This document shows, piece by piece, positions 1 to 64,000 of a DNA stretch of 64,000 nt. Source of the stretch: Bryobacter sp. CoA8 C33. Lineage in GTDB: Bacteria > Acidobacteriota > Terriglobia > Bryobacterales > Bryobacteraceae. The notes beneath the pieces are model-generated. The model worked only from the letters and a program-made list of their open reading frames with translations. It ran no database searches and was not told the DNA's origin. Where the stretch lies: contig JAINDK010000039.1 in the NCBI GenBank assembly GCA_019931185.1, positions 1 to 64,000 of the forward strand, given 5' to 3'. A program made the translations under genes and the position numbers. Numbering within the stretch: the stretch's first letter is position 1; every line of letters begins with the position of its first letter.

Positions 1-240
1 GGGGTCGAGGGGGTTTTCGGCCCACTGGGATTGGGAATCGACCTCGAAGAGGCGGAAGCGTTGGGACATAAAGAGGGCCCAGGCGTAGCGCTCGAAGGTT
101 TCGGCTTCGATTTGGGTGCCGGGGAGGCATTCGGCGAAGAGGCGCTGGCGGAGGGCGAGGAATTGGGTTCGTTCGTGCGGTTGCTCGTCGAGGAGTTGAG
201 CGGGGACATCGGGAAGGGTGATGGGCTGGGCGTGAGCCAT
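1..240 (-). CDS. Hypothetical protein, 3' end outside the window
   Basis: Reading leftwards from an ATG at 238-240 gives 80 open codons up to the window edge. The peptide starts MAHAQPITLPDVPAQLLDEQ and continues with a charged, probably helical stretch rich in Arg, Glu and Phe (residues about 20-65). It has no signal peptide or membrane segment. It loosely recalls conserved acidobacterial hypothetical proteins with repeated Leu/Gln-rich helices, but I do not recognise a named family. The gene is transcribed away from the PQQ dehydrogenase, with 209 nt between the two starts. Confidence 0.5.
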   Translation of the reverse strand, partial: MAHAQPITLPDVPAQLLDEQPHERTQFLALRQRLFAECLPGTQIEAETFERYAWALFMSQRFRLFEVDSQSQWAENPLDP

Positions 241-449
241 GGTGTTGCTCCAGTGAAATTGGTTTTGGGCGGGGAGAGGACTCCCACGGGGGAGAGCGTG
301 GCATGGGGCGGAGCGGGGAATGGCGGGGATGGGGGGGGAAGTGATTGAGGGGAGGGGAGAAAAAAATTTTTGATTTTGCTTGAACAGCGAGAAAGCCGGG
401 GGTTGGTTTTAATGAAGGTGGGCCCGAGTGGGGATAGAATGGGGGCGAA
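241..449. other. Divergent intergenic region
   Basis: This lies between the starts of the cut-off minus-strand gene and the PQQ dehydrogenase. The centre (about 361-420) is AT-rich, with runs of A and T and a TTTAAT at 408-413, so promoters for one or both genes are likely here. No good -35/-10 pair at normal spacing is visible, so I do not place one. Confidence 0.3.
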
Positions 450-2795
450 ATGGAACGTCGCAGCAATACGATTCAAATGACGGTTTGGACGCGGATGGGG
501 ATGGGATTGGTGATGGGGGCGCTGGCGGGTACGGCGGCGGTGGAATTACCGGAGGGGCCGGGGAAGGCGGAGACGCAGAAGCTATGCAGCCGCTGTCATG
601 GGATGGAGCAGACGGTATCGCTGCGGCAGGGGAAGGCGGGGTGGACCGAGACGATTACGAAGATGGTGAACCTGGGGGTGACGGGGAGCGATGGTGAGCT
701 GGCGAAGGTGTTGGAGTATCTGGCGAAGAACTATGGGCGGCGGGATGGGGCGGTGGAGGCAGGGGGAGCGGAAGCGGCGGCGCCGGTGGCGGCGGCGCGG
801 GTGGTGACGGAGCGGAAGCCGGCGGCGGTGTGGCCGACGGAGGGATTAGATATTGAAGCGAGCAAGGAATGGCGGACCTATGGGCATGATGGGGGGGCGA
901 TGCGGTTTTCGCCGTTGCGGCAGATTACGCCGGCGAATGTTGGGAAGCTGAAAGTGGCGTGGGTGTATCACATGAAGCCGGAAGGGTATGCGGGGGCGGC
1001 GGGAGGGAGACCGGCGAGCCGGCCGGGCGGGCCCGTGGGAGACGAACCGGAGGCAGCGGCGCAACGGAGCCGGGGGCCGCAGTTTGGCTCCGGGATGCGG
1101 CCGAGCCAGGTGACGCCGCTGGTGATCCGCGGGGTGATGTACATCACGACGCCTTATGGGCGGGTGTCGGCATTGGACCCGGTGACGGGGCAGGAGTTTT
1201 GGTCCCATGCGTTGCCGGCGGGGGTGCCGTCGACGCGGGGGCTGGAGTACTGGCCGGGGGATGGGCAGACGGGGGCGCAAGTGGTATTTGGATCGAGTGA
1301 CGGGAAGCTGTATTCGATCGATGCGCGGACGGGAAAGCCGAACCCGGCGTTTGGGGATAACGGAGTGGTGAATCTGAATACGGAGGACATCATGCGGGGG
1401 TTGCCGGGGCGGAATATGCTGACTTCGCCGCCGACGGTTTATAAGAACCTGGTGATCACGGGGGGGACGACACAGGAGAATCCGCCGCGGGGGCCGGCGG
1501 GGGATGTGCGGGCGTGGGATATGCGGACGGGGAAGCTGGTTTGGAAGTTCCGGTCGATCCCGGAGCCGGGCGAGAAGTTTCACGAGACGTGGGGCGGGGA
1601 TAGTTGGAAGAACCGCACGGGGGTGAACGTGTGGGGATTTCTAACGGTGGATGAAAAGCGGGGGATTGTGTATATGCCGTTTGGGGCGCCGTCGGTGGAC
1701 CAATATGGCGGGGACCGGCCGGGGGACAACCTGTTCGGGACGAGCCTGGTGGCGGCGGATGCGAATACGGGGAAGTATTTGTGGCATTTCCAGGTGGTGC
1801 ATCACGACATTTGGGACGCGGATATGACGGGGGCGCCCTTGTTGCTGGACGTGAAGCAGGGGGGCAAGGTGATTCCGGCGGTGGCGGCGGTGAACAAGGT
1901 GGGTTTGGTGTTTTTGTTGAACCGGGTAACGGGGAAGCCGATTTATGGGGTGGAGGAGAGACCGGTGCCGCAGAGCGAGGTGCCGCTTGAGCGGACGGCG
2001 AAGACGCAGCCGTTTCCGGTGAAGCCGGAGCCGTTGTCGCGGATGAAGTTTGAGATGAAGGATGTGGCGACGGTGACGCCGGAAATCGAGGCGGCGTGCC
2101 GGGCGCTGTTAAAGGACATGGTGGTGGGGGGGCCGTATCTGCCGGTGACGTATAACCGGTTGCGGGTGCAGTTTCCGGGCAATCATGGCGGGGTGAACTG
2201 GGGTGGGACGTCGTTCCATCCGGAGTTGGGGTATTTGTTTGCGAACGTGAATGAGCTGGGGCAGGTGGCGGGATTGCAGGATCATGATCCGAAGAAGGGG
2301 CCGGCGATGGGGAGCGGGCAGGGGAACCGGGTGGACCCGGGCGGGCCGTATGAGGGTTTTCCTGGCGGGGGTGGGCGGTTTAGCGTGAAGGGGCCGACGT
2401 CGCAGCAGTATCCGTGCCAGCAGCCGCCGTGGGGGCAATTGGTGGCGGTGAATGTGAATACGGGCGAGATCGCGTGGCGGAAGACGCTGGGGGTGACGGA
2501 CAGTTTGCCGGAGGGCAAGCGGAATACGGGACGGCCGGGGAATGGGGGAACGATCACGACGGCGGGGGGGCTGGTGTTTGTCGGGGCGACGGATGATGAG
2601 CGGTTTCGCGCGTTTGACGCGAGGACGGGTGAGGAGGTGTGGACGGTGAAGTTGAAGGGGGCGGCGGAGGCGACGCCGATGACGTATGAGGGGCGGGACG
2701 GGAAGCAGTATGTAGTGGTGACGGCGACGGGGGGTGGGTTTTTCAATAACCCGGTGACGGATGATGCGGTGATTGCGTGGAGGGTGGAGGAGTAG
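450..2795 (+). CDS. PQQ-dependent dehydrogenase with N-terminal haem c domain
   Basis: A 781-aa exported quinoprotein of the glucose/alcohol dehydrogenase type, expected to oxidise a sugar or alcohol in the periplasm and pass electrons through a haem to the respiratory chain. The N-terminus has a hydrophobic export signal (about residues 11-31), then a small cytochrome-like domain with one haem motif, CSRCH at 46-50. After an Ala-rich linker (about 95-125) an eight-bladed propeller begins at TYGHDGGAMRFSPLRQI and runs to the end, with typical repeats such as VWKFRSIPEPGE and GGTITTAGGLVFVGATDDE. In most quinohaemoproteins the haem domain is C-terminal, so the N-terminal position is notable. 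The substrate cannot be told. A second ATG at 480 could also be the start. Confidence 0.9.
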   Translation: MERRSNTIQMTVWTRMGMGLVMGALAGTAAVELPEGPGKAETQKLCSRCHGMEQTVSLRQGKAGWTETITKMVNLGVTGSDGELAKVLEYLAKNYGRRDGAVEAGGAEAAAPVAAARVVTERKPAAVWPTEGLDIEASKEWRTYGHDGGAMRFSPLRQITPANVGKLKVAWVYHMKPEGYAGAAGGRPASRPGGPVGDEPEAAAQRSRGPQFGSGMRPSQVTPLVIRGVMYITTPYGRVSALDPVTGQEFWSHALPAGVPSTRGLEYWPGDGQTGAQVVFGSSDGKLYSIDARTGKPNPAFGDNGVVNLNTEDIMRGLPGRNMLTSPPTVYKNLVITGGTTQENPPRGPAGDVRAWDMRTGKLVWKFRSIPEPGEKFHETWGGDSWKNRTGVNVWGFLTVDEKRGIVYMPFGAPSVDQYGGDRPGDNLFGTSLVAADANTGKYLWHFQVVHHDIWDADMTGAPLLLDVKQGGKVIPAVAAVNKVGLVFLLNRVTGKPIYGVEERPVPQSEVPLERTAKTQPFPVKPEPLSRMKFEMKDVATVTPEIEAACRALLKDMVVGGPYLPVTYNRLRVQFPGNHGGVNWGGTSFHPELGYLFANVNELGQVAGLQDHDPKKGPAMGSGQGNRVDPGGPYEGFPGGGGRFSVKGPTSQQYPCQQPPWGQLVAVNVNTGEIAWRKTLGVTDSLPEGKRNTGRPGNGGTITTAGGLVFVGATDDERFRAFDARTGEEVWTVKLKGAAEATPMTYEGRDGKQYVVVTATGGGFFNNPVTDDAVIAWRVEE

Positions 2796-3024
2796 GGGGG
2801 CGACGAAAGGATCCGCGACGGTGGACTGTTAATCTGGCTGGACAGGTTCGGTCGCAGAGCTGGGAGGGTGTGCTGTCCTGGATGTTGGGCAAGAGATTTC
2901 TTGCGAACCCTAGGTCGAGGCCCGACCATAGAGGATTCAAGATGAGCTGGAGGAGTAGCCGATTGGTGCTGTAATGAACCATGAGCGGACCTGCCGCCAA
3001 TTTCAGCATCCGAGTGAGTTTAAT
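2796..3024. other. Intergenic, nothing recognised
   Basis: This lies between the PQQ dehydrogenase stop and the ATPase remnant. I see no gene, hairpin with T-run, or repeat. Composition falls from the very G-rich dehydrogenase to a more balanced sequence, which fits entry into a transferred segment. Confidence 0.3.
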
Positions 3025-3438
3025 ATGCCACGTATTGAAGGGATCCGAATCCGGAATTTTCGTGCACTTCGCGATGTCACACTGGGTAAGGTTTTCAGCA
3101 TGCAGAAGCCAGATTCCCTTACTCCCATGACTGTTGTCATCGGCAAGAACGGAACGGGAAAAAGCACCCTATTCGATGCATTTGGGTTTCTCGCTGACTG
3201 TCTCCGGTCTGGGGTGGAAGAGGCCTTTGACGCTCGTGGCCGAGGTGGTTTTGAGCGAGTCATATCGCAAGGCGCGCAAGGTCCCATAGAGTTTGAGGTG
3301 TACTACAAAGAAGATGGCAATGCTCGACCGATCACCTATGAGCTCGTAATTGATCGAGATTCTAGTGGCCGACCCTATGTTCAACGGGAACGGCTGAGGC
3401 AAAGGCGTAAGGGGCAAAAAAAATCTCGGCGAACTTGA
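3025..3438 (+). pseudogene. Truncated AAA-type (OLD/AAA15-like) ATPase, N-terminal part only
   Basis: The first 137 residues of an SMC/RecF-like ATPase: an opening strand of the form MPRIEGIRIRNFRALRDVTL, then Walker A GKNGTGKS (about residues 37-44). The Q-loop region, signature motif, Walker B and D-loop are absent. Intact relatives are usually 350-450 aa. The frame ends at TGA 3436-3438, just after a run of eight A (3416-3423). A TTG or an upstream ATG (2974) could also start the frame, but the family begins at MPRIEG. Base composition is more AT-rich than the neighbours. Together with the next remnant it looks like one two-gene locus collapsed by deletion. Confidence 0.7.
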
Positions 3439-3784
3439 TGCCATTTTGGCCCAATGTAATCCACCGCCTAGAACTGCTTTCTGCCTGGCAATCGAGGAGG
3501 GGGAGGCTTGGCTTTTGGGGGATTTGAGGGCAGTACTCGCCGCTTATCCCAAAGCGGTGAAAGCCATTTTGGAGTCTTACAAGAATGACAGTATATGTGG
3601 AACCTGGGAAATTTTGGCAGATGCCATTTACCCTGGTGGGAGAAAAGCACTTGTTCGCAATGGGTGGCAAGCCGTAGGCAAAGAGAAGTCCATTTGGGCC
3701 GAGAGTATTTCACGGCACATGGATGTTGAAAGCAATAAATCGCCAAGCTTCTGTTCTTTTCGAGATTCAATGCGTAATTTTTGA
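3425..3784 (+). pseudogene. C-terminal remnant of the ATPase partner gene (possibly DUF4276-like)
   Basis: A different frame from the ATPase remnant is open through the A-run and encodes NLGELDAILAQCNPPPRTAF, then EEGEAWLLGDLRAVLAAYP and a tail ending in FCSFRDSMRNF. The EAWLLGD-like segment resembles the C-terminal half of DUF4276-type (TOPRIM-like) proteins that often sit downstream of AAA15 ATPases in defence loci. The only possible local start is TTG 3446, and the N-terminal half is missing. I therefore read it as the surviving 3' end after a deletion removed most of the ATPase and the start of its partner. The family name is from memory and uncertain; the truncated state is clearer. Confidence 0.5.
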
Positions 3785-3911
3785 TCCTACATTCGGCTTG
3801 TTAAGCCAGCGATGAAGGTAGCAGAGCGGCGCAAGGCCTTGGGAGATGTGGAGCATGGGGGACAAAAGCGCTGGGAGTTGGATCGCCCAAGGGGAGAGAT
3901 GACAGAAAGAC

Positions 3912-3941
3912 GAAGGGCTTCCCTGGGAGGGGAAGCCCTTC
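3912..3941 (-). terminator. Strong hairpin terminator of the TonB-dependent receptor
   Basis: A perfect 12-bp stem, GAAGGGCTTCCC (3912-3923) with its complement 3930-3941 and a 6-nt loop (3924-3929), lies 24 nt past the receptor's stop codon. The T-tract on the minus side is weak (GTCTTTCTG). On the plus side GGTTTTGG follows, so it may stop transcription from both directions. Confidence 0.65.
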
Positions 3942-3964
3942 TGGTTTTGGTTGTAGTTCGGAAT

Positions 3965-6900
3965 TTAGAAGAAGTACTTCAGGCCGAACTGGATGTTGCG
4001 GGGGGCCTGGACCTGAGCGCCGATCTGGCCGAAGCTGGCGACGGCGGTGAGGTTGGCTCCCGGGGGTGCGAAGCTGACGTGGTTGAGGGCGTTGAAGAAT
4101 TCAGCGCGGAACTCAAGGAACTGCCGCTCGGTGACGTTGAAGCGCTTCCCGATGGCGAGGTCGAGGTTGAAGAAGCTGGGGCCGCGTTCGGTGCCGATAC
4201 CGGCGGAGCCGAAGCTACCATCGGCGGGGTTGCCGTAGGCGCACTGTCCGTTGTTGACGCCCGGGGTGAGGCAGAAAAAGGCCTGGCGGGCCGCGGTGTC
4301 GGTGGGGAGACCGAACCAGTTGTCGACGTTGCGGGCCGATTCATTGACGACCAGCGGACGGTAGGCGTTGGCGCGGACGTTGCCACGGACAGCCTGACCG
4401 GTGCGGTCCTGGCCGCGGACGGTGATGGGGAGACCGGAGCGGGTGGCCATATTGAAGTTGAGGCCCCAGCCGCCGAGGATAGCGTCAGCCGCCTTGTTGC
4501 CGTTGAAGTTGAACTTTCCGTTCTTGCCGAAGGGCAGGTTATAAAGCCCGCCGATGGTGAAGTTGTTGCGGATGTCGAAGAAGGCCGGCCCGCGGTTGCC
4601 GCGACGGTCGTAGGCGTTCTGCCAATAGGCGCCTTCACCCTGCGTGAAGCCCGAACCGTAGTAACCGAGGTTGTCGGTGAGGGTCTTGGCGTAGGTGTAG
4701 GCGGCGACGAACTCGAGCCCACTCGAAAGACGGCGGCGGCCGGTGACCTGCAGAGAGTGATAGTCCATGGTGGCCGAGGACTCAGTACGCGCGATGTTGC
4801 CGAGGTTGGGCAATTGGCGGATGAGCGGACGGCGATCGTTGAGCGGAGCCCAAGTGGAGAAGGCGCCCGAGCCCGGCAGGGGCTGGTTGGCTTCGACCGG
4901 AGCTACGAGGTGAGTACCCTTCTGGCCGACGTAGCCAGCGGAGAAGGAGGTGGCGTTGTCGAGCTGATACTCAACCGTGAGGTTGACCTGGGAGGTGGTC
5001 TGCGGACGGAGGTTGAGATCCCAGGCGCGGCCCTGGAGCTGGGGCACGGTGGCACCAGCGGGACGCGGCATGTCGAGCGTGATGTTCTGCGTTACGACAT
5101 CAGTGAAGCCGGAGCGAATGGAGCCGGGGGTACGGGGGTCGTAGGTGAAATCGGTCTCGACGAAGAAGGGCGGGTTGAGGGGAGTGCGGAGGTTTGCGCC
5201 AGTGCCTTCCATGAAGCTCTGGTAGGCGTAGCCGCCGCGGATAACGAACTTCTTCGAGAGGAAGTCCGGATTCCAGGCGAAGCCGATGCGCGGCATGTAC
5301 TGGTAGGGGTAACCGCGGTAGGTGGCGCGGCCATATTCGCCGCCGGGGCGGACGAGGGTGCCGGTGAAGGTGTTGACGTTGATCTGACGGTCGGCGACTT
5401 CGTAGATGGGCTGCATGTATTCCCAGCGGAGGCCGAGGTTGAGGGTGAAGTTGCGGGAGATCTTGAAGTCATCCTGGACGAAGAGGGCGGAGCGCCAGAA
5501 GCGGTGGCCCCAGGAGCCGGTGAGGGCGCCGCGGCCCTTGGAGTTGAGGGCATCGAGCAGGAAGTCGGAGAAATCGAGACCGGAGTAGGTGCCGTTGTAG
5601 CGGAAGACGCCGAGGATGCCATTGTTGCCGGAGTAATAGCGATTCTGCTGGTAGCGCATGAACTGGCCACCCATCTTGATGAGGTGCCTGCCCTTTTGCC
5701 AGGTGAGGTTGTCGTAGAAGATGAACTTGTTGTCAGAGGTGCGGCTGGCGATGCCGAGCGAACCGATGCCGCTGAGGCCGCCACCGATGCCGATGGAGCT
5801 GAGGCCGGCGAAGGGCTGGCCGCCGGGGATGCCAAAGCGCTGGTTAGCGTCGTTGCCGAGCTGGCCGGACCAGTCGATGGGGCGGTCGTTGATGACGATG
5901 CGGGAGAAGGCGAAGCGCGCTTCGTTGACGATGGTTGGGGTGAAGGTACGGTTCCAGTTGAGGACGGCGGACTGGGTGGGGTTCTCGGTGCCGGAGGTCA
6001 TAAAGACGGGGAGAGCAGCCTGGGAGCCGAAGGTTTCATAGAAACCACGGGACCAGCGGCCGGAGACGGCGTCCTTGTCGGTGGGGCGGTAGTCGATCTT
6101 GACGTCACCCTGGTCATTATTGATGGTGTTGCGGAAGCTCGAAGCGTAGTTGCCGCTGACGCCGAGGGGGCCGAAGCCGGTCTGGTTGGGCAGGGGGTAG
6201 AGGGTGGAGTTGCCGAACAAGGTGCGGGCCACGGGGTTGAAGCGGGACTGCGGGATCTGCTTGTTGGGGAACTGCTGGCCGTTGGTGGGGTCTACGATGG
6301 TGTTTGGGAAGAGGCTGAGATCGCCATTGCGCCAGGCCTGGGGGGCGACGGCAGCGGTGGTGGGACCACCGGAGCGGGTCTTGGTGCCTTCGTAGTCGAT
6401 GAAGAAGAAGAGCTTATCCTTCTTGATGGGGCCGCCGAAGGTGCCGCCCCAGATGTTTTGGCGGAGGTCTTGGCGGACGGCGGTGGCGGCGGTACGGTTG
6501 CGGAAGAAGCCATTGGCATCGAGCACGTTGTTGCGCAGGAACCAGAACATATTGCCGCGGAACTGGTTGGTGCCGGACTTCATGTTCATCACGACGGCGG
6601 CGCCGCCGGCGTTGCCGAATTCGGCCGCGGCGTTGCCGGTGACGACCTTGACTTCCTCGAGGGCATCGACGTTCGGCGAGTAGCCGACGCGGTTGTCGAT
6701 GGAGTCGTTGACGTCGACGCCATCGAGCATGAAGTTATTAGTCTGTTCGCGGTTGCCGTTGACATAGGGGCGGGCGCCGAGGCGGCTGTTCATGCCCTCG
6801 GGGTTGGGAGAAACGGAACCGGGAATGAGGAGGGTGAGGGAGACGAAGTTACGGCTCTTGAGGGGGAGGGCGGTGAGCTTTTCAGCGTTGAGGCTCTGGC

Positions 6901-7303
6901 CGGTGTCGGTGGCTTCTGTCTGGAGGATGGGGGCGACGCCGGTGACCTCGACAGACTGGGAGACATCGCCGACTTCAAGTTTGATATCGACGCGGGCGAT
7001 CTGGTTGACCTCGATCTTGAAGGGGCCGAGCTGAGCCTTTTTGAAACCAGTCAGCTCAGCGGTAAGGCGGTATTCGCCGATGGGGAGAAATAGGATGTTG
7101 TAAATTCCCGCGTCGTTCGTGTTGGCCGAGAACTGGACGTTGGTGGCTGTATTGGTTGCGGTCACCTTCGCTTTTGGCAGAACAGAACCGGAAGGATCGG
7201 TGAGGGTACCAGTGAATGTCCCCGTGATGGTTTGGGCGCTGACACTGGCAACTGCGCCAAACAAGACAAGAAGTGGAAGAATTTTTTTGCTTATGCTTCT
7301 CAT
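3965..7303 (-). CDS. TonB-dependent receptor with carboxypeptidase-regulatory-like N-domain
   Basis: A 1112-aa outer-membrane receptor for TonB-driven uptake of a large substrate, often a carbohydrate or peptide in this phylum. Residues 1-23 form a signal peptide ending in SAQ. Residues about 26-110 are a carboxypeptidase-regulatory-like (Ig) fold, with GTLTDPSGSVLPKAKVTATN. A plug follows (about 125-245: NFMLDGVDVND, NAAAEFGNAGGAAVVMNMKSG), then the barrel, ending in GLKYFF with a terminal aromatic residue. Start ATG 7301-7303 is preceded by AAAGGA at good spacing. No partner lipoprotein or TonB system is adjacent, so the substrate is unknown. Confidence 0.92.
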   Translation of the reverse strand: MRSISKKILPLLVLFGAVASVSAQTITGTFTGTLTDPSGSVLPKAKVTATNTATNVQFSANTNDAGIYNILFLPIGEYRLTAELTGFKKAQLGPFKIEVNQIARVDIKLEVGDVSQSVEVTGVAPILQTEATDTGQSLNAEKLTALPLKSRNFVSLTLLIPGSVSPNPEGMNSRLGARPYVNGNREQTNNFMLDGVDVNDSIDNRVGYSPNVDALEEVKVVTGNAAAEFGNAGGAAVVMNMKSGTNQFRGNMFWFLRNNVLDANGFFRNRTAATAVRQDLRQNIWGGTFGGPIKKDKLFFFIDYEGTKTRSGGPTTAAVAPQAWRNGDLSLFPNTIVDPTNGQQFPNKQIPQSRFNPVARTLFGNSTLYPLPNQTGFGPLGVSGNYASSFRNTINNDQGDVKIDYRPTDKDAVSGRWSRGFYETFGSQAALPVFMTSGTENPTQSAVLNWNRTFTPTIVNEARFAFSRIVINDRPIDWSGQLGNDANQRFGIPGGQPFAGLSSIGIGGGLSGIGSLGIASRTSDNKFIFYDNLTWQKGRHLIKMGGQFMRYQQNRYYSGNNGILGVFRYNGTYSGLDFSDFLLDALNSKGRGALTGSWGHRFWRSALFVQDDFKISRNFTLNLGLRWEYMQPIYEVADRQINVNTFTGTLVRPGGEYGRATYRGYPYQYMPRIGFAWNPDFLSKKFVIRGGYAYQSFMEGTGANLRTPLNPPFFVETDFTYDPRTPGSIRSGFTDVVTQNITLDMPRPAGATVPQLQGRAWDLNLRPQTTSQVNLTVEYQLDNATSFSAGYVGQKGTHLVAPVEANQPLPGSGAFSTWAPLNDRRPLIRQLPNLGNIARTESSATMDYHSLQVTGRRRLSSGLEFVAAYTYAKTLTDNLGYYGSGFTQGEGAYWQNAYDRRGNRGPAFFDIRNNFTIGGLYNLPFGKNGKFNFNGNKAADAILGGWGLNFNMATRSGLPITVRGQDRTGQAVRGNVRANAYRPLVVNESARNVDNWFGLPTDTAARQAFFCLTPGVNNGQCAYGNPADGSFGSAGIGTERGPSFFNLDLAIGKRFNVTERQFLEFRAEFFNALNHVSFAPPGANLTAVASFGQIGAQVQAPRNIQFGLKYFF

Positions 7304-7430
7304 AAGATTCCTTTCTATCTAACAAGCTAGCAGGATAAAGACCGGAATAGGAAGAGGAGTAATAACACGAACGTGAAATTTAATGGGCGGGAGGGGGAAA
7401 TACGGAAATGTGTATTGTTTTCTATGAGTT

Positions 7431-8039
7431 TTAGGATAAATTGAGGCCGCGGGCGGAGAGGTGGCGACGGAGATCGGCTTCGCCGGTGAAGACTTCGGCA
7501 TCGATGCCGAAGTCGCGGGCGGCGAGGACGTAGCGTTCGATGTCATCGGTGAAGAAGCATTCCGAGGGGGAGCACTGGGCGTAGGAAACGGCGGCGGCGT
7601 AGATGCGCTGGTCGGGTTTCATGGCTTTTTCGGCGTAGGAGAGGGTGAAGGCGTCGAAGTGTTCGAGGATGGGGTAGCGTTCGCGGAGCCACTGGTAGTG
7701 GAGGTCGTTGGTGTTGGACAGGAGAACGAGGCGGTGGTTTTGCTTGAGGGTGAGGATGAGTTCTTCGCTGGTGGCGGTGTGGGGGAGGAAGATGGAGTTC
7801 CAGACTTCGCGGAAAGCCTCGAGGGAGAGGGTGAGGCCGAGCAGGGAGGAGAAGCGGTCGAGGAACTCTTCGGTTTCGAGCTGGCCGGATTCATAGGCGT
7901 TGTACAGACCGGAGTGGCGGATGCGCTCGGCGACCTCGGTTTGGGGGAGGCCGGAGTGGTGGCTGAGGGCCTGGTAGCCACGGTTGATGTCGAATGGAAT
8001 CAATACGTTACCCATGTCGAAGAGGAAGGTTCGGATCAT
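7431..8039 (-). CDS. HAD superfamily hydrolase (HAD-IA, YihX-like)
   Basis: A 202-aa cytoplasmic phosphatase. Motif I is FDMGNVLIPFD near residue 8 (nucleophile Asp8; the second Asp of the usual DxD is Gly, as in the YihX group). Motif II is LLSNTN, motif III the Lys in EKAMKPD, and motif IV FFTDD. The cap inserted after motif I has the alpha-helical character of subclass IA. The likely substrate is a sugar phosphate or similar small molecule; the sequence does not decide which. It is transcribed away from the enoyl-CoA hydratase. Confidence 0.88.
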   Translation of the reverse strand: MIRTFLFDMGNVLIPFDINRGYQALSHHSGLPQTEVAERIRHSGLYNAYESGQLETEEFLDRFSSLLGLTLSLEAFREVWNSIFLPHTATSEELILTLKQNHRLVLLSNTNDLHYQWLRERYPILEHFDAFTLSYAEKAMKPDQRIYAAAVSYAQCSPSECFFTDDIERYVLAARDFGIDAEVFTGEADLRRHLSARGLNLS

Positions 8040-8127
8040 GCTTCTTCATGGTACGAAAAAAAGTAAAAAAAATGGCCTGTTTCCCTTCAGGAATACGCTT
8101 AGCAGAATAAGGGCGTAAGTCCTCTTC

Positions 8128-8176
8128 AACCCGGGGGTGTCACTGCAAGGGACGAGACAGTGATGCTCACCGGGTT
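8128..8176 (+). ncRNA. Candidate structured leader RNA or attenuator hairpin
   Basis: A long hairpin lies 30 nt upstream of the enoyl-CoA hydratase start. The outer stem is AACCCGG (8128-8134) with CCGGGTT (8170-8176). A 2/3-nt internal loop separates it from an inner 9-bp stem, GTGTCACTG (8137-8145) with CAGTGATGC (8158-8166, two G-U pairs), closing a 12-nt loop. It is followed by TATTTTT at 8181-8187. A smaller hairpin, ACGCTTA with TAAGGGCGT (about 8095-8118), lies just before it. It could be a terminator/attenuator in the leader or a small RNA; I recognise no known class. Confidence 0.45.
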
Positions 8177-8205
8177 GGCCTATTTTTGCGAGACTGGAAG
8201 CAGCG

Positions 8206-8949
8206 ATGACAGCTTTGCTTGCAGTGGAGAAGAGGGGAAGGGTGCTGGAGGTGGTATTGCAGCGGGGGGAGAAGCGCAACCTGCTGAACCGGGAGATGTG
8301 TGAGGGGCTGTTGGGGGCGATGGAGGAGGCGGAGGGGGATGAGGGGGTGGGGGCGGTGTATTTGAGGAGCGAGGGGGCGATGTTTAGCGCGGGGTTGGAT
8401 GGGGAGGATGCGGGGGGAGACTGGGGCCAGCTATTTACGATGGGGGAATGGATGAGCAAGCCGGTGGTGTGCGCGGTGCAGGGGCCGGCGTTGGGGGAGG
8501 GTTTGGCGCTGGTGGCGAATGCGCATGTGGTGGTGGCGGCGCATGGGACGTCGTTTGGGATGACGGAGATTCGGACGGGGATGTGGCCGTTTTTGGGGTG
8601 GCGGGCGATCGAGGGGGCCGTGGGGGGGCGGCGGGCGATGGAATTAGCGCTGACGAGCAAGATTTTTCAGACGCCGGAGGCGCTGGCGTGGGGACTGGTG
8701 CATGAGGTGGCGCCGCCGTTTGAACTGGTGGAGCGGGGCGAGGAGTTGGCGGAGTTGTTGGGGAATGCTTCGCGGGAGGCGGTGAAGCGGGGGCTGGAAT
8801 TTGTGAGGAGGACGCGGGGGATGGGGCGGGAGGAAGCGGTGAGGGAGGGGCTCGCGGCGCGGGCGCGGCAGGAGGAGAGCCTGGATTTCGAGGAAGGGCA
8901 GAAGGCCTTTCGGGAGAAGCGGGCGCCGCGGTGGCCATCGCATCCGTAG
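8206..8949 (+). CDS. Enoyl-CoA hydratase/isomerase family protein
   Basis: A 247-aa crotonase-fold enzyme acting on an acyl-CoA thioester. The oxyanion-hole segments are visible as FSAGLDGEDAGG (about residues 66-77) and GPALGEGLALVANAHVVVAA (about 94-113). The segment FGMTEIRTGMWPFLGW (about 121-136) keeps a Glu at the place of a catalytic acid. Length is normal for the family. The exact reaction (hydration, isomerisation or other) cannot be assigned. Its TAG stop is followed directly by the ATG of the next gene, so the two are probably translated together. A structured leader precedes it. Confidence 0.88.
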   Translation: MTALLAVEKRGRVLEVVLQRGEKRNLLNREMCEGLLGAMEEAEGDEGVGAVYLRSEGAMFSAGLDGEDAGGDWGQLFTMGEWMSKPVVCAVQGPALGEGLALVANAHVVVAAHGTSFGMTEIRTGMWPFLGWRAIEGAVGGRRAMELALTSKIFQTPEALAWGLVHEVAPPFELVERGEELAELLGNASREAVKRGLEFVRRTRGMGREEAVREGLAARARQEESLDFEEGQKAFREKRAPRWPSHP

Positions 8950-10089
8950 ATGAAGCTGGATTACATACAACCGGGGACGCTGGTGGAGTGGGTGGAGAAC
9001 ACGGCGCCGTTTTTGTTTCGGGAGGCGGCGGGGAGCGTGGGGGGGCGGTTGATTGAGGCTGGGGACTTTGTGGAGATTCTGCGGCGGGTGAAGGCGGGGT
9101 ATGAGTGGCCGGAGGGGGATGGGGAATCGGTGGAGGATTATTTTGCGCTGTGTCTGGCGGCGCATCATGGGACGGTAGCGACGTTTATTCCGACGGATGT
9201 GGACTCGAAGATACGGGGATTGCTGTGGCGGGAGGCGCGGGAGAGGGGAGTGAGGCGGCGGATGTTCGAGTTTGCGGTGGAGGCGATGGGGTGGCCGCTC
9301 GAGGGGGTGTCGCGGCGGTATACGGAGGTGGCGGGGCGGGGGCCGGTGTCGGGGCATAACGGGGAACAACTGAGCGTGTTGATGGGGGCGATGGAGGCGT
9401 TTTTGCGGGATGGGGATGAGGAGTATGCGGAGCGGGCGTGGGGGGAGGTGGAGCGGGAGCTGGAGCGGGAGGCGGTGGAGTTTGAGACGGCGATTGCCGG
9501 TAAGGGGAGGGAATTGGATGCGCTGCGGATTGCGTCGTCGGTGACGCATAACGTGGGGGATGTGGACCAGGGATTGTCGTATTGGTCGAAGAATGCGATT
9601 TATGAGCCGGCGCGGGGGGCGTTTGGGCGGCTGGCGCATGAGAACACGAAGCCGTTTCGGGGTGTGTTTGCGCGGGCGGCGAAGGTGTATAAGAAGGTGA
9701 TGAGCGCGGAGGGTCACCGGCATTATCCGCTGCGGGGGATCAAGGGATTGAGGCAGCATGCGGAGTTGTTGTTGCCGTTGGGGCCGTTTCTCGATGAGTG
9801 GGGCGGGAGGGTGGCGCGGCATGGGGGATTGAGCGAGGAGGACAAGGCGGAGGTATTGGGGGCGCTGGTGACGGGGTGCCGGAAGATCGCGGGGCAGAAG
9901 GGGTATTACCGGGCGATACGGGGATTTGAAGATGCGCTGGGGGCGAGCGGGGTGGGGGCGTTGCTGAAGAAGCAGCCGAATTCGGTGCGGAAGGATTATG
10001 AGAACGCGGAGTTGCGGAAGCTGGTGGCGGTGTCGCGGGAGAGCTTTGAGTCGAGTATGAGGAAGGGGCTGGCGGCGGCGCTGGTTTAG
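8950..10089 (+). CDS. Conserved-looking protein of unknown function (379 aa)
   Basis: A soluble protein without signal peptide or membrane segment, rich in Glu and Arg and probably mostly helical. I do not recognise the family. Distinctive stretches are HHGTVATFIPTDVDSKIRGL (about residues 75-94), GHNGEQLSVLMGAMEAF (about 136-152), THNVGDVDQGLSYW (about 199-212) and the His-rich GHRHYPLRGIKGLRQHAELL (about 255-274). Several conserved-looking His/Asp residues could bind a metal or a CoA-type ligand, but that is a guess. Its start abuts the hydratase stop, which suggests a shared pathway. Its end overlaps the convergent acyl-CoA dehydrogenase by 4 nt. Confidence 0.8.
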   Translation: MKLDYIQPGTLVEWVENTAPFLFREAAGSVGGRLIEAGDFVEILRRVKAGYEWPEGDGESVEDYFALCLAAHHGTVATFIPTDVDSKIRGLLWREARERGVRRRMFEFAVEAMGWPLEGVSRRYTEVAGRGPVSGHNGEQLSVLMGAMEAFLRDGDEEYAERAWGEVERELEREAVEFETAIAGKGRELDALRIASSVTHNVGDVDQGLSYWSKNAIYEPARGAFGRLAHENTKPFRGVFARAAKVYKKVMSAEGHRHYPLRGIKGLRQHAELLLPLGPFLDEWGGRVARHGGLSEEDKAEVLGALVTGCRKIAGQKGYYRAIRGFEDALGASGVGALLKKQPNSVRKDYENAELRKLVAVSRESFESSMRKGLAAALV

Positions 10090-11246
10090 CGGTAGGCGGG
10101 GATGCCGGTGAGGGCTTCGCCGAGGACGAGGGTGTGGATGTTTTCGGTGCCTTCGTAGGTGAGGACGCTTTCGAGGTTGGCCATGTGGCGCATGGGCGAG
10201 TATTCTTCCATGATGCCGTTGGCGCCGAGGAGGTCGCGGGAGGAGCGGGCGATGTCGAGGGCGATGCGGACGTTGTTGCGCTTGAGCAGGGAGATGTGTT
10301 CGGGCTTGAGGCGGCCCTGATCCTTGAGGCGGCCGCAGTGGAGGGCGAGGAGTTGGCCCTGGGTGAGGGCGGTGATCATGTCGGCGAGTGAGAGCTGGAC
10401 GAGCTGGTGGGAGGCGATGGGTTTGGAATCGAACTGGCGGCGGGTGAGGGTGTACTGGCGGGCGGTTTCAAAACAGTCTTCGGCAGCGCCGAGAACGCCC
10501 CAGCCGATGCCGAAGCGGGCCTGGTTGAGGCACTGGAGAGCGGCGCGGAGACCGCGGGCATTGGGGAGCATGTTGGCGCGGGGGATGCGGCAATCGGAGA
10601 AGGAGAGGCTGGAGGTGAAGGAGGCGCGCATGGAGAGCTTGCCGTGGAGGTTGGAGGTGGTGAAGCCAGGGGTGTCGCGCTCGAGGAGGAAGCCGTGGAT
10701 GCCGTCGGGAGCGCGGGCGAAGACGACGGCGAGGTGGGCGATGCCGCCGTTGGTGATCCAGGTTTTTTCGCCGTTGAGGATGAAGTGATCGCCGTCGGGG
10801 GTGGCGGTGGTGGTCATGCCGGAGGGGTTGGAACCGAAGCCGGGTTCGGTGAGGCCGAAGGCGCCGATGAGGCGGCCCGCGGCGAGCTTGGGGAGGTATT
10901 TGCGTTTTTGCTCGTCGGTGCCGAAGGTGAGGATGGGGAACATGACGAGGGAGCCCTGGACGGAGGCGAAGGAGCGGAGGCCGGAGTCGCAGCGCTCGAG
11001 TTCTTTGAGGAGGAGGCCGTATTCGACGTTGGACATGCCGGGAAGGCCGTAGCCGTCGAGGTTGGCGCCGAGGAAGCCCATTTCGCCGAGGGCGGGGATG
11101 ATCTGGGTGGGGAAGGTGGCGGAAGAGAAGGCTTCGCGGATGAGGGGTTGGACCTGTTCGGAGACGAAGCGGCGGGCGGTGGAGCGGACGAGCTTTTCTT
11201 CGTCGGAGAGTTGGGAATCGATGTCGAGGAAGTCCGGGGCGACCAT
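10086..11246 (-). CDS. Acyl-CoA dehydrogenase, glutaryl-CoA dehydrogenase-like
   Basis: A 386-aa flavoenzyme of the acyl-CoA dehydrogenase fold. FAD/substrate motifs are [15 protein letters not shown] (about residues 134-148) and the substrate-side [16 protein letters not shown] (about 172-187). The C-terminus [21 protein letters not shown] places the catalytic Glu in TYEGT, as in glutaryl-CoA dehydrogenase. It would oxidise (and possibly decarboxylate) an acyl-CoA, passing electrons to ETF, in lysine/tryptophan or aromatic breakdown. The match to the GcdH group is strong by eye, but specificity is inferred. It converges on the 379-aa unknown gene. Confidence 0.88.
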
Positions 11247-11252
11247 GCGCCC

Positions 11253-12182
11253 CTATTCTATGGGAGGAAACCAGAGGAATTCTCTGGGGGAGGAGCGGGC
11301 GAAGAGGAGACGGGAGGCATCGCTGCCAATGAGGCGGTGAGAGGTGGTGAGGGAAGCGGGAGCGGGGAGGCGGCGGAGGGAGGGCGCGGAATCGAAGGCG
11401 GTGAAGACGGTGATGCCGGTGGTGGGGCTGGCTTGTTCGGTGTGCTGGAGGAGGAAGGTGTGGGGCCCGGAGGCGACCATGTCCTTCGGGGAGCGGCGAT
11501 GCCAGACGGGGAGGCCGGCGAGGGAGGTGAATTCCGTGCTGCCGTTGGGGAAGCGGTAGAGGCGATTGACTTCGGGAATGTAGAGGGCGACCTCGTGGGG
11601 ACCGGCGGCGGCAAGGGGGATGTCTTCGAAGGGGAAGCAGGTGGCGTGCTCGCAGAGGGAGGTGCGGGGGAGACCGCGCTTTTGTTCGGCGCCGTCGGAG
11701 TGGAAGATGCGGAGGCAGTGGCCGGAGGCGAGCCAGGCGCCGCTCGAACCACGCTCGGGACCGAAGGCGTAGAGATGGCCGGAGGCGCTGTAGATGAGCG
11801 TGCGGGGGAGGAAGTCCGGGAGGCGAAGGATGCGGGAGAGGGAGAGGGTGTTGGAGTAGAGAGCGAGGAAGGGGGTGGTGAGTTGTGCTTCGTCCCAGGC
11901 CATGCCGGAGACGGCGATGTCGCCCGCGGGGGAAGCGGTGAGGGAGAAGATGGTGACCTGAGTGGAGTTGGGAATGCGGACGAGGTCGTTGAAGAGTTGT
12001 TTGCCGTTGGCGTCGTGGACGGAGAAGCCGGCGTGGATGCCGTGGGAGTAGTCGGCGGAGAGGAATCTGCCGTTCTGGAAGGTGGTGATGCGGCCCTTGG
12101 GGAGGGGGAAGGTGGGGATGGTGTGTTGTGCCGTGAGGGTGGTGGCGATGCCAAGTAGGAACAGCTTCAGCATGGCCATCAT
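11253..12182 (-). CDS. Secreted hypothetical protein, possible beta-propeller
   Basis: A 309-aa protein with an N-terminal signal peptide (about 1-19, MMAMLKLFLLGIATTLTAQ). Repeating short strand patterns with small/aromatic endings (ADYSHGIHAGFSVHDANGKQLF, DIAVSGMAWDEA, HLYAFGPERG) suggest a beta-propeller-like fold. I see no catalytic motif. Its start overlaps the stop of the aminotransferase by 4 nt, so both are on one transcript, though a functional link is not evident. Confidence 0.7.
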   Translation of the reverse strand: MMAMLKLFLLGIATTLTAQHTIPTFPLPKGRITTFQNGRFLSADYSHGIHAGFSVHDANGKQLFNDLVRIPNSTQVTIFSLTASPAGDIAVSGMAWDEAQLTTPFLALYSNTLSLSRILRLPDFLPRTLIYSASGHLYAFGPERGSSGAWLASGHCLRIFHSDGAEQKRGLPRTSLCEHATCFPFEDIPLAAAGPHEVALYIPEVNRLYRFPNGSTEFTSLAGLPVWHRRSPKDMVASGPHTFLLQHTEQASPTTGITVFTAFDSAPSLRRLPAPASLTTSHRLIGSDASRLLFARSSPREFLWFPPIE

Positions 12183-13288
12183 TGTAATTCGAGAGCGGCG
12201 GAAAGGCGGTCGAGGGCGTCGGGGAAGGAGAGGCGGCCGAGGCCGAGGCGGAGGTGGGAGTCGCCGTAGTCGTAGACGGTGGAGGGGAGGAGCATGAGGC
12301 CGTGGGAGGAGGCGGTGTGCTCGGCGAAGGCCGAGGCGCTGGGGCCGTGGTAGCGGAGGAAGCAGACGGGGCCGGCGGCGGGGAGGGCGCCGGAGATTTT
12401 GTGGGAGTAGCGGGAGAGGAAGGCGGCGAGGAGGGGGCGATTCTGGTCGAGGATGGAGAGGGCGCGGAGGCGTAATTTTTCGCTGTTGTGGAGGGCGATG
12501 AGGGCAAGGTGTTCGACGGGGGCGGGGGAGCAGATGGTGGTGTAGTCCTTGTAGGTCTGGAGGCGGGAAAGGGCGTCGGTGTCGCGGGTGGCGAGCCAGC
12601 CGAGGCGGAGTCCGGCGAGGCCGTAGGCTTTGGAGAGGCCGGCGAGGGAGAGGGCGTTGGGAAGGAGAGTGGCGGCGGGGGGCAGGGGTTTGCGGTTGGC
12701 TTCGAGGCCGCGGTACATTTCATCGGAGAAGAGACGGGCGCCGGAGCGGGAGACGAGATCGATGAGGGATTGCCACTCGGTGGGGGAGAGGGTGGCGCCG
12801 GTGGGGTTATGGGGAAAATTGACGACGACGAGGGTGGGATTGTGGGCAAGGAGGGCTTCGAGATCGGCGAGGGGGAAATGCCATTGGCCATCTTCTTCGC
12901 GGGATTGCCAGAAGTGGAGGTGGCAGCCGAGGGAGCGGGCGATTTCGTAAAGGGACTGGTAGCCGGGGAAGGTAACGACGACGTGGTCACCGGGGGAGAG
13001 GAGGGTGCGCATGGCGAGGTAGATGGCCTCTTCGGGGACGGCGGTGAGGATGTCGTTGGGGGAGAGGCCGGGATAGTCGTGGGCGATGGCGGCGCGGAGG
13101 ACGGGGTGGCCGGGGGATTCGGTGTAGCCGAGGGAGAGGTTGTCCCAGACGAGGCGGTCGGCGGGGGAGGCGTGGGAGAGGAGTTCGGTGAGGGTGAGGG
13201 CTTCGCAGTCGGAACTGGAAAGGAGGTGGGGGGTGGAGAACTCGTAGCGGGCGAAGTAGCGTTCGAGGGCGAAGGGGCGGAGGGACAT
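12179..13288 (-). CDS. PLP-dependent class I/II aminotransferase
   Basis: A 369-aa fold-type I PLP enzyme. NFPHNPTGATLS (about residues 153-164) gives the cofactor-ring Asn/Pro motif. SDEMYRGLE carries the Asp/Tyr pair, and LSKAYGLAGLRLGW holds the Schiff-base Lys in SxK form. HLRLGLGR near the C-terminus carries the carboxylate-binding Arg. It is likely an amino acid:2-oxo acid transaminase. The substrate is not set by the sequence; some close relatives act as lyases. It is the first gene of a two-gene minus-strand unit. Confidence 0.88.
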   Translation of the reverse strand: MSLRPFALERYFARYEFSTPHLLSSSDCEALTLTELLSHASPADRLVWDNLSLGYTESPGHPVLRAAIAHDYPGLSPNDILTAVPEEAIYLAMRTLLSPGDHVVVTFPGYQSLYEIARSLGCHLHFWQSREEDGQWHFPLADLEALLAHNPTLVVVNFPHNPTGATLSPTEWQSLIDLVSRSGARLFSDEMYRGLEANRKPLPPAATLLPNALSLAGLSKAYGLAGLRLGWLATRDTDALSRLQTYKDYTTICSPAPVEHLALIALHNSEKLRLRALSILDQNRPLLAAFLSRYSHKISGALPAAGPVCFLRYHGPSASAFAEHTASSHGLMLLPSTVYDYGDSHLRLGLGRLSFPDALDRLSAALELQ

Positions 13289-13354
13289 CCCTCTGATGAT
13301 GACGCAAAAAAGATTGCGAGGAAATCGGGGGGCGGGGCACTAAGAAACTGGCAC

Positions 13355-15265
13355 ATGATGTGGAATTGGACCGGAGTGGCGGGGATGGCTTTCGCCTTTT
13401 GTTTGTTGGGCCAGGAGCCGGGGCGGGGGAGGCTTGAGAAGGCGTATGAGTTGCTGCGGGCGGGGGCGCTCGAGGGGGCGCGGGGGGAGTTTGAGGCGGG
13501 GTTGGAGGGGGAGCCGGGGAATATGGGGGCGCGGCTCGATTATGGGTACTTGTTGTTGCGGATGGGGGAGACGGAGCGGGGGCGGGAGGAGATGGAGCGG
13601 GTGATGAAGGCGAAGCCGGAGGATGAGCGGCTGGCGATGGAGTATGCGTATCTGGCGTATGAGACGGGGCGGAGGGCGGAGGCGTTTACGTTGTTCTTGC
13701 GGCTGAGCGTGCAGGGGCGGGATGAGGGATTGAAGCGGGAGGCGGGGGAGCGGTTGGCGCGGATCGATGGGGAGTTGCAGGCGGGGATTGCGCGGTGGCG
13801 GGAGGCAGTGCGGCGGACGCCGGAGAGCTATAGCGTGCATGAGGAATTGGGGCGGCTGCTTGAGGAGCGGAATGCGTGGGTGGAGGCGGGGGAGGAGTAC
13901 CGGGAGGCGTACCGGCTGAAGCCGGATAAGAAGCGGTTGTTGTTGGATATTGCGCGGGTGGAGGAGGAGGCGTTGAGGCCGGATTATGGGCATGCGGCGT
14001 TGATTGCGGCCTCGCGCGGGGGCCCGGCGATGGTGGCCGAGGAGGCGCGGGAGAAGATGCCGGGGCGGTATCCGTATGTGTACGAGTTTGAGATGGCGAT
14101 CCGGATGGATCCGCTGAATGTGGAGTTGCGGCGGGAGTTGGGGTTTCTGTTGTTGAAGATGGGGCGGGAGAAGGAGGCGGTGGGAGTGTTTGAGGGGGTG
14201 TTGCGGCTGGCGCCGGAGGATGCGCTGGCGACGGCGCAGTTGGCGTTTTTGCGGGTGAAGCGGGGGGTGGTGGCGGTGGATACGGGGTTGACGGCGGTGG
14301 AGGAGTTGGCGACGAAGAGTCTGGAGAAAGGGTATTTGAAGGATGCGTTGAAGTACCTGCAGCAATTGCATGAGGCGAACCCGGAGGATGCGGCGACGAC
14401 GTTGCGGCTGGGGTGGACGTACAACATGCTGAAGCTGGACCGGGAGGCGGTGAAGTGTTTTGATCTGGCGCGGCGGAGCGGGGATGGGAAGGTGGCGGGG
14501 GAGGCGGAGCGGGCGTACCGGAATCTGGCGCCGTCGTTGCGGCCGGTGCGGGTGACGGCATGGATGCTGCCGTTTTATTCGCGGCGGTGGCGGGAGACCT
14601 TCGGGTATGGACAGGTGAAGGCTGAGTTCCGGACGCCGTTGCGGGGGGTGAGGCCGTATGTGTCGGCGAGGCTGATTGGGGATTTGGGCCGGGGGCGGGG
14701 CTTGACGGGGCCGGCGGGACAGGCGGCGCCGGGGGCGTTGAGCGAGAGCGCGGTGGTGCTGGGAGCCGGGCTGGTGACGGAGAGGAAGAGGGGTTGGATG
14801 GCGTGGGGGGAGGCTGGGGGATCGTGGCAGTATTTCGCGAAGAAGTTTGCGATGCCAACGATTCGTTCGGACTATCGGGGGGGAGTGAATTACGCGAAGG
14901 CGTGGGGGGCGGCGAATCTGGGGAGCGAGGGAGGGTGGTTTGGGGCGAGCACATTTGACGGGGTGTTTTTGAGCCGGTTTGGGAACAATACGTTGTTCTA
15001 CGGGCAGAACCGGGTGGGGTGGCATGTGGGGGGAGCGCCGGTGCAGGTTTATGTGAATTTGAATTTGACGGGGGATGTGCTGCGGACGGATTGGGCGAAT
15101 TTCGCGGAAGTGGGGCCGGGGGTGAGGTGGAAGGCGCCGGGGATGCCGGCGGGGCTGTATCTGTTCGCGGATGCGGTGTATGGGCGGCATCTGGTGCGGG
15201 GCGGGACACGGGATCGGCGGTATATCGATGTACGGGCAGGAGTTTGGTATGCGTTTACTTATTAG
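13355..15265 (+). CDS. TPR protein with C-terminal outer-membrane beta-barrel (PgaA/PelB-like)
   Basis: A 636-aa exported protein. A short signal peptide (MMWNWTGVAGMAFAFCLLGQ) is followed by at least seven TPR-like helix pairs (about residues 25-390; for example EELGRLLEERNAWVEAGEEY and RRELGFLLLKMGREKEAVGV). A C-terminal part of about 220 residues alternates hydrophobic and polar residues, with many Gly/Trp/Tyr and a terminal aromatic (YAFTY). This TPR-then-barrel layout is that of polysaccharide exporters PgaA, BcsC and PelB and of phage receptor NfrA. The frame is open far upstream, but that part is antisense to the aminotransferase. ATG 13355 with a signal peptide is the plausible start. 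It overlaps the next gene by 17 nt. Confidence 0.75.
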   Translation: MMWNWTGVAGMAFAFCLLGQEPGRGRLEKAYELLRAGALEGARGEFEAGLEGEPGNMGARLDYGYLLLRMGETERGREEMERVMKAKPEDERLAMEYAYLAYETGRRAEAFTLFLRLSVQGRDEGLKREAGERLARIDGELQAGIARWREAVRRTPESYSVHEELGRLLEERNAWVEAGEEYREAYRLKPDKKRLLLDIARVEEEALRPDYGHAALIAASRGGPAMVAEEAREKMPGRYPYVYEFEMAIRMDPLNVELRRELGFLLLKMGREKEAVGVFEGVLRLAPEDALATAQLAFLRVKRGVVAVDTGLTAVEELATKSLEKGYLKDALKYLQQLHEANPEDAATTLRLGWTYNMLKLDREAVKCFDLARRSGDGKVAGEAERAYRNLAPSLRPVRVTAWMLPFYSRRWRETFGYGQVKAEFRTPLRGVRPYVSARLIGDLGRGRGLTGPAGQAAPGALSESAVVLGAGLVTERKRGWMAWGEAGGSWQYFAKKFAMPTIRSDYRGGVNYAKAWGAANLGSEGGWFGASTFDGVFLSRFGNNTLFYGQNRVGWHVGGAPVQVYVNLNLTGDVLRTDWANFAEVGPGVRWKAPGMPAGLYLFADAVYGRHLVRGGTRDRRYIDVRAGVWYAFTY

Positions 15266-17159
15266 TTTGCTGATGGCGGAGATGGTGGCGGGCGGGCAGA
15301 CGTTTCGCGTGGCGGGCGGGGGTGCGGGGTGGGGGAATGTGCTGCGGGCGATGGGGCTGGTGGAGGGCGGGGTGGCGGAGTTGGTGGTGGGGGAAGTGGT
15401 GGCAGGGAAGGTGTCGGTGGTGGTGGGGCTTGGGGCGGTGGCGGAGAGTGTGGGGGTGAAGAAGGGGGAGGGGGAAGTAGAGGTGCGGCAGGTGCGGGAT
15501 GTGGCGAGCCGGGAGTTGCCGGTGGTGTGGGAGAAGGCAGTCAAGTTACCGGTGGTGGTGCTTGAGGGGGAGTGGGAAGTGAGGACGCGGGAGCGGTGGA
15601 CGGGGGCGCCGCTGGTGGCGGTGAAGAAGAGCGGGGAGGGGGCGGTGGTGTGGGTGGCGACGGAGATTGGGGAACAGGGCTATGAGCGGTATCCGTTTTT
15701 GCCGCAGACGCTGATGGCGGCGGGGGTGCGGGGACGGGTGAGGGGCGGGGGGCTTTGGGCGTTTTTTGATGGGGGGTACCGGCAGAGGGTGGATATGCAG
15801 TATCTGGTGGGGCAGTGGAAGAGGGCGGGGATTGGGGTGATCCATGTGACGAGCTGGCAGTTTGACGGGGCGGAGGGGGAGCGGGCGCGGTGGCTGGAGC
15901 GGCTGATTGCGATGTGCCACGAGCAGTTGATCCAGGTATATGCGTGGGTGGAGTTGCCGCATGTGAGCGAGGGATTTTGGCAGAAGTATCCGGAGTGCCG
16001 GGAGAAGACGGGGACGGGGATGGATGCGAGTTTGGACTGGCGGCGGTTGATGACGCTGGTGGAGCCGCGGTGCGCGGGGCTGGCGGAGGAGAATGTATTG
16101 GGGCTGTTGAAGCGGTTTGACTGGGATGGGGTGAATTTGGGGGAGTTGTATTTTGAGTCGCTCGAGGGGGCGGAGAATGCGGCGCGGATGACGCCGTTTC
16201 ATGAGAGTGTGCGGGAGGAGTACCGGAAGCTGTATGGGCGGGATCCGGTGGAGGAGATAAGGGAGAAGCGGTGGGCGGATTACCGGGCGGACCTAGCGGC
16301 GCGGCTGCAGGCGGACTGGCTGGCGAAGCTGGAGACGGTGAGGCGGGAGAGGCCGAATTTCGACATTGTCGTGACGCATATCGATGACCGGTTTGATACG
16401 CGGATGAGGGAGGCGCTGGGGGCGGACGCGGCGCGGGTGTTGCGGGGAACCGAGGGGCAGGGGACGGCATTTGTGATTGAAGATCCGGCGACGGTGTGGC
16501 ATCTGGGGCCGCGGCGGTACCGGGAGATTCGGCGGCGCTATGAGGGGCTGACGGGGGAGCCGGAGCGGCTGGCGATCGATTTGAATATCGTGGAGCGGTA
16601 TCAGGACGTGTATCCGACGAGGCGGCAGACGGGGGCGGAGTTGGCGCAACTGATCCATGAGGCGGCGGCGAGCTTTGAGCAGGTGGCGTTGTATTTCGAG
16701 TATTCGCTGCGGCCGGTGGATTTGCCGTTGGTGGGGTGGGCGGCGGCGCGGGTGGAGGCGTGGGAGGAGAGAGGGGGGCGGGTACGGTTGAAGCTGGGAG
16801 GGCCGGGGAAGCTGGAGTGGAGGGGGCCGGCGCGGGTGAACGGGATGGTATGGCCGGTGGGGGATGAGGAGGGGATTTGGCTGCCGGCAGGGGAGTGGGA
16901 AGTAGAAAGAGGGGAGGCGGCGCCGGCGGTGCGGGTGCGGGAGCACAATGTGCGGTTGAAGGGAGTGCGGGAGGTGGAAGGAGGCTATGAGATCGCCTAT
17001 GAGACGAGGGCGGGGGGGCTGCTGGTGGTGGAGCGGGCCGGCGGGGAGCGGGAGTGGGTGAAAGTGGGCCGGGGAAAGGGCCGGGTGGTGATTAGCGCGA
17101 AGCGACCTGCGCCGGGGCCGGTTGAGAGTAGTTCAGCGCGACTTCTTCGCCAGCAGTGA
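15249..17159 (+). CDS. Secreted glycoside-hydrolase-like TIM-barrel protein (PgaB C-domain-like)
   Basis: A 636-aa protein with a signal peptide (MRLLISLLMAEMVAGGQ). Residues about 20-165 form a beta-rich or GATase-like region. Then comes a probable (beta/alpha)8 domain: RQRVDMQYLVGQWKRAGIGV, QVYAWVELPHVSEGFWQKYP, and FDWDGVNLGELYFESLEG, whose Asp/Glu pattern recalls the acid motif of GH153 (PgaB C-terminal) or GHL10-like proteins. A beta-sandwich-like tail follows (about 520-636). Its start lies inside the TPR-barrel gene, so the two are co-translated and may process and export one glycan. I see no N-terminal deacetylase domain. Its last 68 nt overlap the end of the convergent HlyD gene. Confidence 0.65.
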   Translation: MRLLISLLMAEMVAGGQTFRVAGGGAGWGNVLRAMGLVEGGVAELVVGEVVAGKVSVVVGLGAVAESVGVKKGEGEVEVRQVRDVASRELPVVWEKAVKLPVVVLEGEWEVRTRERWTGAPLVAVKKSGEGAVVWVATEIGEQGYERYPFLPQTLMAAGVRGRVRGGGLWAFFDGGYRQRVDMQYLVGQWKRAGIGVIHVTSWQFDGAEGERARWLERLIAMCHEQLIQVYAWVELPHVSEGFWQKYPECREKTGTGMDASLDWRRLMTLVEPRCAGLAEENVLGLLKRFDWDGVNLGELYFESLEGAENAARMTPFHESVREEYRKLYGRDPVEEIREKRWADYRADLAARLQADWLAKLETVRRERPNFDIVVTHIDDRFDTRMREALGADAARVLRGTEGQGTAFVIEDPATVWHLGPRRYREIRRRYEGLTGEPERLAIDLNIVERYQDVYPTRRQTGAELAQLIHEAAASFEQVALYFEYSLRPVDLPLVGWAAARVEAWEERGGRVRLKLGGPGKLEWRGPARVNGMVWPVGDEEGIWLPAGEWEVERGEAAPAVRVREHNVRLKGVREVEGGYEIAYETRAGGLLVVERAGGEREWVKVGRGKGRVVISAKRPAPGPVESSSARLLRQQ

Positions 17160-18453
17160 GGCCGGAGGCGATGGCGATCTGAGTGTCGTTCATGGGGCCG
17201 GTGCGGACTTCGCGTTTGGTGAACTGAGCGCCCTGGCGAGTGAAGACGAAGGACTTGCCGTTTTCCTCGACGATGGCGGCGCGGGGGACGAGGAGGGCTT
17301 TTTCCTCGGCGGTACCGACGAGGACCTGGGCGGCGGCGGAGAGGTCGGGGATCAGCTTGGGATCATAGCCGTCGATGGCGACACGGACGGGGATGGTGCG
17401 GATGAAGTTTTGCTGGCGGCCGCTGGCGACGGCGAGGGCGCCGACGGAATAGAGGTGGCCCTGGAACGTGAGACCGGGGAAGGCGTCGATGGTGATGCTG
17501 GCGGTTTCGCCGATGCGGAACTGGCTGACTTCGGCCTGGTTGATGGCGCCTTCGACCTGCATGGTTTTGGGGTCGACAATCTTGACGGCGACCTGGCCGG
17601 GGGTGACGACGTCACCGACCTTGATGGTGTCGTTTTCGCTGCCGCGGAAGATGGGTTGGACGACGGCGAGGCCATCCATGGGAGCGGCGACGGTGAATTT
17701 CTTGAGGTCGACCTTGTGGCGGTCCCGGTGGCGGGCGTGACGCTGCATGGTGTAGGTGAGGATCTTCATCTCGGAGGCATGGGAGGCTTTTTTGAGCTCG
17801 ATGTCCTTGAGAAGTTCGTTGTAGCGGGCTTCGGCTTCGTCGACGGAGAGTTGGAGGAGCTCCTGATCGAGGGTAGTGCGGAGTTCTCGGGCCTTGATGT
17901 CAAGGCGGACCTTGTCGAGTTCGGATTTGGCGACACGGAGGTTCTGCATGAGGTTCTCCATGTCGAGGGCCTGTTCGGCCTGGCGCTTGACGATGTCGCT
18001 TTCGGCTTGCATGACGGTGGCATGGACGTCATCGACGTGATCCTGGAGGGACTGGCCGTCGATCTCGAGGACGATCTGGCCTTTTTTGACCAGGGAGCCG
18101 GAGGTGGCCATCTTGAGGATGGTCATGGGGCGATTGCCCTCGGGGCCGGTGAGCTTGGGAACGGTGATGTTGGCGAAGTTGCGGGCGGTGGTGACGCCGG
18201 CGACGCGAACGGTGAAGTGAAGCGGGGCAAGGCGGGCGGTGGCGGTACGGATGGCGGGGATGGCGGCAAGGCGGGCTTCCTGCTCTTGGGTGTTGTAGTA
18301 ACGCCAGGCCGAGACGGTAGCGACGAGGAGAATGGCCAAGGAAGCCCAAACGAGCCAATTGCGCCGGGGGGTGGGGCCGGAGGGGGCGGGAACGAGGGCC
18401 GGGCCCGGGGCGGGCTGTTGCGGGGCGGGACTGGGATTGAGAATGGCGGACAT
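17092..18453 (-). CDS. HlyD-type periplasmic adaptor (RND/ABC efflux membrane-fusion protein)
   Basis: A 453-aa adaptor. After a Pro-rich cytoplasmic start there is one membrane anchor (NWLVWASLAILLVATVSAW, about residues 29-47). A split lipoyl/biotinyl-like domain follows (KKGQIVLEIDGQSLQDH and VAAPMDGLAVVQPIFRG), with a long coiled-coil hairpin between (about 135-245) and beta-barrel and membrane-proximal domains after. It would join an inner-membrane pump to an outer-membrane channel. No pump or channel gene is adjacent, so its partner is elsewhere. The 68-nt convergent overlap with the upstream gene's tail is unusually long. Confidence 0.88.
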   Translation of the reverse strand: MSAILNPSPAPQQPAPGPALVPAPSGPTPRRNWLVWASLAILLVATVSAWRYYNTQEQEARLAAIPAIRTATARLAPLHFTVRVAGVTTARNFANITVPKLTGPEGNRPMTILKMATSGSLVKKGQIVLEIDGQSLQDHVDDVHATVMQAESDIVKRQAEQALDMENLMQNLRVAKSELDKVRLDIKARELRTTLDQELLQLSVDEAEARYNELLKDIELKKASHASEMKILTYTMQRHARHRDRHKVDLKKFTVAAPMDGLAVVQPIFRGSENDTIKVGDVVTPGQVAVKIVDPKTMQVEGAINQAEVSQFRIGETASITIDAFPGLTFQGHLYSVGALAVASGRQQNFIRTIPVRVAIDGYDPKLIPDLSAAAQVLVGTAEEKALLVPRAAIVEENGKSFVFTRQGAQFTKREVRTGPMNDTQIAIASGLTAGEEVALNYSQPAPAQVASR

Positions 18454-18552
18454 GTTGGCCTCGGTCGAAATTTCGGGTAGAGCTCTTCAGCCTTATCTTA
18501 CTAGACGTTCACCTGTAGAGAAAGGCGCAGGAGTTCGAGGGAAAGTTACCTG

Positions 18553-18558
18553 TATACT
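18553..18558 (+). promoter_or_regulatory. Possible -10 box for the MFS transporter
   Basis: TATACT lies so that transcription would begin at about 18565-18568, directly at GTG 18568 or 9 nt before ATG 18577. That would make a leaderless or very short-leader mRNA, consistent with the lack of a Shine-Dalgarno sequence. No clear -35 element is seen. Confidence 0.35.
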
Positions 18559-18576
18559 CGTCAGAACGTGACACAG

Positions 18577-19797
18577 ATGAACGAAGAAAGCCGGATGCGA
18601 TGGATGGCGCTATGGGCGGCGATGTTGGGATTCATGCTGGATGCGATGGATGTGCTGCTCTATTCCTTCGCGTTGCAGAGCATTCGAGCGGAGTTTGGGC
18701 TGACGAATGAGCAGGCGGGGCTGGTGTTTACCTACACGCTGGTGGCGTCGGCATTTGGGGGGATCGCCAGCGGGCTGCTGGCGGACCGGATCGGGCGGCA
18801 GAAGACGCTGATCTTCACGATTTTGCTGTATTCGGTGGCCTCGGGGGGGAGTGCGACGGCGGGGAGCCTGGGGGAGTTGCTGTTCTGGCGGAGTCTGGTG
18901 GGATTGGGGCTGGGGGCGGAGTGGAGCGCGGGGGCGGTGCTGGTGGCGGAGTATTGGCCGAGCGAGAAGCGGGCGCGGGCGATTTCGTTGATGCAGAGCG
19001 GGTGGGCGATTGGCTACATCCTGGCGGCGATCGTGGCGGCGACGGTATTGCCGAGCTATGGGTGGCGGGCGATGTTCTGGATCGGGGTGTTGCCGGCGTT
19101 GTTGACGGTGTGGATCCGGCGGAATGTGCCGGAGCCGCCGGTGTGGAGGAACCGGACGGAGGCGGCGGGGAGTTTTGGGGAGATTTTTCAGGGGCCGTTG
19201 TTGCGGGTGACGGTGATTGCGACGGGGTTGGCGACGGCGGTGCTGTTTGCGTATTGGGGAGTGTTTACGTGGCTGCCGGGATTTTTGGCGGCGCCGGTGG
19301 ACAAGGGCGGGGCGGGGTTTGGGATTGTGAAGACGAGTGGCTGGATTATTGCGATGCAGATGGGGGCATTTGCCGGGTATAACTGCTTCGGGTTGCTGGC
19401 GGACCGGCTGGGGCGGAGGATGGCGTTTGCGATCTATGTGGTGTGCGCGGCGGTGATGACGCTGGCGTATGGGAGCGCGCCGCGGTGGGCGGGAGAGAGT
19501 GCGCCGACGGTGTTGCTGGTGGCGGGGCCGTTGCTGGGGTTTTTTGGGACGGGGTTCTTTGCGCTATTCGGGACGATGCTGGCGGAGTTGTATCCGACGC
19601 GGGTGAGGGGGGCGGGGCAGGGGTTTGTGTATAACTTCGGGCGGGGGTTGAGCGCGCTGGCGCCGTTGACGGTGGGGGTGGTGGCGGACCGGAGCGGGCT
19701 GGACCTGGCGCTGGTGTTGAATGCGGGGTATTTTTTGCTGGGGGCGGGGCTGGTGTTTTTGCTGCCGGAGACGAAGGATCGGAGGCTGGAGGGGTGA
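18577..19797 (+). CDS. MFS transporter (sugar/organic acid:H+ symporter type)
   Basis: A 406-aa inner-membrane carrier with about 12 transmembrane helices. The first helix has the LDAMDVLLYSF motif typical of the AAHS/SHS families (aromatic acid or sialate/carboxylate symporters). The loop 2-3 motif is GLLADRIGRQKTL, and a related copy, GLLADRLGRRMAF, comes after helix 8. RSLVGLGLGAEWSAGAVLVAEYW follows the conserved fourth helix pattern. GTG 18568 would add three residues (MTQ). The substrate is unknown; an organic acid or sugar acid is likely. Confidence 0.9.
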   Translation: MNEESRMRWMALWAAMLGFMLDAMDVLLYSFALQSIRAEFGLTNEQAGLVFTYTLVASAFGGIASGLLADRIGRQKTLIFTILLYSVASGGSATAGSLGELLFWRSLVGLGLGAEWSAGAVLVAEYWPSEKRARAISLMQSGWAIGYILAAIVAATVLPSYGWRAMFWIGVLPALLTVWIRRNVPEPPVWRNRTEAAGSFGEIFQGPLLRVTVIATGLATAVLFAYWGVFTWLPGFLAAPVDKGGAGFGIVKTSGWIIAMQMGAFAGYNCFGLLADRLGRRMAFAIYVVCAAVMTLAYGSAPRWAGESAPTVLLVAGPLLGFFGTGFFALFGTMLAELYPTRVRGAGQGFVYNFGRGLSALAPLTVGVVADRSGLDLALVLNAGYFLLGAGLVFLLPETKDRRLEG

Positions 19798-19899
19798 AGG
19801 ATTGAGATGCGAACTCAGCAGAAACCTTCGTGTAGACAGACGCCACTTGCTCTGAATATTGCCAATCCATGCCGCCAAAGAAAATTCTAAGCCGTGCTC

Positions 19900-20316
19900 T
19901 TAAGTCAAGACTCTTTCTATCCTGAGGAACCGGATGAGTTTCCGGCTCAAGACCAGCTCCGAGCGAGTTTCGCATTCCCAGATGATGAGAGTGCGCCAGC
20001 CTAGTTTGCGCAATAGAACCGGGTTGGCTTTATCGCGAGCTTTGTTGCGAGTGATCTTTTGAAGCCAGTAGTCACGGTTTTGTTGCGGGATGCGAGCTCC
20101 GCGCTTGCAGGTGTGGCCGTGCCAGAAGCAGCCGTGGACGAAGATGACTTTACGGAGGCGGGGGAAGACGAGATCGGGTTTGCCGGGAAGGTCGGCGCGA
20201 TGGAGGCGAAAGCGGAATCCGAGGCTATGCGCCAGCTTTCGGACGATGCGCTCCGGGGTGGTGCCTATGGACTTAACAGCCCGCATCGTTTCGCTGCGTT
20301 GAGAGAGAGACTCCAT
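19900..20316 (-). CDS. vsr: Very short patch repair endonuclease (Vsr)
   Basis: A 138-aa DNA mismatch endonuclease that nicks 5' of T in T:G mismatches formed when 5-methylcytosine deaminates. It is typically encoded with C5-cytosine methyltransferases. LPGKPDLVF (Asp about 48) carries the catalytic Asp. FVHGCFWHGHTC carries the conserved His/Trp region and one zinc ligand. W108-type TLIIWECE follows near the end. ATG 20316 overlaps the restriction enzyme's TGA by one base; a TTG codon in front is also in frame. It is the last gene of the three-gene R-M operon. Confidence 0.93.
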   Translation of the reverse strand: MESLSQRSETMRAVKSIGTTPERIVRKLAHSLGFRFRLHRADLPGKPDLVFPRLRKVIFVHGCFWHGHTCKRGARIPQQNRDYWLQKITRNKARDKANPVLLRKLGWRTLIIWECETRSELVLSRKLIRFLRIERVLT

Positions 20317-21251
20317 CAATCAGAGGTTTTGATGCGAAGACCGGGGTCCGTCTCGAACTCTTCCACAATGCTGTTGTAGCGCTCGATCAATTTGTCAGCC
20401 GCAACTGATCGGCCGTGGGACGAGAATTTGCCCCATTCGTAGAGGTTGAGAGAAATGAATTGTTCGACATCGTAGATATCGATGCGATCTTTCAGCTCCA
20501 TATTCTCGGCTAAGCCGATGGCAAGAGGAATGTTTTTGGGTATGGTGATCAGGACGGGACGCAAACCCGCATCGATGTTCTTTTGGCATTTAGCGAGTAC
20601 GGCTTCGCCGGGTGCACTCGTGACGTGAATCGCAACATCGCCTACGTGAAAATCGCCGGGGCGATTGCCGGGGGCATCGGCCGTGGAAGAGTTGTGATGG
20701 ATTACTTCCACCGGGTCAAGAACGCAAGCCAGCTTGGCTCCAATCAGATGTTGGATCAACGTTCCCGTGTATTGAGTGCCGGGATTTTTCTTTTGCTTTT
20801 CGTCCGCCTGACGCATCAGATCGGCAACGATGAATCGAATGCTCCTCGATGGGTCAAGGCGAAGGTTGAACGGTTTCGCGGCAAACAACTCTTCGACTTG
20901 CTTGATCCAGAATCTTTCGACATAGTCCAAATCGAGAGTCATCCTGGCAGAGAGAGAATTCAGGAAGGATACATATTGACGCATGTTGCCCATGCTGCCG
21001 CGCGAGGTGCGACCACCTTCGTTTGCCAGTACTTTGGTGATGCCATGCCGGCGGAGAATAGATTGAACGGTGCCCTTGCCCAAGTTCAATACTTGGCCTC
21101 CACCAGCCGTGATCAGTTTCTCAGGGTCTAATGGCATGCCGAGATTGCGAGCATGCTGAGTGACAACCAGAGCTACACTCAATTGACCTTTGTTGCGGAA
21201 GCCATTCTCCTTAACAAAGTTTTCGAGAGCAGTCCGCAGCTTCTGGGCCAT
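20316..21251 (-). CDS. Probable type II restriction endonuclease (DUF4928-like)
   Basis: A 311-aa protein lying between a C5 methyltransferase and vsr, the usual place of a restriction enzyme. I believe it belongs to the DUF4928 family, which is found in this context. The segment PGDFHVGDVAIHVT (about residues 198-211) followed by KCQKNIDAGLRPVLITIP looks like the catalytic core of a PD-(D/E)xK-type nuclease, with Asp200/Asp205 as candidate metal ligands. The N-terminal half (QLSVALVVTQHARNLG, NLGKGTVQSILRRHG) may bind DNA. Start ATG overlaps the methyltransferase stop by one base. Recognition site unknown. Confidence 0.7.
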   Translation of the reverse strand: MAQKLRTALENFVKENGFRNKGQLSVALVVTQHARNLGMPLDPEKLITAGGGQVLNLGKGTVQSILRRHGITKVLANEGGRTSRGSMGNMRQYVSFLNSLSARMTLDLDYVERFWIKQVEELFAAKPFNLRLDPSRSIRFIVADLMRQADEKQKKNPGTQYTGTLIQHLIGAKLACVLDPVEVIHHNSSTADAPGNRPGDFHVGDVAIHVTSAPGEAVLAKCQKNIDAGLRPVLITIPKNIPLAIGLAENMELKDRIDIYDVEQFISLNLYEWGKFSSHGRSVAADKLIERYNSIVEEFETDPGLRIKTSD

Positions 21252-22501
21252 TAAGCTGCCTCTTTGCCGGAGGCATCGATCGAGGAAACGAGAGGGAGCA
21301 GGAGATGTTGCGAAAGATAGCGAACAACAGGAACAGCCAAGCCATCACCTGCGAGATGGTAGGCCTGATTGTAGTTGGCGGGGAGCAAGAATGAATCGGG
21401 AAGGCCCATCAAGCGGGCTGCTTCACGAGGCGAAAGCAAGCGGGAACGGACTGATTTGCCCTCGACGACCATAATGATTTGGCGGCTGGAGCCGCCGACG
21501 GGGGTACGAAGGCAACCCGCAACGTCGTCAAAGCGAATCTCCGCGAACTGTTGGCGTGTACCATCAGAGCCAGCGCGAGTGCGCTTATAAATTGCCCCGA
21601 CCATACGATAGCCTGAGCGTTGTGCCGCTGTCAGTTTCTTGCGGTGCAGGGGGTTCATCATCTCAATCAGCCGGAGGGTTTGAGCGGCATCGTGCCATTC
21701 GACCCCGGAGGGATTTTCTTCGATCAGGTCGATGAATGAGGCGGCGCGTGGAGCAGGAGCAGGGAGATTCCACCAGCACCAGTCGGCGTGAAGATCTTCC
21801 GGGAGCTTCGAGTGTGCGGCCAGAAGTGCTTTTGTGTGCCACAGCGGATTGGGCTCGGTGGCTAGGAGAGGACCGGGGATTGTGTGTTGACGTGAGACAC
21901 CGATGATGAAAAGCCGGGGCCTCGATTGGGGGAGAAATCGTACGGCGTCAATGACGAGTGCTCCGAAGCGATAGCCGGTCTTCGATAGTGCGGAGGCAAT
22001 CGCAGCGAAGTCTTTACCGCCATGGGAAGAAAGAGCACCGCAGACGTTTTCGAGGACGATCAGGGATGGGGCACGTCCTTCGGAGGCGAGGCCTTCCATC
22101 AGGCGCCAAAATGGCCAGAACGCTCCCGAGCGTTCGCCTTTGAGACCGGCATAATCGCCGGCCAGCGACAAGTCCTGACAAGGGAAAGAAGCCCAAGCCA
22201 AGCCAACATGGCCGGGAAGGTCACCAGTGTGCAACTGTGCCACGTCGCCAACATACAAGTGGGAGGCACCCCAATTGGCCGCATAGGACTCGGCCTTCTT
22301 CTCATCGAAATCGTTGGCGAAAGCACAGCGCCAGCTTTTGCCCAGCCCGGCACGAGCCATACCGCCGCCAGCAAAAAACTCATAGAAAGAGGGCATGAGT
22401 AATTCCATTGTGCAGCGAAAAGGGTCACACTTGCCCATGGCAGGGGTAGAATCGCCAAAAAGATGAAGTTGCCGCACGCCTAAGCTTATCGGCTCCGGCA
22501 T
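21251..22501 (-). CDS. dcm: DNA (cytosine-5-)-methyltransferase
   Basis: A 416-aa enzyme that methylates C5 of cytosine using S-adenosylmethionine, protecting DNA from the partner nuclease. Motif I is FAGGGMARAGL (43-53), motif IV SFPCQDLSLAG with the nucleophile Cys108, motif VI ENV (151-153), motif VIII QSRPRLF (192-198), and the C-terminal motifs LSPREAARLMGLPDSF and AVPVV. The start is uncertain: ATG 22501 is preceded by a G-run right at the codon, while inner ATGs at 22438 or 22396 give a shorter N-terminus closer to the motif I position of relatives. Only about 10 bp separate ATG 22501 from a decayed isomerase gene end. Confidence 0.93.
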   Translation of the reverse strand: MPEPISLGVRQLHLFGDSTPAMGKCDPFRCTMELLMPSFYEFFAGGGMARAGLGKSWRCAFANDFDEKKAESYAANWGASHLYVGDVAQLHTGDLPGHVGLAWASFPCQDLSLAGDYAGLKGERSGAFWPFWRLMEGLASEGRAPSLIVLENVCGALSSHGGKDFAAIASALSKTGYRFGALVIDAVRFLPQSRPRLFIIGVSRQHTIPGPLLATEPNPLWHTKALLAAHSKLPEDLHADWCWWNLPAPAPRAASFIDLIEENPSGVEWHDAAQTLRLIEMMNPLHRKKLTAAQRSGYRMVGAIYKRTRAGSDGTRQQFAEIRFDDVAGCLRTPVGGSSRQIIMVVEGKSVRSRLLSPREAARLMGLPDSFLLPANYNQAYHLAGDGLAVPVVRYLSQHLLLPLVSSIDASGKEAA

Positions 22502-22510
22502 CCCCCCTTT

Positions 22511-22692
22511 TTACATGGCGGAGAGGCCGCGGAGGTTCCAGCCGCAGATGGTGGAGGCGAGGAATTTGTTGCCAGTGGGGCGACAGATGGGGTATGGCCT
22601 TCCATGTGGCAATCGTTGACTTGGACGTGGGCGATGCGGTCGACGGGGAGGAGGCCGTAGCCGTGGGGGAAGGGGATCTCGCCGGCGCCGAG
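22511..22692 (-). pseudogene. Decayed 3' end of sugar isomerase gene (copy A)
   Basis: This is near-identical to the 3' end of the intact isomerase at 27818-28684. It begins at a TAA stop (22511-22513) and stays aligned to about 22692. An internal piece of about 100 bp (intact positions about 27878-27977) is missing, apparently lost between two short GCCGGCGGGG/GCCGACGGGG-type repeats. The reading frame is broken by the deletion, although GEIPFPHGYGLLPVDRIAHV is still readable upstream of it. The right-hand border is abrupt. Confidence 0.8.
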
Positions 22693-23037
22693 TAGCCGAA
22701 TCGGGAAAGGTCGCAAGACGCGCAGGAGGTCTGCTGGCTATTGCGTTGAGAGTTGGCGCTCTTCAAGAGCGAATACAGGGGAGCAGGAATCGATAGATGC
22801 TCCCCTTAAGCGGAGGAGCCGTTCCAGATTCTCGCATTTGTCTGCCATGCGGGGATGAATGGAAAGCGAGTCCCGCACCATAGGTTCAAGCAAGCGCGGC
22901 TATTCGAATCATTCGAAATGAACGCAATCGTGTTGCCTGTATGTGTTTTCAGTTGCGGGGGGGATGCCCCCGCAGGATTGGAGCTGGTTCCGTCTTGTTT
23001 TCGCGATACAAGTTGCCCGCAAGGGGAATGGCGTGTA
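22693..23037. other. Intergenic with three inverted repeats, no gene seen
   Basis: The stretch between copy A and the receptor's stop codon has no convincing gene. It holds CGCTCTT-CA-AGAGCG (about 22758-22772); GGGGAGCA with TGCTCCCC (22778-22785/22798-22805); and TGCGGGGG with CCCCCGCA (22954-22961/22967-22974), the last a plausible terminator stem for the receptor though without a T-run. Confidence 0.5.
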
Positions 23038-26000
23038 TCAGAAGCTGAGGCGGAGGCCGAAGCGGAAGACACGTTCGTCGATGCCGTCGCGGCCGGTGCT
23101 TTGGAGGGTGGTGATCTCGGTGTAGCCGCCGAGGTTGCGGACGGAGCCGTCGGGGTTGAGCTGGAGATTGGAAACGTTGGTGCCGGGGTTGCCGAAGTGG
23201 GGCGTATTGGTGAAGTTAAAGGCTTCGGCGCGGAACTGGAGCCGGATGCGCTCGGTGATGGTGAATTCGCGGAAGAGGCCGACATCGATGTTGGCGAGGC
23301 CGGGACCATAGAGAGCATTGAAGCCGGCGGTGCCGAAGCGGGCGTCGGTGATGGGGCGGAAGGCGAAGGGGTCGAAGTAGGAAAGACCACGGCCGGCGCC
23401 GCCGAGGATCTGAACCTTATCCTTGACCTGATCGGCGCGTTGGGAACTGCCGACGGCGTTGAGGGAGGTGCCGGAGGCGGAGACGCCGAAGGGGGTGCCG
23501 GAGGCAGCGGTCCAGATGGCATTCAACTGCCAGCCACCGGTGAGCCAGGAGAGGGGACCGCCGCCGGAGAGCCAGCGCTTACCCTTGCCGAAGGGGAGCT
23601 CGAAGTTGCTATTGACGACGAGGTTGTGGGGTTGATTGCTATTGATGACGGAGCGATTGAGGCGCTGGTATTCGGGGATTTGAATGGCGACAAGGCCGTC
23701 GCTGTTCTCGCTGCAGCAGAGGCCAATGCCTTTGCCCCAGGTATAGGAAGCGCCGAACTGGAAGCCGTTGGCGAAGCGGCGGTTGAGGGAGGTTTGGAGG
23801 CTGTCGTAGTGGGAGTTGCCAACGGGCCCGGCGAGGCGGGTTTCGGCGGTGCGTCCGAAGCGGCGGGCGAGGATGCGTCCGGTTTGTCCGCCGTTGATGG
23901 GGGAATAGTTGAGTTCGATAAAGCCGGATTGATTGATCTGGCGCGTGGCGACATAGCCTGCCTGGCCGACGAAGCCCCAGCGGAGATTTTTTTGGAGAGT
24001 GAAATTCCAACTCTGGACATAGCCGCGCTGGAACTTGCTATCGAGGGTGTTGGCGGCAACCGCTGGGGGGATATCGGCGATGCCATTGGCGATGTTCGGT
24101 ACGGGGACATCGGGGATGCCGGTGCGCAACTGTCCGGCGGCGGCGAAGGCGTTGGGGGCGTTGACGTTGAGCACGACGAGCATGGGGAAGTTGGTCCGCA
24201 TGGGGCGGGCGAGGCTGTAGGGGTCGATGGTGATGCCGTAGCCAGCGCGCATGACGAAATCGTTTGAGATGCGATAGGCCAGACCGACGCGGGGGGCGAA
24301 GAGAGTCTTGCTTTGGGCGACGCCGCAATCGCGGGGGACGCTGCCGAGGCCACAGACTTCCATTTTGTTGGTGTCGACGTTGTAGCGCTCGAGGCCGGTT
24401 TCACCGCGGGTGGGCATGGGGAAGGCCTCCCAGCGGACACCGAGGGAGAGCGTGAGGCGGCGCGTGGCCTGCCACTGATCGCGGACGTAGAGGCTGTGCA
24501 TCCAGGTGCGGACTTTGTATTCTTCGGGAACCTGAAGAGTGCGGCCGAGGGCGGAGGGCTGGCCGAGGAGGAAGGAGGCCCAGGAGTTGAACTGATTCGT
24601 GGCGGGACCGCCGTTGAGGGTGGTGGTGCCGCCGGAGAAGGTGAAACCGCCGGCGGGGCCATGGAGGGCGCCGACGAATTCGGCTTGGGTGTGGTTGATC
24701 TGCTGATAGGAGCTGTCGAAGCCGAAACGGATCTGGTGTTTGCCCTGGATCCAGGTGGCGTTGCCGACCCAGTTATAGCGGGGGTCGCGATTGAAGAAGG
24801 GGCGAGTGGAGTTGCCTTGCGCGCCGATGGTGGCATAGCTGGAGACGACGAAGCGGGGGAGGCCACTTTCAAAGAAGCGAGTGCCATTGGTGCCGGGAAT
24901 GCCGAGCAGCTCGCGGCCGAGGTTCTTGCCGAGGCCTTTTTCGACGGAGTTGGCATCGTAAAGAGTGAAGCCGAAGTTGCCGTCGAGGATGAAGTTGGGG
25001 GTGATGACGTAGGTGGCGCCGAAGGCGGCGTTGCCGGTGGTTCCGTAGGTCGGGCCGGCGACGGAGGCGGTGGAGAAGTAGGGGGCGCCGATGAGATCGC
25101 CGAGGATACCGCCGCTCTCGAAGTCATGATCCTGAATGCCGCCGCGGGCGAACATGGTGAGCTTGTTGCCGGTCCAGTTGAGCTTGCCGTCGAATTTGCG
25201 GGAGTTGAAGGCGTAGTTGCCGGCGCTGAAGAGGTTGGCGTTCAACTGGTTGTCGTTGGTGGGATTGATGAGCATGCTCTGGATCTTGAGGGCGACGGGA
25301 TCCATGAGGGAGGCGGGAATTTGCTTGTCGGGAAAGGGGATCCGGCCGGTGCCGTTGGCAGCGCCGGTGCGGGGGTCATAAATGAGAGTGGGAGAGGCGG
25401 ACATGTCGCCGCGGCGCATGGCGGTAGTGGGTAGGGTGTCGAGGCGGGAGGCGAATTGGCGGTCCCAGGTGCCTTCGTAGCTGGCGAAGTAGAAGAATTT
25501 GTTCTTGAGGATGGGGCCGCCGATGGTGCCGCCCATCTGGTTGTAGATTGCTTTTGGTTTGCGCTCGCCGGCGGGGAGGAAAAAGGGTTTGGCTTTGGTG
25601 GCGTTACTGTTGTGGTATTCGAACAGGGAGCCGTGCAAGTCGTTGGAGCCGGTTTTGATCTGGACGTTGACGGCGGCGCCGCCGGCGAGGCCGGTTTCGG
25701 CGTCGAAGGAATTCGTGGTGATGTTGACGGTTTCGATGGCCTCAAGTGCGGGCGTGTAGCCGGGCAGATGGGGGAGCCAGATCTGGTTGACGCCGGCACC
25801 CTCGAGGCGCACGGCGTTGGAACTGCGGGAGACGCCGTTGACGTTATACAAGGCAGCGCGGGAGGGATCGACCGAGGGCCCATTGCCATTGCGGGGAGAG
25901 GAGAAGCCGGGGAGGGTTTTGAACATCTGCGTGTAATTGCGCCCGGGGGGTAGGGGGGCGTTGCCGAGCTGGGCGGCAGTGAGTTCGGCGCGGACCTCGC

Positions 26001-26406
26001 CGCGGTCCGTTTGCAGGAGGGGTGGGGCTGCTTCGACATTGACGGTTTCGCTGACGCCACCGACCTGGAGCTGGGCATCGATGCGGGTGGCGGCATTGGC
26101 GGAAATGGTCACTTCTTTTTGGAGGAAGCCGCGGAAGCCTTCCTTGGTGATGCTGATCTCATAGACACCGCTGGGGAGGGTGGATAAGGAGAAGAGCCCG
26201 GCACTGTTTGTGCGGGTGGTGCGGACGAGGCCGGTACCGGCCTGTCTGGCTTTTACTTCGGCGTCGGGTACAGCGGCATCGGAGGTGTCGTTGACATTGC
26301 CGACGAGGGAGCCGTAAAGGACCTGGGCAGGGAGGCTGGAGGCGAGGGCGAGGAACAGGCAGAAACACAGGAATGTGCGAGGTAGTACGGATGAGCGCTT
26401 TCTCAT
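23038..26406 (-). CDS. TonB-dependent receptor with carboxypeptidase-regulatory-like N-domain
   Basis: A 1122-aa outer-membrane receptor. Signal peptide about 1-27 (ends LPAQ). Carboxypeptidase-regulatory-like domain about 30-115 (GNVNDTSDAAVPDAEVKARQ). Plug about 130-250 (RLEGAGVNQIWLPHLPGYTP, GGAAVNVQIKTGSND). Barrel to the C-terminal VFRFGLRLSF. The plug shows the LPPGRNYTQMFKTLPG segment common to these acidobacterial receptors. A TonB-C-domain gene lies about 490 bp beyond its start on the other strand, the only TonB-like partner in the window. The receptor is bracketed by isomerase-gene fragments, so the block may have moved or been duplicated as a unit. Confidence 0.92.
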   Translation of the reverse strand: MRKRSSVLPRTFLCFCLFLALASSLPAQVLYGSLVGNVNDTSDAAVPDAEVKARQAGTGLVRTTRTNSAGLFSLSTLPSGVYEISITKEGFRGFLQKEVTISANAATRIDAQLQVGGVSETVNVEAAPPLLQTDRGEVRAELTAAQLGNAPLPPGRNYTQMFKTLPGFSSPRNGNGPSVDPSRAALYNVNGVSRSSNAVRLEGAGVNQIWLPHLPGYTPALEAIETVNITTNSFDAETGLAGGAAVNVQIKTGSNDLHGSLFEYHNSNATKAKPFFLPAGERKPKAIYNQMGGTIGGPILKNKFFYFASYEGTWDRQFASRLDTLPTTAMRRGDMSASPTLIYDPRTGAANGTGRIPFPDKQIPASLMDPVALKIQSMLINPTNDNQLNANLFSAGNYAFNSRKFDGKLNWTGNKLTMFARGGIQDHDFESGGILGDLIGAPYFSTASVAGPTYGTTGNAAFGATYVITPNFILDGNFGFTLYDANSVEKGLGKNLGRELLGIPGTNGTRFFESGLPRFVVSSYATIGAQGNSTRPFFNRDPRYNWVGNATWIQGKHQIRFGFDSSYQQINHTQAEFVGALHGPAGGFTFSGGTTTLNGGPATNQFNSWASFLLGQPSALGRTLQVPEEYKVRTWMHSLYVRDQWQATRRLTLSLGVRWEAFPMPTRGETGLERYNVDTNKMEVCGLGSVPRDCGVAQSKTLFAPRVGLAYRISNDFVMRAGYGITIDPYSLARPMRTNFPMLVVLNVNAPNAFAAAGQLRTGIPDVPVPNIANGIADIPPAVAANTLDSKFQRGYVQSWNFTLQKNLRWGFVGQAGYVATRQINQSGFIELNYSPINGGQTGRILARRFGRTAETRLAGPVGNSHYDSLQTSLNRRFANGFQFGASYTWGKGIGLCCSENSDGLVAIQIPEYQRLNRSVINSNQPHNLVVNSNFELPFGKGKRWLSGGGPLSWLTGGWQLNAIWTAASGTPFGVSASGTSLNAVGSSQRADQVKDKVQILGGAGRGLSYFDPFAFRPITDARFGTAGFNALYGPGLANIDVGLFREFTITERIRLQFRAEAFNFTNTPHFGNPGTNVSNLQLNPDGSVRNLGGYTEITTLQSTGRDGIDERVFRFGLRLSF

Positions 26407-26419
26407 GGAGCGGCATCAG

Positions 26420-26450
26420 AGTATCACAAAATGTTTCAAAACTATGACAA
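26420..26450 (-). promoter_or_regulatory. Possible promoter of the TonB-dependent receptor
   Basis: On the minus strand TTGTCA (26450-26445) and GATACT (26425-26420) lie 19 bp apart in an AT-rich stretch just upstream of the ATG at 26406. The spacing is 1-2 bp longer than ideal, so this is tentative. Confidence 0.3.
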
Positions 26451-26506
26451 TTTCGTGACGATTTGTAGGGAAGGGAGGAGGCTGAGCGCAGGGGGCTCCC
26501 TGAGGT

Positions 26507-26651
26507 TTACAGAGCAGAGAGGCCGGGGAGGTTCCAGCCGCAGATGGTGGAGGCGAGGAATTTGTTGCCAGTGGGGCGACAGATGGGGGAAGGGGTTCTC
26601 TCCGGCGACCAGGGCGTTGGCGGGATCTCAGACGAGTTGAGGTTGGGGTGC
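26507..26651 (-). pseudogene. Decayed 3' end of sugar isomerase gene (copy B)
   Basis: This aligns to the intact isomerase from its stop (TAA at 26507-26509) to about intact position 28140. It shares copy A's internal deletion and the same substitutions at that junction (TTGCCAGTGGGGCGACAGAT), so A and B descend from one already damaged copy. B lacks a further stretch of about 70 bp but extends further upstream than A. It has no coding capacity. Confidence 0.78.
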
Positions 26652-26891
26652 GATCCGTAATATTTAACCCGTAAATCGAAATGCAAGCTCGAATCTTTTC
26701 GACGGGGCGAAAAGCTGAAATGCCGGATCCGCACGACGGCGGGGGAAGGCTGGCCTGAATGCTAATCAAAGCCGAAAGCCAAAACCAACTAAAGAAACAG
26801 ATTGCGCTATCTTGTCTTCAGGCTGCTGTCAGCTTTGGAAACGTGTCAACTATCAAGCCGGTCGCTGAGTATGATAACTCGGGATATATCC

Positions 26892-27731
26892 ATGAAACTC
26901 ATTGTTGCCGCTATGATTTTGAATTTCTTGGTCTTGAGTGCACAAAGTACCAAGATCTCCACATTTACTCGACATCTGCCGCTGACTCTGGAGGAAGCCG
27001 CAGTCCTGGTCGTCCGGGTTGAGCCCAGTCCGTCCTGTTTGCCCACCATAGTCGGCTTAGTTCCTAAGTCAGCCGCACCGCCCAAAGCATCGGCAAGCCT
27101 GGTCTCTCATCAGAAGCGATTCCGTTCCGCCGTGACCGCCATGACCGATTGGGGTGAGCGGCTTGAGGTTAGCAAGAATCAGATCAGCCTGCGTAACGTG
27201 GAGTGTGGAGAAGATCGTTTTCTGCTCTTGAGTTTGCAAATGGACCCATCCACTCAGGTGGTGATCGTGAACAGGGACGAGGGGACAGTTTATCTGCAAG
27301 TGGGGCAGGGGTCTCTTGTGGAGAACGGCGTTGTACGCAGCACGAGTCTCACAAGTCAAAGCCAGCTCATGATGGAAGCAATCAGGCCGGCCATGGTGGA
27401 CCTCGAGCCGCACAAAGGGCCGGACGGGGTGTACCGGATCACGGGCAAGCGTTTCATGTCGCAAGTGGAAACCATAGTCGAAGCACAGGCCCCGGCCGGC
27501 AAGCGCGTCCCAGGCTTTATTGCCATGGTGAAGGTACGAGTGAACAAAGAAGGGAACCTGGTTCTGGTGAGCCCGGTGCGGGGAGAAAGCGATTTTTTCC
27601 CAGGCATTTTGACGGCCCTTCGGCAGTGGAAGTTTAAGCCATTTCAGGTCGATGGGGAGCCGGTGGAGATTGAATGCATGTTGGCTTATATTCAGGACCA
27701 GGATGGGAGTATAAAAATTCTTGGGCGCTAG
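26892..27731 (+). CDS. Exported protein with C-terminal TonB-like domain
   Basis: A 279-aa protein starting with a signal peptide (MKLIVAAMILNFLVLSAQS). The C-terminal 90 residues have the TonB_C pattern: IAMVKVRVNKEGNLVLVSPV, then FFPGILTALRQWKFKPFQVDGEPVEIE. In classical TonB this domain binds receptor TonB boxes, but here there is no long Pro-rich spacer and the N-terminus looks cleavable. It may instead be a periplasmic or surface protein using the fold. TTG 26802 would lengthen the N-terminus, but the signal peptide favours ATG 26892. Composition is more AT-rich than most neighbours. Confidence 0.68.
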   Translation: MKLIVAAMILNFLVLSAQSTKISTFTRHLPLTLEEAAVLVVRVEPSPSCLPTIVGLVPKSAAPPKASASLVSHQKRFRSAVTAMTDWGERLEVSKNQISLRNVECGEDRFLLLSLQMDPSTQVVIVNRDEGTVYLQVGQGSLVENGVVRSTSLTSQSQLMMEAIRPAMVDLEPHKGPDGVYRITGKRFMSQVETIVEAQAPAGKRVPGFIAMVKVRVNKEGNLVLVSPVRGESDFFPGILTALRQWKFKPFQVDGEPVEIECMLAYIQDQDGSIKILGR

Positions 27732-27733
27732 GG

Positions 27734-27768
27734 GGGGGGAGTGGGAATCGACAGATTCTCCTCCCCCC
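27734..27768. terminator. Strong hairpin between convergent genes
   Basis: GGGGGGAG (27734-27741) pairs with CTCCCCCC (27761-27768). After one bulged T, GGGAATC pairs with GATTCTC (one G-U) around a GACA tetraloop. It begins 2 nt past the TonB-like gene's stop and 50 nt from the isomerase stop, so it probably ends transcripts from both sides, though no T-run follows. Confidence 0.55.
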
Positions 27769-27817
27769 GAGAGCCGGAGAGTTTGGCCTTAGCGCAGTGG
27801 CTGAGAGCCGTCTTTGA

Positions 27818-28684
27818 CTACATGGCGGAGAGGCCGCGGAGGTTCCAGCCGCAGATGGTGGAGGCGAGGAATTTGTCGCCGGCGGGGCCGGGCCAGTGGG
27901 TTTCGAGGGAGAGGAAACCCTTGTAGCCATCGGCGCGGAGGGCGGCGATCTGGCCGCGCCAGTCGACGTGGCGGGTGCCGACGGGGCCCCAGATGGGGGT
28001 GTGGCCTTCCATGTGGCAATCCTTGACGTGGACGTGGGCGATGCGGTCGACGGGGAGGAGGCCGTAGCCGTGGGGGAAGGGGTTCTCGCCGGCGACGAGG
28101 GCGTTGGCGGGATCCCAGACGAGCTTGAGGTTGGGGTGCTGGACGGCGGCGAGGATGGCCTTCGACTCTTCAGCGGTGCCGATGTGGCAGGCGTGTTCGT
28201 TTTCGATGCCGATGGTGATGCCGTGTGGGGCGGCCTGGTTGGCGAGTTTGGTGAGGGCTTCGACGACGGCGTCGAAGCAGGCGGAGGGCTCGACGGTGCG
28301 CCAGTAGGAGAAGACGCGAATGATTTTGGCGCCGGTGAGCTCGGAGATTTGGAAGGCGCGGTCGAGGAGGCGGGGCTGGTCGTCGAAGGTGTGTTTGGAG
28401 TTAAAGATATCCTGCTGGAAGCGGGTGTCGACGGCGGGGCCGTTGGGGAGGGTGCACTTGAGGATGGGAGAGGCGATGCCGAGGATCTGGATGCCTTTGG
28501 CGTCGCAGGTATCCTTGGCGGCGCGGATCTCGTCGCCGGTGAGATCCATGATGTTCTTGCCGTTGACGACGCGGAGTTCGGCGCCGGTCATGCCGATGGA
28601 GGCCATGGCGTTGATGGCGAGGGAAAAATCAGAAGGGGAGAATTCGTCGGTGATGGCAGCGATCGGGAACTTGAGATCGTTCAT
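27818..28684 (-). CDS. Sugar phosphate isomerase/epimerase (xylose isomerase-like TIM barrel)
   Basis: A 288-aa AP_endonuc_2-type TIM barrel, usually a metal-dependent isomerase, epimerase or dehydratase acting on a sugar or inositol derivative. Candidate metal ligands are seen in GIENEHACHIG (about 165-175), VWDPANALVAGENPFPHGYG (about 196-215), AHVHVKDCHMEGH (about 221-233) and FLSLETHW (about 260-267). It is the last gene of the long cob/cytochrome unit, overlapping the ASPIC gene stop by 4 nt. Two damaged copies of its 3' end lie at 22511 and 26507. Exact substrate unknown. Confidence 0.85.
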   Translation of the reverse strand: MNDLKFPIAAITDEFSPSDFSLAINAMASIGMTGAELRVVNGKNIMDLTGDEIRAAKDTCDAKGIQILGIASPILKCTLPNGPAVDTRFQQDIFNSKHTFDDQPRLLDRAFQISELTGAKIIRVFSYWRTVEPSACFDAVVEALTKLANQAAPHGITIGIENEHACHIGTAEESKAILAAVQHPNLKLVWDPANALVAGENPFPHGYGLLPVDRIAHVHVKDCHMEGHTPIWGPVGTRHVDWRGQIAALRADGYKGFLSLETHWPGPAGDKFLASTICGWNLRGLSAM

Positions 28685-30321
28685 TTCTCTAACAGTTTCT
28701 CAGAGTCTTCGCGGAGGAGGTAGCGCTTGCGGGTGGCAATGTTGGAGAAACGTTGTTTTTTGCCGGAGGGCCATTCGACGTCGATGGTTTTGACGGCGGA
28801 GTCGGCGGCTAGGCCGAAGTGGAGGGTGAGGTCGGACTGGCTGAGGTAACTCGAGCCGGAGCGGACCATTTGCCACTGGCGGCCGGAGGCGGACTCGAGG
28901 CGGACGACGGCGCCCAAGGCGGAGCGGTTGCTCTGAGAGCCTTCGAGGCGGAGGGCGAGCCAGGAGTTTTTGCCGCCGCCATCGTTGCGGAAGAAGGCCA
29001 TGGGCCCGTGGTTGTTATTGATGGCGATGTCGAGGTCGCCATCGCGGTCGAAGTCGGCATAGGCGGCGCCGCGGGCGACGAGGGGTTTGGTGAGGTCGAG
29101 GCCGCTGGAGCGGGAGACGTCTTCAAAGCCGCCCTTGCCGTTGTTGCGGAACAGGAGCGGGGGTTGTTTGAAGCTGACCTTGGGCTGGACGCGGTTGATC
29201 TCTTCGTCGATGTGGCCGTTGGCGGCGAAGATATCGAGCCAGCCGTCGTTATCGAAGTCGAAGAAGAAGACGCCGAAGGCGAGAGAGAGGAGGCTGGCCT
29301 TACCGATGGTGCGGCGGGGGGCTTCGTCGACGAAGAGGCCGCGGCCTTCGTTGTGATAGAGGCCGAGCATTTGATTGGAGAAATTGCCAACAAGGAGGTG
29401 GGGGCGGCCGGAGCGGTCGTAGTCGGCGGCATCGACGCCCATGGCGCCACGGGCAACGCCATCTTCGCCAAAGGCGACACCGGCGGAGACGGCTTCTTCG
29501 GCGAACTTGCCATTGGCGAGGTTGCGGTAGAGCTTATTGGGCTGGGTGTCGTTGGCGGAGAAGATATCGGGCCAGCCGTCGTTGTTGAAGTCGAGGATGG
29601 CGACGCCGAGGGTTTTGGCGGTGGGGTCGGCGAGGCCGGCGGCCTGGGTGGAGTCGGCGAATTTGCCGCCGCCGAGGTTGCGGTAGAGCTTGACGCTCTG
29701 GCCCTTGTAGGACTCGGGGGTGCAATAGCTTTTGGAGGCGCCGTCGAGGGAGCAGAAGAGATCGCCTTTGGCGGCCCACTGGACGTAGTTGCCGACGAAG
29801 AGGTCGGCTTTGCCGTCGCGGTCGTAATCGAACCAGGCGGCCGAGGAGCCGAAGGCTTTGTTCGAGATGCCGGAGGTGGCGGTGACGTCGCGGAACTTGA
29901 AGTTGCCGTCGTTGTGGAGGAGGCGGTCGCCATCGAGGGAGGTGAGGAAGAGGTCTTCGCGGCCGTCGTTGTCGTAGTCGGCGGCGGCGGCGCCCATGGC
30001 GTAGTGTTCGACGTCGAGGCCGCTTGAGGCGGTGACGTTGGTGAAAGTGCCGTTGCGGTTGTTTTTGAACAAGGCGCTCAGGGACTTGCGGCCGCGGGGG
30101 GACCAGTCGCGGGAGTTGAGCAGGAGGAGGTCGGGGTAGCCGTCGGAGTCGGCGTCGAAGAAGACGACGCCGCTGCCCATGGTTTCGGGGAGCCACTTTT
30201 TGCCGGCGCGGCCGGAGTTATGGGTGAACTTGAGACCCAAGGCGGCGCTGACCTCGCGGAACTCAAGGGAGGGGGACTGAGCGGCGAGGCTCAGGGCAAA
30301 GAGGAGGATGAGAGGCTTCAT
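28681..30321 (-). CDS. Secreted FG-GAP repeat protein with ASPIC/UnbV C-domain (CRTAC1-like)
   Basis: A 546-aa exported protein with signal peptide MKPLILLFALSLAAQ. From about residue 20 to 450 there are repeated FG-GAP/VCBS calcium-binding motifs such as DADSDGYPDLLLLN, DYDNDGREDLFLT, DYDRDGKADLFVGN, DFNNDGWPDIFSAN, DFDNDGWLDIFAAN and DFDRDGDLDIAINN, indicating an integrin-alpha-like propeller. The last about 75 residues match ASPIC/UnbV (VEWPSGKKQRFSN). Its ATG overlaps the cytochrome gene's stop by 4 nt. Its frame stays open further upstream, but that part is antisense-like read-through of the cytochrome gene. Confidence 0.88.
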   Translation of the reverse strand: MKPLILLFALSLAAQSPSLEFREVSAALGLKFTHNSGRAGKKWLPETMGSGVVFFDADSDGYPDLLLLNSRDWSPRGRKSLSALFKNNRNGTFTNVTASSGLDVEHYAMGAAAADYDNDGREDLFLTSLDGDRLLHNDGNFKFRDVTATSGISNKAFGSSAAWFDYDRDGKADLFVGNYVQWAAKGDLFCSLDGASKSYCTPESYKGQSVKLYRNLGGGKFADSTQAAGLADPTAKTLGVAILDFNNDGWPDIFSANDTQPNKLYRNLANGKFAEEAVSAGVAFGEDGVARGAMGVDAADYDRSGRPHLLVGNFSNQMLGLYHNEGRGLFVDEAPRRTIGKASLLSLAFGVFFFDFDNDGWLDIFAANGHIDEEINRVQPKVSFKQPPLLFRNNGKGGFEDVSRSSGLDLTKPLVARGAAYADFDRDGDLDIAINNNHGPMAFFRNDGGGKNSWLALRLEGSQSNRSALGAVVRLESASGRQWQMVRSGSSYLSQSDLTLHFGLAADSAVKTIDVEWPSGKKQRFSNIATRKRYLLREDSEKLLEK

Positions 30322-32945
30322 CGGAGCGGGGCGCTTTCGTGGTCGTGGATGGGCTGGCGTTCGTTGTTGTCCTCGGGGCTCAACTGGCGGGGCTTGGCGG
30401 TGATGGCCTGGGCGGACTCGTCGGCTTTGAAGCGGCGGAAGAGTTTTTCGTGGTGGGCGGCGCGGGTGGTGTCGCCGGCGCCGCGGTAGGCGAGCATAAG
30501 GTTGTAGTGGGCCTGGACGTCTTCGGTGTCGACGGCGAGGACGCGGTTGAGGGTGGCGATGGCGGCGGGGTAATCGCGTTTGAGAAAGAGGATGCGGCCC
30601 ATCTGATTGAGCATGACGCGGTCGCGGGGATATTGGGCTTCGACGCGGCGGAGGCTGGCGAGGGCGGCGTCGTAGTCGCCGTCGGCCTTTTCGGTGAGGG
30701 CCTTGAAGAAGTGAGTGCGCGCGAGGTTCGAGTTGACGGAAAGGGATTTGGCAAGGAAACCTTTGGCTTTTTCGGTTTCGCCTTCCTGGATGAGGGCGCG
30801 GGCGATGTTGAGGTAACCGTCGGCGTAGGCGGAGTCGGCCTCGGTGACGCGGGTGAAGGCGTATTCGGCGCCTTTGAGGTCGCCCTGGAGGAGGAGGCCG
30901 ATGCCCCAATCGTTCCAGCGTTCGCGGTCTTTCTTGGCGACAACGGGAGACCAGCGGGTGGCGCCGGCGCCGACTTCGGCCTTGGCCTCGGCCATGGTGA
31001 CGATGGGAATGTTGGGGAGGCGGTCCTTGACGGGGCCGGAGACGTTGGGCCGCTGCTCGTAGGCGAACTCGTTGTAGGAGTGGGCGAACTTACGGTAGTT
31101 GAGCTTGGCTTCGAAGCGGAAGGGAGGCTTGGCGTTCTTGGGGATCTGGATGCGGTAGTGGACGGTGTCGGCGGCGCCGGGCGGGATGAGGCGGACATAG
31201 AGAACGCTGCGGGCTTGCCAGGCGTTGCGTTTGTTGATGTGGTTGCCTTCGCCGTCGAGCATGTAGCTGCGGTAGAAATGAGCGCCTTGATCGACGGGGC
31301 CGTCTTCGGCGGCCTTGCCGGACCAGAAGAAGGGGGCGCCGGTTGCGTCGCGGCCGATGACTTCGAGCCAGAGGTCGTAGGCATCGACGGTGCCGCCGGG
31401 GAAGAAGTGGCCGACGCGGCGGGTGCGGACGACGGCGTCGAGGCGGACGGTGGAGCCGGGCTCGACGTTAACCTTGGCGGTATCGAGGGGGGCGGCGACT
31501 TTCGAGACTTCGCGGAGGAAGAACTGGCCGGAGGATTCGGCCTCTTCGCCGACGGCCATGGTGGAGTTGAGGCGCTGGGTATCGGAGGCGCGGCGGAGCA
31601 TGGGGGTTTCGCCCTTCAGGTCTTCGATGGGAGTGATGGCGAAGAGGTCGACGGTGACGAAGCCGCTCTTGAGGAACTTGACCGTTTCCTCGAGTTGTTT
31701 TTTGTCGCCGTTGACGTGGGCGACGGCGGTATTGGCGGTGGCGAAGCGGTGGGAGTGGACTTTGCCGTCGCGGTTGCCGGGGTCACGGGAGGGGACCAGG
31801 GGCATGTGGCAATCGTTGCAGTTGCTCGATTGGTTGGGGTAGTAGAAGCTGCGGGCGCCCTGGCCGGAGACGCCGGAGGCTTGCCAGTTGTCGTAATCGT
31901 TGAAGCCGCGGAGCCAGCGGTAGTTATTGACGGGCTGGTCGAGGTGGACTTTGTGGCAGGTGGAGCAGTATTCGGGGGAGGAGGCGCCGCGCATGAAGGG
32001 TTTGAGGAAGGTTTTGCGATGGGGCTCGGGGTCGGCGTAGGTGAGGAAGTTATCGAGCATGCGGATGTAGGGGTTGCGGCTGGAGGCGAGGTCGTGGAGC
32101 GGGGGGTATTCGATGGTGAAATGGCCGTTGCCGACGCTGCCGTTGACGTGGGTGATGGAGTGGCAGGAGACGCAGCCGAGGCCGTTTTGGGCCTCAGGGG
32201 TGTAGACCTGGTCCTTGATGGGTTTTTCCCAGCGGCCATTGAAGAAGACGGCGTGATCGTGGCAGCCGGCGCACCACTTGGAGGGCTGGGTGGAGCCCTG
32301 GACCTGCTGCATGTGTTCGATGGAGCGGCGGTAGTACTGATTGTTGAAACTGGCGAAATGGTGGACGGAGGAATTCCACTGTTCGTAGATGTCCTTGTGG
32401 CACTCACCGCAGAGCTTGGAATCCATGAAGAAGTTGGAGGGGATGGTGGAATTGACGTTGGTATTGGCGGGGGAGGGCCAGAAGGGGCTCTTGGGGTCGC
32501 CTTCCTGGTGCATGGAGGTGGGGATGGTGAGGGTGCGGTTGGTGAGGCGCTGGGAGGGCTGGTAGTAGTTGCGGTCGTAGAAGTAAGTGGCGAGGGGGAG
32601 CATGGCGAGGGCGGCAACGGCGACGCGGTGTTGGCGGCTGAGCCAGGCGGCGCCGGCGACGGCGGTGGCGATGTGGGCGGCGAGGATCCAGGCCTTGTCG
32701 GAGGTATTGCCAGTGATGGCGAGATAGAGACCGATGGCGAGGGAGAGAGAGAGAAGGAGAGCGGCGAGGGGTTTTTCTCTGCGCACGACCCAAATGAGCA
32801 GGGCTACAACGAGGGCGCCACCGGTGATGTGGAGCAGAACGTTGGCCATATAGAAGAGATTGGCCTGGGCGAAAGCGGCAAGATAGGCACTGTTTAACAG
32901 CAACAGGGCAAATGCGCCCCAGAGGACGCGGTGAATCATAGGCAT
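30318..32945 (-). CDS. Membrane-anchored five-haem cytochrome c with C-terminal TPRs
   Basis: An 875-aa protein. About four or five transmembrane helices occupy residues 5-122. A periplasmic multihaem domain follows, with five CxxCH motifs: CGECH (179), CAGCH (225), CVSCH (258), CSTCH (327) and CNDCH (376). Scattered His residues (HHFASF, HVNGS, HSHRFATANTAVAHV) could be distal ligands. A beta-rich region leads to TPR repeats (about 655-810). It could shuttle electrons between the membrane quinone pool and a periplasmic or outer-membrane partner. It is flanked by two FG-GAP proteins with 4-nt and 12-nt junctions. The partner substrate is unknown. Confidence 0.88.
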   Translation of the reverse strand: MPMIHRVLWGAFALLLLNSAYLAAFAQANLFYMANVLLHITGGALVVALLIWVVRREKPLAALLLSLSLAIGLYLAITGNTSDKAWILAAHIATAVAGAAWLSRQHRVAVAALAMLPLATYFYDRNYYQPSQRLTNRTLTIPTSMHQEGDPKSPFWPSPANTNVNSTIPSNFFMDSKLCGECHKDIYEQWNSSVHHFASFNNQYYRRSIEHMQQVQGSTQPSKWCAGCHDHAVFFNGRWEKPIKDQVYTPEAQNGLGCVSCHSITHVNGSVGNGHFTIEYPPLHDLASSRNPYIRMLDNFLTYADPEPHRKTFLKPFMRGASSPEYCSTCHKVHLDQPVNNYRWLRGFNDYDNWQASGVSGQGARSFYYPNQSSNCNDCHMPLVPSRDPGNRDGKVHSHRFATANTAVAHVNGDKKQLEETVKFLKSGFVTVDLFAITPIEDLKGETPMLRRASDTQRLNSTMAVGEEAESSGQFFLREVSKVAAPLDTAKVNVEPGSTVRLDAVVRTRRVGHFFPGGTVDAYDLWLEVIGRDATGAPFFWSGKAAEDGPVDQGAHFYRSYMLDGEGNHINKRNAWQARSVLYVRLIPPGAADTVHYRIQIPKNAKPPFRFEAKLNYRKFAHSYNEFAYEQRPNVSGPVKDRLPNIPIVTMAEAKAEVGAGATRWSPVVAKKDRERWNDWGIGLLLQGDLKGAEYAFTRVTEADSAYADGYLNIARALIQEGETEKAKGFLAKSLSVNSNLARTHFFKALTEKADGDYDAALASLRRVEAQYPRDRVMLNQMGRILFLKRDYPAAIATLNRVLAVDTEDVQAHYNLMLAYRGAGDTTRAAHHEKLFRRFKADESAQAITAKPRQLSPEDNNERQPIHDHESAPLR

Positions 32946-32957
32946 GTACTACAACCT

Positions 32958-35954
32958 TTACTTGTATAACCTTCTTAACAGATTTAGGGCGGGGCGTGTG
33001 TTGAAGTCCTTGGCGGCGGCGTCGCCGGGGGATGTTTCGCGGGTGTAGGGATAGGCCGACATGGAGTGGAAGGGGAGGGGGGCGACGTTCTGGCTGAGGG
33101 CGGTATTGGCGTCGCGGTCCTTGGCCCAGCCGTCGACGTGGAGGAGGTAGGTGCGGGACCAGCCGGCGGGGAGGGCGGGGAGGGAAGAGGGGTCGAATTC
33201 GAGGCGGAGTTCGTCGCCGGAGCCCATGACGATGAGGCGGTCGTCGAGGGCGGTGGCGAGGGGGAGGACGTCGCCGTAGCGGGTGTAGAGGCCGGGGGTG
33301 GGGTTCCAGAGGGAGGTGGGCTCGGGGTTGTCGTAGAGGAACTCTTCGGGTTGTTTGCGTTCGGGGTGAATGAGAGAGGGGGAAAAGCCGCGGAACTGGA
33401 GGGAGGCGGAGGAGGGGGTGAGGGCGGTGAGGCGGTGTTGGGGAGTGGTGTTGCCTTCGGAGAGGAAGATTTCGTCCCAGTAGACGCAGAGGTTAGTGAG
33501 GATGCGGACTTCGCGGCTGGGGGAGAGGAATTTGCCGGTGAGGTCGACGGTGATGGACTTGGGTTTGCCGGAGGGCATGCCCATGTCGGGGATGACGGTG
33601 ACCCATTCGCCTTTGCGGTTTTTGACCTGGAGGGAGGGGGGGGTGAGGGGTTTGCCGGACTGTTCGGCGGCGAGGAAGGTGGAGCCGTCGGCCCAATCGA
33701 CCCAGCCGGAGAGGACGAGGATGGCGTTGTTTTTGGGAGCGACGGGGCCGAAGTCGAGCGTAAGGGAGTGAGGCTCGGCGATGGCGGAGGTGGAGCGGGA
33801 GAAGGCGTTGGGGTAGGTGCGGTCTTTGGCGGCGAGGAGGGAGGTGACGTCGTTGCCGCGGTGGTCGGTGGCGCGGGTGGGGTGGATGGGTTTTTCGACG
33901 CCGAAGAGGCGGAATTCGGGGAAGGGGGGAGACTTCCATTTTTCGTTGGAGTGGATGGAGGTGGAGGCGGGGTGGTCGATGGCGAGGAGGCGGAGCTGGT
34001 CGAAGTAGGCGGCTTCGGAGAGTTCTTCGGTGAGGCGGATTTCGAGCTGGCCGCGGGGGTTGGGTTTGAGCTGGGAGGAGGAGAGGGTGATGTATTCGTC
34101 GTGGTCGGGGGTGAAGAAGGTGCCGTTGCCGGAGCTGGCGCCGAGGGGGGCGACGCCGAGGACGTCGGTGACGTATTCGAATTTTTCGCCGTTCCAGGTC
34201 CAGACGATGGGGCAGGAGCCGGACAGGCGCTGGGCTTCCTTGTAGAGGGCGGGCTTGAGGGTGGCCTGCTTCATTTCGTTCTGGATGAGGCCATTGGGCC
34301 AGGTGATGCGGACGACGTCGATGGTGGCGGCTTTGCCGGCGCCGAAGGAGAGGGGGAAGCCTTCGTAGAGGCGTTTTTGATAGAGGCCGCCGATGCGGAG
34401 TTCGACTTCGGCCTGGGGGGAGGAGCGGATGTTTTTGACGCCTTCGAGGGTGAGGCGGAAGCTCTTGTTGAGGGTGGGCGTGGTGTTGAGCTTTTCGACC
34501 CAGCCGGTGGTGGTTTGGGTGATGAGGTCGGTTTTGCCGTCGGAGTTGAGATCGAGGGCGGCGTGGGCGGCGACGATGTCAAGGCGGCCGTCGTTGCGGA
34601 GGTCGGCGACGGAAGCGCGACCGGTGAGAGAGGGCACGGCATTGCGTTTGGTGAGGCCGGCGGAGAGCCAGGCGACGGAGAGGTTGTCGTGGAAGAGGAG
34701 ATCGAGAGAGCCGTCCTGATCGATGTCGGCGGCGGTGAGGTGGTGGGCGGCGGGGGGAAGCAGGGGAAGGGGCTCGGCGGCGTATTTGCCGAGGAGGAGG
34801 TCGCGGTAGAGGACGCCGGGGGAGTTGGCGTAGGAGACGATGAGGTCGAAGCCGCGGGTGTCGGGGATGACGCGCGTGACGACGGCGGAGACGGGCTGGC
34901 CGGGCTGGAAGGGGAAGTCCTGCGAGCGGTTGACCCAGCCGGCTTCGCCGGAGTTACGGAGGAGGAGTTGTTCGGGGCCGAGGATGAGGAGGTCGAGATC
35001 GTAGTCGTGGTCGTAGTCGAGGAAGACGCACTGGGAGAAGGAGCCGCGGGCGGGGAGGGGGAGTTGGCGCCAGCCGGGGTTGGTGTTGCGCAGGAGGATG
35101 GGCATCTCTTCGCCGATGACGCAGAGGTCGATGTTGCCGTCGTTGTCGTAGTCGCCGGAGGAGACGCTGCGGACGCCGGAGATGGCGGCGATGCGTTTCG
35201 AGTTGAGGCTGAGGCCCTGGGCGTCCCAATAGATGGCTGAGTTGCCGAAGGGGAGGACGCCGAGCCAGGGGTCGGCGAGGCGGCGGTCCTGATAGCGGAG
35301 GAGAGTGCGGTCGCGCGGGGGCGGGGCGGGCTTGGGGTCGTAGATTTCGGAGTACTGGCTCCAGTCGACGTCTTCGGGGACGGCAGCGCCTTCGGTCAGT
35401 TTTTTGAGGGACTGGAAGGTATCGAGGCGGGATTTGGCGTCGGCGGGGCGGCCGGACTGGCGGTAGAGGTTGAAGAGCTGGAAGTGGGCGCCGGCGAGGT
35501 TGGAGTCGAGCTTGGAGGCTTGTTCGAAGGCGGCGATGGCGGCGGGGACATTGCCGAGCTGTTTGAAGAGGACGCCGAGGTTGTAGTGGATGATGGGCTC
35601 GCGGAGGTCGAGGCGAAGCGCGCCCTGCATTTGGGTGAGGGCTTTTTCGGATTCGCCTTGTTTCTTGTATTCGATGCCGAGGGTGAACCAGGTGTGGGGG
35701 AGGTCGGGGCGTTGTTTTTGCACGGCGAGGAGTTCGGTGATGGCGGCGGGGGACTGGCCGGCGCGGAGGAGGGCGAGGCCGTAGTTGAGGCGTTCGCGGG
35801 GGGAGGTGGGGGCGAGGTCGAGGGCCTGTTTGAGGGTGGTGACGGCTTCTTTCTGGGTGGTGGGATTTTCGTAGAAAGCTTTGCCGAGATTGCGGAGGGA
35901 ATCGAGGCGGGCGTCTTGGGAAAGAAGGGTAAGGAAGAGAAGAACGGAGGTCAT
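32958..35954 (-). CDS. Large secreted TPR + FG-GAP + ASPIC-type protein
   Basis: A 998-aa exported protein with a short signal peptide (MTSVLLFLTLLSQ). Residues about 15-180 hold five TPR units (for example AGAHFQLFNLYRQSGRPADA). Residues about 240-460 hold FG-GAP repeats (DYDNDGNIDLCVIG, DYDHDYDLDLLILG, DIDQDGSLDLLFHD, DLNSDGKTDLITQT). About 490-560 is ASPIC/UnbV-like (VVRITWPNGLIQNE). Then comes a distinct module starting SCPIVWTWNGEKFEYVTDVL, ending in a beta-rich tail of about 400 residues. Its ATG overlaps the cobT stop by 4 nt. It probably works on the cell surface with the cytochrome encoded next to it; its function is not known. Confidence 0.82.
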   Translation of the reverse strand: MTSVLLFLTLLSQDARLDSLRNLGKAFYENPTTQKEAVTTLKQALDLAPTSPRERLNYGLALLRAGQSPAAITELLAVQKQRPDLPHTWFTLGIEYKKQGESEKALTQMQGALRLDLREPIIHYNLGVLFKQLGNVPAAIAAFEQASKLDSNLAGAHFQLFNLYRQSGRPADAKSRLDTFQSLKKLTEGAAVPEDVDWSQYSEIYDPKPAPPPRDRTLLRYQDRRLADPWLGVLPFGNSAIYWDAQGLSLNSKRIAAISGVRSVSSGDYDNDGNIDLCVIGEEMPILLRNTNPGWRQLPLPARGSFSQCVFLDYDHDYDLDLLILGPEQLLLRNSGEAGWVNRSQDFPFQPGQPVSAVVTRVIPDTRGFDLIVSYANSPGVLYRDLLLGKYAAEPLPLLPPAAHHLTAADIDQDGSLDLLFHDNLSVAWLSAGLTKRNAVPSLTGRASVADLRNDGRLDIVAAHAALDLNSDGKTDLITQTTTGWVEKLNTTPTLNKSFRLTLEGVKNIRSSPQAEVELRIGGLYQKRLYEGFPLSFGAGKAATIDVVRITWPNGLIQNEMKQATLKPALYKEAQRLSGSCPIVWTWNGEKFEYVTDVLGVAPLGASSGNGTFFTPDHDEYITLSSSQLKPNPRGQLEIRLTEELSEAAYFDQLRLLAIDHPASTSIHSNEKWKSPPFPEFRLFGVEKPIHPTRATDHRGNDVTSLLAAKDRTYPNAFSRSTSAIAEPHSLTLDFGPVAPKNNAILVLSGWVDWADGSTFLAAEQSGKPLTPPSLQVKNRKGEWVTVIPDMGMPSGKPKSITVDLTGKFLSPSREVRILTNLCVYWDEIFLSEGNTTPQHRLTALTPSSASLQFRGFSPSLIHPERKQPEEFLYDNPEPTSLWNPTPGLYTRYGDVLPLATALDDRLIVMGSGDELRLEFDPSSLPALPAGWSRTYLLHVDGWAKDRDANTALSQNVAPLPFHSMSAYPYTRETSPGDAAAKDFNTRPALNLLRRLYK

Positions 35955-36919
35955 GAATTTGCCTGGCTGACGTGAGCAGAGTCGAAGCTAGCCATCTCAC
36001 TATATAGTTTCATGGCGGTGTGGAGGAGGTGGAGGCCGAGGATGGCGCCGGAGCCTTCGCCGAGGCGGAGGCCGAGGTCGAGATAGGGGTCGGCGTCGAG
36101 GAGATCGAGCAGGAGGCGGTGGGCTTTTTCGGCGGAGAGGTGGGAGAAGAAGAGGATTTCAGAGACGCGCGGATCGAGGCGGGTGGCGACGAGGGCGGCG
36201 GCGGTGGTGATGAAGCCGTCGAGCATGACGGGGAGTTTGCGTTCGGCGGCGGCGAGAAGGAAGCCGACCATGCGGGCGATTTCGAAGCCGCCGACGGAGG
36301 TGAGGGCGCGGAGGGGATCGGTGGTTGTGAGTTGATGAAAAGCGAGAGCGCGGTCGATGACGGAGGCTTTGTGGGCGATCTGTTCGGGATTGAGGCCGGC
36401 GCCGCGGCCGGCGACTTCGGGGCCGGTGAAGGGGCCGAGGGCGGCGAGGAGTGCGGCGGCGGAGGTGGTGTTGCCGATGCCCATTTCGCCGAGGGCGACG
36501 GCGTCGTAGAGGTGGGAGGCGAGGGTGGCTTTTTCGGCGCCGGCGGTGAGTTGGGCGTCGCACTGTTGGGGAGTCATGGCGGGGGCGTGGAGGAAGTTGG
36601 CGGTGCCATGGGCGACGCCGCAATCCTCGAGATGGAGGGTGACATTGTGGAGGCGGGCGAGGACGTTGATGGCGGCGTTGCCGGCGCGGAAATTGGCGAG
36701 CATTTGGGCGGTGACCGCGGGGGGGTAGAGGCTGACGCCTTCGGCGGTGATGCCATGGCTGGCGGCGCAAAGAAAGAGGCCGAAGCGGTCGCAGCGGGGG
36801 AGGAGTTGGTTGCGAATGAGGCAGTAGCGGGTGGCGATGTCTTCGAGGCGGCCGAGGCTGTGGAGGGGTTTGGTGCGGGTGGCCCAGTGGTGCGCGATTT
36901 GATCGGCGAGGGAAGTCAC
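35951..36919 (-). CDS. cobT: Nicotinate-nucleotide:dimethylbenzimidazole phosphoribosyltransferase
   Basis: A 322-aa enzyme that makes alpha-ribazole phosphate, the lower-ligand nucleotide of cobalamin. Typical segments are CAASHGITAEGVSLYPPAVT, GVAHGTANF, ALGEMGIGNTTSAAALLAAL and, near the C-terminus, GLRLGEGSGAILG, whose Glu is the catalytic base in the Salmonella enzyme. The GTG start at 36919 overlaps the stop of the phosphatase gene (GTGA). The open frame further upstream is antisense read-through of that gene. Length is a little below the usual 340-350 aa. Confidence 0.93.
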   Translation of the reverse strand: MTSLADQIAHHWATRTKPLHSLGRLEDIATRYCLIRNQLLPRCDRFGLFLCAASHGITAEGVSLYPPAVTAQMLANFRAGNAAINVLARLHNVTLHLEDCGVAHGTANFLHAPAMTPQQCDAQLTAGAEKATLASHLYDAVALGEMGIGNTTSAAALLAALGPFTGPEVAGRGAGLNPEQIAHKASVIDRALAFHQLTTTDPLRALTSVGGFEIARMVGFLLAAAERKLPVMLDGFITTAAALVATRLDPRVSEILFFSHLSAEKAHRLLLDLLDADPYLDLGLRLGEGSGAILGLHLLHTAMKLYSEMASFDSAHVSQANS

Positions 36920-37407
36920 GATTCCAGTGTGACGATTTCGGCGTAGTTTTGCTGGAAGGTGAGGGGGGAGGAGCCGGTGAGGAGGGAGTGGATGACGGAG
37001 TTGACGGCGAGGTGGGCGAGGATGATGGCGGGGGGAGGGCAGAGGGGGAGGGTTTGGGCGATGCGGGAGGTGAAGGCGGGCCAGGGTTCGGCGCCGGGGA
37101 TGTCGAAGCCGGTCCAATCAGCGAGTTTGGCGGCGGCCTGGGTGGGGAAGCGGGATTCGATTTCAGACCAGGAGAGGCCGTCCCAGGGGCCATAATCGAT
37201 TTCGCGGAGGCCGGGGAGGATGGTGAGGGGGCGGCCGTTGGCGGTGGCGGTGGCGCGGCGTAGGGGGCTGGCGTAAATGGGAAGAGGAGGTAGGGAGAGA
37301 GCCTGGACCTGGGCGAGGCCGGTGGGGCTGAGAGGGGGGTCGGAGGAGCCGAGGAAGACGCCGCGGAGGGCGGGCTCGGCGTGGCGCACGAGGTAGATCA
37401 GGGCCAT
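36916..37407 (-). CDS. cobC: Histidine phosphatase, probable alpha-ribazole phosphatase
   Basis: A 163-aa member of the phosphoglycerate-mutase-like branch. LVRHAEP near the N-terminus carries the catalytic His. YASPLRRATATA and LREIDYGPWDGLSWSEIE give the conserved Arg and Glu, and AIILAHLAVNSVI the second His. It lies between cobS and cobT with a 10-nt and a 4-nt overlap, so removal of phosphate from alpha-ribazole phosphate or from cobalamin phosphate is the likely role. ATG 37407 was chosen because MALIYLVRHAEP matches the family start. Confidence 0.85.
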   Translation of the reverse strand: MALIYLVRHAEPALRGVFLGSSDPPLSPTGLAQVQALSLPPLPIYASPLRRATATANGRPLTILPGLREIDYGPWDGLSWSEIESRFPTQAAAKLADWTGFDIPGAEPWPAFTSRIAQTLPLCPPPAIILAHLAVNSVIHSLLTGSSPLTFQQNYAEIVTLES

Positions 37408-38135
37408 AGGAAGACGAGGAGGCAATAGATAACAGTGATTTGTTGGAGGGCGCCGAAGCAATCGCCGACGACGCCGCCGAGGCGGGCGTGGAAGTAGAGG
37501 CTGGCGGCGAGGGCGAGAAGGAAGAGGCCGAGCAGGAGGGAGAGGCCGGGGAGGGGGCCGGCCCACAAGGCCCAGGCGGCAGCGAAGAGGAGGGAGGAGA
37601 GAAGGGTGAAGGGGGAGCGGGACTCGCTGAGCCAAGCACCCATGCCGGGGCAGGCGGGGCGGGCAAGGAAGCCGAGCCAGAGAATGGCGCAGCGGGAGAG
37701 GGATTCGGCGGCGGCGATGGTGGGGATGATGATGAGGGGGTAGCGGGGGAGGAGGCTGAGAGCCTGCCAGCGGAGGAGGAGGGCGAGGATGAGGGCGCAG
37801 GCGCCGTAGGAGCCGATGCGGGAGTCTTTGATGATTTCGAACATGCGCTCGGGGGCGCGGCCTTTGCGGACGCCGTCCGAGATGTCGGCGAGGCCGTCTT
37901 CGTGGAGCATGCCGGTGAGGATGAGTTGGAGGGAGAGCGTGAGGGCGGCGGAGAGGGGCGCGGGGAGGGGGAGGAAGGCGAGAGGGAGGGCGGAGAGAGC
38001 GCCGATGGCGGCGCCGATGAGAGGAAAGAAGGGCGCTGCTTCGTGGGGAGGTACGGTGGAGCGGGAGATGGGGATGGTGGTGAGGAACTGGATGGCGCCG
38101 AGGAAGCGGAGGCCGGGAGTTCCGGGAAAGGTCAT
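37398..38135 (-). CDS. cobS: Adenosylcobinamide-GDP ribazoletransferase (cobalamin synthase)
   Basis: A 245-aa integral membrane enzyme joining adenosylcobinamide-GDP with alpha-ribazole (phosphate) to give cobalamin (phosphate). The N-terminal LGAIQFLTTIPI and the acidic motif MLHEDGLADISDGVRKGR (about 75-92, Mg2+-binding Asp/Glu cluster) are diagnostic. About six hydrophobic helices follow, with ARLGGVVGDCFGALQQITVIY near the end. It is the first gene of the long minus-strand unit and has a 217-nt leader region upstream. Confidence 0.93.
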   Translation of the reverse strand: MTFPGTPGLRFLGAIQFLTTIPISRSTVPPHEAAPFFPLIGAAIGALSALPLAFLPLPAPLSAALTLSLQLILTGMLHEDGLADISDGVRKGRAPERMFEIIKDSRIGSYGACALILALLLRWQALSLLPRYPLIIIPTIAAAESLSRCAILWLGFLARPACPGMGAWLSESRSPFTLLSSLLFAAAWALWAGPLPGLSLLLGLFLLALAASLYFHARLGGVVGDCFGALQQITVIYCLLVFLWP

Positions 38136-38352
38136 GTTCTAGTGTTAGCGCAGAGAGGGGGAGGGATGGGTGAGAGAGACGAGGAGAGACTAGCGCGGTT
38201 GCCGGTGAGATTTCCCTGTTGTTTGTCTCCCAGACCTGATCATCGCGGAAACGGACATCTCTTCAGCCAGCGCTGCCGGAGTGCAGTGCGAGGCCTAGAA
38301 ATAGTCTGGCCTGCGCCGTGGGGACGGAGGCCAGTTTGGTTGTTGAGGTGTG
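38136..38352 (-). promoter_or_regulatory. Leader region of cobS, structured, class unresolved
   Basis: 217 nt separate the CHRD gene's stop from the cobS start. On the minus strand AACAGGGAA (38220-38212) matches a core element of cobalamin riboswitches. It is preceded by a small GTCT/AGAC hairpin (38235-38225) and followed by CCGCGCTAGT. The other conserved boxes (GGTG..CC, GCCACTG) are not visible, so a functional B12 riboswitch is not established. The promoter of the cob unit should lie here. Confidence 0.25.
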
Positions 38353-40428
38353 TTAGCGGAGGTAGAGGATGGTGCGATTGGAGCGGATGCCCGAGTACTC
38401 GACTTCGAGAGCCTGGGCGCCGCGGAGGTTGGCCGGGACCTGGAAGATGGTCTGCGTGAAGCCGACGTAGCCGGGGATGAGCGAGGTGATGATTTCGCGG
38501 GCTTCCTGGCCGCCGACCGTGACACGCACGCCGGGGTAGCGAGCGCCGGGGGCGAACTCGACTTCACCGGTGCGCTGGCGGGGCGTGGCGATGCCGAAAC
38601 CGGTGCCGAAGACACCGATGACCTGACCGCCCGCGGCGGGGTTGGCCGCTGTGATCTGTTCGCCGGAGGAGACCAGATACGCTACGGCGCGGTTGCCGTC
38701 GGCCGTGATGGCATCGAAGAAGATGGCGGGGGCGGTGTTGGCGACGTTGATGCGGAAAGCGGGGGAAGAGCCGTTTGTGTTGCGGACGACGAGGTCGACC
38801 GTACCGGCGGGGGTTTCGGTGGGGACCTGGGCGAGGATGTAGCGGGGGTCGACCATGAGGATGGCGGCGGGGCGGCCATCGATCGCGGCGGAGGTGGCAT
38901 TGAGGACCGGGGGGACGCGGCCCGCCTGCCAGCCGTCGAGGTTGCCGGCGAGGAGGGCGAGGTTGGTGCCGTAGATGGTGAGGAGGCCACCGGGGGCGAC
39001 GGTGCGGAGGTTGATGTCGGAGATGGCGCTGATGACGATGTCGACGGCGGGGTTGGCGGAATTGGGGGCGGCGAGCTGGGCGCGGACGGCGCCGCCGGGA
39101 TTGGCGGTGGTGTGGAGGTTGAGGTATTGGTTAGCGGGGTTGGCGAGGATGGCATTGAGGCTGTTCAACTGGGGGGGAGTGGAGCAGAGGGTGGTGCGGT
39201 AGATGTTACCGGAGCCATTGGGGGAGACGACGAGGCTGCCGGCGCGGATGCCGCTGTCGATGGTGACGGGGCCATTGGCGCCGGCGGCGCCGGTATGGAT
39301 GTGGAGGCCGGTGAAGGTGACTTCGGCGGCGGGGAAGCGGTAGTTGACGTTGAAGACGGCGAGGGCGGCATCGGCTTCGCCATTGGGGCGGCGGAGGAGA
39401 TTGACTTCGAACTGGGCGGCGGCGGAGGCATCGAGGGAGGTGATGGGCGGGACTTCGTTGGAGGGAAGCATGGAGGTGTTGAGGCGGATGGCTTCGGTGC
39501 CGCGGAGCTGGCCGCGGATTTCGCCGCCGGGGTTGGCCACGGTGTGGAGGTTGAGGTAGGCCGTGCCGGGGTCGCCCCAGATGCCGAGGATGGTATTGAC
39601 CGAGTTCTGATTCGCCATGTTGACGTCGACGACGTAGCGGAGGCTGCCGGCGCCGCCCTGACCAGCGAGGATGTTTTGGGCGCGGGTGAGGCCGGTGTCG
39701 ATGGTGACGGGGCCGTTCGCGCCGGCGCGGCCGGTATGGATGTGCATGCCGGTGAACTGGGTGCCTTCGGCGAAGCCGGTGTAGTTGAGATCAAAGGTGA
39801 CTTCGGCGCTTGAGAGGGCACCGTTGGGGGTGAAGCCGGACAGGACGGTGACGAAGGCAATGCCGCGGGCTTCGGAGTTGACAACGGGGACTTCGTTTTC
39901 CGGGAGCATGGGAACGCCGAAGACGCGGCGTTCGGTGCGGGCGAGTTGAGCGCGGACGGCGCCGCCGGGGTTGGCGGTGGAGTGAAGGTTAAGGTAGAAG
40001 CCGTCGGGGTTATTGATGATTTCCGAGAGGACAGCGACGTTGGGGGAACCGGGGGCGATTTCAGCGGAGCGGGTGATGGCGCCGCGGCCGGAGGCATCGA
40101 CGACCGGGTTGCCGGCGGTGATGCGGGAGTCGATGAGGACGGGGCCGTTGGCACCGGCGTTGCCGCGGTGGATGTGGAGGCCGGTGAAGGTGACCTCGCC
40201 GGGGAATTGGTAGCGGACATTGAAGTCGACGGTGCCGGAGGTGATGCGGCCGGAGGAATCGCGAAGGACGTGAAGCCAGACGGTGCCGAAGCCGGTAGCG
40301 TCGAGACCGGTGACGGCGGGGACTTCGTTCTGTGGAGACATGTTGAGGCGGAAGGGAATGGATTCCGCGCTCTGAGCGAGAAGAGAGAAGCTGGCGAGCA
40401 AGGCCAGGGAAACAAACTTGGTCAGCAT
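38353..40428 (-). CDS. Secreted protein with three CHRD domains and TIGR03437 C-domain
   Basis: A 691-aa exported protein. Signal peptide MLTKFVSLALLASFSLLAQ. Three CHRD repeats follow (about residues 20-160, 165-310, 315-455), each with the signature FTGLHIHRGNAGANGPV or a close variant and YLNLHSTANPGGAVRAQL. From about 465 to the end is the Solibacter-type TIGR03437 domain (VAPGGLLTIYGTNLA, YILAQVPTETPAGTVDLVV, GYVGFTQTIFQVP). CHRD is a beta-sandwich found in extracellular proteins; its function is unclear. AAGGGG stands 6 nt before ATG 40428, which supports this start over the upstream frame. Confidence 0.88.
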   Translation of the reverse strand: MLTKFVSLALLASFSLLAQSAESIPFRLNMSPQNEVPAVTGLDATGFGTVWLHVLRDSSGRITSGTVDFNVRYQFPGEVTFTGLHIHRGNAGANGPVLIDSRITAGNPVVDASGRGAITRSAEIAPGSPNVAVLSEIINNPDGFYLNLHSTANPGGAVRAQLARTERRVFGVPMLPENEVPVVNSEARGIAFVTVLSGFTPNGALSSAEVTFDLNYTGFAEGTQFTGMHIHTGRAGANGPVTIDTGLTRAQNILAGQGGAGSLRYVVDVNMANQNSVNTILGIWGDPGTAYLNLHTVANPGGEIRGQLRGTEAIRLNTSMLPSNEVPPITSLDASAAAQFEVNLLRRPNGEADAALAVFNVNYRFPAAEVTFTGLHIHTGAAGANGPVTIDSGIRAGSLVVSPNGSGNIYRTTLCSTPPQLNSLNAILANPANQYLNLHTTANPGGAVRAQLAAPNSANPAVDIVISAISDINLRTVAPGGLLTIYGTNLALLAGNLDGWQAGRVPPVLNATSAAIDGRPAAILMVDPRYILAQVPTETPAGTVDLVVRNTNGSSPAFRINVANTAPAIFFDAITADGNRAVAYLVSSGEQITAANPAAGGQVIGVFGTGFGIATPRQRTGEVEFAPGARYPGVRVTVGGQEAREIITSLIPGYVGFTQTIFQVPANLRGAQALEVEYSGIRSNRTILYLR

Positions 40429-40485
40429 ATCGACCCCTTGGAAAAAACTTGGTGCAACAAGCAATAGCAGGTTTTGGGACGGGAA

Positions 40486-41964
40486 TCAATGGCGTGCTTT
40501 GCGGACGGCGTGATTCCAGCCGTCGAGCAGGGCATCGCGAGAGGCGGGATGGAGGGAAGGCTCGAAGCGTTTTTCGCTGAGCCAGAAGGCTTCGAGTTGG
40601 GAGGTGTGCTCAAAAAGGCCGATGCCGAGAGCGGCGAGATAAGCGGCGCCGAGAGCGGTGGACTCGATGTCAACGGGGCGGACGACGGGGCAGCCGAGGA
40701 GGTCTGCTTGGAACTGCATGAGGAAGTCGTTGGCGGCGGCGCCGCCGTCGACGCGGAGTTCGGTGAGGGGTTGGCCGGTGTCGGCCTGCATGGCGGCGAA
40801 GAGGTCGAAGCTTTGGAAAGCGATGGATTCCAGGCCGGCGCGGATGATTTGAGCGCGGGATGTAGCGCGGGTGAGGCCGGTGAGGAGGCCGCGGGCGTCG
40901 GGATCCCAGTGGGGAGCGCCGAGACCGGTGAAGGCAGGAACGAGATAGACGCCGCCGGAATCCTCGAGGGAAGAAGCGATGTCGCTGGTGAGGGAGACAT
41001 CGCCGAAGAGGCCGAGGTTATCGCGGAGGAACTGCATGGCGGCGCCGCCGGTGAAGACGCTGCCTTCGAGGGCGAAGCGGGGGTCGGAGGCGGGGGCGGC
41101 GGCGCGAGTGGCGAGGAGGCGGTTGTGAGAGACGGGTTGCTTTGCGCCGGTTTGCATGAGGGCGAAGCAGCCGGTGCCGTAAGTATTTTTCGTGAGGCCG
41201 GGGGAGAAGCAGGCTTGGCCGAAGAGGGCGGATTGTTGGTCGCCGGCGATGCCGGCGATGGGGATTTCGGCGCCGAGGAATTCCGGGCTGGTGACGCCGA
41301 CGACTTCGCTTGAGCCGGTGATGGAGGGGAGCATGGCGCGGGGGATGTTGAAGATATTGAGCAGGTCGGGGGACCAGTCGCCGGAGGCGAGGTCCATGAG
41401 CATGGTGCGGGAGGCGTTGGTGGAGTCGGTGACGTGGACGCGGCCGGCGGTGAGCTTCCAGATGAGCCAGGTATCGACGGTGCCGAAGAGGAGGTCGCCG
41501 GAGGCGGCGCGGGCCTGGCCATTGGGGGTGTGGTCGAGGAGCCAGCGGATTTTGGAGCCGGAGAAGTAGGCATCGATGACGAGGCCGGTGGAGGATTCGA
41601 TGAACTGGCGGTGCGAGCTATGGGCGAGGGATTCGCAGAAGGGGGCGGTGCGGCGGCATTGCCAGACGATGGCGGGGCCGACGGGACGGCCGGTGGAGCG
41701 TTCCCAGACGACGGTGGTTTCGCGCTGGTTGGTGATGCCGATGGCGAGGATTTCGCGGGGATCGACACGGGTGTTATCGAGGAGGCGGCGGGCGGCGGCG
41801 AGTTGAGCGGCCCAGACGACATCGGCGTCGACCTCGACCCAGCCGGCGTGGGGGTAATTGAGATGGAAGGGATTGGATTCGAGGGAGAGGCGGCGGGCCT
41901 CGGAATCATAGAGGGCGGCGCGGGCACTGGTGGTGCCTTCGTCGAGCGAGAGAAGGTAGGGCAC
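40486..41964 (-). CDS. glpK: Glycerol kinase
   Basis: A 492-aa FGGY-family sugar kinase making sn-glycerol 3-phosphate from glycerol and ATP. SLDEGTTSARA (phosphate loop), GITNQRETTVVW, AIVWQCRRT, DAYFSGSKIRWLLD, GDQQSALFGQ and LRVDGGAAANDFLMQFQADLLG are all family-typical, and length matches the usual 495-500 aa. No glycerol facilitator or glycerol-3-phosphate dehydrogenase lies next to it. Confidence 0.95.
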   Translation of the reverse strand: MPYLLSLDEGTTSARAALYDSEARRLSLESNPFHLNYPHAGWVEVDADVVWAAQLAAARRLLDNTRVDPREILAIGITNQRETTVVWERSTGRPVGPAIVWQCRRTAPFCESLAHSSHRQFIESSTGLVIDAYFSGSKIRWLLDHTPNGQARAASGDLLFGTVDTWLIWKLTAGRVHVTDSTNASRTMLMDLASGDWSPDLLNIFNIPRAMLPSITGSSEVVGVTSPEFLGAEIPIAGIAGDQQSALFGQACFSPGLTKNTYGTGCFALMQTGAKQPVSHNRLLATRAAAPASDPRFALEGSVFTGGAAMQFLRDNLGLFGDVSLTSDIASSLEDSGGVYLVPAFTGLGAPHWDPDARGLLTGLTRATSRAQIIRAGLESIAFQSFDLFAAMQADTGQPLTELRVDGGAAANDFLMQFQADLLGCPVVRPVDIESTALGAAYLAALGIGLFEHTSQLEAFWLSEKRFEPSLHPASRDALLDGWNHAVRKARH

Positions 41965-41979
41965 GAGACTGATTCTATG

Positions 41980-42732
41980 TCAGGGAATGGGGAGGCGGCG
42001 GCCGAGGCCGCCGGGGGATTGTTTTTTGTTGGAGAGGGGGCCGTCGCCGTCGGCGGAGCGGCGCTGAGATGAGGTGGGGGTGAACTGGAGTTCTTCGTCG
42101 GAGAAGGAGAGGGGGCGGTCGAGGAGCATTTCGACGGTGGAGCCTTTGGCGAGGACGACATCGGGGCCACGGGTGAGGAGGACGCCCATGAGGGCAGCGC
42201 CGGCGCCGGCGGCGGCGCCGATGCCGACTCCACCGAGAGAGCGGCCGGCGATGGCGCCGACGGTGGCGCCGGTGGTAGAGCCGACGCCGACGGTTTGGGC
42301 GTCGCCGGTTTTGTTGCCTTCGCCCTTGATGCGGCCTTCATCGCGGTCGAAGCCCTGGTTGTCGCGGCCGTCGATGGAGCCGAGGCGGGACTTGAAGTCG
42401 CGCACGACGCCGTTGGGGAGGATGAGGGTATCGAAGCGGACGTAGAGTTCGCCTTTGCCTTTGACGCGGCCGGGGCGCTTGAGGCTGGTGACGGTGCCGG
42501 CGACGCTCGAGCCTGGGGGGATGACGACTTTGCCGTTGACCATGACGGGGAAGATGGATTCGAGATAGACGCGGTCGCCCTCGACGGCGTGTTTGGTGGA
42601 GACGCTATTGAGCATGGTGAGGGGGATGCGGGTGCCGGGTTCGAGGGTGATGGGTTTGGCGGGGGTGGGATCCTGCGCGGGGAGGGAGAGGGCGAGGGCC
42701 AGGAGGAGGGTAGTGCGCATGAAGATCATCAT
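41980..42732 (-). CDS. Exported glycine-zipper protein of unknown function
   Basis: A 250-aa protein with a signal peptide (MRTTLLLALALSLPAQ, starting at the second ATG 42720, which may be the true start). Residues about 30-115 form a beta domain (LEPGTRIPLTMLNSVSTK, VVIPPGSSVAGTVTSLKRPG) that loosely recalls TrbI/VirB10-like barrels. Then comes a Gly/Ala-rich zipper (about 150-185) and LLTRGPDVVLAKGSTVEMLL. This architecture is common in acidobacterial secreted proteins. No function is assigned. Confidence 0.72.
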   Translation of the reverse strand: MMIFMRTTLLLALALSLPAQDPTPAKPITLEPGTRIPLTMLNSVSTKHAVEGDRVYLESIFPVMVNGKVVIPPGSSVAGTVTSLKRPGRVKGKGELYVRFDTLILPNGVVRDFKSRLGSIDGRDNQGFDRDEGRIKGEGNKTGDAQTVGVGSTTGATVGAIAGRSLGGVGIGAAAGAGAALMGVLLTRGPDVVLAKGSTVEMLLDRPLSFSDEELQFTPTSSQRRSADGDGPLSNKKQSPGGLGRRLPIP

Positions 42733-42755
42733 AGCTTCTGCTGGTGAAACGCCGT

Positions 42756-43583
42756 TCAGGGGGTTGGGGTTGCGGAATTTATGGCGGCGAGACGGAGGCC
42801 GGGGAGGCTGAAGTCGCCGTCGATGCCGACTTCGATGGTAGGGTTTGGTTCCTCGAGGGGTGGGACGCGGAGGTTGATCTGATAGAGGCCGGCGAAATGG
42901 GGGGTGACGCCGACGTAGAAGATGGAGTTGGGAGGGAGGGGGATGCCGGCGATGCGGACGACGAAGTCGGCGGCGCGTTGGATCTCGAGTGGGCGAGTGG
43001 GAGAGAGGCCCTGGAAGTCCTGTTGGAGGAAGGGGCCGAAGCCGGTGCCATAGACGACGATGATGCCGCCGGGGCGGGCGGGATTTTCGGCATTGACGAT
43101 GCGGCCGTCGGGGTGAGTGGCGGCGGCGAAGGAGTCCGGCATGCGGAAGAGCTCAGGGGCGGCGGCGGAGAGGGTAATGGGGATGAGGGGGCCGCGGACG
43201 AGGTCGCGCGTAATGTCGAGGGAGCGGGCGCCGGGGCGGAAGCCGGGCGGAATGAGGAAATTGATTTGAGAGGGGGAGGCGAAGAGCAGGGGCATGGGGA
43301 TGTTGTTGAGGCGCAGGAAACCGCGGTCGCCGGGGAGGGCTGTGGGGATGGCGCCGAGGAAGAGATTTGCCTCCGAAACGGACCAGGAAATGGAGGCGAG
43401 GTTGAGGCCGTAGACGGTGACGAGGGTATTTGGGGCGAAGCGGCCGGGGCGCTGGCTGGCGGCGTTGACAATGGAGGCGGGGGAGTAATCAGGGGGGAGG
43501 AGCAAAGATTGGGCGGGGGCAGTTGCCACTGCCGCCGCCCAGAAGAAAACTACCAGGATGCTTTGCAGCCCGATTCCATGCAC
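42756..43583 (-). CDS. Secreted TIGR03437-domain protein
   Basis: A 275-aa protein with a signal peptide (about 1-25, ending APAQ) followed almost entirely by the Solibacter-type domain: FAPNTLVTVYGLNLASISW, PSQINFLIPPGFRPG, GGIIVVYGTGFGPF and a final AGLYQINLRVP. The start appears to be GTG 43583. It is the first of three consecutive genes with this domain on the minus strand and has no extra domain, so it may be a minimal member. Confidence 0.78.
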   Translation of the reverse strand: MHGIGLQSILVVFFWAAAVATAPAQSLLLPPDYSPASIVNAASQRPGRFAPNTLVTVYGLNLASISWSVSEANLFLGAIPTALPGDRGFLRLNNIPMPLLFASPSQINFLIPPGFRPGARSLDITRDLVRGPLIPITLSAAAPELFRMPDSFAAATHPDGRIVNAENPARPGGIIVVYGTGFGPFLQQDFQGLSPTRPLEIQRAADFVVRIAGIPLPPNSIFYVGVTPHFAGLYQINLRVPPLEEPNPTIEVGIDGDFSLPGLRLAAINSATPTP

Positions 43584-43617
43584 TCAAAAGAAGAGTGGGG
43601 AGAGGCTGGAGAAAATC

Positions 43618-44934
43618 TCAATTTCCGATGACGGTGGTGAGAGTTTGTGGGGTCGCCGTACCGTCGATGGAGAGGGAGAGGCGGGTATCGCCGGGGGCGA
43701 CATTGGGGACGACGACATTAAACTGGTAGAGGCCGACGGCGCCTGGGGCGAGGCCGGCGTAGCTAACGGTAGCCGGGGCTTCGCCGAAGCGGACCTGGGG
43801 ATTGGGGACGGTGGGGGTACCGGCGGCAACGGAGCCGGCGGGGGTGGGGGGAGTGGTAGCGCCGCCGCCGATGAGGTAGAGCGTGATGGTCTCGCCGGGG
43901 CGGGCGGGGCGGGAGGGGCTCGTGGCGATTTCGCCGGTACGGGCAACGAAGGCGCCATCGGGGAGGAGCGCGACGGCCAGTTGGCGGGCGCCGGAGGCGG
44001 GGAAGGCGAGAAGGCCCGGAGAGCGGGGGGCGGCGGTCATCTGGATGTTGGAGCTGGCGCCGGCGGCGTTGGTGACGACGACATTAACGGAGCCGGAGCC
44101 AATGCCATCGGGGACCTGGGCGTTGACCTGGCCGGGGCTGACGTAGCGAATGAAGGCATCACGGCCGCCGACGGTGACGGAGACGCCTTCGAGAGAGCGG
44201 GGGGCATTGGAGCCGGTGAAGTCCCAGGTGGCCCATTCGCGGGTGATGTTGGAAAGGCTGGTGCCGAAGATTTCAATCCAGGAGCCCGGAGAGATGGTGC
44301 GGCCGCCGCCGAAGGCGCCGACGGCGATGGCGCCATCGCTCGAGACCGTGGGGCGGGAGAGGGCGGGGGCGGGGGAGAGGCGGAGGCTGGTGGTGTAGAT
44401 GCGGTCGCCGGCGTTGGAGCCGCCGTTATCGGCAGCGTTGCCAGCGGCGTAGAGGACGACGTCGCCCGAGCCCTCGGCGGGGGCGGTCCATTCAACGGAG
44501 AAGGTGGCGAGGCCGCTGGCGCCCTGGGTGGTGGCGGGGGCGAGGTGGGTGGCGAACTCACGGTCGTTGCCGCAGGGGGCGTTGCCGGAGGGGTCGCAAT
44601 TGACCTGAACGAGGGAGTTGGGGGTGAGGGTGCCGGCCTTGTTGTTCTCGTTGGAGGCGAGGCGGGCGGTGAGTTGGAAGCCCCAGCGGGAAGCTTCGGG
44701 ATGAAATACCTGGACGCGGATGGTTTGGCGTTGGCCGGGAGTGTAATTGACGGCATTGATGCGGACGAAACCGCGGGAATCGGAGTTGGCGGCGGAGGTG
44801 CGGTGGCAGGCAGAGCAATCCTGGCCGCCATCGATGGCGGCGCCGGTGCGCCGGATGGGCGCGCCGCCGCTGCGGGCGAAGAGAAGGAGAGGGAGCGCGG
44901 AGAGAACCGCGCTCCAGAAGAAGCGATTGAACAT
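43618..44934 (-). CDS. Secreted choice-of-anchor V / TIGR03437 protein with one CxxCH
   Basis: A 438-aa exported protein. After the signal peptide (about 1-20) comes DCSACHRTSA with one haem c-type motif, then a Reeler-like beta-sandwich (VNYTPGQRQTIRVQVFHPEA, WGFQLTARLAS) of the choice-of-anchor V type, to about residue 175. The C-terminal half is TIGR03437 (ISPGSWIEIFGTSLSN, YVSPGQVNAQVPDGIG, GLYQFNVVVPNVAPGD). Whether the single CxxCH binds haem is not known. The next gene upstream encodes a paralogue with the same order of domains. Confidence 0.82.
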   Translation of the reverse strand: MFNRFFWSAVLSALPLLLFARSGGAPIRRTGAAIDGGQDCSACHRTSAANSDSRGFVRINAVNYTPGQRQTIRVQVFHPEASRWGFQLTARLASNENNKAGTLTPNSLVQVNCDPSGNAPCGNDREFATHLAPATTQGASGLATFSVEWTAPAEGSGDVVLYAAGNAADNGGSNAGDRIYTTSLRLSPAPALSRPTVSSDGAIAVGAFGGGRTISPGSWIEIFGTSLSNITREWATWDFTGSNAPRSLEGVSVTVGGRDAFIRYVSPGQVNAQVPDGIGSGSVNVVVTNAAGASSNIQMTAAPRSPGLLAFPASGARQLAVALLPDGAFVARTGEIATSPSRPARPGETITLYLIGGGATTPPTPAGSVAAGTPTVPNPQVRFGEAPATVSYAGLAPGAVGLYQFNVVVPNVAPGDTRLSLSIDGTATPQTLTTVIGN

Positions 44935-44971
44935 GATGAAAATACCCCCGTTGGTATTGAGTTGAAGTGTG

Positions 44972-46315
44972 TTAGTTGGTGGTGCTGAGGAAGAGGCCGG
45001 ACTGCGTGCGCTGTCCGTCAATTTCCATGAAGATTTCCTGGTCGCCCGCCTGGAGGTTGGGGACCACGATATTGAACTGGTACAGGCCGACGAAATTGGG
45101 AGCGAGGCCGCGGAACTCGGTGGTGGCGGTGGCAGTGCCGATTTGGACGCGGAGGCCGGAGCCGAGGTCGGTGGTTTGGGTGGTGATGCTGCCGGCGGGG
45201 ATGGCGGGGGTGGTGGCGCCGAAGCCTACGCCGTAGATGACGAGACGGTCACCGGGGCGGGGGAGGCGGAAATTGGCGCCGGCGATGAGGCCGGGGCTTC
45301 CGGCGAAGGCGCCATCGGAGAATTGGGCGACAACGTATTGGCGGCCGCCGACATTGAAGGCGCCGGGGGCGAGGAGGCCCGGGCTGCGGCGGGCACCGGT
45401 GACGGTGATGGGATCGCTTTGGCCGCCGGCGTTGCGGAGGATGACCTGGACAGGGGCTTCGGCGATGCCGTTGGGGACGACGACGTTGACCTGGCCGGGA
45501 CTGATGAAGTTGATGAAGGCGGGGCGGCCGTCGACGGTGACCTGGACGTTGTCGAGATTGGTGGGGGCTACGCCGTTGTTGAAGTCGCCACCGGCCCATC
45601 CGCGGGTGGTGAGGGAGAGGTCGCGGCCGAAGATTTCGAGGAAGGTGCCGGGGGAGATGCGGGTGCCGGCGCCGAAGTTGCTGACCTGGATGACGCCGCC
45701 GGAGGTGATGGAGGGACGGGCGCCACCGCCGCCGGCTCCGGCTTGGAGACGGAGGCTTTTGAGGTGAACGCGGGAGCCGCTGGTACCGGAGCCGGTGATT
45801 TCGTTGAAGGCAACGTAAAGAATGGCGGCGCCGGCGGAGGCATTCTGGGGGGGAGTCCAGTCGAAGGTGAAGGTGGGAGTGGTGGAGGACTGGGCGTGGT
45901 TGATGAACTCGACGGCGGCGGAGGCGGGGCAGCCGCTGGCTGGGCGGTCCTGATCATTGGCGCAGACGACGTACATGGCACTCGACAGGGGCGTGAAGGT
46001 GCCGGCCTGGCCGTTGATCTGGCTGGATTCGAGGCGGGCAGAGGCTTGCATGCCGAAGCGGCGGCCCGTGGCGTTGGTCAGCCGGACGGTAAAGGTTTGT
46101 TTGACGCCGGGCTGGTAGTTGGAGCCGCCCTGCCAGAGGATTTCGAGATTGGGGGAGTTGTCGACGCGGGTGCCGACGTGGCAGGCGAGGCAGGTCTGGT
46201 CGCCGGGGGCGCCGGAGTGTCTGGCGAGCGCTCCTACGCTGTAGGCCCAAAGAGCGAGAGGGACAGAGAGGACAGTTGTCCATTTTGCGAATGATATCCA
46301 CCGTTTCCGATTCAT
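44972..46315 (-). CDS. Secreted choice-of-anchor V / TIGR03437 protein with one CxxCH (paralogue)
   Basis: A 447-aa protein starting MNRKRWISFAKWTTVLSV with a membrane-type signal. TCLACHVGTR near residue 42 is the single CxxCH. SNYQPGVKQTFTVRLTNATG and FGMQASARLESS form the Reeler-like domain. From about 190 the TIGR03437 part follows (ISPGTFLEIFGRDLSL, FISPGQVNVVVPNGIA, GLYQFNIVVPNLQAGD). ATG 46315 has GAAAGGG upstream. It is clearly a tandem paralogue of the neighbouring gene, diverged over most of its length. Confidence 0.82.
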   Translation of the reverse strand: MNRKRWISFAKWTTVLSVPLALWAYSVGALARHSGAPGDQTCLACHVGTRVDNSPNLEILWQGGSNYQPGVKQTFTVRLTNATGRRFGMQASARLESSQINGQAGTFTPLSSAMYVVCANDQDRPASGCPASAAVEFINHAQSSTTPTFTFDWTPPQNASAGAAILYVAFNEITGSGTSGSRVHLKSLRLQAGAGGGGARPSITSGGVIQVSNFGAGTRISPGTFLEIFGRDLSLTTRGWAGGDFNNGVAPTNLDNVQVTVDGRPAFINFISPGQVNVVVPNGIAEAPVQVILRNAGGQSDPITVTGARRSPGLLAPGAFNVGGRQYVVAQFSDGAFAGSPGLIAGANFRLPRPGDRLVIYGVGFGATTPAIPAGSITTQTTDLGSGLRVQIGTATATTEFRGLAPNFVGLYQFNIVVPNLQAGDQEIFMEIDGQRTQSGLFLSTTN

Positions 46316-46460
46316 AAAACGACAAACCCTTTCTTGCCGCAAAAGGTGCGGAAATGCTCACGAGAGAGGAGGTGCCCGGTGAGGGGCGTTTTTCTCATTC
46401 TCCATGATGAAGCAAAGCCGGGGAGCGGAAAAAGAAAACCGAAAAGCAACTGTTGACGAC

Positions 46461-46479
46461 TATTGTCTGTACGACAATA
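46461..46479. promoter_or_regulatory. Operator-like inverted repeat
   Basis: TATTGTC-TGTAC-GACAATA is a perfect 7-bp inverted repeat with a 5-nt centre. It lies in the 192-nt gap between the end of mutY and the start of the TIGR03437 paralogue, upstream of the latter. On the plus strand TTGACG (46454-46459) and AATAAT (46476-46481, which takes in the end of the repeat) sit about 16 bp apart, so a promoter may overlap it. Confidence 0.4.
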
Positions 46480-46507
46480 ATGCGAGTGAGGTGCAAAGGC
46501 AAGAAGT

Positions 46508-47485
46508 TTATTGCATTCTTGCGATGGCTTTTTTTGTGATGGTGCTCAAGGGGAGTTCGGGGAAGCGGGAGAAGGGGATCCAGTGGAGTTGTGGGAGGCG
46601 GCGGCGGGGGAGGCGGGGAGTGTGGATCAGGAGTTCGTATTTGTGGTTGACGATGGAGTGGGAGAACTGGGCCTGGGGTGGGCCGAGGGGGAGGCGTGGG
46701 AAGAGGGAGGAATCGGGGAGGTCCCAGAAGCCGGCGAGGCGGGGGGAGGTGGGGGGATGTTGGAGGAGGAGGAGGGCGTCGTTGTGCGAGAACCAGAGGA
46801 GGTGGCGGGTTTCTTCGATGGTGGTTTTGTTGGTGAGCTTGATGGGGAGCTGGGTGGTGAGGCCGTCGCGGCGGGCGGCGCAGGAGGAGGCAAGGGGACA
46901 GAGGAGGCATTTGGGGGATTGGGGGGTGCAGATGGTGGCGCCGAGTTCCATGAGGGCCTGCTGGTAGATGCCGGGTGAGTCGGCGGGGAGGTGGGACTCG
47001 GCGAAGGCGGAGATGCGGAGGCGGGTGGGCTTTTGGGAGATGTCGCCGGAGTCGGCGGTGTAGCGGGCGATGACGCGGAGGATATTGCCGTCGATGCCGA
47101 TGTGGGGGAGGCCGAAGGCGATGCTCGAGACGGCGCCGGCGGTGTAGTCGCCGACGCCGGGGAGGGCGCGGATTTCGTCGTAAGTGGAGGGGAAGCGGCC
47201 GAGGGCGAGCATTTGTTGGGCGGCGCGTTGGAGGTTGCGGGCGCGGGAGTAATAGCCGAGGCCGGCCCAGGCGGCGAGGAGGTCGGATTCGGGGGCGGCG
47301 GCGAGGGAGGGGAAGTCGGGGAAGCGGGCAAGGAAGCGTTCGTAATAGGGAATGACAGCAGTGACGCGGGTTTGCTGGAGCATGATTTCCGAGAGCCAGA
47401 TGCGGTAGGGGTCGCGGGTGTGGCGCCAAGGGAGGTCGCGCTGGTTGGCGAGAAACCATTGGTGCAAAGAGGGGGCAAAAGTCAT
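46508..47485 (-). CDS. mutY: A/G-specific adenine glycosylase
   Basis: A 325-aa base-excision repair enzyme removing adenine opposite 8-oxoguanine. LSEIMLQQTRV (catalytic Glu33), the helix-hairpin-helix LPGVGDYTAGAV, and GIDGNILRVIAR with the catalytic Asp are present. A [4Fe-4S] signature Cx6Cx2Cx5C is seen in CTPQSPKCLLCPLASSC. The C-terminal about 110 residues resemble the NUDIX-like 8-oxoG recognition domain. The frame extends to 47512, but that codon would lie inside the uvrA promoter, so ATG 47485 is preferred. Confidence 0.93.
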   Translation of the reverse strand: MTFAPSLHQWFLANQRDLPWRHTRDPYRIWLSEIMLQQTRVTAVIPYYERFLARFPDFPSLAAAPESDLLAAWAGLGYYSRARNLQRAAQQMLALGRFPSTYDEIRALPGVGDYTAGAVSSIAFGLPHIGIDGNILRVIARYTADSGDISQKPTRLRISAFAESHLPADSPGIYQQALMELGATICTPQSPKCLLCPLASSCAARRDGLTTQLPIKLTNKTTIEETRHLLWFSHNDALLLLQHPPTSPRLAGFWDLPDSSLFPRLPLGPPQAQFSHSIVNHKYELLIHTPRLPRRRLPQLHWIPFSRFPELPLSTITKKAIARMQ

Positions 47486-47490
47486 GTGGT

Positions 47491-47499
47491 TGGTATAAT
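47491..47499 (+). promoter_or_regulatory. Extended -10 promoter of uvrA
   Basis: TGG followed by a perfect TATAAT (47494-47499) forms an extended -10 element, 21 nt before the GTG start of uvrA. The region that would hold the -35 (about 47471-47476, GGGGGC) is poor, as often seen with extended -10 promoters. No LexA-type site is evident. Confidence 0.6.
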
Positions 47500-47520
47500 C
47501 AGGAAATCCCAAAAGAAAAA

Positions 47521-50376
47521 GTGAAAGCAGGGCTTCGAACGAACTCGATCGTGATCGAGGGAGCCCGTGTGCACAACCTCAAGGATATCTCTGTCGAGAT
47601 TCCGCACAATGTGTTGACGGTGGTGACGGGGGTGTCGGGATCGGGGAAGAGTTCGCTGGTATTCGACACGGTGTATGCGGAGGGGCAGAGGCGGTATGTC
47701 GAGAGCTTGTCGGCGTATGCGCGGCAGTTTTTGGAGCGGATGGAGAAGCCGGATGTGGACGACATACAGGGGCTGGCGCCGCCGGTAGCGATCAAGCAGA
47801 AGAACACGACGCGGAACCCGCGGTCGACGGTGGCGACGTCGACGGAGATTTACGACTTTTTGCGGCTGCTGTTTGCGCGGGCGGGGGAGACGTGGTGTCC
47901 GCGGTGTGAGGTAGAGGTGATCCGGGACACGGTGGATCATGTGGCGGGGCGGATGATGGAGGAGGCCGAGGGGACGCGGTGGTATGTGCTGTTTCCGATT
48001 GCGGAGGGGCGGATGCGGGCTGAGGCGTTGCGGGACCGCTTGTTTGAGTTGCGGGGGAAGGGATTCACGCGGCTGTATCAGGAGGGGCGGACGTTTGAGT
48101 TTTCGACGCCGGAATCGCTGCTCGAGTTGGACTTCGGCAAGGCGGTGTATGCGCTGGTGGACCGGCTGGTGGTGAATGGGGAGGCGCGGGCGCGGATCGT
48201 GGACAGCGTGGAGATTGCCTACCGGGAGGGAGGGGAGGCGATCTTTGAACAGGCGGGGACGAACGAGCCGAAGCGGGTGCGGTTTAACGAGAAGTTTCAG
48301 TGCAAGGGATGCGGGATGGAGTTTCAGGATCCGGAGCCGCGGCTGTTCAGCTTCAACAATCCGTTTGGGGCGTGTGCGACGTGCCAGGGATTTGGCCGGG
48401 AGATGGATTACGACCTGGATAAGGTGGTGCCGAATCCGGGGTTGACGCTGGATGAGGGGGCGATCGATCCATGGACGAAGCCGGTGTATGAGTGGTACTA
48501 CGAGGAGTTTAAGAAGGGGACGAAGGGGAAGGTGAGGCGGAATGTGCCGTTCGCGGATCTGGCGGCGGGGGAGCAGGAACTGGTGATGGAGGCGGTGCGG
48601 AAGTTTTTCGAGAAGGTGGTGGAGCCGAAGAAGTACAAGGTGCATGTGCGGGTGTTCATGGCGCGGTATCGCGGGTATGCGACGTGCCGGGATTGCGGGG
48701 GATCGCGGCTGCGGCAGGAGGGGCGGAACGTGCGCGTGGGGGGGCGGCGGATTGATGAAGTGGTGAAGCTGAACATCCGGGAAGCGCTGCTGTTTTTTGA
48801 TGGTGTGAAGCTGAGGCCGGAGCAGAAGGCGGTGGCCGATAAGGTGTTGCGGGAGGTGCGGGAGCGGCTGCGGTTTTTGAACGATGTGGGATTGGAGTAT
48901 CTGACGCTGGACCGGTTGTCGATGACGTTGTCGGGCGGGGAGGCGCAACGGATCCAGTTAGCGACATGTCTGGGGAGCCGGCTGGTGGGGGCGTGTTATG
49001 TGCTGGATGAGCCGTCGATTGGGCTGCATTCGCGGGATACGCACCGGCTGATCAAGATCCTGAAGGATTTGCGGGATCTGGGGAACACGATACTGGTGGT
49101 GGAGCATGACCAGGAAGTGATGGAGGCGGCCGATCATGTGATCGACATGGGGCCGGGGGCAGGTGAGCATGGGGGCGAGGTGATTTTCGCGGGGGCGTTT
49201 GGGGATTTGCTGAAGCCGAAGAAGAGCGTGGGGAGTTTGACGGGGCATTATCTGCGGAATGAGAAGAACGTGGCGCCGCGGCGGGTGAGGCGGGTGCCGA
49301 ATGCGCGCAAGGAGGTTGTGTTCCGGGGGGCGCGGTCGAATAATCTGAAGGGCATCGATGTGCATCTGCCGCTGGGGATGATGGTGGCGATCACGGGGGT
49401 ATCGGGGTCGGGCAAGTCGACGCTGGTGCATGACGTCATCTATAAGACGCTCGACCGGCGGCTGAGCCTGGGAACGAACCGGAAGACGGCGGGGAAGAAG
49501 AAGGCAGTGGAGGGGGGCGAGGCGGAGGAGGGCAGTGTTGAGTTTGAGCGGCAGACGTGCCGGAGCGTGGAGGGGGATCATCAACTGAGCGCGGTGATCC
49601 TGGTGGATCAATCGCCGATCGGGCGGACGCCGCGGTCGAACCCGGTGACGTACATCAAGGCGTTTGACCAGATCCGTGATCTGTTTGCGTCGACGGGGGA
49701 TGCGCAAAAGAAGGGGTATCAGGCGGGGCATTTTTCGTTCAACATTCCGGGCGGGCGGTGTGAGACGTGCCAGGGGGATGGGACGGTGACGGTGGAGATG
49801 CAGTTTTTGGCGGATGTGGAGTTGATCTGCGAGGACTGCCGGGGGACGCGGTTCAAGCAGCAGATCCTGGACTGCCGGTACAAGGGATTGAATATTCACG
49901 AGGTGCTGCAATTGACGGTGCGGGAGGCGCTGCACTTTTTCGCGGATGTGCCGCGGCTGGCGCAGCGGCTGCAGGTGCTCGAGGATGTGGGGCTGGGGTA
50001 TTTGCGGCTGGGGCAATCGGCGACGACGTTATCGGGCGGGGAGGCGCAGCGGGTGAAGTTGGCGGCGCATCTGGGGCAGAGCTCGAGCGCGAAGACGTTG
50101 TTTATCTTCGATGAGCCGACGACGGGGCTGCACTTTGACGACATTCGGAAGCTGCTGGGGAGTTTTCAGCGGCTGATTGAGAACGGCGGGAGCATTCTGC
50201 TGATTGAGCACAACATGGATGTGATCAAGGCGGCGGACTGGGTGATTGATCTGGGGCCGGAGGGCGGGGATGGCGGGGGAAGGATCGTGACAGAGGGGAC
50301 GCCGGAGCATGTTGTGGGAGTGGAGGACTCACATACGGGGCGGTTCTTGAAGCCGGTGCTGGAGCGGTATTACTAA
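47521..50376 (+). CDS. uvrA: Excinuclease ABC subunit A
   Basis: A 951-aa damage-recognition ATPase of nucleotide excision repair. It has two ABC cassettes: Walker A GVSGSGKSS (37-45) and GVSGSGKST (about 626-634), with two LSGGEAQR signatures. Zn sites are CPRC, CKGC with CATC in the FSFNNPFGACATC segment, CRDC, and CETC with CEDC in the second half. ESLSAYARQFLERMEKPDVD is the UvrB-interaction region typical of the family. Start is GTG 47521. The linker after the second Walker A carries a Lys/Glu-rich insert (about 660-680). It diverges from mutY. Confidence 0.96.
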   Translation: MKAGLRTNSIVIEGARVHNLKDISVEIPHNVLTVVTGVSGSGKSSLVFDTVYAEGQRRYVESLSAYARQFLERMEKPDVDDIQGLAPPVAIKQKNTTRNPRSTVATSTEIYDFLRLLFARAGETWCPRCEVEVIRDTVDHVAGRMMEEAEGTRWYVLFPIAEGRMRAEALRDRLFELRGKGFTRLYQEGRTFEFSTPESLLELDFGKAVYALVDRLVVNGEARARIVDSVEIAYREGGEAIFEQAGTNEPKRVRFNEKFQCKGCGMEFQDPEPRLFSFNNPFGACATCQGFGREMDYDLDKVVPNPGLTLDEGAIDPWTKPVYEWYYEEFKKGTKGKVRRNVPFADLAAGEQELVMEAVRKFFEKVVEPKKYKVHVRVFMARYRGYATCRDCGGSRLRQEGRNVRVGGRRIDEVVKLNIREALLFFDGVKLRPEQKAVADKVLREVRERLRFLNDVGLEYLTLDRLSMTLSGGEAQRIQLATCLGSRLVGACYVLDEPSIGLHSRDTHRLIKILKDLRDLGNTILVVEHDQEVMEAADHVIDMGPGAGEHGGEVIFAGAFGDLLKPKKSVGSLTGHYLRNEKNVAPRRVRRVPNARKEVVFRGARSNNLKGIDVHLPLGMMVAITGVSGSGKSTLVHDVIYKTLDRRLSLGTNRKTAGKKKAVEGGEAEEGSVEFERQTCRSVEGDHQLSAVILVDQSPIGRTPRSNPVTYIKAFDQIRDLFASTGDAQKKGYQAGHFSFNIPGGRCETCQGDGTVTVEMQFLADVELICEDCRGTRFKQQILDCRYKGLNIHEVLQLTVREALHFFADVPRLAQRLQVLEDVGLGYLRLGQSATTLSGGEAQRVKLAAHLGQSSSAKTLFIFDEPTTGLHFDDIRKLLGSFQRLIENGGSILLIEHNMDVIKAADWVIDLGPEGGDGGGRIVTEGTPEHVVGVEDSHTGRFLKPVLERYY

Positions 50377-50385
50377 GGGGATTGC

Positions 50386-51075
50386 TCAGCCCTCGACGAT
50401 TTGGGGATTGGGTGGGGTGTAGTGGGGGTGTTGGTCGCCGAGGTAGCGGTCGATGAGGCTGTGGGCGAGGTAAATGAGGGGGGTGAGGGAGACGGCGATG
50501 GCGAATTTGTAGGTGTAATTGGTGAAGGCGAGGTTGAGGAAGTCGCTGGTGGCGATCTTGCCGGGGATCCAGAAGCCGATGCCGAGGACGATGAAGGTAT
50601 CGATCAATTGGGAGACGGCGGTGGAGCCGGTGGCGCGGAGCCAGAGCATTTTGCCGGAGGTGGCTTCGCGGAAGAGCCAGAAGACGGCGACGTCGACGAG
50701 TTGGCTGACGGCGAAGGCGGTGACGGAGCCGGCGATGATCCATTGGGACTGGCCGAGGACGGAGGCGAAGGCCTCATCCTTGACGGGGGAAATGGCAGAG
50801 GCGGGGATCCGCATGGAGATGAAGATGATGACGAAGGCGTAGAGGACGAGGCCGACGGTGATGAGGGTAAGGCGGCGAACGCCGGAGCGGCCGTAGTATT
50901 CGTTGATGAGGTCGGTGGTGAGGAAGACGACAGGCCAGGGGATGACGCCGAGGCTCATGATGTAGCCGCCGGCCTCGATGAGTTTACCGCCTAGGATCTC
51001 ACCGAGGAGGGCGTTGGAGACGAAGAGCCCGGCCAGGATGAGGTAAACGAGATCTTTACGGTTGTTGAGGTCCAC
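50386..51075 (-). CDS. Queuosine precursor transporter (YhhQ/DUF165 family)
   Basis: A 229-aa inner-membrane protein with about six helices. Family marks are GGKLIEAGGYIMSLGVIPWPVVFLTTDLINEYYG (helices 1-2), SQLVDVAVFWLFREATSGKMLWLRATGSTAVSQLIDTFIVL and NYTYKFAIAVSLTPLIYL. It is thought to import preQ0/preQ1 for queuosine tRNA modification. The start is unclear: GTG 51075 (VDLNNRKDL) is used here. TTG 51123 would add 16 residues but lies only 5 nt from the divergent yebC start. Confidence 0.9.
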   Translation of the reverse strand: MDLNNRKDLVYLILAGLFVSNALLGEILGGKLIEAGGYIMSLGVIPWPVVFLTTDLINEYYGRSGVRRLTLITVGLVLYAFVIIFISMRIPASAISPVKDEAFASVLGQSQWIIAGSVTAFAVSQLVDVAVFWLFREATSGKMLWLRATGSTAVSQLIDTFIVLGIGFWIPGKIATSDFLNLAFTNYTYKFAIAVSLTPLIYLAHSLIDRYLGDQHPHYTPPNPQIVEG

Positions 51076-51128
51076 TTTGCTATTCTGACGCTTCGCTATA
51101 GGATACTGGTGGAAGGTTTTCAAAAAAT

Positions 51129-51872
51129 ATGTCAGGCCACTCCAAATGGCACACCATTAAACACAAGAAGGCGGCGATTGACGCCAAGCGCGGGAAGGTG
51201 TTTACCCGTTTGATCAAGGAAATCGTGATTGCGGCGCGCAGCGGCGGGGATCCGGAAATGAATCCGCGGCTGAGGACGGCGGTGACGGCGGCGAAGGCCG
51301 TGTCGATGCCGTCGGACAACATCAAGCGGGCGATCATGCGCGGGACGGGCGAGCTCGAAGGAGCGACGATCGAAGAAGTGACGTATGAGGGCTACGGGCC
51401 GGGCGGGGCGGCGATCATCGTCGAGTGCGCGACGGATAACCGGGTGAGGACGGTGAGCGAAATGCGGCACATGTTCTCGAAGGCCGGGGGGAATTTGGGG
51501 GAGCCGAATTCGGTGGCGTGGATGTTTGAGCGCAAGAGTTCGGTGGTGATCGAGGGCGATAAGACGACGGAAGACCAACTGATGGAAGTGGCGCTCGAGG
51601 CTGGGGCCGACGATGTGCAGAACCACGGAGAGACGTGGGTGGTGTTGAGCGCGCCGGAGGCGCACGACGCGGTGGTGGCGGCGCTGGCGCAGGCGAAGAT
51701 TTCGACGTTGTCGGCCGAGGTAGGGCTGGTGGCGAAGAATACGATGGCGGTGGAGGCCAAGCATGCTTCGGGGATGATGCGGCTGCTCGAGCAGTTGGAA
51801 GACCACGACGACACGCAGAACGTGTACACGAACTACGAGCCGGACGAGAGCACGGTGGAGGCGATGGCGTAA
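51129..51872 (+). CDS. yebC: YebC/PmpR-family transcription/translation factor
   Basis: A 247-aa member starting MSGHSKWHTIKHKKAAIDAKRGK, the hallmark N-terminus. Further marks are FTRLIKEIVIAARSGG, NPRLRTAVTAAKAVSMPSDNI, YEGYGPGGAAIIVE and GGNLGEPNSVAWMFE. Family members act as DNA-binding regulators or as ribosome-associated factors easing proline stalling. A GGAAGG sequence precedes the ATG by 12 nt. It often lies next to ruvC, as here, where ruvC starts 5 nt after its stop. Confidence 0.95.
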   Translation: MSGHSKWHTIKHKKAAIDAKRGKVFTRLIKEIVIAARSGGDPEMNPRLRTAVTAAKAVSMPSDNIKRAIMRGTGELEGATIEEVTYEGYGPGGAAIIVECATDNRVRTVSEMRHMFSKAGGNLGEPNSVAWMFERKSSVVIEGDKTTEDQLMEVALEAGADDVQNHGETWVVLSAPEAHDAVVAALAQAKISTLSAEVGLVAKNTMAVEAKHASGMMRLLEQLEDHDDTQNVYTNYEPDESTVEAMA

Positions 51873-51877
51873 GGGTT

Positions 51878-52348
51878 TTGCGAATCCTGGGCATTGACTG
51901 CGGCACGGAGCGGACCGGCTACGGTGTGATTGAAAGCGACGGCAAGAGACATCGGGCCGTCGCTTTTGGCGTTATCAAGACGAATCCGCGGGCGCCGATG
52001 GCGGACCGGTTGTGTGTGATCGCGGCGGGGCTGCGGGCGGTGATCGTGGAGCATGCGCCGGAGGAGACGGTGATTGAAGAGGTATTTCTGGCGCGGAATT
52101 CGCAGAGCGCGCTGAAGCTGGCGCAGGTGAGGGGGGTAGCAATGGTGGTGGCGCGGGAGACACCGATGGAGGTACATGAGGTGAGCGCGCGGGAGGTGAA
52201 GATGGCGGTGGTGGGGTATGGGAACGCGGAGAAGGGGCAAGTGCAGGTGATGGTGAGGGCGTTGTTGGGGCTCGAGGAGACGCCGGCGGAGGATGCGGCT
52301 GACGCCTTGGCGGGGGCGATCTGCCGCGCGACAATGAGAAGACAATGA
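51878..52348 (+). CDS. ruvC: Holliday junction resolvase RuvC (TTG start)
   Basis: A 156-aa resolvase. With TTG 51878 the protein begins (M)RILGIDCGTERTGYGV, matching the family start. Catalytic acids are Asp7, Glu67 in VIEEVFLA, and the Asp pair in EDAADALAGAI near 138-141. Upstream the frame has no ATG or GTG close by (only antisense-like read-through of yebC), which makes the TTG start likely. Its TGA overlaps the next gene's ATG by 4 nt. ruvA and ruvB are not in the window. Confidence 0.9.
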   Translation: MRILGIDCGTERTGYGVIESDGKRHRAVAFGVIKTNPRAPMADRLCVIAAGLRAVIVEHAPEETVIEEVFLARNSQSALKLAQVRGVAMVVARETPMEVHEVSAREVKMAVVGYGNAEKGQVQVMVRALLGLEETPAEDAADALAGAICRATMRRQ

Positions 52349-52959
52349 AGTACGCCGTGTGGATGTTGTTGGCGGTGGTATCGCTGCCGGGGCAAGAAGG
52401 AACACTTTTCTATTCGAAGAGTTTTCCGAAGTCGAAGCCCGAGTACATGGAGATCGTGGTGGAGGGTACGGGGGAGGCGATTTACAAGGAAAGCGCCGAG
52501 GATGAGCAGCCGGTGAAGTTCAAGCTGACGGCGGAGGAAGTGAAGGCGGTGTGGGGGCTGGCCGAGAAACTGGAGTATTTCTCACGGAAGCTGGAAAGCG
52601 GGCTGCCGGTGGCGCGGATGGGGGAAAAGACGTTTCGCTACACGAAGGGGGAGACGAAGCAGGAGGCGAAGTTTAATTATTCGCAGGATCTGGATGCGCA
52701 GGCGCTGCAGGACTGGTTTGAGCGGATGACGGAGACGGTGAACCTGTATTTCGATCTGGAGCGGACAGCGAAGTTTGAGCGCTTGGGGGTGGACCGGGCG
52801 TTGCTGCACCTGGAGGCGGCCTGGGACAAGAAGCGGCTGTTGAGCTATGAGCTGTACTATCCGCTGCTGAACCGGGTGATCAAGAACGACAGTTATCTGA
52901 ACATGGCGCGGGAGCGGGCGGCGCGGCTGAAGGCGCTGTTTGAAGAGGCGCGGAAGTAG
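52345..52959 (+). CDS. Exported hypothetical protein
   Basis: A 204-aa protein with a signal peptide (MKYAVWMLLAVVSLPGQ) and a mature part of charged alpha/beta character (EYMEIVVEGTGEAIYKESAE, LEYFSRKLESGLPVARMGEK, ending in a helix-rich stretch RAARLKALFEEARK). I recognise no family. It is translationally coupled to ruvC and lies 8 nt before deoB, so it is part of the yebC-ruvC-deoB unit. Confidence 0.75.
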   Translation: MKYAVWMLLAVVSLPGQEGTLFYSKSFPKSKPEYMEIVVEGTGEAIYKESAEDEQPVKFKLTAEEVKAVWGLAEKLEYFSRKLESGLPVARMGEKTFRYTKGETKQEAKFNYSQDLDAQALQDWFERMTETVNLYFDLERTAKFERLGVDRALLHLEAAWDKKRLLSYELYYPLLNRVIKNDSYLNMARERAARLKALFEEARK

Positions 52960-52967
52960 GGAGATCG

Positions 52968-54134
52968 ATGGCATACCAACGAATTTTCTGGGTGGTGCTG
53001 GATAGTGTGGGGATCGGGGCGATGCCGGACTGGGCCGATTATGGGGACCCGGCGGGGAGCGATACGCTGGGCAACATAGCGCGGCAGCGGCGGCTCGAGC
53101 TGCCGAACCTGTGCGGGCTGGGGCTGGGAAACCTGAAGGCGGCCGAAGGGTTGGCGCCGGTCGAAAAGCCGCTTGGCCATTATGGGCGCTGCGGGTTGAA
53201 GAGCCCGGGCAAGGATACGACGACGGGGCATTGGGAGATGGTGGGGGTGATTCTGGATAAGCCGTTTCCGCTGTTTCCGAACGGGTTTCCGGCGGAGTTT
53301 CTGGCGCGATTCGAGGCGGAGACGGGGCGGCGTACGTTGGGCAACCGGGCGGCGAGCGGGACGGAGATCATCGCTGAGCTGGGAGATGAGCATGTGCGGA
53401 GCGGGAGCCCGATTGTGTATACGAGCGCGGACAGCGTGTTTCAGATCGCGGCGCATGAAGAGGTGATCGGGTTGTTTGAGCTGTACCGGATTTGCGAGAT
53501 TGCGCGGAAGATGCTGGTGGGTAAGATGGAAGTGGGGCGGGTGATCGCGCGGCCGTTCGTGGGGCAGCCGGGGGCATACATGCGCACGGGGAACCGCAAG
53601 GATTACGCGGTAGCGCCGCCGCGGATGTTGCTGGATGGTTTGGACCGGGCGGGTGTAGCGGTGCACAGCGTAGGGAAGATTTTCGATATTTTTCTGGGGC
53701 GGGGGATTCGCAGCTACGAGAAGACGAAGAGCAACGCCGAGGGGGTGGCGAAGACGATCGCGGCGGCCGGGGAGATGGAGCGGGGGCTAGTGTTTACGAA
53801 CCTGGTGGACTTTGATTCGCTGTACGGGCACCGGAACGATGTGGAGGGCTATGCGCGGGCGCTCGAGGAGTTTGATGCGGGGTTGAAGGATTTGATGGGA
53901 GCGTTGCGGGAAGGGGATCTGCTGATCCTGACGGCGGATCATGGATGTGATCCGACGACGGCATCGACGGATCATAGCCGGGAGTATGTGCCGTTGCTGA
54001 CCTATGCGCCGGGGCGGGAGGGAGGACGGGATCTGGGGACGCGGGCGAGCCTGGCGGACGTGGGGCAGACGGTGGGGGAGAATTTTGGGGTGAAGAGCCC
54101 GGCGGGGGAGAGTTTTTTGAGCGAGTTGGCGTGA
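52968..54134 (+). CDS. deoB: Phosphopentomutase
   Basis: A 388-aa alkaline-phosphatase-fold enzyme interconverting ribose/deoxyribose 1-phosphate and 5-phosphate in nucleoside breakdown. The Mn-binding sites are VVLDSVGIGAMPDW (Asp12), DFDSLYGHRND, and TADHGCDPTTASTDHSREYVPLL. KDTTTGHWEMVG holds the Thr that is phosphorylated. The ATG is preceded by GGGAG at good spacing. Confidence 0.95.
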   Translation: MAYQRIFWVVLDSVGIGAMPDWADYGDPAGSDTLGNIARQRRLELPNLCGLGLGNLKAAEGLAPVEKPLGHYGRCGLKSPGKDTTTGHWEMVGVILDKPFPLFPNGFPAEFLARFEAETGRRTLGNRAASGTEIIAELGDEHVRSGSPIVYTSADSVFQIAAHEEVIGLFELYRICEIARKMLVGKMEVGRVIARPFVGQPGAYMRTGNRKDYAVAPPRMLLDGLDRAGVAVHSVGKIFDIFLGRGIRSYEKTKSNAEGVAKTIAAAGEMERGLVFTNLVDFDSLYGHRNDVEGYARALEEFDAGLKDLMGALREGDLLILTADHGCDPTTASTDHSREYVPLLTYAPGREGGRDLGTRASLADVGQTVGENFGVKSPAGESFLSELA

Positions 54135-54157
54135 AGTGGCGGTGGAGTGTGAAACGG

Positions 54158-54185
54158 TTCATATCTATAAAGAAAACGGTATAAT
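54158..54185 (+). promoter_or_regulatory. Promoter of the 1379-aa TonB-dependent receptor
   Basis: TTCATA (54158-54163) and a perfect TATAAT (54180-54185) are 16 bp apart in an AT-rich 80-bp gap. The ribosome site AGGTG lies 6-8 nt before ATG 54217. Confidence 0.55.
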
Positions 54186-54216
54186 TGCGGAATACTGAGT
54201 AAGGCAGGTGAAATCC

Positions 54217-57200
54217 ATGAAGATGTTGCAAATGTTGACAGTATTGGCATGGGCGCTGGGAACGTTGGAGGCGCAATCGAATTTCGGCACGATCCGGGGG
54301 ACGGTGACGGATGCGACGGGGGCGGCGGTGCCAGGGGCGAAGGTAACGATCACGGACGCGGGGACGAACGCGCGGGTGGAGGTGATCGCGGCTGGGGACG
54401 GGGGATATGTATCGCCGCCATTGCGGCCGGTGGTATTCCAGGTGGTGGTGGAATATAAGGGGTTTCAGAAGACGGTGGTGAGTGGGGTGAAGGTGGATAC
54501 GGCGAATGTGACGACGGTGAACATATCGCTGAAGACGGGGGATGTGGCGACGGCGATCGAGGTGACTGGGGCGGCGCCGCTGGTGCAGACGAGCACGGGA
54601 GCGCTGCAGCAGACGGTGGACCAGAGAACGATCAATGATGTGCCGCTGAACGGGCGAAATACGCTGGAGTTGGCGCTGACGTTGCCGGGAGTGGCGGGAA
54701 GCGCGGGGACGGAGATTAGCGAATTCACGACGAATGAGCCTGTGCCGGGGCGGGAGTTGTCGATCAACGGGAGCCGTGTAGGGACGACGCAATTTCAGGC
54801 CGATGGGGCGAATGTGACATCGATTGCATTGGGGCGGATGAGTATTTCGTTTTCGCCAGACACGATTCAGGAATTCAGTGTGCAGCAGTCGAACTATTCG
54901 GCGCAGTATGCGCAGGCGGGTGGGGCGATCATCCAGCAGACGACGAAGAGCGGGAGCAACGAGTTTCATGGGACGGGATTCTGGTTTCACCGGCAGAAGG
55001 CGTTCACGGCGAATCCATTTGATTCGCAGCGGAGCCCGGTAACGAATTTTGATAACCGGCCGCCGCTGCGACGGCAGCAGTTGGGGATGGTTCTGACGGG
55101 GCCGGTGAAGATCCCGAAGATTTACAACGGCAAGGACAAGACGTTTTTCATGTTCAGCTATGAGCCGACGAGGCAGGTGGCATCGAACCCGGGAGGGGCA
55201 TCGAACATACGGGTGCCGAGCGAGCGGGAAATTGGGGGTGATTTTTCGCAGTCGCTGGTGTATTTCCGGAACGCGGATGGAAGTGTGAGGACGGAGCCGT
55301 GGGCGCTGCTGTACAACCAATTCATCCGGCAGCCGGACGGGGCGCTGGCGCTGCGGCCGAATGCGGGATTTAACGCGGGATTGCCCGCGAGCGCGACAAA
55401 TTTCGTGCATCAATATTTGGGATTTCCGCTGTTCAATCCGAACGATCCGGATCCGGCGCGGCGGGGACGTGTGATGGTGGATGAACTGGGGCGGAGCCTG
55501 GTGAATCCGGCGGCGCAGCAGATTGCTCGGGAGTTGTACCCGGCGGCGAACATTACGGATCCGAATCTGATCCGGGATCTGTTGGGGGCGAATTACACAT
55601 ACTTTCGGAGAACGGTGTACCGGGATGACCGTTACACGGTGAAGATCGATCACAACATCAACGATAAGAACCGGCTGACGGGGAGGTGGACGGAGCAGCC
55701 GCAGTTTGGATCGCGGCAGGAGCGGGATGCGATCCAGCACGGGCTGATCAGCGATGCGAACAATTCGCGGCAGATGCTGATGGGGCTGACGTCGACGATT
55801 GGTTCGACGATGACGAATGAGTTCCGGGCGAACTATGTGTATGGGAAGTTTGAGCGGGGATTTCCCGAGCCGTTATTGAGCGAGGACTACACGTCGCGGT
55901 TTTTGAACCGGGGCGGAGCGGGGGCGGGGACGGTGAACCTGATCGGTTACGGGATGGCGCGGTTTTTCGATGGGGGTGCGCCGTTTGGGGTGAGTGGGCA
56001 GCAGAGCGGGGCGGCGATTGGAACGCTGGGTTTCAACTCACCGCAGGATGTGGGAAAGAACAAGGAACACAGCTATTCGTTGACGAATGACTTCAGCTAT
56101 GTACGGGGGCGGATGACGTGGAAGCTCGGTTTTGCGGCGAGCCATCTGCAACTGAACCAATCGGCGCTGGGTGTGGGTTCGCTGGCGGGGGGGAGATTTT
56201 TTTGGAATCGGGCGCAGACGGCGGAGCAGAACTGCGCGACGAATCCATTGGGGGGAGTGGCGCCGAATTGCGCGGCACAGGTATTTGGTGGGGACCGGTT
56301 TGCGAGCTTTCTGCTGGGGATGCCGGAGGGGGTACAAGTGCAGACGGAGAACCTGTCGATTCCTTACTACTATCGTTGGATGAATTTGGGCGGATATGTG
56401 CAGAACGACTGGCGGGTGACGCAGAACCTGACATTGAATTTGGGGGTGCGGTATCAGTATCAGTCGCCGCGGTGGGAGAAGTTCAACCGGCAGGGTTTGC
56501 AGAACATGAACCGGTTGGAGCCGAATCCGTTTGTGAGGGATGCGGCGGGGAACCCATTGCCGGGGCCGGTGTTTGAGTATGCGGGAGTGGATGGGCGGTC
56601 GCGGTATACCTCGCCGGCGGTGAAGGATGTATTTGAGCCGCGGGTGGGATTTGCGTGGACGCCGGATGTGTCGTGGAACCGGCGGAAGAACTTTGTATTC
56701 CGCGGGGGTTACGGGATGACGCATGGGGTGCTGATGGGCAATGACCGGGAGCCGGTTCCGAATCTGGGTTCGCAGACGGGGACGGGATTCCGGCAGATCA
56801 GCTATTTGCTGGGATCGAACGACATACCTTCGCCGAGCAATGTTCCGACTTGTGGACTGGCGCGGTGCAATCAGCCGGCGTTACCGATGCAGTTTGGGTT
56901 CAACAATCCGGTGCTGGCCTCGGACAATACGCTGTTTCAGATTCCGCGGAGCGGGGTGATCCGGCCGGGTGATACGGCGGGGTCGACGGCGCTGGGCACG
57001 CTGCGGCAGAATGTGTTGTATCAGTCTACGGGGGTGGTGATCAATAGCGATTACCGGTTGCCGACAGTGCACAACTATTCGGCGCAATTGGAGTATGGTT
57101 TTGGCGATAGCGTGAATACGGTATTGCGTGTGGGGTATCAGGGCTCGATTGGTCGGAATCTGTTCGGGCCGAGCTATAACATCAACCGGCTGGATCAGTT

Positions 57201-58356
57201 TACGGGAAGGCTGCCGTATCCGGGGTTTTCGGGACGGTTGGGGGGCGGGATCTTCGTACTGGACCCGACGAACACATCGAGTAGCTACAATGCGCTGGTG
57301 ATAGAGGCGGAGCGGCGGTATGCAAGCGGGCTGCAGTTTCGGGTGAACTATGCGTTTTCCAAGAGCATGGACGATAGCTCGGGGGGGATCCGTTTTCCGG
57401 TGCCGAATAATTCTTTCAACAACTCCTCGCTCGATTTGCCGCTGCTGCGGTCGCAGGATCCGTACAATACGCGGAACGACAAGAGCGTATCGGCGACGCA
57501 TGTGCCGCACATCATCAACATCACGGCGCTGTACGATCTGCCATTCGGCAAGGGGCGGAAGCTATGGAACGGGGGCGGCTGGAAGGACCACATTATTGGA
57601 GGCTGGAACATAAACGGACTGGGACGGCTGCGGGCGGGATTTCCGCTCTCGGTGCCGCTGGGAGTGGGGAACTCATTTGATTTGGGCACGCCGGGCGGGG
57701 CGCAGCGGCCGGACCGGATTCCGGGAGTGCCTGTGGTGAACCCGGACTGGACGCGGGAGAACGCGTGGCGGGGTGTGCCTTACATCAATCCGCGGGCGTT
57801 TGCGTTTCCGGAGCCGGGCAGACGAGGGAATGCGCCGCGGAATCTGGATGCGACGTTTCCTTGGGTGAGGACGCTCGATTTGAGTGTATTCAAGCGGATC
57901 GCGCCGTTTGAGAACAAGAAGCGGTTTTTTGAGTTGCGGATGGAGATGTTCAACGCGTTGAACATGAAGCAGTATAGCCCGAACCCGAACATTACGGGGC
58001 TGCTGACGGGCGGGGCGCAGAATCCGCTGACGGTGGGGACTTCGCCGAACTTCACGGCGGTGCAGGGAGTGGAGAACCGGTTCCGCAACCTGGTAGCGCC
58101 GGGCGTTTGGGATGCGGTGATTGCGAAGTTCAATGGGGTACCGGTGGATGCGGCGATTGCGGCGCTGCCGGGGCCGGGGGCGAACGGGGTGGGTTGTCCG
58201 GCGAGCGCGGCGGAGTTAGGGGCGGGGAACCAGACGCGGGCGCTGAGCCCGGCCTGCGTGGCGCGGGCCTTGAATGTACAAGGGGGATTCGGGCGAATGA
58301 ACGCGAATACGATTCAACCAAGGATTGTGCAGTTTGCGTTGAAATTTTACTTTTGA
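54217..58356 (+). CDS. Large TonB-dependent receptor with carboxypeptidase-regulatory-like N-domain
   Basis: A 1379-aa outer-membrane receptor, longer than the other two in the window. Signal peptide MKMLQMLTVLAWALGTLEAQ. Regulatory-like domain about 25-110 (GTVTDATGAAVPGAKVTITD). Plug about 125-250 (NDVPLNGRNTLELALTLPG, FSVQQSNYSAQYAQAGGAII). Barrel to a final LKFYF. GTG 54208 would add three residues, but AGGTG spacing favours ATG 54217. Its end overlaps the convergent M20 peptidase by 10 nt. Substrate unknown. Confidence 0.92.
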   Translation: MKMLQMLTVLAWALGTLEAQSNFGTIRGTVTDATGAAVPGAKVTITDAGTNARVEVIAAGDGGYVSPPLRPVVFQVVVEYKGFQKTVVSGVKVDTANVTTVNISLKTGDVATAIEVTGAAPLVQTSTGALQQTVDQRTINDVPLNGRNTLELALTLPGVAGSAGTEISEFTTNEPVPGRELSINGSRVGTTQFQADGANVTSIALGRMSISFSPDTIQEFSVQQSNYSAQYAQAGGAIIQQTTKSGSNEFHGTGFWFHRQKAFTANPFDSQRSPVTNFDNRPPLRRQQLGMVLTGPVKIPKIYNGKDKTFFMFSYEPTRQVASNPGGASNIRVPSEREIGGDFSQSLVYFRNADGSVRTEPWALLYNQFIRQPDGALALRPNAGFNAGLPASATNFVHQYLGFPLFNPNDPDPARRGRVMVDELGRSLVNPAAQQIARELYPAANITDPNLIRDLLGANYTYFRRTVYRDDRYTVKIDHNINDKNRLTGRWTEQPQFGSRQERDAIQHGLISDANNSRQMLMGLTSTIGSTMTNEFRANYVYGKFERGFPEPLLSEDYTSRFLNRGGAGAGTVNLIGYGMARFFDGGAPFGVSGQQSGAAIGTLGFNSPQDVGKNKEHSYSLTNDFSYVRGRMTWKLGFAASHLQLNQSALGVGSLAGGRFFWNRAQTAEQNCATNPLGGVAPNCAAQVFGGDRFASFLLGMPEGVQVQTENLSIPYYYRWMNLGGYVQNDWRVTQNLTLNLGVRYQYQSPRWEKFNRQGLQNMNRLEPNPFVRDAAGNPLPGPVFEYAGVDGRSRYTSPAVKDVFEPRVGFAWTPDVSWNRRKNFVFRGGYGMTHGVLMGNDREPVPNLGSQTGTGFRQISYLLGSNDIPSPSNVPTCGLARCNQPALPMQFGFNNPVLASDNTLFQIPRSGVIRPGDTAGSTALGTLRQNVLYQSTGVVINSDYRLPTVHNYSAQLEYGFGDSVNTVLRVGYQGSIGRNLFGPSYNINRLDQFTGRLPYPGFSGRLGGGIFVLDPTNTSSSYNALVIEAERRYASGLQFRVNYAFSKSMDDSSGGIRFPVPNNSFNNSSLDLPLLRSQDPYNTRNDKSVSATHVPHIINITALYDLPFGKGRKLWNGGGWKDHIIGGWNINGLGRLRAGFPLSVPLGVGNSFDLGTPGGAQRPDRIPGVPVVNPDWTRENAWRGVPYINPRAFAFPEPGRRGNAPRNLDATFPWVRTLDLSVFKRIAPFENKKRFFELRMEMFNALNMKQYSPNPNITGLLTGGAQNPLTVGTSPNFTAVQGVENRFRNLVAPGVWDAVIAKFNGVPVDAAIAALPGPGANGVGCPASAAELGAGNQTRALSPACVARALNVQGGFGRMNANTIQPRIVQFALKFYF

Positions 58357-59618
58357 GGAGCGGGTCTATAGTCCCAGCCGGCGAGGGCGGTGGTGAGCAG
58401 TATGAGGTATTTTGTGCCGCGGAGGATGGAGGCTTTGTCAGCACTTTCCCCGGTGGAGTGGGCGGCGTGGCCGATGATGGCGCCGATGCCGATGGAGGGG
58501 ATGCCGAGGGCGACGCCGATGTTGTGATCGTCGCTGCCGCTGTCAGCGGGAAGAGTTTTATTCGTGCCATTGAGGCGGAGGTAATCGGTGACGGCGAGGG
58601 TAGTTTGGACGAGGGGGTGATTGAGGCGGACGTCTTTTGGGAGGGCCTTGGAGTAATCGTGGATGAGGTTGATGTTCTCGATACGGAGGGTGAGCCGTTC
58701 CTGATTGGCGGCGCGCTGGGCGAGGGTTTTGACCTGTTCGACGAGTAATTGTTCGGTTTGGGGCTGCTGGCCGCGGATGTCGACGGTGACGAAGACCTGA
58801 CCGGGTGTGGCATTGACGACGGTGCCGCCGCCGAGGGTGCCGACGTTAGCGACGGGGAGGGCGGGATTGCCACCTGGGGCTGAGGGCGGCATTTCCATAT
58901 CATTAAGAGCGAGGATGAAGCGGGCGGCGCCGCGGGAGGCATTGGCATTTCCGCGGCTGGCGAGGGTGTGCATGGTGGGGCCCTCGAAGAGGAAGCGGTA
59001 TTGTTCGATGAGGAGGGCGCCATAGCTGACGCTGCCGAGGCGGGAATCGACGGCGACGAAGAGATCGGGTTTTTGTTCGCGGTGTTCGAGCCAGAACTTA
59101 GCGCCGAGAAGGCCGATTTCTTCTTGGACGGTGGCGAGGAACATGACATCGCCCTTGGGGCGGATGTTCTGGAGGCGGAGGATATCGAAGGCATGGAGGA
59201 GGGCGACGAGGGCGCCGGTATCGTCACCGATGGAGGGGGCGTGGTAGCGGCCGTTTTCCTCGCGGACCTTGATTTGGGTATCGAGGGGGAAGACGGTGTC
59301 CATGTGGGCGGCGAAGACGAGTTGGGGGCCGCCGCCGGTGCCCTTGAGGGTGCCCCAGACGTTGCCGATGGCATCCTGCTCGATGTTGGTGAGGCCAATG
59401 CGGGCCATGGCCTTTTTCATGTACTCGATGCGGAGCTGTTCCTGTTTGGAGGGGGCGGGGATTTCCGTTAGGGTGATCCATTCGCGTTCGATCTGAGAGG
59501 CGCGGGCGTCGACTTCGGCGAAGGCATTGCGCATGGCGGGGTGCTCCGCGAGGGCCGGGGAAAAAGAGGGGACTTGGGCGAGGAGGGAGAGAGCGGCTAG
59601 CAGCAGGAGGTGAAGCAC
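58347..59618 (-). CDS. Exported M20-family metallopeptidase
   Basis: A 423-aa zinc peptidase with a signal peptide (about 1-15, ending LLAQ; GTG start at 59618). Metal-site segments are VFAAHMDTVFPL (His/Asp), APSIGDDTGALVALLHA (bridging Asp), ATVQEEIGLLGAKFW (catalytic Glu and metal Glu), VAVDSRL and the C-terminal GHAAHSTGE (His). A dimerisation (lid) domain fits about 210-320. It would cleave peptides in the periplasm or outside. It converges with the receptor gene, so peptide use by the receptor is possible but not shown. Confidence 0.9.
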   Translation of the reverse strand: MLHLLLLAALSLLAQVPSFSPALAEHPAMRNAFAEVDARASQIEREWITLTEIPAPSKQEQLRIEYMKKAMARIGLTNIEQDAIGNVWGTLKGTGGGPQLVFAAHMDTVFPLDTQIKVREENGRYHAPSIGDDTGALVALLHAFDILRLQNIRPKGDVMFLATVQEEIGLLGAKFWLEHREQKPDLFVAVDSRLGSVSYGALLIEQYRFLFEGPTMHTLASRGNANASRGAARFILALNDMEMPPSAPGGNPALPVANVGTLGGGTVVNATPGQVFVTVDIRGQQPQTEQLLVEQVKTLAQRAANQERLTLRIENINLIHDYSKALPKDVRLNHPLVQTTLAVTDYLRLNGTNKTLPADSGSDDHNIGVALGIPSIGIGAIIGHAAHSTGESADKASILRGTKYLILLTTALAGWDYRPAPQK

Positions 59619-59632
59619 TTGATCAGAATAGC

Positions 59633-61375
59633 CTAGCTGGTATGTTCGAGCTCTTCCTCGAGGGTCTGTTTCTGATGGAGATCGGCGTAATAGCCGCCGC
59701 GGGCGATGAGCTGTTGGTGAGAGCCCTGTTCGACGATGCGGCCGTGGTCGAGAACGAAGATGATGTCAGCGTTGCGGACGGTGGAGACGCGGTGGGAGAC
59801 GAAAAGGGCGGTGCGGCCGCGCATGATGGTGGCGAGGTGGGTGAGGATTTTCTCTTCGGTGACGGTATCGACGCTCGAGAGGGAATCGTCGAGGATGAGG
59901 ATGGCGGGGTTGCGGAGGATGGCGCGGGCGATGGCGGTGCGTTGTTTCTGGCCGCCGGAGAGGGTGACGCCGCGCTCGCCGATTTCGGTTTGGAGGCCTG
60001 CGGGAAAGGCGGTGATATCATCGGCGAGGCCGCTTTTGGCGGCGGCTTCGGCGATGGCTTCGGCGGATGCGCCAGGGACGCCGAGGGCGATGTTTTCAGC
60101 GAGGGTGGTACTGAAGAGGAAGGTTTCCTGGGGGACGAAGCCGATGGCGGAGCGGAGCTGGTTGAGGTCGAGGTCGCGCAAATCGACGCCATCGAGGAGG
60201 ACGCGGCCGGAGGTGGGGTCGAGGAGTCGGGGCAGGAGATTGAGGAGGGTGGATTTGCCACTGCCGGTTTTGCCGACGATGGCGGCGGTGGCGCTGGCGG
60301 GGATGGTGAATGAGACCTGATCGAGGGCGGTCGAGCCGTCGAAGCGGACGCTGACCTGGTCGAAGGTAATTTCGCCACGGAGGGGCTGGAGGAGTTGGGG
60401 TGAGGGGGGTGAGGAGATGGAGGGGATCGCGTCGAGGATTTCGCGGATGCGCTTGAGGCTGGCGGTGCCGCGCTGGGTGAGGTTGATGACCCAGCCGAAG
60501 GCGATCATGGGCCAGATGAGCATGCCCATGTAGGTCTGGAACATGACGAAGGAGCCGAGGGTGATCTGGCCGGTGTAGAGCCGCCAACCGCCAGCCCACA
60601 TGACAAGGAGGAAGGTGAATCCGACGAGGGCCTGCAGGAGGGGGTAGAACATTCCGGTATCGCGGGCGAGGTCGAGATTGGAGCGGATGTAGTCCTGATT
60701 GAGGATTTCGAATTTTTTGAGTTCGGGTTGTTCTTGGGCGTAGGCACGGACGATGCGGACGCCATTGAGATTTTCCTGGACGCGGCTGGAAATATCGCTG
60801 AACTGGGCCTGGATGAGTTCGAAGCGCTTGTGGATTTTCTGGCCGAAGTAAACAACGGCGAGGCTGACGAGGGGGGCGGGGATGAGGGCGATGAGGGTGA
60901 GTTGCCAGTCGACGGTGGCCATGACGGCGATGGCGAACAGGGTGGTGAGGAAAGTTTCGGCCCAGTACATGACGCCGGGGCCGAGCATCATGCGGACCTG
61001 GTTGAGATCGTTGGTGGCGCGGGCCATGAGATCGCCGGTGCGCATGGTCTGGTAGAAGGCGGGACTGAGGCGGAGGAGGTGGGAGAAGATATCGTTGCGG
61101 ATGTCGAATTCCACGTCCCGGGAAATGCCGACGAGGATGAGGCGCATGAGGTATTGGAGAACGCCGCGGGCGAGGCCGAACAGGATGATGAGGACGGCGA
61201 AGACCCAGAGGCCGGAGAGGTTCTGGTTGGTGAGGAGGGCGTCGAAGCCGTTGCGGACGAGCAGGGGGTTGATGCTGGCAAAGACGACTTTGCCGAGCAG
61301 GCAACCGAAGCCGAGAGAGAGGCCGCGGCGGTAACGGCGGAGGTAGGGCCAGAGAGTAGTGAAAGCAGATCGCAT
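59633..61375 (-). CDS. ABC exporter, fused permease and ATPase half-transporter
   Basis: A 580-aa type IV ABC exporter half with six helices (about 15-310) and a nucleotide-binding domain. Walker A is VGKTGSGKST (about 367-376), the Q-loop is in GFVPQETFLF, the signature LSGGQKQR (about 475-482), and the H-loop Val-Ser-His follows. Walker B reads ILILDDSLSSVD: an Asp stands where the catalytic Glu is expected, as in the degenerate half of heterodimeric exporters such as BmrC. Its active partner is not next to it. The ATG directly follows the ydcF-like gene's TAA. Confidence 0.9.
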   Translation of the reverse strand: MRSAFTTLWPYLRRYRRGLSLGFGCLLGKVVFASINPLLVRNGFDALLTNQNLSGLWVFAVLIILFGLARGVLQYLMRLILVGISRDVEFDIRNDIFSHLLRLSPAFYQTMRTGDLMARATNDLNQVRMMLGPGVMYWAETFLTTLFAIAVMATVDWQLTLIALIPAPLVSLAVVYFGQKIHKRFELIQAQFSDISSRVQENLNGVRIVRAYAQEQPELKKFEILNQDYIRSNLDLARDTGMFYPLLQALVGFTFLLVMWAGGWRLYTGQITLGSFVMFQTYMGMLIWPMIAFGWVINLTQRGTASLKRIREILDAIPSISSPPSPQLLQPLRGEITFDQVSVRFDGSTALDQVSFTIPASATAAIVGKTGSGKSTLLNLLPRLLDPTSGRVLLDGVDLRDLDLNQLRSAIGFVPQETFLFSTTLAENIALGVPGASAEAIAEAAAKSGLADDITAFPAGLQTEIGERGVTLSGGQKQRTAIARAILRNPAILILDDSLSSVDTVTEEKILTHLATIMRGRTALFVSHRVSTVRNADIIFVLDHGRIVEQGSHQQLIARGGYYADLHQKQTLEEELEHTS

Positions 61376-61963
61376 TTAGAGGTTGAACCAGTAGCTGACG
61401 GTTTTGAGCCACTCGGTAAGGAAGGTGCGGCGATGGCGGCGGTGCTGCCACCAGGAGTGGAGGGGGAGGGGGTCGCCAGCGGCAGCGACGACGATAGCCT
61501 CAAGGGAGGGATTGGTCTGGCGGAAGGTGGCGCCGGCGCGGCGGGTATGGAAGTTAGAGGTAACGAGGATGTAGCGTTTGAAGCCGGCTTGGCGGAAGAG
61601 GTGACCGAAGGCGATGGCTTCGTCGCGGGTGGAGTCAACGTCGAGGTGGAAGGCCCTGAGCTGGGAAGCGGGACAGCCACGGGCGACGAGCCAATTGAGG
61701 GCGGAGTCGGATTCGTGTTGGCCATAAAAAATCTGATTGCCGCTCAGCCAGAGTTGGGAGGCATAGCCTTGGCGGAGGAGATTGCAGCCGGTCGTAGCGC
61801 GCTCGCCGCGGGTATCCCCGCCGAGGACGAGGATGACGTCGGCGGGCATGGGGGCTTGGGCATTTACGAGGTAGGAGGCGGCGGCGGTGGCCAGCGGTGC
61901 GCGAGCGAGCCAGAGTACGAGAGCGAGCAGGCAGATTGAGCCCAGGAGTTTGAGGCGGAACAA
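61376..61963 (-). CDS. YdcF/SanA/ElyC-type membrane protein (DUF218)
   Basis: A 195-aa protein with one N-terminal membrane helix (about 4-24) and a DUF218 domain: VILVLGGDTRGERATTG, QLWLSGNQIFYGQ, STRDEAIAFGHLF, RYILVTSNFHTRRAGATFR. Relatives affect envelope integrity or polysaccharide metabolism; the biochemical activity is not known. It lies between the PH-like gene (3-nt gap) and the ABC exporter (0-nt gap), forming a three-gene unit. Confidence 0.88.
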   Translation of the reverse strand: MFRLKLLGSICLLALVLWLARAPLATAAASYLVNAQAPMPADVILVLGGDTRGERATTGCNLLRQGYASQLWLSGNQIFYGQHESDSALNWLVARGCPASQLRAFHLDVDSTRDEAIAFGHLFRQAGFKRYILVTSNFHTRRAGATFRQTNPSLEAIVVAAAGDPLPLHSWWQHRRHRRTFLTEWLKTVSYWFNL

Positions 61964-61966
61964 AGC

Positions 61967-62518
61967 TCAGCAGTCCTTGTTCGGGCCGTCGAGGCGACCG
62001 ACTTCACGAAGGCGCTGGAACATGCGCTCGACTTCCGCTTCGTCCTGTTGGGTGAGGATGGGGTGGCGTTCGAGTTCCGAAGTGGCGCCATTGCGCACGG
62101 CGAGAACGGCTTGACGCTTTCGCTGGGAAGCGCCATTGAGAAGGGCGTGGGGGGCGCACTGGCGGATCATATCCTTGAGGCGGCCCGAGGATTCCAGATC
62201 GCCGGCGAAGATCAGGGTCACCGAGCGGCCGCCGTCGACGATGAGATGGAGCAAGAGGGGGGTAAGCCATCTGGTGGTGCGGATGTTGGTGATGGAACTC
62301 CAGGGAATCGACCGTTTGCCAATGAGGAGTTCGCAGTCGGTGAGTTCGATGACGGGACGGAAGCTGAGCCAAAGCAGAACGAGAGCGGTGGCGAAGAAGA
62401 GAGAAGCGGGAAGGATGGCGGGGGTCCAGCGCCAACCGGCGTAGGCGCACATGAGGCCCAGCAGGACTGCAATGACCGCCATGTAAACGAAATGCTTGGA
62501 GGGAGCGAAGCGAGTCAT
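61967..62518 (-). CDS. Membrane protein with PH-like domain, function unknown
   Basis: A 183-aa protein with two N-terminal membrane helices (about 12-30 and 34-52) followed by a beta-rich PH-like segment (ELTDCELLIGKRSIPWSSITNIRTTRW) and a basic/acidic tail (TQQDEAEVERMFQRLREVG). Such short bacterial PH proteins are common, with no assigned role. It is first in the unit with the YdcF protein and ABC exporter. Confidence 0.72.
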   Translation of the reverse strand: MTRFAPSKHFVYMAVIAVLLGLMCAYAGWRWTPAILPASLFFATALVLLWLSFRPVIELTDCELLIGKRSIPWSSITNIRTTRWLTPLLLHLIVDGGRSVTLIFAGDLESSGRLKDMIRQCAPHALLNGASQRKRQAVLAVRNGATSELERHPILTQQDEAEVERMFQRLREVGRLDGPNKDC

Positions 62519-62631
62519 CGCGAAGTGCCTACGTAACCAGACTAATGCGGATCAAGTACGGCGTCAAACGGGAGTCGCGTGCAAGACGAGATGAGCCTGA
62601 AAGGGACCGGTGCTGAAGATAGCAAGTCTGC

Positions 62632-62991
62632 ATGAAGATCGAGCGAGCGGAGAGCCTGGAAGCGATGCGGGAGCTTCTGGCGCGGCAGGAAAAACAGGCG
62701 TTTGAGGTGCAGAAGCGGGAGGAGGCCTGAGCCTGGATGAAAGGGTTGTTGAAGTAATTCCAGTATTGGGGATTGGGCAAAGCGGACAAGGGTCTGGTGA
62801 GGCGCGGGCGGAGCAGGGCGCAGTTGACGCGGCTGATCGGACGCTGGGAGGTTGAGGGGAAGCCGCGGTTGGGCAATAACCGGAGGCCGCGCATCGCGCT
62901 GCGCTACAGTGTGGCGGACGTGGAGTTGCTAGCTGAGGTGGACGAGGCGCATGAGACGTTGAGCGGACCGGCTGAGCAAGGATCCGACTGA
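62632..62991 (+). pseudogene. Degenerate transposase/integrase, N-terminal remnant
   Basis: One continuous frame reads MKIERAESLEAMRELLARQE and on to EEA, then a TGA (62728-62730), a short stretch AWMKGLLK, a TAA, then FQYWGLGKADKGLVRR and SRAQLTRLIGRWEVEGKPRL up to YSVADVELLAEVDEAHETLS, ending soon after. The order and words (KGLVRR, SRAQLTRLI, DVELLAEVDEAHxTLSGPA) match the N-terminal, DNA-binding part of DDE integrases common in soil bacteria. Two in-frame stops (W-to-stop and Q-to-stop), a small loss after LVRR, and lack of the catalytic domain show it is dead. No inverted repeats are visible. Confidence 0.72.
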
Positions 62992-63018
62992 ATGGTAGGG
63001 CGCTATTATTGAGAATGA

Positions 63019-64000
63019 ATGATTGATACCGAAAGACTTCCTGTAACGGTGTTGTCCGGCTTTTTGGGGGCGGGCAAGACGACTTTGCTGAACCATGTGC
63101 TGCACAACCGGGAAGGGCTGCGGGTGGCGGTGATTGTGAACGATATGAGCGAGGTAAATATTGACGCTTCGCTGGTGCGGTCAAACGAGAAGCTGGTGGA
63201 GATGTCGAACGGGTGTATCTGCTGCACGCTGCGGGGGGATCTGCTCGAGGAGGTAGCGGGGCTGGCGGCGGAGAAGCGGTTTGATTATCTGCTGATCGAG
63301 TCGACGGGGATCAGCGAGCCGATGCCGGTGGCGGCGACCTTCAGTTTTGCTGATGAAGAGGGCCGGAGCCTGATGGATGTGGCGCGGCTGGACACGATGG
63401 TGACGGTGGTGGATTCGGAGAAGTTTCTCGAGGACCTGGACAGCTACGACGATTTGCTGGACCGGCGGCTGGGGCTGAGCGAGGAAGATACGCGGAACGT
63501 GGCGGACTTGCTGATGGACCAGGTGGAATTCGCCAATGTGCTGGTGTTGAACAAGATGGACCGGCTGAAGGCGGGGGAGGCCGAGAGGCTGGAGAAGTTC
63601 TTGAAGCGTGTGAACCCGGAGGCGAAGATTCTGCGGACGGAGAAGGGGCGAGTAGCGGCGCGGGAGATTCTGAACACGGGCCTGTACGATGAGGAAAAAG
63701 CATCGGTGATGCCGGGGTGGTTGAAGGAATTGCAGGGTGGGCACACGCCGGAGACGGAGGAGTACGGGATCGGGAGCTTTGTGTGGCGGGCGCGGAGACC
63801 GTTGCATCCGCAACGGTTTTGGGATGCGCTGGGCGAGGTGTTCGAGGGGGTATTGCGGGCGAAGGGATTTTTCTGGCTGGCGACGAAGCACGACCTGATC
63901 GGGGTGTATTCGCAGGCGGGGAATTGCGTGAACACGGAGCCGCAGCGGCCTTGGTACGCGGCGTTGCCGCAGGAGCAGTGGCCGGAGGACGAGGCGAGCC
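63019..64000 (+). CDS. CobW/COG0523-family GTP-binding metallochaperone, 3' end cut
   Basis: 327 residues are visible. P-loop [11 protein letters not shown] (14-24), the metal-binding CxCC motif [11 protein letters not shown] (Cys66/68/69), the Walker B-like [11 protein letters not shown], and the base motif NKMD are seen. From about 250 the CobW C-terminal domain follows ([18 protein letters not shown]). Such GTPases deliver zinc, cobalt or another metal to target enzymes. I cannot tell which here, and cob genes lie 25 kb away. The stop lies beyond the window. Start ATG 63019 gives [17 protein letters not shown], matching the family. Confidence 0.9.

Follow-up and report, generated by a model that had tools for sequence, protein, structure and literature searches.

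Likely genus-specific merger of cobS-cobC-cobT with an older tpr-cytochrome-aspic operon in Bryobacter

Introduction

In the draft genome of Bryobacter sp. CoA8 C33 (GCA_019931185.1; G000 below), genes for lower-ligand assembly of cobalamin are joined by overlapping codons to genes for a multihaem cytochrome and two FG-GAP proteins, raising the question of whether so tight a union reflects a functional link between its halves or the history of the locus. The window, meaning the whole stretch of 64,000 nt analysed (contig JAINDK010000039.1, positions 1-64,000), carries this gene unit at 27,818-38,135. The comparisons drew on a genus set of eight genomes and a family set of 237, many of them fragmented.

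Gene Layout and Identities

The seven genes all lie on the minus strand, and their starts and stops bear out the preliminary description of a run joined by overlaps of 4-10 nt and one gap of 12 nt. The first, cobS (37398..38135), encodes an adenosylcobinamide-GDP ribazoletransferase that passes the curated models PF02654 (161.4 bits over 23.2) and TIGR00317 (113.4 over 110). It overlaps by 10 nt with a histidine phosphatase gene (36916..37407, ATG at 37407) whose product matches the superfamily model PF00300 (84.9 bits) and scores 76.3 against the CobC equivalog model TIGR03162, below the cut-off of 162.9; the wording "cobC-like" is therefore apt, the name resting on the place of the gene between cobS and cobT. 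The end of this gene at 36916 overlaps by 4 nt with the GTG start (36919) of cobT (35951..36919), encoding a nicotinate-nucleotide:dimethylbenzimidazole phosphoribosyltransferase (PF02277, 377.5 bits) that passes the equivalog model TIGR03160 (359.3 over 319.3). In the cobT tree the genus forms one clade (support 100/99) within a clade of cobT from the order (96/96).

The end of cobT at 35951 shares 4 nt (ATGA) with the start at 35954 of tpr (32958..35954), encoding a 998-aa protein with TPR and FG-GAP_3 domains. A gap of 12 nt, or of 18 nt if the ATG at 32939 is used, separates the end of tpr at 32958 from the start at 32945 of cyt (30318..32945), encoding a membrane-anchored five-haem cytochrome c with C-terminal TPRs. 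Overlaps of 4 nt then join the end of cyt (30318) to the start (30321) of aspic (28681..30321), which encodes a 546-aa FG-GAP/UnbV_ASPIC (CRTAC1-type) protein with PF13517 and PF07593 above cut-off, and the end of aspic (28681) to the start (28684) of an isomerase gene (27818..28684) for a 288-aa Xylose-isomerase-like TIM barrel (AP_endonuc_2; PF01261, 109.1 bits). The identities first given to these genes thus stand on Pfam and TIGRFAM matches. Upstream on the same strand lie a CHRD/TIG protein gene (38353..40464, PF07452), flanking the cob trio, and a glpK-like FGGY-family kinase gene (40486..41964, PF00370 and PF02782), a flank conserved in G003, G006 and G011.

The layout is conserved in the genus, with cobT directly before tpr in all six genus genomes that hold both genes, overlapping by 4 nt in five and by 1 nt in one. 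The preliminary description had allowed that the cob genes might adjoin the block in this genome alone; instead, the cobT/tpr coupling is a feature of the genus and, as far as sequence can tell, supports its view of the seven genes as one unit. Operon-type spacing is found on both sides of the cob trio, so that, judging from the overlaps, a single mRNA with coupled translation probably covers all seven genes. At the cobT/tpr junction, a consensus promoter scan returned nothing on the minus strand, which is weak evidence; of the two promoter-like sites in its output (shuffles 0.8), the minus-strand one lies inside the isomerase gene. Terminator-like sites numbered eight (shuffles 8.3); the minus strand has two, both within the cytochrome gene. 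An assembly or binning artefact might be suspected in a draft of 138 contigs, but the same overlapping-codon junction occurs in six separately assembled genomes, on which ground this explanation was rejected and its chance can be set at next to nothing.

History of the Gene Union

Among the genomes examined the layout is restricted to the genus. Outside it, cobT and the cytochrome are both present in 51 genomes, with the place of the cytochrome listed for all but five, and none of the 28 loci fetched had cob genes beside tpr. In 18 of these 28 loci, tpr, cyt and aspic stand together: the three genes are an older cassette. A scan of a contig database with CobT returned 21 loci from other phyla, none named as a relative of the genus.

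Two genomes bear on the order of events. In G011, which belongs to another genus, glpK, CHRD and tpr follow one another with no cob genes between them and only 15 nt from CHRD to tpr; this is the one genome in which the empty site was inspected, and its CHRD protein is only 43% identical. Within the genus, G006 has retained cobS, cobC-like, cobT and the isomerase and has lost the cytochrome block, leaving a remnant of the aspic tail between cobT and the isomerase and a remnant of the CHRD tail before cobS, although two of the seven scar comparisons scored barely above the best shuffle (36 vs 35; 49 vs 45). Taken together, the cob-free arrangement in G011 and the scarred block loss in G006 indicate that the trio was most likely a newcomer in an existing operon; loss of the trio in G011 rather than its gain in the genus is conceivable. 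We therefore consider a genus-specific operon merger likely, in which an older block (CHRD, tpr-cyt-aspic and, in some lineages, the isomerase) took in cobS-cobC-cobT at its CHRD/tpr junction in the genus ancestor.

Separability of the Two Halves

The preliminary description had offered two functional readings, namely dependence of the cytochrome/FG-GAP module on a partner that itself requires B12, or its regulation together with B12 supply, and had called for a phylogenetic profile. Conservation of the cobT/tpr overlap in the genus is in keeping with such a link. Across the 237 family genomes, however, 56 hold both cobT and the cytochrome, 22 cobT only, 109 the cytochrome only and 50 neither (p = 0.65); the cytochrome is thus found in 109/159 genomes without cobT vs 56/78 with it, and the two occur independently in the family. 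The profile and the trio without its block in G006 led to rejection of a B12-dependent module. B12-binding domains occur in 8/8 genus genomes, whether the block is present or absent. As to regulation, no cobalamin riboswitch (RF00174) was matched at the Rfam gathering threshold in the window, nor was one found in the G000 assembly, and a riboswitch-controlled B12 operon was likewise rejected. Neither reading is supported, and a B12 link of either kind is quite improbable. The cassette-free site in a relative, the deletion scar and the phylogenetic profile show instead that the two halves are separable, so a genus-wide gene union with overlapping codons need not imply a functional link.

The cob Trio Outside Its Usual Company

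The standard nucleotide-loop pathway comprises CbiB, CobU, CobT, CobS and CobC, and CobU and CbiB normally make the substrate of CobS. Neither CobU nor CbiB was found in the draft assemblies of G000, G001, G003, G004 and G005, all of which have the trio, two absences that are not independent within a genome as cobU and cbiB share one cluster where present. As controls, the searches were positive in 6 and 8 of 14 genomes; both proteins are present in two of the eight genus genomes, G006 has CobU, and the trio adjoins cobU or cbiB in G014, G020 and G033. The standard route through AdoCbi-GDP thus seems to be closed in the five genomes without a CobU or CbiB match, that of the window among them, which suggests that the orphan trio serves cobamide remodelling by CobS itself or is a relic.

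A relic, having no substrate without CobU and CbiB and kept only through its place in a useful operon, would fit these five absences as well as the G000 cobT branch, the longest in the genus (0.56). Set against this are reading frames of the trio open in all genus genomes seen and conserved columns retained in the genus (CobS 12/12 in four genomes, CobT 32/34 in five), with the window CobS keeping 12/12 in comparison with 14 other CobS sequences; deletion of the adjacent block in G006 also left the trio in place, although this genome has CobU. Relic status is therefore rated unlikely. Under remodelling, the trio may finish, or exchange, the lower ligand of scavenged cobamides. We would advance only tentatively, as a conjecture at rather long odds, that it is a stand-alone lower-ligand exchange unit in which CobS would swap the nucleotide of scavenged cobamides for CobT-made alpha-ribazole phosphate and CobC would trim the product, with translation of the unit coupled to that of a quinol-linked complex, as yet undescribed, that would export electrons through five haems. 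The five genomes with the trio and lacking detectable CobU and CbiB offer a natural test of whether CobS remodels whole cobamides.

Remodelling might also involve the isomerase, were it a CbiR-like cobamide hydrolase working with cobS-cobC-cobT and the cytochrome block an intruder between them. CbiR is a member of the superfamily to which the isomerase belongs, and cobamide genes neighbour 80% of CbiR homologs according to the available text of PMC7733943; cobT and the isomerase are moreover retained together in G006. The aspic-tail remnant before the G006 isomerase indicates, however, that the block was once there, and the isomerase accompanies tpr-cyt-aspic in G019 and G038, where cobT was not found. 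Its best family matches (IolO, QuiC and IolE) are all weak, as are those to named epimerases, no CbiR model is among its NCBIfam matches up to E 10, and CbiR products would still need CobU. This reading as a whole, with the block as intruder, is very improbable.

The tpr-cyt-aspic Cassette

No description of the cassette was found in the literature searched, and in the accessible part of the Solibacter genome paper UnbV appears in tables only; the cassette is marked out here, its cytochrome being present in 165/237 family genomes. The cytochrome is of the c554 multihaem type (PF13435, 30.3 over 20.8), with five CXXCH motifs in 21/21 aligned sequences, that of the window included, and carries a membrane part at the N terminus and TPRs at the C terminus, neither named in the preliminary description. 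Invariant in all 21 sequences are His39, His91 and five further histidines in the haem region; His39 and His91 fall in predicted helices, drawn within residues 1-127 by a low-confidence structure prediction. A reassigned TAG codon was considered where one TAG was flagged in each of G243, G245, G246, G303 and G361, and was dropped, the cases being taken as edges or draft errors: in fetched DNA the aligned part is stop-free up to residue 870 in G243, G245 and G246, G303 has one stop in the N-terminal part and G361 has one at the C-terminal end together with a frame break.

The two FG-GAP proteins have no CXXCH. The UnbV_ASPIC domain is found in the 546-aa protein (71.7 over 23.4) and falls below that threshold in the 998-aa protein (20.9), which has a conserved C-terminal stretch with no listed Pfam match past residue 559. 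Single-sequence structure predictions gave no confident structure (mean pLDDT 30.1 and 37.2). PDB profile searches with the two large proteins gave 153 and 180 matches, and the top 60 of each fell in TPR regions only; in the top 60 of the 153, the haem part had no relative of solved structure. PHROGs matches were weak and confined to TPR stretches. In the block, electrons may pass from the quinol pool to a predicted membrane haem with His39 and His91 as ligands, then along five bis-His c haems to a partner that would dock on the TPR and FG-GAP/ASPIC proteins, a path for which B12 would not be needed.

Comparison with Known Systems

In Vibrio cholerae, cobamide remodelling has been attributed to CobS (Ma et al., 2020, as cited in the available portions of PMC7733943 and PMC8092220), the latter stating that in vitro data are lacking. 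Lower-ligand exchange of this kind would need no CbiZ or CbiR step, as is envisaged here, whereas in the window genome the proposal derives solely from the failure to find CobU and CbiB. The CbiR hydrolase described in the accessible text of PMC7733943 is likewise of the AP_endonuc_2 superfamily and found beside cob genes; the window isomerase differs in being of a type linked to tpr-cyt-aspic where no cobT was found. In the part of PMC12758564 available, hydrazine-synthase-like clusters resemble the block in gene context, an FG-GAP/CRTAC1 gene adjoining genes of a cytochrome-type complex, unlike which the two FG-GAP proteins of the window are without CXXCH. On the Granulicella tundricola plasmid pACIX901 a Cytochrome_C554 and TPR protein is encoded beside CRTAC1 genes, but this cytochrome is 27.8% identical over 82% of the query and is followed by a cytochrome c; the match starts at residue 150 and thus does not cover the membrane part. 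For the trio, the closest systems are the corrinoid salvage clusters cobU-cobS-cobC-cobT of G014 and G020, in which these three genes follow one another as in the window, with overlaps or short gaps, and cobT belongs to the same order-level clade; the window trio differs in being detached from cobU, cbiB and a BtuFCD-like transporter and joined to tpr-cyt-aspic.

The seven-gene run and its conservation

The seven minus-strand genes at 27818-38135 are joined, as the preliminary description claimed, by overlaps of 10, 4, 4, 4 and 4 nt and a single gap of 12 nt, on contig C134 of a draft genome of 5.05 Mb in 138 contigs (97.66% complete). Its gene content and a named relative, Granulicella, point to an acidobacterium, perhaps one of the Bryobacterales. 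CobS and CobT scored above the curated cut-offs of their family models, whereas the CobC-like protein, at 76.3 bits, fell below the CobC cut-off (162.9) and passed only as a member of the histidine phosphatase superfamily. The following module (tpr-cyt-aspic) encodes a 998-aa protein matching TPR and FG-GAP family models, an 875-aa cytochrome with five CXXCH motifs, a Cytochrome_C554 match and C-terminal TPRs, and a 546-aa protein matching FG-GAP and UnbV_ASPIC models, with a xylose-isomerase-like barrel as product of the last gene. A C-5 cytosine DNA methylase is encoded on the minus strand at 21251-22501.

The joined layout is conserved across the genus (G000, the genome holding the window, and G001-G007), in which cobT was detected in seven of eight genomes and tpr in six, with cobT immediately before tpr in all six genomes with both, so that the adjacency is not peculiar to one genome. 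The junction is an ATGA overlap in G000, G002, G003, G004 and G005 and a 1-nt overlap in G001. The run is complete in G000, G001 and G003, with tpr split over two frames in G003, and is interrupted by contig ends in G002, G004 and G005. Neither cobT nor tpr was found in G007 (79% complete).

Probable insertion into an older operon

In 28 loci around tpr fetched for comparison, all from outside the genus, there was no cobS, cobC or cobT match. The order tpr-cyt-aspic was present in 15 and cyt-aspic-tpr in three, with cyt, aspic or both missing from the fetched stretch in ten; the isomerase also occurs in three of the 15, with one gene in between in G019. Three further FG-GAP/ASPIC-like genes, 30-33% identical to those of the window, lie upstream of tpr at L080 11541-17999 (G033) and L086 1522-7886 (G030). 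In G011, from another genus, an FGGY-family kinase gene (glpK-like) and a CHRD/TIG gene directly precede the module (glpK-CHRD-tpr-cyt-aspic), CHRD lying 15 nt from tpr. In the genus CHRD lies upstream of cobS at a gap of 9 nt (G002, G003 and G004), 217 nt (G000) or 647 nt (G001). On this comparison G011, the one relative inspected (CHRD 43% identical), looks like an empty site for insertion of cobS-cobC-cobT. The absence of the trio there may instead reflect loss in G011 rather than insertion in the genus. A pre-existing operon most likely received the cob cassette by insertion.

A later step is seen in G006 (four contigs), with the order glpK-cobS-cobC-cobT-isomerase, in which a decayed CHRD tail lies between glpK and cobS and an aspic tail remnant between cobT and the isomerase gene. 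In seven comparisons the score of these remnants was reached by none of 500 shuffles each, narrowly in two (36 vs 35; 49 vs 45). A search of G006 for tpr at 1e-20 gave no match in the 10 candidates scored out of 42, and one for the cytochrome at 1e-5 gave none in 40 of 40. Since both remnants persist where tpr and the cytochrome were not found, the merged arrangement preceded loss of the block, with the cob genes remaining.

Phylogenetic profile

Among 81 genomes, that of the window included, tpr was matched in 62, some matches being partial, and cobT in 24, with tpr in 17 of 24 genomes with cobT and 45 of 57 without. A family profile of 237 genomes (E up to 1e-25 for cobT and 1e-100 for the cytochrome) detected cobT in 78 and the cytochrome in 165, both in 56, cobT only in 22 (including G005, where a contig ends in part of a cytochrome gene), the cytochrome only in 109 and neither in 50 (odds ratio 1.17, p = 0.65, uncorrected for relatedness). 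The proposal that the module needs a B12-dependent partner or is co-regulated with B12 supply fails this test, which the preliminary description had itself put forward. Both genes occur in 51 genomes from outside the genus. Their places were compared by eye in 46 of these (all but G234, G239, G252, G367 and G368) and shared a contig in two, 41 kb apart in G274 and 1.17 Mb apart in G386; contig breaks could conceal a few linkages. In a phylum sample of 149 genomes the cytochrome profile matched 20 at 1e-100, five of them partial.

The cytochrome module

The N-terminus of the cytochrome, with three clear hydropathy segments and five helices in a low-confidence model, is predicted to be membrane-bound. 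His39 and His91, within helices of that model, are invariant in 21 of 21 cytochromes, and in the haem region H195, H284, H309, H334 and H399 are invariant besides the five haem-motif histidines and would be enough for five distal haem ligands. In G000 the TPR and ASPIC proteins each carry a short hydrophobic leader at the N-terminus and lack CXXCH motifs. The cytochrome may carry electrons from quinol to the periplasm, with TPRs for docking and two propeller proteins as partners. Residues 560-998 of the TPR protein (32958-34277, ~440 residues) are conserved in relatives without a listed Pfam match and appear to form an undescribed domain. Elsewhere in the genome, G000:C111:23070-25577 holds an open frame of 1,002 aa that matches FG-GAP models and, on the opposite strand, a weak match to the TPR part of the cytochrome with one TGA. 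On the Granulicella tundricola plasmid pACIX901 (L116 6852-15594) a distant cytochrome/TPR relative lies between CRTAC1 genes, beside a cytochrome c.

The cob trio where CobU and CbiB were not found

In relatives the trio is found after cobU behind a BtuFCD-like transporter (G020), after cobU (G014) or after cbiB (G033). Within the genus CobU and CbiB were detected in only two of eight genomes (G002 and G006), in a cluster that also holds an adenosyltransferase and a putative btuC and in which no cobS or cobT was seen. Outside the genus the genes of this cluster are closest to those of G020 (cobU 63%, btuC 67%). Neither CobU nor CbiB was found in G000, G001, G003, G004 or G005, which retain the trio (35951-38135 in G000). 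Adenosyltransferase and B12-binding domains are present in all eight genomes, and the genomes in which CobU and CbiB were not found keep 32 of 34 conserved columns in CobT (five genomes) and 12 of 12 in CobS (four genomes, the CobS of G005 not being full-length). The basal place of G000 and the nested place of G006 in the cobT tree (98/92), together with the pairing of G002 and G006 in the cobS tree (100/100), imply either two or more losses of cobU and cbiB or a single gain. Around a further cobT at L125 8675-9622 (G333), 52% identical to that of the window, the 16 kb fetched gave no match to cobS or cobC at 1e-8. At L113 9528-13220 in G006 a cobalamin riboswitch stands immediately upstream of two genes that, from their translations, presumably encode class I ribonucleotide reductase subunits.

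The orphan trio is the part of the finding that deserves further attention. CbiB and CobU produce AdoCbi-GDP for CobS, according to PMC8092220, so that a trio without both needs an alternative. It would have to be a relic, draw on another source of substrate, or exchange the ligands of intact cobamides in the manner suggested for V. cholerae.
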